From NCBI GenBank assembly GCA_015231705.1, contig JADGBC010000019.1, positions 1 to 32,856 of the forward strand: 32,856 bases of DNA, in the 5' to 3' direction. Source of the stretch: Desulfamplus sp. (GTDB taxonomy: Bacteria > Desulfobacterota > Desulfobacteria > Desulfobacterales > Desulfobacteraceae). The notes under the pieces were generated by a model. It was not told where the DNA came from. It searched no databases and saw only the letters and a list, made by a program, of their open reading frames with translations. Shown piece by piece: positions 1-32,856 of the stretch; the first letter of the stretch is position 1; every line of letters starts with the position of its first letter. Made by a program: the position numbers and the translations under genes.

Positions 1-529
1 CAATTTCAGTAAAATCTTTATTAAAGATATTTCGTGCATAATTCAGGTCTGGATTTAATTCATCACGGAGCATATTTTCAAAAATCCCTTCCACAGCCTT
101 GACAGGATCAATATATATATAAAAAGATAATATACCAAGGCTCTCTCCGGTTAGCAGAGGATTGTAACCGCTGTTTGAGATACGATCATTGAATGAAACG
201 CCTTCCGGAGAAGTGTAGCTGTAATACTGACGATTTATCATATCACTGTTATGGACAGATGCGGATTCTGAAAGAGTTCCATTCCATGCCAGGGGGGGCA
301 GGCCATTTTCCAGTTCAAGGATCCACTCATCCTGCCCAAGTGCCAGTCTGGCACGCTCATAATTAATACCATAGGCTTCAATTATTTTTGCCGGTCTCGA
401 CCTTGCTTCGTTGATGAGTTTCCACAGATAGGTTCCTGCCTCTGAATCATTAAATGCAGCAACTTCAAAAGCAAAGCAGCAGATAATAAGTTGAATGGTC
501 AATATATATTTGGTAAATTTTATTTTCAT
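1..529 (-). CDS. Secreted CAP/SCP-domain protein (C-terminus cut by window edge)
   Basis: Translated from the ATG at 529 this gives 176 residues that run off the left edge, so the C-terminus is missing. Residues 1-26 look like a signal peptide: a Lys-rich start, then a hydrophobic run ending near EVAA. The body matches the CAP/SCP (CRISP, Antigen 5, PR-1; PF00188) pattern: LINEARSRPAKIIEAYG near the start, LPPLAWNGTLSESASVHNSDM in the middle, then YYSYTSPEG, a DRISNSGY segment and GESLG. Bacterial CAP proteins are usually exported and often bind lipids or act outside the cell; the substrate here is unknown. It lies 348 bp downstream of the TonB receptor gene on the same strand, so it may have its own promoter. 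Family call is fairly firm; specific role unknown. Confidence 0.75.
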   Translation of the reverse strand, partial: MKIKFTKYILTIQLIICCFAFEVAAFNDSEAGTYLWKLINEARSRPAKIIEAYGINYERARLALGQDEWILELENGLPPLAWNGTLSESASVHNSDMINRQYYSYTSPEGVSFNDRISNSGYNPLLTGESLGILSFYIYIDPVKAVEGIFENMLRDELNPDLNYARNIFNKDFTEI

Positions 530-721
530 AAATACTCCATTTAATGCGTATCTTTATGGTGTTCTTATTGTGATGGGTAGCATTTTTCTCAAACTATTCC
601 CTGATTTTTCATGCAACATGCATGGACTTATGTGTACCACCTGAAGTCGTGAAAATAAAATTTGATTTTCACTATTACAGTCGGGCGTAAATCTTATTAC
701 ACTTATTGGAGCCGATTCTTC

Positions 722-739
722 AATATTCATATGAATATT
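722..739. promoter_or_regulatory. 18-bp perfect AT-rich palindrome upstream of the CAP gene
   Basis: AATATTCATATGAATATT is its own reverse complement and lies about 190 bp upstream of the CAP gene start. It sits in a wider imperfect dyad with GCCGA at 711-715 and CGGC at 740-743. It could be a repressor or activator site. It does not match a Fur or CRP consensus that I can recognise. The rest of the 348-bp gap (530-877) holds no convincing gene. Confidence 0.35.
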
Positions 740-760
740 CGGCACAAAAAAGCAACAGAG

Positions 761-795
761 AACTTATGCCGAGCTTTACTAGGATATCATAAGTT
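761..795 (-). terminator. Weak hairpin downstream of the TonB receptor gene
   Basis: AACTTATG (761-768) pairs with CATAAGTT (788-795) across a 19-nt loop, about 85 bp past the receptor stop codon. Read on the minus strand, a T-rich run follows about 10 nt after the stem. The long loop and the gap before the T-run make this a weak terminator candidate. Confidence 0.25.
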
Positions 796-877
796 TGCTA
801 CAATTACTGCTGAGTTTTAGATTTCAAAGCAATTGAATGTTTTATAAGCAATAATCAGGCCATACTTTAAAGTAGGC

Positions 878-3163
878 TCAAAAAGAGAACCGGATTGAGG
901 CGTAGCCTGTCAAAGGATTTCCGTTGACAGGTCCATAAAAACCTGGATAGGTAAAGTCTCCATCCAGGATATTTTTACAACCTACTGAAAAAATAATATT
1001 ATCATAAGGTATGTTTTTTATACTAATCTGGCTGTTAAGCAGCAAAGGATTATCATATTCTCCAGTGATTGTGTTTTCTCTATAAGAGTAGTTAATGGGA
1101 GTTGTCCAGGAAGCTGTTAGAGCAAAATCCACTTTCGGAAGTATATGCCATGTAAGACCAGAAGCTGCCATGAAATCCGCACCAGGGTCATATGTCTCTG
1201 ACCAGGTGTCATAGGTGTCAACTCGAGTGCCATCCGGTCTGAAGAAAGTATTACTGATTACACTGAAATGGTATTCATCTTCTGAATAAAAAATTTTTGA
1301 AACCGAAAAATATCCCTCCAGTTTATCAATGATTTTTTTCTTGAAATATATCTCCATGCCTGAAAAATCTTGATCAGAGGGGGCAGAAGCACCAGCAAAA
1401 GGGTCTGTTTTCACATTATTTGAAAGTCGGCTTAGATATGTGGTAACAGACAATTGATCTCCCTGACCGGAATTCCATTCTGCCTGGAGGTTGAGTGTTG
1501 CAACTTCATCCCTTGTTAGAAGCTCTTTACCTGTCCACTGCTGGGAATAGGGCGTTCTGTATCCTGTTCCAAATGCTGTTTTAACTCTCCATCCATCACT
1601 GAGTGGAATGTTGATACCTATAGTGTAACTTGGTGCATACTCTTCATATATGGAGTTGTCATCAAACCTGAAACCTGCCCAGAACTCTCCCCAGGTAAAG
1701 GGGTGACGATACTGGGAAAAAAAAGATTTAAGGCTGTTTTTGTAATTCATCTGCTGGATCGGCTGTTTGAAGAATTTGTATTCTGCAACCAGAAGTTCAG
1801 GTATGAAACCTCCATCTACAAGAGCTCCTTCCACATGGTTCTCTCTGTATGAAATACCGGCTGTCAATAGACCTCTTGTAAGTAAACGACGATCCCACAG
1901 TAACTCTCCGTAAAATACATTCAAATCTTCCTGTATGGAATTACCAGCATCCATCTGTTCATAAGAGACATCTTGATAATATGTTGTCATATTCCAGTGA
2001 GAACCACCCCATACTTTTGAGTAGTTTGCCTTGATAAAACTTGCCGGAACCTTTTTTTCACTTGGCCATGCAAATTCAGTGGCACTATCCAGAGTCTGAG
2101 TATAGGATTTATTAAAATCGGAAATTCTTCCAGAAACAGAAAAAGAGTCGCTTAGATTGAAATTGGCAGTCATTTCACGATAATCGGAGTTATCAATCAT
2201 GTCATTGCCTACTATCCAGTTCTGATCTTTTTCGGAAAATATAACATCCAGAAGAGAGCCATTGTCATACCGGTTTTGTGCACCATAAACTGAAAGGTAA
2301 GCATCCCAGTTTTTGCCCCTTAAGCCTGTGTCAGCAAAACCCTTTAGAGTATTGCCGGAGCCTCCTGATGCTTCTGCCCTGCCTCCGGAAGTATAATTTT
2401 TTTGTGTGGAAGCTTTGTCTGCTGTTCTATTTGTTGTGCTATCTTTTTTTGAAGCATCTTTTTCATTTAAGGCTCTTTTGGTAATCTCTTTTAGTGCAAC
2501 GTCTTTTCCTGTAAACGGAACGATATTGACAATTCCTGCAAAGGCATCAGCCCCCCAGAGAACGGAGCCGGGGCCTCTGATAATCTCAATACGTTTGACG
2601 CTGTTAAGAGAAAGCTCATGATCTAATGGATAATAACTTCTGGGCCCTCCGGTTGGAACCGGTACTCCGTCATAGAGTATAAGAATACCATTTGAGATTC
2701 CCCTGACATAAGGAAGGGATCCCATGCCTTGATCTGAAATATAAAATCCAGGCTGTGCGGAAAGTACTTCTGCAAGAGTTTTATAACCATAGTTCAAAAT
2801 GTCATTGTGATCAATAACTCTGACCACTGCAGGTGCTGTGGAAGGGGATTCAGGTGTTCTAGAAGCGACTGTAACTATTTCAAGTTCTTCTCCCACAAAC
2901 ATAAGCATAGTATCATCAATATCAGAAAAGGAGGCACTGGCAGAGAGATGTAATGGTATCATGATAAAATAGACAATCACATAGAACAAAAACCGCTTTG
3001 CTGCAATTGTTCCTTGATTAAAATCTCTAAACAGGAACAGCAACATAAAAGTCTTAACTGCAATTCGTGCAGTATGAAAGTTTTTAAGCAGTGAGATAGT
3101 CAACTTATTTTTTGGGCTATTTATTTTATTTCCTGTTCGGATGCCTGTGGATCTTTTTTTCAT
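878..3163 (-). CDS. TonB-dependent outer-membrane receptor
   Basis: About 761 residues. It would import a scarce ligand (siderophore, cobalamin, metal complex or similar) across the outer membrane using TonB energy; the ligand cannot be read from sequence. A plug domain follows the export signal: EELEIVTVASRTPES resembles a TonB-box region, then LAEVLSAQPGFYIS, YVRGISNGILILYDGVPV and IEIIRGPGSVLWGADAFAGIVNIV. The remainder is beta-barrel-like and ends in YASIRFSF, a terminal aromatic typical of outer-membrane barrels. The ATG at 3163 has AAGGG about 8 nt upstream and is preferred over an in-frame TTG two codons earlier. The hydrophobic export segment only begins near residue 58, so an internal Met may be the real start. 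A Lys/Thr/Ser-rich insert (about residues 228-265) follows the plug. It lies 80 bp downstream of the response regulator on the same strand. Confidence 0.9.
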   Translation of the reverse strand: MKKRSTGIRTGNKINSPKNKLTISLLKNFHTARIAVKTFMLLFLFRDFNQGTIAAKRFLFYVIVYFIMIPLHLSASASFSDIDDTMLMFVGEELEIVTVASRTPESPSTAPAVVRVIDHNDILNYGYKTLAEVLSAQPGFYISDQGMGSLPYVRGISNGILILYDGVPVPTGGPRSYYPLDHELSLNSVKRIEIIRGPGSVLWGADAFAGIVNIVPFTGKDVALKEITKRALNEKDASKKDSTTNRTADKASTQKNYTSGGRAEASGGSGNTLKGFADTGLRGKNWDAYLSVYGAQNRYDNGSLLDVIFSEKDQNWIVGNDMIDNSDYREMTANFNLSDSFSVSGRISDFNKSYTQTLDSATEFAWPSEKKVPASFIKANYSKVWGGSHWNMTTYYQDVSYEQMDAGNSIQEDLNVFYGELLWDRRLLTRGLLTAGISYRENHVEGALVDGGFIPELLVAEYKFFKQPIQQMNYKNSLKSFFSQYRHPFTWGEFWAGFRFDDNSIYEEYAPSYTIGINIPLSDGWRVKTAFGTGYRTPYSQQWTGKELLTRDEVATLNLQAEWNSGQGDQLSVTTYLSRLSNNVKTDPFAGASAPSDQDFSGMEIYFKKKIIDKLEGYFSVSKIFYSEDEYHFSVISNTFFRPDGTRVDTYDTWSETYDPGADFMAASGLTWHILPKVDFALTASWTTPINYSYRENTITGEYDNPLLLNSQISIKNIPYDNIIFSVGCKNILDGDFTYPGFYGPVNGNPLTGYASIRFSF

Positions 3164-3243
3164 AATCAACCCTTTTTCATATGAAAGTAACAGGAAGGTA
3201 TTTTATATAGGTGACCATACGGTATATGAGCAACAATTTTATA

Positions 3244-4605
3244 CTATACCTCTTCAAGCAGTTTGAGCAAAGTCCTGAATCTTGCCCTGGAGAGTCCTAG
3301 AAGTCTGGCCGCACTGCTCTGGTTTGAAGCTGTCATATCCAGAGCTTGTTGTACAATGTTTTTTTGGATTTCGTCATAATCAATCCCAGTAGGTGGAATT
3401 TGAAAGAGATTCTCCTGAACTTCATGTTTCTCTGAGGAACCGATGGCTATAAATTTTAAATCATCTGTTGTAATTGGCAGGGTGCCCGCTTTCAGAATCA
3501 TAACCCGTTCGATGGCATTTGCAAGCTCTCTTACATTGCCTGGCCACGAATATTCATTTAGCTTTCTTGCAGCACCTTTTGTGATACTTTCTCCAGTCAA
3601 ATTACGGGTATCTGCAAATTTTTCAACAAACAGACGGGTCAAAGGTGCAATATCCTCCTTCCGCTCTCTTAGAGGAGGTACATGTATTGGGAAAACAGCA
3701 AGCCGATAGTATAGATCCTGCCGGAACTTTTTTTCTGCTGCCATGCGGCTTAAATCCTGGTTTGTGGCACATATGATTCTAGTGTTGACCGGAATTTCAT
3801 TATTGCCTCCTACACGTTGGAACTTACGTTCTTGTATGGCTCTTAAAAGTTTGGCCTGAGAATTGAAAGGCAATTCTCCTACCTCATCAAGAAAAAGAGT
3901 CCCTCCATCGGCATATTCAAATTTACCCTCTTTTCTGCTGTTGGCACCTGTGAAAGATCCTTTTTCGTGACCAAACAGTTCCGCCTCCACAAGAGTCTCT
4001 GTGATGGCTGCACAGTTCACCGCCACAAATCGCTCAGCTCCACGGGAACTTGAGTTGTGTATGAGTTTGGCAATTACCTCTTTACCTGTTCCTGACTCTC
4101 CTGTAATTAAAACAGTAGCATCGCTTTGTGCAACCTGAATAGCCATGGTTTCAACCTCTTTCATGGCTGAAGATACGAAAAGGAATTTTTCATCAGTTCC
4201 ATTTTTAATAGTCTGTTTGAGCCTGACATTTTCATGGAGTATCTTACCCATGCCCAAAGCACGCTCTACAGCCACCTGAACATCGTTCTCATCAAATGGC
4301 TTCACAAGATAGTCGGCAGCTCCCAGATGCAGGGCTTCAACCACTGATTCTGTGGATGCAAATGCAGTAATGAATACCAGTGGACACGCTATGTGATTTT
4401 CTTTTATTTTTTTGAGAAGCCCTTTGCCATCAAGTCTGTCCATGCGGATATCGGAAATGACAAGGTCAAAAAAGCCGTTCTGAAGCTTTTCAAAGGCCTC
4501 CTGACCATCTGCAGCCTCTTCAATTGCATGCCCTTGAGATGAAAGCATGATTTTTAGTATTAAACGGATACGCTCTTCATCATCCACAATAAGTATGTTA
4601 GCCAT
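3244..4605 (-). CDS. Sigma54-dependent NtrC-family response regulator
   Basis: 453 residues with the full three-domain layout. The receiver domain has acidic D8/D9, phospho-acceptor D52, T80 and K102. The AAA+ domain has Walker A GESGTGKE at 169-176, the sigma54-contact loop as GSFTGA at 216-221 (usual GAFTGA, Ala to Ser) and Walker B FLDE near 238-241. The C-terminal Fis-type helix-turn-helix contains [21 protein letters not shown]. It would activate sigma54 promoters after phosphorylation. The partner is almost certainly the kinase encoded just upstream, 113 bp away on the same strand. Target genes are not evident; I found no clear -24/-12 promoter before the neighbouring TonB receptor or CAP genes. 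Confidence 0.95.
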
Positions 4606-4718
4606 ATTTAAGCATCTCTCCGTGTTTTAAAGTGTAAACCGGCAAATGAAATATGCTGGTTGTAATAATAATTACTGTATGGACTAATTCTCTTCAGTGC
4701 CTGAATCAAGCCAAAAAA

Positions 4719-6413
4719 TTATTTTAAAAAAAATGAAGGTACCACATGGGCCATAATTTTTATCTCAAAAGAAGCACCGCCAGATGGTCTGTTTCTGACC
4801 ACTACTGTTCCGTTATGAACAGCTACAATATCTCTGACAATGGCAAGGCCAAGACCGGTACCTTTCGCCCTTGTAGTAAAGAACGGATTAAAGATCTCAT
4901 CCATAATTGACTTGTCAATACCCTTACCCCTATCTTTTATTTCAATAATATATGCGGCCCCCTGTAGCCTGCCATTAACCTCGATATCAGCGTCATATTC
5001 TATTGAATTTTCTCTCTTATCTTCATCCATTTTATTTTTTTTGTCACTGTTTTTTAAATTACTATCCGAATGCGTATTTATTGGAACCGAATGTTCCACT
5101 GCATTCTTCATAATATTGAGAATTGCACGCTCCATAAGTACTCCGTCGCAATCTACAGGAACATCTTCAATATTAACGGATAGTTTAATCTTTTTATCTG
5201 GAACTGTAAACCTGAACTTTTCTGTAATTTCACCAAGAAAATATGACATTGAGACCTGCGAGAAGACTGGAGTTTTTGGTTTTGCAAACAACAAAAATTC
5301 ATCTACAAGTCGATTAAGACGTTGAATCTCTTCATCTACATATAAAAGCATGGTTTCTTTGATCTCTGTGGCAAGCCCCTTTTTTTTAAAAATATCCATG
5401 CTCCCCTTAATAATTGAAATTGGATTTTTAAGTTCATGGGCTACCATTGTAGAGAATTTACCAATTTCCGCCAAACTTTTCTGTTTTGCCATCTCCATGT
5501 GTACCTTTTCTGTTTCACGCTGATGGGCTTTTACTGAGTTGAGCATCTCATTAAATACTCTGGCTAAAGTCTTTGTCTCCCGAAGATCTCCTCCTGATGC
5601 CCTGACATCAAGATCACCCTGAGAGACTCTTCTTGATACTGCTACAAGATCAATAAGTGGGGATGTTATAGATCTGGAAAAAAACCAGTACCATGCCACT
5701 GAAACAAATGAGAGTACAAGTGCTATAGCCATGAACAATACAGTCATCTCTTTGGTTAGAGTTTTCAAACCAGATGGTGTATAATATAGCTCTATATATC
5801 CAATTGTATCTCTATTTGTGTTAACACCATACATTACCATATCACCGGTGTCAGGCTGTATCTGGAAAATTTGAGTAGTAATTTTTATTGTAGAATCCAG
5901 AAGGTGCTGCGAATCTATCAATTTGTCGGAGTCAATTAGCTTTTTGGAATCTGATGATTTATCAGTAGCATTATGAATTTTATTGAACTCTGATGATTTA
6001 TAAGCATCCAATGGTTTCCTGGAATCATATAAGATGGATGAGTTGTACAGTTTTTCAGAATCTCTTTGAGAGCTTTGTCTCTCTTCTCTGTCTGTTTCGG
6101 TTATTATCCCACCCTCTCGGTCTTTGATCACAACTTTTACTATATCGTTCTGTTGCAGCATGTTGGTTGTAAGGTTTTGTAGCATCTCACTATTTTTAAG
6201 CAAAACGCCAAGTTCTGCATTACTTGCAAGGTATTCAGACAGAACAATAAAATTGTCATGAAACCTTTGGGTTACAAATTTATGGGTGAGCCAGATACCC
6301 ATACATCCCATAGTGATGGCAGTTCCCATAATAAAAATAACTGCAATGAATGATAGTCTAGTCTCGATTGAGTCGAATTTGATGAGGTCAAGTATAACGG
6401 TACGAATTTTCAT
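4719..6413 (-). CDS. Membrane sensor histidine kinase (HAMP-HisKA-HATPase)
   Basis: 564 residues. Transmembrane helices lie near 20-42 and 223-246, bounding a periplasmic domain of about 180 residues. A HAMP linker follows (about 247-298), then HisKA with phospho-acceptor H326 in MVAHELKNPISII. The HATPase has the N box (NIMKNAVEHS), G1 (DRGKGID), F box (FNPFFTT) and G2 (GTGLGLAI). It should phosphorylate the NtrC-type regulator encoded downstream. Oddities: the periplasmic domain carries a low-complexity stretch (about 118-175) with repeated DS-x-KL(I/L)DS motifs, and an Asn/Asp/Lys-rich insert follows the N box. The upstream gene encodes a periplasmic binding protein, which may be its co-sensor (inference). 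Confidence 0.94.
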   Translation of the reverse strand: MKIRTVILDLIKFDSIETRLSFIAVIFIMGTAITMGCMGIWLTHKFVTQRFHDNFIVLSEYLASNAELGVLLKNSEMLQNLTTNMLQQNDIVKVVIKDREGGIITETDREERQSSQRDSEKLYNSSILYDSRKPLDAYKSSEFNKIHNATDKSSDSKKLIDSDKLIDSQHLLDSTIKITTQIFQIQPDTGDMVMYGVNTNRDTIGYIELYYTPSGLKTLTKEMTVLFMAIALVLSFVSVAWYWFFSRSITSPLIDLVAVSRRVSQGDLDVRASGGDLRETKTLARVFNEMLNSVKAHQRETEKVHMEMAKQKSLAEIGKFSTMVAHELKNPISIIKGSMDIFKKKGLATEIKETMLLYVDEEIQRLNRLVDEFLLFAKPKTPVFSQVSMSYFLGEITEKFRFTVPDKKIKLSVNIEDVPVDCDGVLMERAILNIMKNAVEHSVPINTHSDSNLKNSDKKNKMDEDKRENSIEYDADIEVNGRLQGAAYIIEIKDRGKGIDKSIMDEIFNPFFTTRAKGTGLGLAIVRDIVAVHNGTVVVRNRPSGGASFEIKIMAHVVPSFFLK

Positions 6414-6474
6414 ATATTACTCCAGAAAACTACCTGTCTTGAAGGGTAGTTTGGACAATTATGAAGTAAAATTA

Positions 6475-7722
6475 TCATGGCACCACCTTAAGTTCCGGTG
6501 GCAGAGAAGTTCCAAGTTCAAGATTAATCAGATCCACAACGGATCTGTTTAAAGTCATGTGATAGGCAGGAGTTGATGACTCGCATAAATCATCTCTTGA
6601 AAGTGTCATTATTTTTTGTGCCATCTGCATTCCTATTATCCTGTAATCCAGAATAAAACTCAATGCAGCACCTGATTTATGAAAAAAACTGTTATATCCT
6701 ATGACCGGAATTCTTCTGGCAATTGATTGCTTGATGATATGGCTGATAATTGTAGGAGATGTTACGGTTTTATCTGGTATAAAGAGAAGTGCGTCCACAT
6801 CTGAATTCTCATTCTGATGTAGGCGGTTCACGTCGTGCTGTTCTTTTATGTAGATGGGTACAGAGTTTATTTCATTAAATAGACCTTGATTTTTTGCATT
6901 TTGAAACCACTCGCTGTTATTATCCGGGTCAAAGAGTATCCCCATTTTTTTGACAGAGGGAAATACCTTTTTTATTTTTGCAATAGTCTCTTCTGAAAAC
7001 AGATTAAGAGATATTCCACACAATGAAACTCCCCTGGGAATTATAGTTTCAGGGTTTAGTACCATGGCATAGAGAATCTTTCTGGTATTGGCATGGGGAA
7101 TAATTTTGATGTTGAGTCTGGTATCAGCAGCCTGTAACATAGAGTTGTTTATTCGGGTATCGTTATTGATCTGCTTTGTAGGCACTACTACAGTATGAAA
7201 TATGTTCTCTTTGTGCTGAGGCGGCAGGGCCTCCCCTGGCTGAGGTCTGTTATCTTCATTCTGAGGGGGGGAAGTTTCGTTTTGAGGGATAGTATCTTGA
7301 GTTAGTTTATTATTTTCTACAAGGTATGATAATGCCGACGGACCAACTGCAACTACAAATGAATAGTTGTCAATCTGAGTGCCTTTATAGAGAGGGTCAT
7401 GGCTGAAAGGGCTGTTGTTCTTATCGATGAAAATACGGACAACCGGCTGATCCAGAGCAGATTCAAGTCCTTCTACCATTTCGATAAAAGGTTTGATCTC
7501 TCTGGATATGAGAATGGCAACAGGAAGGGTATCAGCCTGAACCTTTGTTGAAAATCCAGGCATAGCCATGATTGCCATCAGTATCACCGCTGATACCAAC
7601 AATAATATAAGCAGCTTTATTGCAATTACTGTTGGATTGAAATTTCTTCTGACTGGTGAAATAATCGACGGTGATGATGGCGTACAAATCCAATGCGATA
7701 ATTTAGTTATCCTTCTTTTCAA
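6475..7722 (-). CDS. Periplasmic binding protein, PF04392-like, without transporter partners
   Basis: About 415 residues resembling the ABC_sub_bind (PF04392) type I periplasmic-binding fold: VVAVGPSALSYL, MVLNPETIIPRG, VFPSVKKMGILFDPDNNSEW, DALLFIPDKTV and RIPVIGYNSFFHKSGAALSF. A hydrophobic segment at about 33-63 is a signal peptide or anchor. No permease or ATPase gene is nearby, so a sensing role with the adjacent kinase is plausible. The start is uncertain: the frame opens with TTG at 7722, overlapping the gspD end by 20 nt, and there is no ATG before the hydrophobic segment. A Pro/Gln-rich insert with PPQ(N/H) repeats lies near residues 142-165. Family call moderate; ligand unknown. Confidence 0.75.
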   Translation of the reverse strand: MKRRITKLSHWICTPSSPSIISPVRRNFNPTVIAIKLLILLLVSAVILMAIMAMPGFSTKVQADTLPVAILISREIKPFIEMVEGLESALDQPVVRIFIDKNNSPFSHDPLYKGTQIDNYSFVVAVGPSALSYLVENNKLTQDTIPQNETSPPQNEDNRPQPGEALPPQHKENIFHTVVVPTKQINNDTRINNSMLQAADTRLNIKIIPHANTRKILYAMVLNPETIIPRGVSLCGISLNLFSEETIAKIKKVFPSVKKMGILFDPDNNSEWFQNAKNQGLFNEINSVPIYIKEQHDVNRLHQNENSDVDALLFIPDKTVTSPTIISHIIKQSIARRIPVIGYNSFFHKSGAALSFILDYRIIGMQMAQKIMTLSRDDLCESSTPAYHMTLNRSVVDLINLELGTSLPPELKVVP

Positions 7723-10177
7723 TAAGATTCTTGATGCTCTCTATTTTAGCTGCAAATTCACGGGTTACACGGTCTGCCGCCTCCCGTGAGTCCACCACAT
7801 GTGGGGTTAACAGAAATATCAGTTCAGTTTTTTTTGTCTCGTCTGTTGTGCCTTTAAAAAGATATCCCAGAACCGGAATATCTTTTAGAAAAGGAACTCC
7901 TGCATCGCTGTTATCTATCTGACTTCGCATCAGGCCACCCATAAGTATAGTTTGTTGATCATTTACTACAAGAGAGGTTTCAGCTTTCCTTGTGAGGATG
8001 GGGTAGTTCTTGGCAACCTCATCATAGCTTCCTCTTGCACTCACCTCCTGGGAGAGCTCCATTTTTACAAGACCACTTGAATTTATATGTGGAGTAACAT
8101 TAAGAATGATGCCGGTTTTTTTATATTGTACAGAGTTTGTAATGCCACCATTTATATCTGTGACAGAACCAGTAAGGGTAGGTACATCCTCTCCAACTTC
8201 TATCATTGCCTCTTTATTGTCAACTGCCATTATATTTGGAGATGAGAGGATATTGACTTTAGAGTCTGAACCTAATGCCGTGACAAGCCCCTTGAGGACA
8301 TCAGTAGAATTATATATGCCATATGATATATTAGATACTGTGCCCAGTGCTTGATTAAAAGCACGACTTGAATCTTTGATATCAAGCCCGCCTTGGCCCT
8401 GGTAATTTCCAAGTTTGTTATTCAACAGCCACTGAACTCCATACTGGGTTTTATCGTTAAGGGTTACTTCTGCAATTACAACATTTATAAGTACCTGACG
8501 TGGAGTAACATCAAGCTCTTTGAGGACATTTTTGATTATTTTGTAATCCCTCTGAGAGGCTTTAAAGATGATTGCATTATTGGTCTCATCAGGTATGATC
8601 TCTACATCTCCTGAGAGGTCTCCAGAGACATTGCCTGTTTTTGAATTTACCGCAGAGGTATCTTTATTTTTAGACGTGACTGCCTTTTCCGTGGGTTTTA
8701 CAATCTGGGTTTTCTGCGAAGATGAACCGCTTGCTTTTCCTCCATAGAGCTGCTTGAGAATATCAGCCATTTCAACGGCTGTACCGTTTTCCACAAAATA
8801 GACAAACACCCCTGTCCCATTGCCGGCATCATCTCCAAGGTAATCCATTGCTGAGATCCACTTATCAACAAGATCCAAAATTTCAGGCCATCTTGTTGCA
8901 ACCAAAATGGCATTGATGCTGTCAATGCTCAGAATCTCATACCCGCCTTTCAATGCTCCTGGTCTGTAATAGAGTCCGGCACTTTTAATAAGTTTGGTGA
9001 TATTCTGGACAATATCCTTTGCCTCTATCTCTTTGACAGGGAATATTCTCCAGGAGATATCCATGAAATATGGTACATCCATCATAGCAAGAACGTTAAT
9101 GACCTTTTCTACATTCTCAAGAGTATCTGTCACGATTATCGAGTTATTGACAGTATCAATAGAGATTGGTGCCCCTTTGGATGTAAACGTCTGAATACTT
9201 TTCAAAACTCCTGCGGCATCTAAATATTTAAGCCGGATGAGGCGGGAGATATCCCCTGAAGCGTCAGGCAGTCCATCTTCATATATATCCTGTGAAGAGA
9301 GTCCCGCACTCTCATTTTTTCTGACGACCTTGAACATATCTCCCGGCCCCTGTGTGATGGAAAGATTGCTCAACTGCAGAATATCATTTAAAAGTGCGAT
9401 AAATTCATATTTTGTATAAGATCCTGAAAAGTGGAAAGATACCTTTGCCCTGACATGAGGATCTATTATGTAGTTGACCTTATAGAGTTCAAACAAGGTG
9501 GCATCTAAAACTTCAAAAAGATCGGCATTGTCAAAGGCAAGTTCAATCTTGACAGGTGCGGATTCAGCGTTCAGGGAAGAGGATTTTGACCTTTTTCCGA
9601 TCTCTTTGCCTATGCTCGAACTTTGCACTTTTTTCAATGTATCAATCTTCAATTGCCCCTGTAGAACAGGATTGTTTGCGTTATTTCCTTTGAGTTGATC
9701 ATTAAAACTGTTGGTTGTGATTTTATCGTCAGAGCTGCTAAATAGTGTTTGAGTCTTAAAACTGCTGATGTCAGTCTCTCTTTCAACTGTTTTTTCATTT
9801 GACTCTTCATCAAAAATAGCAAGATTTTTTTCAACTGGCTGTGAAGTATAAGTAGTAGAAATGGTGGTAGAAGACGAAACTGGAAGTCCGTTTTGTCCAT
9901 TGGTTTTAACTGGCTCTTCGGAAGGTCTAGCAAACTGTGTTGGAGCAGCCTGGGCAGGTTGTTCCAGGATTTGAACAGACTTTCTATGGGAGGTACAACC
10001 TGAAAAGAGAAGAAGTATCAAAGCTGTCGATAGCCAGAGCAACCCTCCCTTCACCTTTACTTTCATCCTATCTCTGTGTGTACTATCTACAATTTTTTTT
10101 GGGGACATTGATTCTTGTATGTATTCATATTCTTTTGTAGAAAAATTTTTTCTCATTAATCTCATTAACTTAACCAT
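7703..10177 (-). CDS. gspD: Type II secretion outer-membrane secretin GspD
   Basis: 824 residues from the ATG at 10177. GspD forms the gated outer-membrane channel of the T2SS. N-domains are seen as repeated ring-building modules, e.g. DLFEVLDATLFELYKVNYIID, then ISRLIRLKYLDAAGVLKSI and TGVFVYFVENGTAVEMADIL. The secretin core contains PRQVLINVVIAEVTL, VGEDVPTLTGSV and the signature VPFLKDIPVLGYLFKG, followed by TELIFLLTPHVV. A lipobox (LLLFSGC) follows a hydrophobic helix, so it looks like a lipidated secretin. The start is debatable: ATG 10177 lies 7 nt after the gspM stop, whereas ATG 10066 would give a compact 23-residue lipoprotein signal. A Ser/Lys-rich linker (SSSQKTQIVKPTEKAVTSKN) splits two N-domains. 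It is last in the gsp gene order, which is unusual. Confidence 0.93.
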   Translation of the reverse strand: MVKLMRLMRKNFSTKEYEYIQESMSPKKIVDSTHRDRMKVKVKGGLLWLSTALILLLFSGCTSHRKSVQILEQPAQAAPTQFARPSEEPVKTNGQNGLPVSSSTTISTTYTSQPVEKNLAIFDEESNEKTVERETDISSFKTQTLFSSSDDKITTNSFNDQLKGNNANNPVLQGQLKIDTLKKVQSSSIGKEIGKRSKSSSLNAESAPVKIELAFDNADLFEVLDATLFELYKVNYIIDPHVRAKVSFHFSGSYTKYEFIALLNDILQLSNLSITQGPGDMFKVVRKNESAGLSSQDIYEDGLPDASGDISRLIRLKYLDAAGVLKSIQTFTSKGAPISIDTVNNSIIVTDTLENVEKVINVLAMMDVPYFMDISWRIFPVKEIEAKDIVQNITKLIKSAGLYYRPGALKGGYEILSIDSINAILVATRWPEILDLVDKWISAMDYLGDDAGNGTGVFVYFVENGTAVEMADILKQLYGGKASGSSSQKTQIVKPTEKAVTSKNKDTSAVNSKTGNVSGDLSGDVEIIPDETNNAIIFKASQRDYKIIKNVLKELDVTPRQVLINVVIAEVTLNDKTQYGVQWLLNNKLGNYQGQGGLDIKDSSRAFNQALGTVSNISYGIYNSTDVLKGLVTALGSDSKVNILSSPNIMAVDNKEAMIEVGEDVPTLTGSVTDINGGITNSVQYKKTGIILNVTPHINSSGLVKMELSQEVSARGSYDEVAKNYPILTRKAETSLVVNDQQTILMGGLMRSQIDNSDAGVPFLKDIPVLGYLFKGTTDETKKTELIFLLTPHVVDSREAADRVTREFAAKIESIKNLIEKKDN

Positions 10178-10184
10178 TCTTTTA

Positions 10185-10736
10185 TTAATCCTTATCAACA
10201 AACAAGGTTTCAAGTCTGAAGGTAATATGGAGATTGTTCTCCCTGCTTCTGCTGTAGTTTATATTTAGTTGTCCTATCCTGACAAGCTGCTTTAACTCTT
10301 CAAGGTATCTTAGAAGAGAGGCAAGTCCATTATGGTTTGTTGTTACTGTGAACTCAAGCACTCCAACATCGTAATCCATCCATCTTCCAGGGCCTGATAC
10401 CAGATACTTTTGTAGCGGGATACTGTTCTTGTCCATAAAATTCTGCATTTTTTGTTGTATGACAGCATTCATCTCCTCAAGGTTTTTGCCTGGGATCATA
10501 AGGTTTGCAAAACCTTGTACTTCAGTTTCCTGAATCATATTTTCTGAGTGAATGGCTTCAAGTTCTTTAATTTTTTTCTTTACCCGCAGTTTTTTTTCAA
10601 GTTTAAGGGTATATTCAGCGTTTGCTTCAGTTATACTATCCTGTAGAGGGGAATAAAAATAGACCCACCATACCAGAGTAGTCAGTATGGCAAGAAGTGC
10701 ACCCATAAACCACTGTCGATTGCGTTTTTTGCTCAT
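10185..10736 (-). CDS. gspM: GspM/PilO-like inner-membrane assembly protein
   Basis: 183 residues: a short basic cytoplasmic end, one transmembrane helix (about 9-28), a coiled-coil (about 33-70) and a small periplasmic ferredoxin-like domain. This is the GspM/PilO layout. It would pair with GspL in the inner-membrane platform. Its ATG overlaps the gspL stop by 4 nt (ATGA), indicating translational coupling, and gspD follows after 7 nt. Sequence similarity in this family is low, so the call rests mainly on topology and on position between gspL and gspD. Confidence 0.72.
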   Translation of the reverse strand: MSKKRNRQWFMGALLAILTTLVWWVYFYSPLQDSITEANAEYTLKLEKKLRVKKKIKELEAIHSENMIQETEVQGFANLMIPGKNLEEMNAVIQQKMQNFMDKNSIPLQKYLVSGPGRWMDYDVGVLEFTVTTNHNGLASLLRYLEELKQLVRIGQLNINYSRSRENNLHITFRLETLFVDKD

Positions 10737-12433
10737 TGTACCCCTCCTGAAACACTACCTGAAGGCTTGACAGGTTGTCTTGATGAGGTAAACGGATTGG
10801 AACCAGCATCAACAGCCTGCTTTGTCAGACCAGAAGACGTTGCGGAAGATTTCGATTCAGGATTTGAAGAATCTGAGCCGGCATTCTCTTTTTTAAAATC
10901 AGGATCTGGTTCTGGATTTTTGGTGCTAATATCCGGTTCTGGAGGTTTGATGTCAATTGCCAGTGTAAAACTTTCATCTCCGTTGGGCCTTCGGTTTACA
11001 GAACCTCTTAGAATCACGTTATCAAAAAGTTTGGACGAACGTAAGGATTCAACAGTCTTAAGGGCATCTCTTCCAGTTCCTCTGAGTGTAATTCCACTGT
11101 TGTTGAAGGTAAAATTTGCAAACCATGTGCCATCAGGTACAAGGGATGCAATCTCATTTATCACTGTATAGAGGGCAGGGCGTGTCTGCATGAACTCCTG
11201 CACATCAGTTTTGAATCTTGAGGCTTTTTTTAGTGTATCAATTTTATTCTGCAGGGGCTCCAGATCATTTTCCAGTGCTGTAACCTGTTGTGTTATTTCG
11301 TTTAATTGTGATTTTGCCTCAATACTTGCAGTATTTGCCTTGTCTGTCACAAAATATAAAATGGCGATCAGAACACAAAGGAACGGCAAAATATATCGAA
11401 ACGGATGAATAATATTGATCTTTACTGGCTGCTCATCCAAAGATATCTGCTGAATTTTGGTGATAAAAGGAGCCACTGCCGCAGATGCACGATTTGTTGA
11501 AAAATGGGGAAGATATGAAAGAGTGCGTTTTTTGCCTTTTGCCTGTCTATCTTTTGTTCTGTCATATTTTTTTGATCCCCTGTTGTTACTATCTTTTCCT
11601 GTGATCTCTCTTTGAGATTTCTGTTCTGCTGTCCAGCCACTGCCAAGCTCTGTTTCTTTCCTGCCAAGCTCTGTTTTTGTCAAACCAAGTTCTGATTTTT
11701 TTGCTATTTTCTGGTCAGTATATTTAGAGGGGCATGAATCTGAAGAGAGTTCATTGACCATCTCTTTAAATTGGGGGAACTTGTTGCTTGCCGCACTCAG
11801 AATCATCTTTTTTTCATCTTCAGCATCAACAGGGCAGGACATTGAGAAGACAAGGGTTTTGCCTGATCTTACAAAAATCTCGATAATATCATCTTGTATT
11901 AACGAAACAGTTTCACCGTCAGATAGTGCACCATCATCTATCAGAGCACAAACTCCATAACTTAATGGAAATATGCCTTTCAAAGAGGTTCCATGACCAG
12001 TTTCCGAAAAGAGTTTTCGGTATTTCTCCATTTCATCTTTTGAAGCATAGACAAGTAATGCATGGAATGAGCCACCATTTTGATCAGAAACAATTACATC
12101 ATAATATATTGAATCAGGCTCAAGATGAGAGTATATGGCAAGGCTGTTTTTGATTGACATAAGTGCATCTTCAACCGGCATGGCAGGAATGTCTATCTCT
12201 CTGATAAAAATTTCGGCCCTTGAAAGAGCAAGGTATATATCTCTTGAACTGTCAACCGGCAGCTCTGTTAAAAATGATCTAAGCAGAGTATAGCCGTTAC
12301 CATGACTTGTTTTGTGAGAACCATGCCCGTGTCCTGGGGACTTAAGAGCATAACCAGATATCCCCTTTCCAACAGATACATAATGCAGAGAGTCCCTGTC
12401 AGCGTATATTCCAAGTATCTTTTTTTTTATCAA
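10733..12433 (-). CDS. gspL: GspL-like platform protein (PilM-like cytoplasmic plus PilN-like periplasmic part)
   Basis: 566 residues. The N-terminal half is a PilM/GspL-like actin-fold domain (ILGIYADRDSLHYVSVGKG, then DIYLALSRAEIFIREIDIP). A transmembrane helix lies at about 346-362, then a coiled-coil and a PilN/GspL-like periplasmic domain (LVPDGTWFANFTFNNSGITLRG). It would tether the GspE ATPase to the inner membrane. A low-complexity linker (about 230-305) includes a 7-residue tandem repeat KSELG/KTELG/KETELG, encoded by a 21-bp DNA repeat at 11641-11695. A His/Gly-rich patch lies at 32-48. The tail is Ser/Pro-rich. The start is TTG at 12433 with AAGGTG 4 nt upstream. An ATG at 12446 is out of frame because of a 9-A run. 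Confidence 0.83.
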   Translation of the reverse strand: MIKKKILGIYADRDSLHYVSVGKGISGYALKSPGHGHGSHKTSHGNGYTLLRSFLTELPVDSSRDIYLALSRAEIFIREIDIPAMPVEDALMSIKNSLAIYSHLEPDSIYYDVIVSDQNGGSFHALLVYASKDEMEKYRKLFSETGHGTSLKGIFPLSYGVCALIDDGALSDGETVSLIQDDIIEIFVRSGKTLVFSMSCPVDAEDEKKMILSAASNKFPQFKEMVNELSSDSCPSKYTDQKIAKKSELGLTKTELGRKETELGSGWTAEQKSQREITGKDSNNRGSKKYDRTKDRQAKGKKRTLSYLPHFSTNRASAAVAPFITKIQQISLDEQPVKINIIHPFRYILPFLCVLIAILYFVTDKANTASIEAKSQLNEITQQVTALENDLEPLQNKIDTLKKASRFKTDVQEFMQTRPALYTVINEIASLVPDGTWFANFTFNNSGITLRGTGRDALKTVESLRSSKLFDNVILRGSVNRRPNGDESFTLAIDIKPPEPDISTKNPEPDPDFKKENAGSDSSNPESKSSATSSGLTKQAVDAGSNPFTSSRQPVKPSGSVSGGVQ

Positions 12434-12450
12434 GTTTCACCTTCATGAGG

Positions 12451-12688
12451 CTTTCATTCTTAGTTGTGGCCCAGATCCACTACCCCGCTTAGGTCGTGCA
12501 GGTTTTATGTGAAAGTCTCTTTAAATAGCCGTGATTATATGATTTCATTTTCGTTGTGGCCGAGAGCCAATACCTCGTTCCGGCCGTGCTGGTTTATGTG
12601 AAAGTCTCTTTAAATAGCTGTGTTTATGTGACTTTCATTCTTAGTTGTGGCCGAGAGCCAGTACTTCGTTCCGGCTGTGCCGGTTATC
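12451..12688 (-). repeat. Repeat family A: three tandem units in the gspK-gspL gap
   Basis: Units of about 92 bp (12451-12542), 89 bp (12543-12631) and a partial 57 bp (12632-12688). Shared core words are GTTGTGGCC, GAGAGCCA, CGTTCCGGC and GTGAAAGTCTCTTTAAATAG. Each unit has a GC-rich block that can form a hairpin (GGCCG with CGGCC) and an AT-rich spacer block. A fourth copy lies in the ilvB-ilvN gap, in the same orientation relative to transcription. The repeats fill the largest gap in the operon (282 bp, 12434-12715). Confidence 0.85.
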
Positions 12689-12715
12689 TGGAAAACTATC
12701 GAGTTACACATTACA

Positions 12716-13675
12716 TCACTGACTCATGCGGACAACCATGATCCGGCTTAGTTGTTCAACAATTTTAAAGGATTTGCCCTCTTTAGTGATCCAGAAAATT
12801 TCATTATGCCATGTGTCTCCATCTCCTGGAAAAAGCATGGTGACCCGTATATAGTTTTTAGGGTATATTGTAAACTGTTCTATGATAGACTCTATTTTCT
12901 CGCTGTCATAAAAATCGGACTCTTGATCTTTTTTGTTTCCAGAGCCTTTGTATGATCTGCTGTTTGCGGCATAAGTATCTGCAAGTTCAGAATAGGCAGG
13001 CAGCTTAAGTATGTATTCATAAGGGTTGCCCCAGAACAGGTAGGAGCTAAATCCTTTTACCAGGAAAATCTGAGACATGCTTTTGAATGGACCGTTTCCA
13101 GGGTCACATGGAGGATAGATATCGTTATAATATGCATTTTCTGCCCCATTGAGCCGCACAAGGTCATCTGGATCAAGCCAGTCAAGCAGTGCGTCAGTAA
13201 AAGCATCAGCCTCTTGTTCTCTTTGTGTCCCATAAATTGATTGAAGATTTGTCCTGATATTGTTCTCCTGATCCAAGAATAATGGCGTTCTTGAAGATTC
13301 ATTTTCAATTTTTACCCACATATCAACTGATCCTGGTCTAAGCCGTATCCAGGGTACTGTTCCATTTTGAATACTGCCTCGGGCATCATCTATATGTGCC
13401 ATCTTCTTGTTTGCCCTGTCAGGATTTGTATCAGCATCTGAATTTTCCTCCTGAGCCTTTGTTTTAAGAAAGTCGTACTGTTCTGAGGCAAAAAGCTCAA
13501 GCACAGAAAATATAGCTGCCTCCCGCTGAAATCTTCCGGTTGCGTTCAGGGCAATAGCACTTTTTTGTCTGTTGTGGGCAATATATTCGCTTGATAGAAA
13601 ACTTATAACAACCAGAATCCATAAGACAAGCACCAATATGCTTCCCTTCTGGTTTATCAGTTTGCCATGACTCAA
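12716..13675 (-). CDS. gspK: Type II secretion minor pseudopilin GspK
   Basis: 319 residues. A short leader ends QKG, followed by SILVLVLWILVVISFLSSEY: prepilin cleavage after G11. The mature +5 residue is Leu rather than Glu, as is usual for GspK, the tip pseudopilin. The large globular domain contains the GspK-type stretch DALLDWLDPDDLVRLNGAENAYY. The start appears to be TTG at 13675, preceded by a G-run about 6 nt upstream that belongs to the 19-bp tandem repeat joining gspJ and gspK. There is no in-frame ATG near the leader. A charged, low-complexity stretch (about 74-92) and another near 240-252 are inserted in the globular part. Confidence 0.88.
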   Translation of the reverse strand: MSHGKLINQKGSILVLVLWILVVISFLSSEYIAHNRQKSAIALNATGRFQREAAIFSVLELFASEQYDFLKTKAQEENSDADTNPDRANKKMAHIDDARGSIQNGTVPWIRLRPGSVDMWVKIENESSRTPLFLDQENNIRTNLQSIYGTQREQEADAFTDALLDWLDPDDLVRLNGAENAYYNDIYPPCDPGNGPFKSMSQIFLVKGFSSYLFWGNPYEYILKLPAYSELADTYAANSRSYKGSGNKKDQESDFYDSEKIESIIEQFTIYPKNYIRVTMLFPGDGDTWHNEIFWITKEGKSFKIVEQLSRIMVVRMSQ

Positions 13676-13729
13676 ATTTTTCCCCCAACTTCAAATTTTC
13701 CCCCCAGCTTCAAATCTTACCCCCAACCT
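13672..13729 (-). repeat. Three tandem 19-20 bp repeats spanning the gspJ stop and gspK start
   Basis: Read on the minus strand, three consecutive units of 20, 19 and 19 bp each have the pattern AG-n-TGGGGG-n-AA-n-ATTTGA. The TGA of the first unit is the gspJ stop (13712-13710). The TTG of the last unit is the apparent gspK start (13675-13673), and its G-run is in Shine-Dalgarno position. Because 19 is not a multiple of 3, loss or gain of a unit would alter frame and spacing. Confidence 0.85.
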
Positions 13730-14735
13730 TGAAAAGCCAGACAGAAGGAGTTCCAGCTCTTCGTTTTGTCTGGGCAAAGAGCAGCCGGATAAAACCCGGC
13801 TGTTCAGAAGAATTTTCATCCCAGGTATCCTTAAAAGATGCTCCATCCATTTTAAAATCAGATGAATTTCGTGAAGATGATCTGTTTGATGAGAATGATC
13901 TTATTGAACTACCAGATGGGTTGCTGAATGAACTCTCCTGAAAAACAGTGCTATCCTCTCCTGCGAGAAAGGATAGTGAAAACTCTTCAACATCTGTTAT
14001 TGTTGCCACAGGGGTAATCTCTCCACTGGATTTTGATCCTGATTTACTGTAGCTTGATTTTTTACCCGACTTCCAGTTCCGACCTCCATGTTTTTCAGTA
14101 CCTGCTTTTCCGGAAATTGAGAAGATAGTTTCACTCTCTTTTATATCCTCCTGACTTCCTATCACCTTTTCATAAACAGTAAGCTTTTTTGCCTCTTGAT
14201 CATAAAGATAGGCAACCCTTATAAGCCCTTGAGATGGTGTCCCCTGGGGAGAGTAGAGTGTATAGAATGAAAGCATGTTCTCTTTTCCTAAAAACTGAAG
14301 TTGAGTCATTGTACCTGTCTGGGTCATTGGTTTTGTGGCTGGCATTGGAGTTTTGCTGGCCATCAATGGGTTGTCAGGTTGCTCAGAAGCAGTGAACGTC
14401 TCTAAAGAGCCTGTAAGTACTGTGTTGCTGATTATAGAGCGAAGCTGTCTCTCCAGCATATAGGGAAGAACCACTTCGATCTGCACCTTGTCTCCCTCAG
14501 CAATGCCCCGTTCCCATGCCTGAAGGTTTACTCTGAGGGCAAAGGCCATTATAAGAGTTATCATGGAGACCAAGATCATTGAAACAAGAACCTCTATCAG
14601 GGTAAATCCATGGCTGTCCAGGGCAGCTTCTGAGTTAGCAGGTGTAAATTCAGAGTTGCCAAAAGTGATGGTCTCGTAAAAAATCCGCAATTGACGTTTT
14701 TTGGTATGATAACCGTTTGTTTTTATTGGACGCAT
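13710..14735 (-). CDS. gspJ: Type II secretion minor pseudopilin GspJ with MITE-derived N-terminus
   Basis: 341 residues from the ATG at 14735. The class III leader ends DSHG at residue 43, followed by FTLIEVLVSMILVSMITLIM with Glu at +5; the globular part fits GspJ (LPYMLERQLRSII, QLQFLGKENMLSFYTLYSP). Residues 1-23 (starting MRPIKTNGYH) are encoded by a MITE copy (14667-14767). Removing the element and one 6-bp duplication joins a GTG at 14803 in frame: M-S-I-Y-L-K-H-R-R-L-T-F, then the present G26. That GTG overlaps the gspI stop as GTGA, a typical coupled start. From this GTG the frame now stops inside the MITE, at a TAA 8 nt beyond the new ATG. A very Ser-rich insert (about 264-292) and a Gly/Lys/Ser insert (about 216-238) are present. 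Confidence 0.88.
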   Translation of the reverse strand: MRPIKTNGYHTKKRQLRIFYETITFGNSEFTPANSEAALDSHGFTLIEVLVSMILVSMITLIMAFALRVNLQAWERGIAEGDKVQIEVVLPYMLERQLRSIISNTVLTGSLETFTASEQPDNPLMASKTPMPATKPMTQTGTMTQLQFLGKENMLSFYTLYSPQGTPSQGLIRVAYLYDQEAKKLTVYEKVIGSQEDIKESETIFSISGKAGTEKHGGRNWKSGKKSSYSKSGSKSSGEITPVATITDVEEFSLSFLAGEDSTVFQESSFSNPSGSSIRSFSSNRSSSRNSSDFKMDGASFKDTWDENSSEQPGFIRLLFAQTKRRAGTPSVWLFKVGGKI

Positions 14736-14767
14736 ATTTTGACAAATTGATTTTTTGCGAGTTCATC
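14667..14767 (-). mobile_element. MITE-like element, copy 1 (gspI-gspJ junction)
   Basis: 101 bp with 19-bp terminal inverted repeats (14667-14685 and 14749-14767) matching at 16 of 19 positions. AAAAGT occurs immediately on both sides (14661-14666 and 14768-14773). This hexamer is not palindromic, so it is a true direct repeat, as expected of a target-site duplication. The element has no transposase. It supplies the present gspJ start codon and first 23 codons. Confidence 0.88.
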
Positions 14768-14799
14768 AAAAGTTAATCTACGGTGTTTGAGGTAAATAC

Positions 14800-15384
14800 T
14801 CACTTGGTTTTCTCTTTGGCTTTTACTGGAGTTGTCACAATTTGGATGTCAGTTGAATCCTGCTGCCTTTTCCATCGGGAGACACAATACTCTTTGTTGA
14901 TAAGCTGGTTGGTCTGGCTGACACATAAGGTTATACTGACCATACCTGGAACCTCAATCTCCTCTCCAGTGACCGTTTTTTTACTTCTCGGGGCACCATT
15001 TTTATTACTGTTCTTGCTTCCTTTTTTACCCGTGTTGCCGCTATCTGAATATTGAGAATCAATATCCCACACAAGATCGGCACTATTTACTACAAGAGGA
15101 GTAGTTTCTGCTCTGCATACCCATCCATCTTCATCTTCAAGAGTTTTTTCAAAATTTTTGTTTTCTACAACCATTTTCATCAGCTCAGGATTGTTTAGAA
15201 TGTTATTCAAGATTCTGACAGATTCAATTGCATGATCTGACCTTGAAGAGAGCCCCTTGGCTGTAGATAGAGCTCCAGTAACCGCTGTAATGGAAATGCC
15301 GATGATTATAAGAGCCACCATAACTTCCAGCAGTGTGTATCCTTCAGTATCAAGATCTTCAAAACAGACATTTTGTCTTTTCAT
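14800..15384 (-). CDS. gspI: Type II secretion minor pseudopilin GspI
   Basis: 194 residues. The leader is 15 residues ending TEG, then YTLLEVMVALIIIGISITAV, with Glu at +5. This is the GspI/GspJ-type pseudopilin pattern; position between gspH and gspJ supports GspI. The globular part has an Asn/Lys/Ser-rich linker (about 113-135) before GEEIEVPGMVSITLCVS. The ATG at 15384 is directly next to MITE copy 2; the only plausible Shine-Dalgarno (GAGGG, 10 nt upstream) lies within the end of that element. The stop overlaps the inferred ancestral gspJ GTG start. Confidence 0.85.
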   Translation of the reverse strand: MKRQNVCFEDLDTEGYTLLEVMVALIIIGISITAVTGALSTAKGLSSRSDHAIESVRILNNILNNPELMKMVVENKNFEKTLEDEDGWVCRAETTPLVVNSADLVWDIDSQYSDSGNTGKKGSKNSNKNGAPRSKKTVTGEEIEVPGMVSITLCVSQTNQLINKEYCVSRWKRQQDSTDIQIVTTPVKAKEKTK

Positions 15385-15390
15385 AAATTT

Positions 15391-15491
15391 GATTCCCTCG
15401 CAAAAAGCCCTGAACAGGAATTTTTTAGAGTTGTAACTATCTGAATTTATTCATGACGCATTTTTTAAAAAATGGCTTTTAACAGGCCATC
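15391..15491 (-). mobile_element. MITE-like element, copy 2 (gspH-gspI junction)
   Basis: 101 bp, more diverged than the other copies but alignable over its whole length: shared TGCGTC, AATAAA, GTTAC and TTCAG blocks in the interior and CTTTTTGCGAG near one end. AAATTT flanks both sides (15385-15390 and 15492-15497). It fills almost all of the 115-bp gap between gspH and gspI and ends one hexamer before the gspI ATG. Confidence 0.75.
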
Positions 15492-15499
15492 AAATTTGC

Positions 15500-16078
15500 T
15501 TAAAAAGAATCGTGAGAGGATATCTCTTTGATACTTCCAGTAAGCATATCCACCTGAAATGTAAACTCAAACTCATTCTCAACAGAAACTGCCAAGATGC
15601 CACCGCCAGAACTTCCATCAGGATAAAAACAGATAAAATAGAGACCATTTGAGTCAACTTTTATATTTTCCCCTTCAAGAAGAATATTTTCGGGTATTTT
15701 AAGCATATCGGCATTTTCGGAACTGCTCGGGAAATCACCATATTTGTCAATATTTCTGGAGCTACCTTCAAATCCGTCATTGATTGCCGTTTGGCTATCT
15801 GACATGGCATCATCCATAAAACCGATACTGCACTCTCTTGATTCAGATGAAATAGTAAGGCAGGAAGGAATCCCTTTACCCACAGCACTAAGCCTGGCCT
15901 TTTTGCACATGGCAACTATTTTGTCCGCAAACATTCGGCTCTCCTTCATTCTTCCGGATTGACCCACGTTCATTAAAACAAGAGAACCTGCAATGGCAAT
16001 AAGTATTATTACAACAATGATTTCAATAAGAGTAAAACCGTTTCTATTTGGCCATGAATGTTTAGAACTGTATTTCAT
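15500..16078 (-). CDS. gspH: Type II secretion minor pseudopilin GspH
   Basis: 192 residues from the ATG at 16078. The leader is 14 residues ending NRNG, then FTLIEIIVVIILIAIAGSLVL, with Glu at +5. The globular part fits GspH (FADKIVAMCKKARLSAVGKG early, GLYFICFYPDGSSGGGILAV late). I prefer this start over an upstream in-frame one at 16168, which would add 30 residues read from within gspF with a Phe/Pro-rich sequence unlike a prepilin leader. With this choice the gene overlaps the gspF end by 17 nt, with GGTG just upstream of the ATG. Confidence 0.85.
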   Translation of the reverse strand: MKYSSKHSWPNRNGFTLIEIIVVIILIAIAGSLVLMNVGQSGRMKESRMFADKIVAMCKKARLSAVGKGIPSCLTISSESRECSIGFMDDAMSDSQTAINDGFEGSSRNIDKYGDFPSSSENADMLKIPENILLEGENIKVDSNGLYFICFYPDGSSGGGILAVSVENEFEFTFQVDMLTGSIKEISSHDSF

Positions 16079-17276
16079 TGACACCAAAAATGGTGGTAAG
16101 CATGGATACAACCACGCCACCGATAAGAAGTCCGAGAAAAAGTATGGAAAATGGTTCCAGAAGAGCAAGATAGGTTTTGATCTTGGATTGAATTTTTCTG
16201 TCTAAATCATCTGCCACAGAGATCAGCATGTCACCAATTTTTCCTGTCTCTTCACCAAGAGAGACCATCTGTACCACCATGGGGGGAAAAATTTTTCTCT
16301 CTTTCATCAGCGAGCTTACGCTTCTTCCCTCTTTTACCTGCTTGTATATATGCTCCACAGCATCTTTTACCTGACTGTTTGCCACCACAGCCTTTACAAT
16401 ATGAAGAGCTTTCATAAGTGGGACACCGCTTTTAATAAGGGTGCCAAGTGTTCGTGAAAATCGGCTCATCTCGATATCAAGCATCACCTCTCCAATATAG
16501 GGCACTTTAAGGATATTTTTATCCATGATATTTCTTCCCTGATCTGTTTTCAGAAACCTCCATAAAAACAGAAACAGGCATATGAAAACAGAAATCAACA
16601 GCCACCACCACACTCTTAAGAAATTGCTTATTTCCAGCAATATCTTTGTAGAGAGTGGGATCTGTTGTCCCAGATCCGCAAATATGCCTGCAAATTTTGG
16701 CACCACAAAACCCAGAATGACCAGCAGAGACAAAAAACCAACTGAAAGAAGAATTGCGGGGTATATGGATGATGATATCACATACTTCTTGATCTCTTCT
16801 GTCCTTCCAATGAATTCCGAAAGCCTCTCCATAACTGACGGAAGAATGCCTCCCATCTCCCCGACTCTCACCATGTTGACATAAAGATCATTGAAATCAT
16901 GATGTTTTTCTGCCATTGCATCAGATAGATTTGTTCCCTTTTTAAGAGCATCCTGGAGATATACTGTCATCTCTTTGATTTTGGAGTCAGAGGTTGCACT
17001 GCCGGCAATGGACAGTGCCCTGTCAATTGGAAGGCCTGAACGGAAAAGATGGGCAAGGTCAGAGGTAAGTTGGAGCAGGCGTGCGTTGCTTAAGCTGCGT
17101 CCGGTTGAAAAAAGAGTGATTCCAATTCCGGTTGATGATTTTTCATTGAGCCAGCGTAATAGAACAGATCCCCTTGCCTGAAGTATCAACAGAATTTCAT
17201 CTCTGTCTCTGGCTTCCATGGTCTCTGCCATTTTTTTGCCATCAGGGTTAATGGCTTCAAATCGAAACAGTGGCAT
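16062..17276 (-). CDS. gspF: Type II secretion inner-membrane platform protein GspF
   Basis: 404 residues, normal length for GspF. Two homologous cytoplasmic four-helix domains (LLQLTSDLAHLFRSGLPIDRAL and MSRFSRTLGTLIKSGVPLMKAL) alternate with three transmembrane segments: about 169-192, 222-241 and 372-394. It couples the GspE ATPase to pseudopilus assembly. The ATG shares its A with the gspE TAA stop (TAATG), so the two are tightly coupled. No unusual residues seen. Confidence 0.95.
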   Translation of the reverse strand: MPLFRFEAINPDGKKMAETMEARDRDEILLILQARGSVLLRWLNEKSSTGIGITLFSTGRSLSNARLLQLTSDLAHLFRSGLPIDRALSIAGSATSDSKIKEMTVYLQDALKKGTNLSDAMAEKHHDFNDLYVNMVRVGEMGGILPSVMERLSEFIGRTEEIKKYVISSSIYPAILLSVGFLSLLVILGFVVPKFAGIFADLGQQIPLSTKILLEISNFLRVWWWLLISVFICLFLFLWRFLKTDQGRNIMDKNILKVPYIGEVMLDIEMSRFSRTLGTLIKSGVPLMKALHIVKAVVANSQVKDAVEHIYKQVKEGRSVSSLMKERKIFPPMVVQMVSLGEETGKIGDMLISVADDLDRKIQSKIKTYLALLEPFSILFLGLLIGGVVVSMLTTIFGVNEIQF

Positions 17277-18934
17277 TATCTTGACACCCTCAATACTTCT
17301 TCGTATGTGGTAAGTCCCTGCTTAACCTTTTCAATTCCATCCATTTTAAGTGATATCATCCCTTTGGAAACAGCTTTTTTAAAAAGGCGGTTTCTATCAG
17401 AACCAGCAACAATTTCTCCTTGCAGGTCATCATCTATGACCATCAGCTCAAATATTCCAAGCCGTCCCTTGTATCCTGTTTCACCACATGCTTTACACCC
17501 CTCACCTCTGTAAAAGCTGGGGGTAAGTCTCTCTGGAGGAAGATCAAAATCCAGAGCAAGAGATTCAAGCTGCTCATTGGAAAGATTAACCTGTCTGCGA
17601 CAATGGGCACATATCTTTCGTACCAGACGCTGTGCAAGTACTCCCACAAGTGAGGATGATATCATAAACCTTTCAATGCCCATATCTTCAAGCCTGGTAA
17701 CTGCTCCTGCAGCATCATTTGTGTGAAGTGTGGAAAAGACCATATGGCCGGTAAGAGCAGCCTGAACAGCAATTTCAGCCGTCTCTCCATCCCTGATCTC
17801 TCCAATTAGCATAACATCAGGGTCATGGCGGAGAAAAGATCTGAGAGTATGGGCAAATGTCAATCCGATTGATGACTGCACCTGTACCTGATTAACCCCG
17901 TCCATCTGATACTCTACAGGATCCTCTACAGTTACGATTTTTTTATCGGGTGTATTTATCTCGCTTAAGGCAGCATAAAGAGTGGTTGTTTTTCCAGAAC
18001 CGGTTGGCCCTGTGACTAAAAGAATCCCAAACGGCATTGAGATAACAGATCGAAATTTTTTGAGCAAGATATCATCAAATCCAAGCCTTTTTAGATCTAA
18101 AGAGACATTCTCCTTGTTCAGCAATCTTAAAACAATACTCTCTCCAAAGTGAGTAGGGACAGTTGAGACGCGAATATCAACTTCATCCTGTCCTGCTTTT
18201 ATCTTGATTCTTCCATCCTGCGGCAGCCTTCTTTCTGCAATGTCAAGTTTTGCCATGAGCTTTATTCTTGAAATGATAGCAGCTTTGAGCTTGGCAGAAA
18301 TACTCTCCTGGTCGTGAAGAACTCCATCGATACGATACCTGACCAAAACCATGTGTCGTCTCGGTTCAATATGGATATCAGATACTCCAAGTTCCAGAGC
18401 ACGATTGATCACATGGTTCACCAATCGGATAACAGGTGCTTCCGTGGCCATCCCTTTTAGTTGTTCAGGGTCATCCCACAGGGCATCTTCCAAAGATAGG
18501 TTAAGAGCATCTGCACTCTCTTCACCTGTCATGTCAGCATCTGCCTCATACCACCTATAAATATACTGACTGACCATTTCGTTGGATGCTTTGTAAACAT
18601 CTAATTTTTTTGCATAGGCTTTTCTGATAATCTCGCGGGTATTGAAATCCAGAGGGTCAGCCATGATTACCTGAAGTTTTGCCTCAGAATCATTGACAGG
18701 AAGAAATTTGAATCTTTTCATAAAATGAACTGGAAGAAGAAGAACAGCAGGAGGGCTTTCAGGGATATCCTTTTCATCCATCTCAGGAGTAGTTGCAGCT
18801 GCGGATTTTGAAACAGTGGCAGCATCTGATTCAGAAATAGATGAGGATTCTGATTCAGACATGGCAGTAGCAGGTGATTCCGGCGTGTCAACATCGGCTG
18901 ATTCAGGAACAGTGTCTGAAGGTGTTATTCCCAA
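17276..18934 (-). CDS. gspE: Type II secretion assembly ATPase GspE
   Basis: 552 residues. It powers pseudopilus assembly from the cytoplasm. An N-terminal Ser/Glu/Asp/Ala-rich low-complexity stretch (1-60) precedes the T2SSE N-domain (PPAVLLLPVHFMKRFKFLPV). The ATPase core has RIDG, Walker A GPTGSGKTT at 309-317, VEDPVEYQMDGVNQVQV, Walker B VMLIGEIRD at 374-382 and the His box TGHMVFSTLHTNDAA. The zinc site is complete: C442-x2-C445 and C480-x2-C483. The start is TTG at 18934 with AAGGA 9 nt upstream, overlapping the gspG end by 10 nt. The low-complexity N-terminus replaces the region that usually contacts GspL. Confidence 0.95.
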   Translation of the reverse strand: MGITPSDTVPESADVDTPESPATAMSESESSSISESDAATVSKSAAATTPEMDEKDIPESPPAVLLLPVHFMKRFKFLPVNDSEAKLQVIMADPLDFNTREIIRKAYAKKLDVYKASNEMVSQYIYRWYEADADMTGEESADALNLSLEDALWDDPEQLKGMATEAPVIRLVNHVINRALELGVSDIHIEPRRHMVLVRYRIDGVLHDQESISAKLKAAIISRIKLMAKLDIAERRLPQDGRIKIKAGQDEVDIRVSTVPTHFGESIVLRLLNKENVSLDLKRLGFDDILLKKFRSVISMPFGILLVTGPTGSGKTTTLYAALSEINTPDKKIVTVEDPVEYQMDGVNQVQVQSSIGLTFAHTLRSFLRHDPDVMLIGEIRDGETAEIAVQAALTGHMVFSTLHTNDAAGAVTRLEDMGIERFMISSSLVGVLAQRLVRKICAHCRRQVNLSNEQLESLALDFDLPPERLTPSFYRGEGCKACGETGYKGRLGIFELMVIDDDLQGEIVAGSDRNRLFKKAVSKGMISLKMDGIEKVKQGLTTYEEVLRVSR

Positions 18935-19431
18935 CTTACAATATCCTTATCCATTTTATCTTCTCCGCCCTGAGCATTGTCCTGACCATAGCTGAAAAGA
19001 TCATATTGGCCATGCTCTCCTGGAGAGACATAATTAAACTCGTTGTCCCATGCATCCTTTGGAACTGCTTTGGGAAGGTAGGGTCCATCCCAGTTTTTAA
19101 GTTCGCCAGGGTTTTCTCTGAGAGCATTTAGTCCCTCTTCTGTTGTAGGGTATCTTCCGTTGTCAAGGCGGAAGCTGTCAAGGGCGGATCCAAGCAGTTC
19201 AATCTGGGTTTTTGTTGTTTTGATTTTGGCCTGGTCAATTTTGCCGAAAAACTTTGGGGCTACCAGTGCGGATAAAAGACCCACAATGATAATTACCACC
19301 ATGATTTCTATCAGTGTAAATCCTCTTTGATTGAATCGCTTCCGATTGAATCTCTTTTCTTTTAAAGAGCTTGTTTCTATTAAGCAGCTTGTTGCTATTA
19401 AACAGCTTGTTTTTTGTGCGATATCTTCCAT
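18925..19431 (-). CDS. gspG: Type II secretion major pseudopilin GspG with a repeat-built leader
   Basis: 168 residues. The mature part is a standard major pseudopilin: after G37 comes FTLIEIMVVIIIVGLLSALVAPKFF with Glu42 at +5, then DNGRYPTTEEGLNALRENP, WDGPYLPK, DAWDNEFNYVSPGEHG and DLFSYGQD. The leader is 37 residues, far longer than usual, and is made of short repeats: CLIATSCLIETSS from an 18-bp DNA repeat and KRFNRKRFNQ from a 15-bp repeat. No other ATG, GTG or TTG occurs in frame within it, so the ATG at 19431 must be the start. A hairpin lies 30-55 nt upstream. Confidence 0.94.
   Translation of the reverse strand: MEDIAQKTSCLIATSCLIETSSLKEKRFNRKRFNQRGFTLIEIMVVIIIVGLLSALVAPKFFGKIDQAKIKTTKTQIELLGSALDSFRLDNGRYPTTEEGLNALRENPGELKNWDGPYLPKAVPKDAWDNEFNYVSPGEHGQYDLFSYGQDNAQGGEDKMDKDIVSWE
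19330..19420 (-). repeat. Two short tandem repeats encoding the GspG leader
   Basis: A 15-bp unit occurs twice (19330-19344 ATTGAATCGCTTCCG and 19345-19359 ATTGAATCTCTTTTC). An 18-bp unit occurs twice plus a partial third (19369-19386 GCTTGTTTCTATTAAGCA, 19387-19404 GCTTGTTGCTATTAAACA, then from 19405). Both unit lengths are multiples of 3, so copy changes keep the frame. Confidence 0.8.
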
Positions 19432-19460
19432 GTATTATTCTTGCCTCTATGAATATGAGC

Positions 19461-19486
19461 GAGCCGGCAAGATAATAAACCGGCTC
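19461..19486 (-). promoter_or_regulatory. 7-bp perfect hairpin in the gspG 5' region
   Basis: GAGCCGG (19461-19467) pairs with CCGGCTC (19480-19486) across a 12-nt AT-rich loop. It lies between the DUF1573 gene and gspG, 30 nt upstream of the gspG ATG. No T-run follows on the minus strand, so it is more likely an RNA-processing or stability hairpin than a terminator. Confidence 0.45.
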
Positions 19487-19501
19487 ACTGAACTCATTAT
19501 A

Positions 19502-19600
19502 TTTATTTATATTATTCTTTTACCATGAAAATCCCCTCTGTTTTTCATAATTAGGGGTGGCCGCATAATGGCCATGAAGCTTTATTTATATTATTCTTTT
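19502..19600 (+). repeat. Repeat family B copy 1, flanked by a 20-bp direct duplication
   Basis: The core at 19522-19585 starts ACCATGAAAAT and contains GGGGTGGCCGCATAATGG. It can form two hairpins: ATGAAAA with TTTTCAT, then TGGCC with GGCCA. The 20-mer TTTATTTATATTATTCTTTT occurs identically on both sides (19502-19521 and 19581-19600). The right copy covers the stop codon of the DUF1573 gene. Other family B copies are at 25388-25450 and 28499-28594. Confidence 0.8.
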
Positions 19601-20811
19601 GTTTGCTTTTCTGGCTCTTTTTGTGGCTCTCCTTGAGAGTTTTGATACTCCTGAGCTTTCTGTTTTTCCTGAGCCTGTTTTATCAGTGCTTCAAATTTCT
19701 TCTTCAACTCTTCTGCACGTTTAGGATCCTGTATAGGAGCTTGATTCTGACCTGATGCCGAAGCCTGGCCTGGTGCTACGTTTCCGCTTGCACCTGTGGC
19801 ATTCTGCTGCTGCATCTTCTGAATAACTTCAAGAAAATTTTTCCCTCTATCTGCGTTGCTACCATTGATGCCGACTTCTCCACTATTCCCGTTTTTACCA
19901 GCACTGTCATTATCATGGCTGTGAGGAGTCAGGACGTTTTCAGAGCTTCCTGTTGTTTGACCGGCAGGAATGCTGGGATCAGTGATTCTTGCCATGACAT
20001 TAATTTTTATTTCAGGCTGAATCTTGCTGTCGGTTTCTATAATCAGAACATCGTAATAGGAGCCTGCGTCCTTCTTCAAATTCTCAACAGTAATTGAGTA
20101 CTCTTTGCCTCCGGAAGGAGCTTTGTCTTCTTTAAGCTCATATTTAATATTTGTTCCTTCCTGAGCACTAAGTTTAATAATTGAAAATTGGTATTTACTT
20201 TCCGGTATGATTTTTAACAGAGCTTTTAACTCATCACCAATATTTCCATTAAGCCGCAGAACACTGGGTGTTATGGTGACAAATTTTTCAACATTGCCTG
20301 ATACGGTAAGGCTAGATTCTGGTGCTTTGCTGTCATTTGTAATAACAGAAATTGTTTTCATCAGTTTGCGTCCACCATAGCCTTTTGTATTAACTTTTAT
20401 CGATATTTTTCCCTCTCCACCTGGAGGGATTTCTCTTGAATAAGAGACCGTGGTGCACCCTCAACCAGTTTTGACCTTTTGAACCTCAAGCGTATCAGTG
20501 CCTTTATTCATAATTATAAAATCATGTACTAATTCAGCACCATCAACTTCAGAGTCGAATTCAAACTTGGGTTCAGGAAAAAACACAGAAGGTGCTTTTG
20601 AAGAGTCCTGATTTTTTGCTGAAACCGCTTGTTTTGAAGTCTCATTTTTTTGTTCGGAGTTCTCTTGTTTTAAAACCGCTTTACTTTGATCAGAGGTTTT
20701 TTGTTCAACAGTCTCCTTGTTTGCCTCTGTTGTGTTGGCACTGAAACCTGAAGATGCCGCACAGAGAAAAATAATTAAGGAGTACACAAAAATCTTACAC
20801 ATCCCATTCAT
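19591..20811 (-). CDS. Candidate selenoprotein: periplasmic DUF1573 protein with in-frame TGA
   Basis: One open frame of 406 residues if the TGA at 20463-20461 (codon 117) is read through. A signal peptide comes first (MCKIFVYSLIIFLCAASSGFSA), then a charged low-complexity region (27-72), then a DUF1573 (PF07610)-like domain: FEFDSEVDGAELVHDFIIMNKG, VQKVKTG, [TGA], GCTTVSYSREIPPGGEGK. The family consensus has CGC at this point, so the TGA sits exactly where the first Cys belongs. After it, 33 codons with good family sequence lead in frame to the next Met, and 256 more follow. The rest has IgG-like beta-strand sequence and a Gln/Lys/Pro-rich tail. Alternatives are a nonsense mutation or sequence error. 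It is first in the gsp direction, before gspG; its T2SS role is unknown. Confidence 0.7.
20410..20447 (-). promoter_or_regulatory. Two hairpins just after the in-frame TGA (possible bacterial SECIS)
   Basis: Counting from the TGA on the minus strand, nt 14-29 form UCUCUU-AUUC-AAGAGA and nt 32-51 form UCCCUC-CAGGUGGA-GAGGGA. Both have perfect 6-bp stems. The second loop contains GGU, as in the E. coli fdhF SECIS loop, but it starts at about +38, slightly farther than in known bacterial SECIS elements. This is suggestive, not proof. Confidence 0.4.
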
Positions 20812-20936
20812 AACTCAATTCCTTTACGTTGAAATAAAAAAACTTAAAATAAAATTTAACTCTTTAAATTGTCCGCAAATTGCAATGCAAAAAACAGACC
20901 CATAAAAAACTGACCAAGAATAATAGCGAAATGGAC

Positions 20937-21977
20937 TTATGTCAATAACCGGCGAATACGCTGCCACCCCTCTTCAGGTATCTGTGCTCCTACAACCTGA
21001 CAAACTTCATAACCACAGGCAGATGCAATCTCACCGCTTTTTTCTAATGAGTAACCATTAGCAATACCATAAAGAAAGCCTGCTGCCCAGAGATCCCCTG
21101 CACCGGTAGTGTCTTTTGGGGATTGATCTGTTTTGGCATAAATCCGTACCACTTCATATGGTATTTCCCCTTTAGTAGCAGCTCTTTTGCTTTTAATACA
21201 GTTTGTATTTTTATATGATATATAGCTGCCTCTTGGTCCCACTTTGAGCACTGCTATCTGTACATTCTCAGATAGAGAGTCAAGTGCCTTATGTTCATCT
21301 GAAAAGCCGGTATAAGATCTGGCCTCATCTTCATTGGCAATAAGAATATCGACATATTCAGTAATAATATCCTTAAGTGTTGTCTTTGAGGCCTCCACAA
21401 CTTCAAAACTTGCGAGATCCAGGGCAATGACTGATCCTGCTGCTTTGGCTTTTTTGAGGCATGCAAGCATCAGTTCTGGCTTGAAAAGAAGGTATCCCTC
21501 CATTAGAGCTATTGTGCTGTCCATGAACATCTCCTGTGTGATATGCTCTGATTCAAGCTCTGTGGATGCTCCAAGGTAGGTAAACATTGAACGTTGGGCA
21601 TCAGGTGTGATTATGGAAAGAACCTTGCCTGTCGGGGTGGGCGATGTAAGAAACAGGGTTTTTACATTTAATTTTTTCAGGTTCTCTTCGTAAGATGCAC
21701 CATAAAAATCATCACCCCGTTTTCCAATAAAACCGGCTTTGCCTCCAAGTTTAGCAATTCCTATAATGGTATTACAGGTTGCTCCTCCTGGTACTACAAG
21801 TGGTTTGTTTCTGGTCTTTTTCAGAATCTCTTCGATATCAGAATCTGTTACAAGGGTCATGCCGCCTTTCTTTTTACCAAGCTGAACCAGAAAGCTATCA
21901 TTTTCATTTATCAGCAGATCAATAAGAGCCGATCCTACGCCTATTATTTTTGAGCTTTTAATACTTTTTTCTAACAT
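20937..21977 (-). CDS. PfkB-family kinase, probably adenosine kinase
   Basis: 346 residues of the ribokinase/PfkB family. The N-terminal sugar-binding part has GVGSALIDLL and PGGATCNTIIGIAKLGGKAG; the C-terminal signature is DTTGAGDLWAAGFLYG with the catalytic base at D295. The large/small lid layout resembles bacterial adenosine kinase-like members. It lies divergent from metK and ahcY. Since AhcY releases adenosine, phosphorylation of adenosine to AMP would pull the SAH hydrolysis equilibrium forward; this context favours adenosine over sugar substrates. Exact substrate is inferred. The gene ends 125 bp before the DUF1573 start and may be co-transcribed with the T2SS operon. Confidence 0.82.
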   Translation of the reverse strand: MLEKSIKSSKIIGVGSALIDLLINENDSFLVQLGKKKGGMTLVTDSDIEEILKKTRNKPLVVPGGATCNTIIGIAKLGGKAGFIGKRGDDFYGASYEENLKKLNVKTLFLTSPTPTGKVLSIITPDAQRSMFTYLGASTELESEHITQEMFMDSTIALMEGYLLFKPELMLACLKKAKAAGSVIALDLASFEVVEASKTTLKDIITEYVDILIANEDEARSYTGFSDEHKALDSLSENVQIAVLKVGPRGSYISYKNTNCIKSKRAATKGEIPYEVVRIYAKTDQSPKDTTGAGDLWAAGFLYGIANGYSLEKSGEIASACGYEVCQVVGAQIPEEGWQRIRRLLT

Positions 21978-22165
21978 TTTAACACCATGTATAAATTTAA
22001 AGGTTTTGTCGTCAGCAATGTCAATCTATTGACCATTGGGGGTTTCGGAATAATAAAACTACCCATTCGCACACAGGACAGATGGTGGTGAGCTAATTAA
22101 TGTTGAGTAGAGTGTTTTCTACGAACTCCCTTGCATCGAAGTTTTTATAGTCATATGATATTATG

Positions 22166-22211
22166 TCACAACATTAAAGATCATTTATATATCACAACAT
22201 CAAAGATCATT
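22166..22211 (+). repeat. Tandem direct repeat upstream of the metK promoter
   Basis: TCACAACATTAAAGATCATT (22166-22185) recurs as TCACAACATCAAAGATCATT (22192-22211): 19 of 20 identical with a period of 26 bp. It lies about 30-75 bp upstream of the predicted -35 box. This could be a paired regulator site; no known MetJ or MetR consensus is recognised. Confidence 0.5.
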
Positions 22212-22242
22212 ACAAAATTAAATTTAAGACGGTTATCATTTA

Positions 22243-22271
22243 TTGACAAACCACTATTTGTGGCATAAATT
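22243..22271 (+). promoter_or_regulatory. Predicted sigma70 promoter for metK
   Basis: TTGACA (22243-22248), a 17-bp spacer and TAAATT (22266-22271). The spacer holds a CCAC/GTGG dyad. A transcript from here would carry MITE copy 3 in a leader of nearly 300 nt. The rest of the 592-bp gap (21978-22569) shows no gene. Confidence 0.55.
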
Positions 22272-22374
22272 TACTAATTCTAACTTTGACAATACAGAGC
22301 CAAAAGAAGTTTTCCTATGCTATTGCCAAATTAACGTTAAAATTATAGATAAGAATCTAAATGTACGCAAATTT

Positions 22375-22476
22375 GATGGTCTCGTAAAAAGTCTGAAATA
22401 GGTGTTTTTTTGCTGTAGTAACCCTTTGATTTTATTAGACGCAGGTTTTAGTAAATTGACTTTTTACGAAGTGATC
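22375..22476 (-). mobile_element. MITE-like element, copy 3 (metK 5' region)
   Basis: 102 bp with 19-bp terminal inverted repeats matching at 15 of 19 positions (GATGGTCTCGTAAAAAGTC at the left end). AAATTT flanks both sides (22369-22374 and 22477-22482). It is roughly three-quarters identical by eye to copy 1 over its whole length. It sits between the predicted metK promoter and the metK start. Confidence 0.85.
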
Positions 22477-22569
22477 AAATTTAGAATCAATGCATCACCT
22501 ATTCAACTAAACTTACTGTTCACCCTATAGTCCAAATATTACCAAACATTATAAGGAGCATAGCATATA

Positions 22570-23754
22570 ATGACAGATACCATTATGGATAATAAAAGAT
22601 CTTTTTTTACTTCTGAATCTGTAACAGAAGGACATCCTGATAAAGTGGCTGATGCCATCTCGGACAGCATCCTTGATGCCATCATGGCTGAAGATACCAA
22701 GTGCAGGGTCGCATGTGAAACTCTCGTGACTACAGGCCTTGCAATGATTGCAGGTGAGATAACCACAAGTTGCTACGTGGATATTCCAGCCATTGTCAGA
22801 GAGACTATAAGAGATATCGGGTATCACTCGTCTGACATGGGTTTTGACTGGAGAACATGCTCTGTAGTCACCAGCATTGGTCATCAGTCGCCAGATATTG
22901 CTCAAGGTGTTGATGAAGGTGACGGGCTTTTCAAGGAACAGGGGGCTGGTGATCAGGGTCTTATGTTTGGTTTTGCGACTGATGAGACTCCCGAACTTAG
23001 GCCCATGCCAATCAGCTATGCTCATAAACTTACCAAGCGGCTTGCACAAGTTAGAAAAAATAGTGCTCTTGATTTCCTGCGGCCTGCTGGTAAATCTCAA
23101 GTTACCATTGAATATGTGGATGGCAAACCATTGAGAGTCGATACTGTTGTGGTGTCTGCTCAACATAAACCAGGTATCAGCCATCCAGATCTCAGTGAGG
23201 CCATTATAAAAGAGGTTATTAAAAAAGTAATTCCAGCAGATATGATTGATGGTGACACCAAATTTTTCATCAATCCCACTGGTAAATTTGTCATTGGCGG
23301 ACCAATGGGAGATTGCGGCCTCACAGGCAGAAAAATTATTGTAGATACCTACGGTGGCCAGGGAAGTCATGGTGGAGGATGCTTCTCAGGAAAAGATCCC
23401 TCCAAAGTTGACAGAAGTGCTTCTTATATGGGCAGGTATATCGCAAAAAACATGGTTGCAGCCGGGGTGGCAAATAAATGTGAAATTCAGGTTGCCTACG
23501 CTATTGGTGTTGCAGAGCCAGTATCGCTGCTTGTTGACTTCATGGGAACAGGAAAAATTTCTGAAACCAGGGCAACACAGATTATTCGTGAAGTGTTTGA
23601 CCTCAGGCCAGCAGGGATAATCAAAACCTTGAACCTGCTTAGACCCATCTACCGAAAAACATCAGCTTACGGCCACTTTGGACGACATGATCCTGATTTT
23701 ACATGGGAGCATACAGACAAGGCAGAAGAGATCCGGATTAAAGCCGGACTTTAA
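22570..23754 (+). CDS. metK: S-adenosylmethionine synthetase
   Basis: 394 residues, normal length. It makes SAM from ATP and methionine in the cytoplasm. Key motifs: [20 protein letters not shown] with the ATP-binding His, [25 protein letters not shown] and the P-loop-like [16 protein letters not shown] (Cys where Ala is common). The C-terminus [17 protein letters not shown] is complete. AAGGAG lies 11 nt before the ATG; a second Met at codon 6 is also possible. ahcY follows on the same strand after 183 bp. No SAM riboswitch was recognised upstream. Confidence 0.97.
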
Positions 23755-23849
23755 ATAGAGAGCGGCGTATCTACTGGCTGAGGATGTAATAACTGAAGGA
23801 CGCAATGAGTTGATAGTATAGGAATTTTCATTTTTCCTTTCATAATATC

Positions 23850-23867
23850 ATTCAAAATATTTTGAAT
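23850..23867. promoter_or_regulatory. 18-bp perfect palindrome between metK and ahcY
   Basis: ATTCAAAATATTTTGAAT is self-complementary and lies 70 bp before the ahcY ATG. It may be an operator or a weak hairpin. Its neighbourhood has no T-run and does not look like a terminator. Confidence 0.3.
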
Positions 23868-23937
23868 CATCTGTTTCGCAGTAATTGTTGCTGGAGTCAA
23901 TCTCCTGGACAATAAATTAAAGATTAAGGATTTTATA

Positions 23938-25383
23938 ATGTATCAAAAAAATATAGAAACACCTTTTATGACACTTGACCTTGCCTTGAAAAATAAAGTC
24001 AGAGACATTGCCCTTGCCTCGGATGGCCATAAAGATATGCAGTTGTCCGAAAAAGAGATGCCAGGTCTTATGGCAATTCGTAAAAAATATGGAAAAGACA
24101 AGCCTTTAAAAGGTTTAAAAATAATGGGCAGTCTCCATATGACCATCCAGACCGCTATGCTCATAGATACTCTGCATGAGCTTGGAGCTGATTTGAGATG
24201 GGCAACCTGCAATATTTTCTCCACTCAGGATCACGCAGCAGCAGCTATAGCAGATAAGGGCTCAGCTTCGGTTTTTGCATGGAAAGGAGAAACTCTTGAG
24301 GAGTTCTGGTGGTGTACAGAACAGGCTCTTACATGGCCTGACGGATCAGGGCCAGATCTTATTGTGGATGACGGTGGTGATGCTACTCTTTTTGTTCATC
24401 AGGGAGTCAAAGTTGAAAATGATCCATCGATTCTTGATCATCAAACTCACAGTGCCGATGAAAAATATTTAATGGAACGACTCAAACATTCATACTCGGC
24501 AGATCCACGCAAATGGACAAAAATTGCAGCAAACATAAAAGGCGTATCTGAAGAGACCACTACAGGAGTTCACAGGCTTTACCAGTTAGCTTCAAAAAAC
24601 GAGCTGCTTTTTCCTGCTATCAATGTCAATGATTCGGTAACCAAATCAAAATTTGATAATCTCTATGGATGTCGTGAATCATTGGCAGATGGAATCAAGA
24701 GAGCAACAGACATAATGCTTGCTGGCAAGGTTGTTGTTGTTGCCGGATACGGAGATGTGGGCAAGGGTTGTGCTTCTTCCATGAAAGCTTACGGAGCAAG
24801 AGTTATTATCACAGAGATCGACCCTATATGTGCCCTGCAGGCTGCGATGGAGGGATATCAGGTTTTGACTATGGAAGAGGCTGCTTCCCAGGGGGATGTT
24901 TTTGTCACTGCAACAGGTAATTATCGTGTGATCAGAGGCGAACATATCAAGCAGATGAAAGATGAGTCTATTATTTGCAATATTGGCCATTTTGACAACG
25001 AAATAGAGATGCGTTTTTTAGAAGATAACCCTGCCCATACAAAGACCAATATTAAACCACAGGTTGATAAGTGGACTTTGGAATCAGGTAAATCTGTCAT
25101 TGTTCTGGCAGAAGGCAGACTTGTTAATCTTGGCTGTGCAACTGGCCACCCAAGTTTTGTAATGAGCAACAGCTTTACGAACCAGACTCTTGCTCAAATT
25201 AAACTTGCTACAGAAAAACTTGAAAAAAGAGTTTATACTCTTCCAAAAGAGCTTGATGAAGAGGTTGCAAGGCTTCATTTAGAAATGCTTGGTGTTAAGC
25301 TTACAACCCTGACTCAAGAGCAGGCTGATTATATAGGGGTGCCGATAAACGGACCATTCAAACCGGAGTACTACAGGTATTGA
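23938..25383 (+). CDS. ahcY: Adenosylhomocysteinase (SAH hydrolase)
   Basis: 481 residues, a long-type SAH hydrolase. It splits SAH into adenosine and homocysteine using bound NAD. Visible motifs: [35 protein letters not shown], the substrate and NAD segment [22 protein letters not shown], the Rossmann loop GYGDVGKG at about 270-277, and the C-terminal PFKPEYYRY with Lys and Tyr that reach the NAD of the partner subunit. AAGGA is 7 nt upstream of the ATG. With metK upstream and the PfkB kinase divergent, it forms a methyl-cycle group. No SAH riboswitch was recognised upstream. Confidence 0.97.
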
Positions 25384-25387
25384 ATTT

Positions 25388-25450
25388 ACCATGAAAATGC
25401 ATTCTGATTTTCGTGGTTCGGGGTGGCCACATAACGGCCATGAAAGTTTA
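25388..25450 (+). repeat. Repeat family B copy 2, downstream of ahcY
   Basis: Starts 4 nt after the ahcY stop. The first hairpin is ACCATGAAAAT against ATTTTCGTGGT (11 bp, one G-U pair); the second is TGGCC against GGCCA. Compared with copy 1, loops and some stem positions differ while pairing is kept. It may act as a 3' end or stability element; no T-run follows. Confidence 0.75.
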
Positions 25451-25561
25451 TATGACTACATATACTGTAATCTATCTTTCTCTGACCAGCTCTTTTTGAC
25501 CATAATGGACAGGAAGAACAGTAGGAAGCGGATTGATCTATCAGAGAACTGGACTATATAG

Positions 25562-26335
25562 ATGAATGAAAAAGAGATTTCACTGCTTCTCGAAAAAGTT
25601 GCCAATGGTTCTTTGTCTGTAAGTAGTGCACAGGCCCAGTTGAATAGAATGGCATTTGAAGATGTTGACGGCTATGCAAGCGTTGATCATCACCGCTCTA
25701 TCCGCAAAGGGTTTCCAGAGGTTATATTTGGTCAGGGCAAGAGTGTTGAACAGATTATCGGAATCATGACCTCCATGGCAGGTGCCAGTGACGATATGAT
25801 ACTGGTGACACGCATTGGAAGCGAAAAAGCACTTGAGGTTATCAAGACATTTCCAGATGCAACTTTCCATGAAGATGCAAGGATGCTAATATTGAGCAGA
25901 AAAGAGCCTGAAATAAAGTCAGAGGGCAATATTCTTGTTATATCTGCTGGCACATCTGACATTCCTGTTGCAAAGGAGGCATTCCTTACAGCCAGATCAA
26001 TGGGAAATCATGTAAGTACCATCTTTGATGTTGGGGTTGCAGGGATTCACAGGCTCTTTGCTCACAGGACAAGGATTGAAGATGCATCGGTGATTATAGT
26101 TGTGGCAGGCATGGAAGGTGCTCTTCCAAGTGTAGTGGCCGGCATGGTGAGATCTCCTGTAATTGCGGTGCCTACAAGTATCGGGTATGGTACAAGTTTC
26201 GGTGGAATTACGGCACTATTGGGCATGCTTAATTCATGCAGTTCAAATATTGCAGTTGTGAATATAGATAATGGATTTGGAGCGGGCTATATGGCATCTG
26301 CCATTAATCAGATTACGAATAAATCAACTGGCTGA
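25562..26335 (+). CDS. larB: LarB-type carboxylase/hydrolase (nickel-pincer cofactor synthesis)
   Basis: 257 residues. LarB acts on nicotinic acid adenine dinucleotide, carboxylating the pyridinium ring and releasing AMP, as the first step to the nickel-pincer cofactor of lactate racemase-type enzymes. The N-terminal helical region is followed by an AIR-carboxylase-like core: VISAGTSDIPVAKEAFLTAR, FDVGVAGIHRLF, VIIVVAGMEGALPSVVAG, PVIAVPTSIGYG and GITALLGMLNSCSSNIAVVNIDNGFGAG across adjoining stretches. larC, larE and larA are not in the window. No strong Shine-Dalgarno precedes the ATG. It stands between ahcY and the ilv attenuator and seems to be a single transcription unit or a tail of ahcY. 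Confidence 0.9.
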   Translation: MNEKEISLLLEKVANGSLSVSSAQAQLNRMAFEDVDGYASVDHHRSIRKGFPEVIFGQGKSVEQIIGIMTSMAGASDDMILVTRIGSEKALEVIKTFPDATFHEDARMLILSRKEPEIKSEGNILVISAGTSDIPVAKEAFLTARSMGNHVSTIFDVGVAGIHRLFAHRTRIEDASVIIVVAGMEGALPSVVAGMVRSPVIAVPTSIGYGTSFGGITALLGMLNSCSSNIAVVNIDNGFGAGYMASAINQITNKSTG

Positions 26336-26346
26336 TAACTTTTATC

Positions 26347-26373
26347 TTGACAGACTATGTATGTTTCTATAAT
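26347..26373 (+). promoter_or_regulatory. Predicted sigma70 promoter of the ilv operon
   Basis: TTGACA (26347-26352) and TATAAT (26368-26373) are both perfect consensus boxes with a short 15-bp spacer. The transcript would begin near 26380, about 160 nt before the leader-peptide ATG. The stretch between is very AT-rich and holds no other feature that I can name. Confidence 0.5.
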
Positions 26374-26539
26374 TAAACTTCATTTGGTTTAAGAAAAAAC
26401 ATTTAAGATGTTGGTCTTTATTAATTAATTTCAGTTATTATTTATTGTTTTATAATTAATTGATATAGTTTTATAATTCAGTCATGGCTTAAACAGTCAT
26501 ATTAAATTTTACTGGTTATTTATTACGGAAACAATCTCA

Positions 26540-26623
26540 ATGCAAAATATTCTTATTGTCAATGTGCTTCTATCTCTTCTCCTTGTGGAGGTGATTATTA
26601 TCGCCCTCAGAAGAACGGGCTGA
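26540..26623 (+). CDS. ilv operon leader peptide (attenuation)
   Basis: A 27-codon frame starting MQNILIVNVLLS and ending ALRRTG. It contains 5 Ile, 7 Leu and 4 Val, with runs LLL and III: 16 of 27 residues are the end products of the operon downstream. This is how known ilv leader peptides sense charged tRNA supply. The stop codon overlaps the start of the putative antiterminator strand. The Shine-Dalgarno is weak (GGA about 10 nt upstream). Confidence 0.85.
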   Translation: MQNILIVNVLLSLLLVEVIIIALRRTG

Positions 26624-26699
26624 CATTGGCATAAGTAGAATAAGATTCTTAAAAAGCCGCTATCAGCCTCCAAAAAGCTGATAGCGGCTTTTTAGTTTT
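26603..26699 (+). terminator. Transcription attenuator of the ilv operon
   Basis: The terminator has a perfect 17-bp stem: 26651-26667 (AAAAAGCCGCTATCAGC) with 26677-26693, a 9-nt loop, then T-rich sequence. An alternative antiterminator pairs GCTGACATTGGC (26619-26630) with GCCGCTATCAGC (26656-26667): 9 Watson-Crick pairs, 1 wobble, 2 mismatches. A pause hairpin GCCC (26603-26606) with GGGC (26617-26620) overlaps the last leader codons. All three mutually exclusive structures of a classical attenuator are thus present. Confidence 0.88.
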
Positions 26700-26743
26700 T
26701 ATAAGATTTTTTCATGGATGACTATCATCAAAAGAGGGGATAA

Positions 26744-28411
26744 ATGAGAAGCGATATAGCAAAAAAAGGGATTGCAAGGGCACCCCACAGAAGCCTTATG
26801 AAGGCTGTGGGTTTTACTGATGAAGAGATTGCTCGGCCATTGGTGGGCATTGCAAACTCAGCCAATGAACTGATTCCCGGGCATATGCATCTGGATCAGA
26901 TTGTGACTGCAATAAAAGCTGGTATCAGGATGGCCGGCGGTACTCCCATGGAGTTTTCAACAATCGGAATATGTGATGGCATTGCCATGAACCATGCAGG
27001 TATGCACTACTCTCTTGCAAGCAGAGAGCTGATCGCCGACTCAATTGAAGTATCTGCAATGGCTCATCCATTTGATGCAATTGTCATGGTGCCAAACTGT
27101 GATAAAATTGTTCCTGGAATGCTTATGGCAGCGGCTCGTCTGGATATCCCAGCCATCTGCATAAGTGGTGGGCCTATGCTGCCGGGTCGCCATCCTCTAG
27201 ATAACTCAAAGAAAATTGATCTGATCTCTGTTTTTGAAGCTGTGGGGGCTGTCAAAAGTGGAAAAATGTCTGAATCTGAAATGGAAGCCATTGAAAATGC
27301 GGCCTGTCCCACCTGTGGTTCATGTGCCGGAATGTTTACTGCCAACTCCATGAACTGCCTGACAGAAGCCATTGGAATGGGGCTGCCAGGCAATGGCACC
27401 GTGCCAGGTCCCATGTCAGAGCGAATCCGTTTAGCCAAAAAAGCTGGCATGGCTGTAATGGAGCTATTGAATCGTAATATCACCCCACGCAAGATCATGA
27501 CAGAAACAGCATTCAGAAATGCTCTTGCAGTGGATATGGCTCTTGGATGTTCTACAAACACAGTTCTTCACCTGAAAGCAATTGCCCATGAGACAGGGCT
27601 TGATATCCCTCTTGAGCTTATCAATGAGGTCAGTTCAAAGATCCCTCATCTTTGTTCTTTAAGCCCAGGTGGCAGTGATCACATTCTGGATCTCTACGAT
27701 GCCGGAGGAATACAGGCTGTTTTGAAAACTCTTTTTGATGAGGGAATGGTTGATGGTTCTTGCATCACAGCCACAGGCAGAACGGTTGCACAAAATATCA
27801 AGGATGTTAAAGTCAAAAATTCAAAAGTGATAAGGCCGGTGAGCGATCCATACCATAAACAGGGTGGGCTTGCGGTTCTTTTTGGAAATATTGCTCCAGA
27901 AGGGTGTGTAGTCAAACAGTCCGCTGTCAAGGAGGAGATGCTTCGTCATCAGGGGCCATCAAGGGTATTTGACTCTGAAGAGGCCGCAACAGAGGCGATC
28001 ATGGCCAACACCATCAATAAAGGAGATGTTATTGTAATAAGGTATGAGGGGCCTGCCGGAGGCCCTGGTATGAGAGAGATGCTCACTCCTACATCTGCAA
28101 TTGCGGGAATGGGTCTTGATGGAGATGTTGCCCTTATTACTGACGGCAGATTTTCCGGAGGTACAAAAGGGGCTTCAATTGGCCATATATCTCCTGAAGC
28201 CATGCAGGGAAGTGTCCTTGCGGCAGTGCAGGAGGGCGATTTGATAAAAATTGATATCCCAGCAAAAACCATTGAACTGCTTGTATCAGAGTCAGAGATC
28301 AAAGAGAGACTATCCTGCTGGAAACGGCCTGAGCCAAAAATAAAAACCGGATACATGGCACGATATGCAAGACAGGTTACCTCTGCCGGCAATGGGGCTG
28401 TGTTTGCCTGA
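26744..28411 (+). CDS. ilvD: Dihydroxy-acid dehydratase
   Basis: 555 residues, normal length. It dehydrates 2,3-dihydroxy-isovalerate and 2,3-dihydroxy-3-methylvalerate to the keto acids of valine and isoleucine, using an Fe-S cluster. Cluster Cys are in [11 protein letters not shown] and [19 protein letters not shown]; other family blocks are LALGCSTN-type ([12 protein letters not shown]), SLSPGGSDH and the C-terminal [29 protein letters not shown] lies 4 nt upstream of the ATG. First structural gene after the attenuator; ilvB follows after 223 bp that carry family B repeats. Confidence 0.97.
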
Positions 28412-28498
28412 TATTAATATCTTTGACCTGAACTGGCCACAGCCAAAAAGGTTTTCTGATTTTTTGGGTAAACCATCATGTTCCGGGTTAGTTCACAT

Positions 28499-28594
28499 CC
28501 GAGTATGAAAACAAGATCTGTTGTCACACTAAACTTTCATGATCTACGGGATTCGGCCACCCAAAGCATGAAAACCATGATCTGTTTTCACGGT
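28499..28594 (-). repeat. Repeat family B copy 3 plus a partial tandem copy (ilvD-ilvB gap)
   Basis: On the minus strand, 28594-28531 matches the family: an ACCGTGAAAAC start, GGGTGGCC in the middle and ATCATGAAAGTTTA at the end. A second partial unit (28527-28499) repeats GTGACAACAGATC and TTTTCATACT. TGAAAAC pairs with GTTTTCA in the main copy. Orientation is opposite to copies 1 and 2. Confidence 0.65.
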
Positions 28595-28634
28595 AAAGTA
28601 AAATAATCTTTTTTGGTAAAAAGAGGAGAAGAAA

Positions 28635-30335
28635 ATGAAACTCAAAGGAGCTCAGATCCTGATGAAAATGTTGATTGATCAGGGTGTGGATACTTTGTTC
28701 GGCTATCCTGGCGGGGCAGTTATCGATATTTATGATTCGCTTGCCGATACTCCCTCAATTCGGCATATCCTGGTTCGTCATGAGCAGGGGGCTGTCCATG
28801 CTGCTGATGCCTATGCCAGAGCAAAGGGAACTGTTGGTGTAGCTCTGGTTACGTCAGGCCCTGGTGCTACCAATACTGTAACAGGCATTGCTTCGGCATA
28901 TATGGATTCTATACCGGTTGTGATATTTACGGGTCAGGTTCCTACAGCACTTATCGGAAATGATGCTTTTCAAGAGGTAGATATTGTTGGAATAACAAGA
29001 CCATGTACCAAGCACAACTATCTGGTAAAGGATATTGATAAACTTGCACGAACCATCAAGGAGGCTTTTCATATTGCTCAAAGCGGCAGGCCTGGCCCTG
29101 TTCTTGTAGATTTGCCAAAGGATATCATGGCAGCAACAGCAGAATTTGAGGATCCAGGAGAAATTGATCTAAAATCTTACAAACCCACCTACAATCCTAA
29201 TAAAAAACAGCTTTCAAAAGTGGTTGAACTGATTAAAGAGTCTAAGCGTCCTCTGATCTTTTCCGGCGGTGGTGTGGTGCTCTCCAAGGCATCCGAAGAG
29301 CTGACAAAACTTGCAAGAATGACCAATACTCCTGTCACCGCATCTCTTATGGGTCTTGGAACTTTTCCTGGTTCCGATCCTTTGTGGCTTGGAATGCCGG
29401 GTATGCATGGAACCTATCGTGCCAATATGTCTATCAGCGAGTGTGACCTTATGATTGCTGCTGGAGTAAGGTTTGATGATCGTGTCACCGGCAGGAAAGA
29501 TAAATTTGCATCTGGTGCAAAGATTGTCCAGATTGACATTGATCCTACTTCAATTCACAAAAATGTGGAGGCAACCTGTCCCATTGTCGGGGACTGCAAA
29601 AATACTCTGGAGCTTCTGAATTCAATGCTGGAGAGCGAAAATCCTTCTGATATAAAAGGGGACGCTTCTGAACGTCAGGAATGGTTGGATCAGATTGCCC
29701 AGTGGAAAGCTACATCTCCTCAAAGATATGAACAGACAGGTGATGTTATAAAACCACAGTATGTTATTGACAGGCTTCATAAACTTACGGACAGCAACAC
29801 CATTATCACAACAGAAGTTGGTCAGAACCAGATGTGGACTGCCCAGTACTATCATTTTGACAAACCAAACCATTTTATTACATCAGGGGGGCTCGGAGTT
29901 ATGGGGTTTGGTCTTCCTGCTGCCATTGGTGCAAAAGCTGCCTGTCCTGATAAGCTGGTGGTCTGTGTTGCAGGTGATGGCAGTATCCAGATGAATAGTC
30001 AGGAGCTGATGACAGCCATTGAAGCTGATCTTCCTGTTAAAATTGTTATTTTGAATAACCGTTACTTAGGAATGGTGAGGCAGTGGCAGGAGCTTTTCTA
30101 TGATAAGCGTTACTCTTCAACCAACATGGAAAAGGCCCCTGATTTTGTCAAGCTGGCCGATGCTTATGGTGCTGTCGGCATGAGGACAGATCGTGCTGAT
30201 GAGGTGGAAACTGTTCTTAAAAACGGTCTTGCCTGTGAAGGGACAGTAATTATGGAGTTCATCGTGGAGCGTGAGGAGTGCGTATATCCTATGGTTCCAG
30301 CCGGCGGTGCAATTACCGAGATGATTTTGGTATAA
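28635..30335 (+). CDS. ilvB: Acetolactate synthase, large (catalytic) subunit
   Basis: 566 residues. It joins two pyruvates, or pyruvate and 2-oxobutanoate, at the first common step of valine/leucine and isoleucine synthesis. It has LFGYPGGAVIDIYD, the catalytic Glu50 in VRHEQGAVHAADAYARA, the FAD-binding middle domain and the ThDP motif GDGSIQMNSQELMTAIEADL starting near residue 447 and ending in LNN. GAGGAG lies about 6 nt before the ATG. Its TAA stop lies within the first bases of a family A repeat, which separates it from its regulatory subunit gene. Confidence 0.96.
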   Translation: MKLKGAQILMKMLIDQGVDTLFGYPGGAVIDIYDSLADTPSIRHILVRHEQGAVHAADAYARAKGTVGVALVTSGPGATNTVTGIASAYMDSIPVVIFTGQVPTALIGNDAFQEVDIVGITRPCTKHNYLVKDIDKLARTIKEAFHIAQSGRPGPVLVDLPKDIMAATAEFEDPGEIDLKSYKPTYNPNKKQLSKVVELIKESKRPLIFSGGGVVLSKASEELTKLARMTNTPVTASLMGLGTFPGSDPLWLGMPGMHGTYRANMSISECDLMIAAGVRFDDRVTGRKDKFASGAKIVQIDIDPTSIHKNVEATCPIVGDCKNTLELLNSMLESENPSDIKGDASERQEWLDQIAQWKATSPQRYEQTGDVIKPQYVIDRLHKLTDSNTIITTEVGQNQMWTAQYYHFDKPNHFITSGGLGVMGFGLPAAIGAKAACPDKLVVCVAGDGSIQMNSQELMTAIEADLPVKIVILNNRYLGMVRQWQELFYDKRYSSTNMEKAPDFVKLADAYGAVGMRTDRADEVETVLKNGLACEGTVIMEFIVEREECVYPMVPAGGAITEMILV

Positions 30336-30427
30336 CCGGCACGGCCGGAGCTCAGGTATTGCTCTCGGCCACAACGAAAAATGAAAGTCTTATAATTACA
30401 GATATCTCAAGAGACTTTCACATAAAC
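30331..30427 (+). repeat. Repeat family A copy between ilvB and ilvN
   Basis: About 97 bp, matching the gspK-gspL repeats when those are read on their coding strand. Shared words: ATAACCGGCAC, GCCGG, CTCTCGGCCACAAC, AATGAAAGTC and AGAGACTTTCACATAAAC. The GC-rich block forms a strong hairpin at 30343-30370: GGCCGGAGC with GCTC-T-CGGCC, 9 pairs with one bulged T and a 9-nt loop. It begins at the ilvB stop and ends 16 nt before the ilvN ATG. Confidence 0.85.
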
Positions 30428-30442
30428 AGTGAGGTTCGGAAA

Positions 30443-30943
30443 ATGAGCAGTCAAAAACATATACTGTCCATTCTTGTGGACAATGAGCCTGGAGTTCTCT
30501 CAAGAATTGCAGGGCTTTTCAGTGGCCGTGGATATAATATTGAAAGTCTCAGTGTGGCTCAGACCGCAGAAAACAGTGCTGTATCACGAATAACAATGCA
30601 GACTACCGGAGATGATCATATCCTTGAGCAGATCACAAAACAGCTTCACAAACTTATTAATGTCATCACTGTAAATGACTTGACCGACAAAAAATATGTC
30701 CAGCGCGAGCTGATTCTTATTAAAGTCAATGCAAAACCTGAGCAGAGAGCAGAAATATTGAGGATTGTAGATATTTTCAGGTCAAGAGTGGTTGATGTAG
30801 GTCCAGAGCATTATACCATTGAGATGTCAGGAGATGAGGGGAAACTCGAGGCATTTATTGATCTTTTGCGTCCCATGGGAATAATTGAAACCTCTCGTAC
30901 CGGTTCAATTGCCCTTGCAAGGGAAAAGAAAAAAATAAAATGA
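30443..30943 (+). CDS. ilvN: Acetolactate synthase, small (regulatory) subunit
   Basis: 166 residues from the ATG at 30443 (GAGG 8 nt upstream), the usual length for the IlvN/IlvH type. The N-terminal ACT domain starts HILSILVDNEPGVLSRIAGLFSGRGYNIESL, which binds valine for feedback control; the C-terminal domain (RELILIKVNAKPEQRAEILRI) contacts the catalytic subunit. The frame is open back to 30278, but those extra codons are ilvB end and repeat sequence, so that longer start is rejected. The stop overlaps the cimA ATG by 4 nt (ATGA). Confidence 0.95.
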   Translation: MSSQKHILSILVDNEPGVLSRIAGLFSGRGYNIESLSVAQTAENSAVSRITMQTTGDDHILEQITKQLHKLINVITVNDLTDKKYVQRELILIKVNAKPEQRAEILRIVDIFRSRVVDVGPEHYTIEMSGDEGKLEAFIDLLRPMGIIETSRTGSIALAREKKKIK

Positions 30944-32553
30944 AAAAAGCAATATTATACGACACAACATTAAGAGACGGCATGCAGGGTGAAAATATCT
31001 GTTTTTCACCTGAAGACAAGATAAAGGTCGCAAAGCGTCTTGATGAGATGGGAATTCATTATATAGAAGGTGGCTGGCCTGGATCCAATCCAAATGCCAT
31101 GCGTTTTTTCGAGCTGGCAAAAGAGACTGAATTTAAAAACAGTAAAATTACGGCTTTTGGATCAACAAGGCGTGCAAATATTTCTCCGGACAAGGATAAA
31201 AACCTTAATGCCCTTGTGGAGTCCGGAGCTCCTGTGGCTGCCATATTTGGAAAGTCCTGGGATCTTCATGTCCAGATCATGGAGATATCTCTGGATGAAA
31301 ATCTGGCCATGATCAAAGAGAGTGTTGAGTGGCTTAATGCTCAGGGTCTTGAGGTGTTTTATGATGCAGAGCACTACTATGACGGTTATATCAACAACAG
31401 TGCCTATGCCATTGAAACCCTTAAGGCCGCATTGGATGGTGGATGCAAAGTGCTTGTGTTGTGTGACACAAACGGTGGAACGCTACCCCATGATATTGAA
31501 CGAATTACTACAGAGACGATCAATCAGATTCAAGAAATGCGGAGATTTTCAACTGATCAGCACTTTTCAGATACCATAACTTTTGGCATACATGCCCATA
31601 ATGACTGCGGCATGGCTGTTGCCAACAGCATTTCGGCAGTCCGCTGTGGAGCAGTCATGGTTCAAGGTACAGTCAACGGTTACGGTGAGAGGTGCGGCAA
31701 TGCGGATCTTACATCAATTATTCCTATTCTCAAGTTAAAGATGAATAATGACTGCATCTCCATGCAGAATCTTAAAAAACTTAAGAAGCTATCCCGTTTT
31801 GTAAGTGAAACCGCAAACATGACACCTTTGAACAGCAGACCATTTGTTGGGCACAGTGCGTTTGCACATAAAGGCGGAATTCATGTAAGTGCCGTGATGA
31901 AGGAATCAGAAGCCTATGAGCACATGAACCCTGAACTTGTGGGAAGTAAGAGAAGGGTACTTGTCTCAGAGCAATCTGGTGTCAGCAATATCGAGTACAA
32001 GGCCAAAGAGATGGGTATTGATCTGGGCGATGATAATTTGCACCGTAAAAGCATAGTTAACACCGTCAAGGAGCTTGAAGATGATGGATATCAATTTGAT
32101 GTGGCTGAAGGCTCTCTTAAAATAATCATGGAGAAGTTGACCGGACAGTACCAGTCCCATTTTGAACTTGAATCCTTCAGAGTTACTGTTGAAAAGGACA
32201 AGGAGAGGCCATGCTCTGCCTATGCAATGATTAAAATCAAGGTGGGTAACACTGTCGAGATAACCGCTGCCGAGGGAGATGGCCCTGTAAGTGCCCTGGA
32301 TAACGCCCTTAGAAAGGCTCTTACCAATATCTTTCCTGATCTTGATGAGATGCATCTTGTTGACTTCAAGGTACGTGTCATTGAAGGCAGTGATGGTACA
32401 GATGCCAAGGTTCGTGTTATTATCTCCTCCAGGGATGAGAACAATATTTTCAGTACAATCGGCGTATCAGAAGATATTATTGAGGCAAGCTGGCAGGCAC
32501 TTTCCGACAGTTTCCAGTATAAGCTCTCCATGAAAAAAGAGCAGGAGACATAG
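30940..32553 (+). CDS. cimA: (R)-citramalate synthase, LeuA-like
   Basis: 537 residues. It condenses pyruvate and acetyl-CoA to citramalate, giving 2-oxobutanoate for isoleucine without threonine. The HMGL-like TIM barrel begins with YDTTLRDGMQGENICFS; metal ligands include the HAHNDCG motif, and GYGERCGNADL follows. SRPFVGHSAFAHKGGIHV marks the linker, and the C-terminal LeuA-type allosteric dimer domain runs from about residue 405 onward. GGWPGSNP and DAEHYYDGY blocks favour the CimA subgroup over 2-isopropylmalate synthase. Coupled to ilvN by ATGA; a separate leuA begins 251 bp downstream. Confidence 0.9.
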   Translation: MKKAILYDTTLRDGMQGENICFSPEDKIKVAKRLDEMGIHYIEGGWPGSNPNAMRFFELAKETEFKNSKITAFGSTRRANISPDKDKNLNALVESGAPVAAIFGKSWDLHVQIMEISLDENLAMIKESVEWLNAQGLEVFYDAEHYYDGYINNSAYAIETLKAALDGGCKVLVLCDTNGGTLPHDIERITTETINQIQEMRRFSTDQHFSDTITFGIHAHNDCGMAVANSISAVRCGAVMVQGTVNGYGERCGNADLTSIIPILKLKMNNDCISMQNLKKLKKLSRFVSETANMTPLNSRPFVGHSAFAHKGGIHVSAVMKESEAYEHMNPELVGSKRRVLVSEQSGVSNIEYKAKEMGIDLGDDNLHRKSIVNTVKELEDDGYQFDVAEGSLKIIMEKLTGQYQSHFELESFRVTVEKDKERPCSAYAMIKIKVGNTVEITAAEGDGPVSALDNALRKALTNIFPDLDEMHLVDFKVRVIEGSDGTDAKVRVIISSRDENNIFSTIGVSEDIIEASWQALSDSFQYKLSMKKEQET

Positions 32554-32804
32554 GCTATTTGCACAAAATAATATCTCCTTTATTCTTACTGCTTCTTCAA
32601 GTTTAGATTGATTTGAGATATTTCATTTTTCTAGTGGTTCTTGAAGTTTAAACTGTCGGATGGATTTCAAAGCAATTAACGATTTTAAGTACTTTTCTAC
32701 CCGACAATAAGACCTTGGAAGAACACTACTCTGAAGAGTCAGATTGTTTGTGATGGTATATAGCGGCTATTTATAAATTTTATATTAAAAATATTGAGGA
32801 AAAA

Positions 32805-32856
32805 ATGAATTCAGACAGCCATAAAATTATAATTTTTGATACAACATTACGGGATG
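32805..32856 (+). CDS. leuA: 2-isopropylmalate synthase (start only, cut by window edge)
   Basis: Seventeen codons are visible: MNSDSHKIIIFDTTLRD. The FDTTLRD motif is the start of the LeuA/CimA/homocitrate synthase barrel. GAGGA lies 4 nt upstream of the ATG. Following a complete cimA in a branched-chain operon, leuA is the best guess, but another family member cannot be excluded. The 251-bp gap before it (32554-32804) holds TGTCGG/CCGACA as a long-range dyad (32654-32659, 32701-32706) and no gene. Confidence 0.65.
   Translation, partial: MNSDSHKIIIFDTTLRD

Follow-up and report, generated by a model that had tools for sequence, protein, structure and literature searches.

A predicted U-G-C selenoprotein gene at the head of a type II secretion operon in Desulfamplus

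The gene that heads a type II secretion system (T2SS) operon in the window, the 32,856-nucleotide stretch of a Desulfamplus sp. contig analysed here, almost certainly encodes one selenoprotein, with the UGA at codon 117 read as selenocysteine (Sec). As far as sequence can tell, this is indicated by a UGA that is in frame and conserved and that swaps with Cys codons only, by RNA structure linked to Sec, and by the presence of SelA, SelB, SelD, and tRNA-Sec in the same genome. Taken as a whole, the explanation that combines a selenoprotein, its decoding, a redox role, and a T2SS-linked copy is probable.

A first-pass annotation, made from the bare sequence, had put the gene forward as a candidate selenoprotein. 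Conservation and the Sec machinery bear this out, but the protein is neither a bare candidate nor a member of a novel family, since the family is already known and listed as a predicted selenoprotein. NCBIfam NF041425 (OS_HP2_seleno) matches with 135 bits against a curated cut-off of 100, and two reviews (PMC9312934 and PMC13188914) tabulate DUF1573 with the motif UGC among predicted prokaryotic selenoproteins, referring it to a 2007 study. Among the papers listed in a literature search for the name OS_HP2, similar strings of letters stood only for unrelated things; searching full texts for DUF1573 yielded three papers. The window protein shares the domain and the UGC motif with OS_HP2/NF041425, whereas its subfamily heads a T2SS operon, has a two-helix tail of ~128 residues, and in Sec form was seen in one genus among the 58 genomes searched. 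The position at the head of the T2SS together with the extra helical tail, and the paired hairpins described below, did not turn up in print in literature searches on these two topics and look new.

An in-frame TGA that alternates with cysteine codons

The minus-strand frame runs from an ATG at 20811 through 116 codons to the TGA and then through 289 codons to a TAA ending at 19591, as the first-pass annotation had read it, with the residues ...KVKTG-U-GCTTVSYS... flanking codon 117. The DUF1573 assignment holds as well, with the Pfam match running across the TGA (residues 79-174, 65.9 bits with the TGA read as a residue) and the part downstream of it scoring 32.4 bits by itself. As had been anticipated for automatic gene calling, a mechanical ORF list without recoding presents the gene as two separate ORFs; callers that end every frame at TGA turn the window gene into two hypothetical proteins and would do the same to each of its 58 Sec relatives. 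A scan for promoters and terminators gave signals at shuffled level, a terminator-like site on the opposite strand being hairpin 2 read backwards, and a search of a plasmid collection with the protein gave no match. The features are collected in Table 1.

Table 1. Positions of the selenoprotein gene, its parts, and the T2SS genes in the window
Feature	Positions	Strand	Basis
OS_HP2/DUF1573 selenoprotein gene, 406 codons, UGA = predicted Sec117	19591..20811	-	frame, Pfam, NF041425, intact orthologues
In-frame UGA, predicted Sec codon	20461..20463	-	sequence and column of 76 homologues
AAGGA, likely ribosome-binding site, 8 bases 5' of ATG	20820..20824	-	read from sequence
Hydrophobic N-terminus, residues 1-25, signal peptide or membrane anchor	20737..20811	-	sequence
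Ig-like/ASH domain 1, residues 75-176, UGC between two strands	20284..20589	-	AlphaFold2 model, pLDDT mostly >90
Ig-like domain 2, residues 177-278	19978..20283	-	AlphaFold2 model
U-G-C motif	20455..20463	-	homologue alignment
C-terminal helix, residues 363-392 (KRAEELKKKFEALIKQAQEKQ)	19636..19725	-	AlphaFold2 model; sequence comparison
Putative SECIS hairpin 1, TCTCTT-ATTC-AAGAGA, bases 17-32 from U of UGA	20432..20447	-	fold, counts, covariation in order-level homologues
Putative SECIS hairpin 2, CTCC-AGGT-GGAG, G in loop, bases 38-49	20415..20426	-	fold, counts; without covariation
gspG	18925..19431	-	Pfam
gspE	17276..18934	-	Pfam
gspF	16062..17276	-	Pfam
gspH-like pseudopilin	15500..16168	-	position and N_methyl motif
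gspI-like pseudopilin	14800..15384	-	position and N_methyl motif
gspJ-like pseudopilin	13710..14735	-	position and N_methyl motif
gspK	12716..13675	-	Pfam
gspL-like	10733..12433	-	PilN domain
gspM-like	10185..10736	-	below family cut-off; without Pfam match
gspD secretin with N0 domain	7703..10213	-	Pfam

A family search over 58 related genomes returned matches in 54 of them (79 rows), which come to 76 loci once three tail fragments of genes already counted are removed (two from G009:C64 and one from G008:C52). In line with the earlier proposal that TGA replaces a Cys, the aligned column holds TGA in 59 homologues and Cys codons in the other 17 (TGC in 10, TGT in 7), and no other codon. The 59 include both G031_C124 and G031_C927, which are identical over their overlap and lie at contig ends, so that they may be one gene counted twice. 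The Cys at +2 of the UGC motif is retained in 75 of the 76 homologues, and 58 of them have no further Cys within the matched stretch. A tree of 73 homologues, from which three short rows were kept out, needs nine changes between Sec and Cys, at least five of them on well-supported branches. In a sample of the phylum, the family is found in 55 of 148 genomes at E 1e-12 and above the cut-off in 14 of 148, with one TGA in 14 of the 17 above-cut-off matches.

All seven Sec orthologues from the same genus are intact across the gene, with the TGA as sole stop, and dN/dS over the 59 codons after it lies between 0.07 and 0.41 in each of the 21 pairs; read from these sequences, the codons are under purifying selection. 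The Sec machinery that the first-pass annotation had suggested looking for is present in full: the window's genome (3.6 Mb, 282 contigs, ~75% complete) encodes tRNA-Sec with anticodon TCA, SelB (359 bits), SelA (581 bits), and SelD (368 bits), the selD gene carrying an in-frame TGA of its own.

Pseudogene decay and a sequencing error, both raised at the outset as possible objections, would make the TGA a true stop with decaying halves, or a misread codon, and the two entries in the mechanical ORF list are what either would give. The chance of this is negligible: the TGA is not a read error, since 59 of 76 homologues share it at the aligned position, and the seven same-genus copies without any other stop, together with their low dN/dS after the TGA, speak against decay. 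To the extent that sequences can settle it, decay and error are excluded for practical purposes. Read-through of another kind, with the UGA decoded as tryptophan or by a near-cognate tRNA, would accord with the failure of hairpin 1 under the strict loop rule for bacterial SECIS elements (bSECIS). It is nevertheless highly improbable, because only Cys codons replace the TGA, the genome holds Sec machinery that includes a TGA-containing selD, and RNA structure accompanies the TGA.

Paired hairpins downstream of the UGA

A SECIS-like RNA structure, which the first-pass annotation had advised searching for, is present after the TGA and goes with TGA copies rather than with Cys copies. In the window, the lowest-energy fold of the 51 bases contains two hairpins, with -12.1 kcal/mol for the fold as a whole. 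Measured against synonymous shuffles, 36-base segments starting 0-30 bases from the codon have mean z scores of -0.7 to -1.1 in Sec genes and about 0 in Cys genes; farther 3', the Sec genes show a mean z of +0.4 at 42-48 and values near 0 thereafter. In Sec genes, segments that start 42 to 30 bases 5' of the codon likewise have negative z (about -0.5 to -0.6). The stability signal is strongest just 3' of the codon, yet it is partly present 5' of it and hence not wholly confined. Over the stretch of 48 bases that follows the codon, the 59 Sec genes average a z of -1.09 and the 17 Cys genes one of -0.15, with 1 of 20,000 label permutations as extreme; for the window gene alone the effect over the same 48 bases is mild (z -0.88, 50 of 300 shuffles equally stable).

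We observe hairpin 1 in 55 of 59 Sec genes (mean 14.1 and maximum 26 in 200 synonymous shuffles) versus 3 of 17 Cys genes, and hairpin 2 in 51 of 59 (mean 25.9, maximum 37 in 200 shuffles) versus 4 of 17. Of the 59 Sec genes, 47 carry both without overlap (200 shuffles averaged 6.0 and never exceeded 15), compared with 2 of 17 Cys genes, the two being G001_C10, from the same genus, and G028_C28. Over five independent tree pairs, the link between Sec and the hairpins has the expected direction and is not significant (median p 0.25). In the order-level set, hairpin 1 spans bases 14-33, as against 17-32 in the window copy, and hairpin 2 falls within bases 35-51.

Covariation was assessed in sets of 26 and 18 of the 59 Sec genes, hand-chosen for being free of gaps and, for the most part, in a single hairpin register; the smaller set excludes G046_C13 and the seven genus copies, among which hairpin 1 is invariant and hence uninformative. 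For hairpin 1, covariation in the 18 sequences is 0.451 versus 0.223 in shuffles (none of 500 reaching it) and no more than 0.162 with the pairing slid, and in the 26 sequences it is 0.344 versus 0.187 in shuffles. Two further measures are weak in the 18 sequences, where both-side changes are reached by 13 of 500 shuffles and pair types by 281 of 500; in the 26 sequences, the corresponding numbers are 122 and 240 of 500. No covariation was found for hairpin 2, which is thereby ruled out as a covarying element; in our own reading it has little room to covary, since each of its pairs links fixed positions within codons. A scan of the window against Rfam at gathering thresholds gave no match.

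The published bSECIS model, as set out in PMC13188914, has a loop of 3-9 bases, a stem of 4-16 bp, a spacing of 16-37 bases, an energy of at most -7.5 kcal/mol, and a G in the first two loop positions. With a stem of 6 bp, a 4-base loop, and a spacing of 19, hairpin 1 of the window lies inside the ranges for length and spacing. A G in the first two loop positions of hairpin 1 is found in only 3 of 47 genes, and the window copy is without it. The AGGT loop of hairpin 2 in the window does have a G, at a spacing of 38, and in 27 of 53 cases this hairpin stands at 38-39 bases, outside the range of 16-37. The arrangement thus resembles the published element in having a stem-loop soon 3' of the UGA and a small, G-bearing loop in hairpin 2; it differs in that two hairpins are adjacent, the covarying first one seldom has the loop G, and the second lies 37-39 bases away unless the first is folded. 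When hairpin 1 is folded out, the distance from the UGA to the loop of hairpin 2 becomes 21-23 bases in 33 of 47 genes (range, 15-25). In the selD of the window's genome, a single strong hairpin presents its G-rich loop 19-20 bases from the UGA.

The occurrence of both hairpins in Sec genes, the folded-out spacing of 21-23, and the selD hairpin at 19-20 bases lead us to suggest, tentatively, a two-part bacterial SECIS in which hairpin 1 acts as a spacer and hairpin 2 is bound by SelB; we consider this possible, though somewhat less than even in likelihood. SelB would contact the G-bearing loop of hairpin 2, and hairpin 1 would fold away some 12-20 bases (16 in the window), moving hairpin 2 from ~37-39 to mostly 21-23 bases and so close to the distance in the genome's own selD. 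Not every bacterial Sec gene conforms to the published SECIS model (PMC13188914), and a two-part element, if true, may account for some of the exceptions. A literature search on two-hairpin SECIS elements brought up no such report among the titles listed.

With respect to sequence variants at the motif, a subclass carries U-G-C-D (mostly P-P-U-G-C-D) in place of U-G-C-T, with Asp at +3 in 14 of the 59 Sec forms (L100, L106, L108, L112, L114, L115, L117, L119-L122, L124, L125, and L130). Its members have an ATP-sulfurylase neighbor in 11 of 14 loci, and they seem to have a weaker hairpin 1 together with a stronger hairpin 2.

Fold, motif, and genomic settings of the family

The AlphaFold2 model (8 sequences) has a mean pLDDT of 69.8, with the folded part mostly above 90. 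It shows two Ig-like sandwiches, at residues 82-175 and 178-277, the UGC lying between two strands of the first. There is no thioredoxin fold: residues 82-277 of the model form strands only, save for a short turn, and no thioredoxin family matches in Pfam. Structure comparison with solved folds placed ASH domains of HYDIN and CEP192, pilus chaperones, and the VesC Ig-fold among the high-ranking matches; an Ig-like fold, here a modeled one, tells nothing certain about function. The tail of ~128 residues has predicted helices at 324-338 and 363-392, the latter found in the seven T2SS-linked copies and in the Cys copy G008_C52, and outside the genus matches end by residue 307 at the latest. By sequence, the single protein gave only two matches in the PDB (best E 0.37). 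A profile of 30 of 73 sequences (A4) weakly matched 2qsv of Porphyromonas gingivalis (E 0.0022), whose Ig-like fold covers the two domains (Z 10.3, though with an rmsd of 13.0) and which differs in having neither UGC nor CGC at the aligned place; troponin and Nif11 matches of the profile were taken as chance.

Redox chemistry is indicated by the pair of U and C in the motif, by thiol-redox neighbors in one of the family's settings, and by the general use of Sec. In the mechanism that we propose, the protein would be exported and would carry U-G-C on a loop of the first of two Ig-like beta-sandwiches, where U and C may form a reversible selenylsulfide; it would then work as a periplasmic partner in thiol-disulfide exchange or in sulfur or selenium transfer. 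We hold this prediction in even balance. That the UGC motif has a redox or metal role at all, as the first-pass annotation also had it, is something we infer.

Across the family, the commonest setting is a HAD hydrolase just downstream (38 of 76 loci), with ATP sulfurylase in 21 of 76, and since this setting lies elsewhere, the basic function is not bound to the T2SS. The window's genome itself has a second OS_HP2 selenoprotein in this HAD-sat setting (contig C282, L072), with a TGA and 123 bits. A third setting comprises DsbD_TM (7 loci), rhodanese (7), SurA-thioredoxin (7), an ArsP-type permease (6), and MauE (5). All these counts cover neighborhoods of up to ~6.5 kb, or to the contig end, with each neighbor family named from one scanned member. 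One scanned neighbor protein is a chorismate-binding/aminotransferase fusion, and another neighbor cluster spans 11 loci (representative in L068). The Cys copies closest to the T2SS group in the tree (L063, L065, and L066) are not linked to a T2SS; L063 and L065 share a neighbor family whose scanned member (L080:5931-8702) is a molybdopterin/2Fe-2S oxidoreductase.

The type II secretion operon

That the gene stands at the head of a T2SS operon is confirmed by the genes that follow it, with G, E, F, K, and D named by Pfam, N_methyl motifs in the H, I, and J positions, and a PilN domain in L. The gspH-like ORF overlaps gspF by ~100 bases, its TTG start probably being set too far upstream. A T2SS operon lies directly 3' of the gene in 7 of 76 family loci, which are all of the same-genus Sec orthologues found (7 of 7), and adjoins none of the other 69, for neighborhoods of up to ~10 kb, or less at contig ends, some contigs ending close to the gene. 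In G029_C93 and G016_C72, weak gspE- or gspD-like matches lie 5-8 kb off on the opposite strand. A further genome of the genus (G003) has a contig that begins inside gspE, placing the upstream side off the contig. The nearest operon outside the genus, in G020, encodes a GspE that is 68-70% identical and keeps the same gsp order from gspG onward; it begins with gspG and is without the selenoprotein gene. No gspC was found in the window's T2SS operon, the only GspC match in that genome being on contig C212 beside a distant gspD, and none was found in the G020 genome (88% complete).

Among the pseudopilins, Cys 88, 103, 113, and 180 of the GspH-like protein are kept in 6 of 6 orthologues compared, Cys 90, 154, and 167 of the GspI-like protein in 4 of 4, and one Cys of GspK in 3 of 3; this set excludes GspH Cys23 and GspI Cys7, where the N-termini align poorly. 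The G020 operon, which has no selenoprotein, lacks GspH Cys103 and Cys180, GspI Cys90, and GspK Cys190, a contrast of aligned sequences with one genome that serves as a lead only.

We envisage a duplicate that, in the Desulfamplus lineage, came to lead a GspC-less T2SS operon and gained the helical tail, and that may serve to hold the Cys of this system's pseudopilins or substrates at the proper redox level. Such a lineage-specific duplicate serving as a dedicated redox factor of the T2SS is a doubtful prediction, and the joint one, in which an Ig-fold U-G-C selenoprotein with a two-part SECIS acts as redox factor of a GspC-less T2SS whose pseudopilins gained Cys, is slightly more doubtful still. 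If the T2SS link is true, it would mean a selenium-dependent step in type II secretion. A literature search joining selenoprotein and T2SS yielded only a fish-pathogen genome, without the word "selenoprotein".

Other roles for the protein have to be weighed against a redox factor. It might be a T2SS substrate, with the Ig-like domain as secretion signal taking the selenoprotein to the cell surface, much as the Ig-fold of VesB is reported to carry such a signal (PMC12369372). The Pfam family PF22544 (HYDIN/VesB/CFA65-like Ig) matches with 44.7 bits against a cut-off of 25.5, VesC of Vibrio cholerae (6bqm) aligns with Z 11.4 and rmsd 2.4 over 98 residues, and the gene does head a T2SS operon. 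Nevertheless, the matches to HYDIN, CEP192, and pilus-chaperone domains are almost as good (Z ~9-11), the other 69 family loci are not beside a T2SS operon, and the VesB signal depends on the PDZ domain of GspC (PMC12369372), while the one GspC match of this genome sits on a different contig. Furthermore, the Ig-like fold shared with the V. cholerae T2SS substrates VesB and VesC, by Pfam and by structure comparison, comes here with the UGC motif and without a protease domain in Pfam, and the secretion described there is putative here. We regard a substrate role as unlikely. It is very unlikely that the protein replaces GspC as an assembly factor, a role for which its layout in sequence and model (a hydrophobic N-terminus as membrane anchor, a beta-rich periplasmic part, and a helical, coiled-coil tail), its place as first gene, and the operon's want of a GspC-type gene would suit it. 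T2SSC (PF11356) is absent among the protein's Pfam matches at E up to 1, such a role leaves Sec unexplained, and the sister operon in G020 starts with gspG without the gene in a genome in which GspC was not found either, so that neither GspC nor the selenoprotein seems needed there.

C-x-C motifs bind soft metals in other proteins, and the U-G-C site could by likeness bind copper, mercury, or a similar metal instead of doing redox chemistry; His96, kept in 69 of 75 homologues, would fit. We consider metal binding unlikely, in that one family setting consists of thiol-redox genes and most selenoproteins are thought to be redox proteins, according to a review. A redox role remains the reading that we prefer.

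With respect to the rest of the window, the minus-strand genes 3' of gspD (878-7722) encode an ABC-type binding protein, a histidine kinase, an NtrC-type regulator, and a TonB-dependent receptor; the operon or cluster may include them, since in G020 (L143), too, gspD is followed by ORFs that resemble these on inspection by eye. On the plus strand (22570-32553), we observe the nickel-pincer cofactor gene larB (295 bits) in a run read by eye as metK, ahcY, larB, ilvD, ilvB, ilvN, and cimA.
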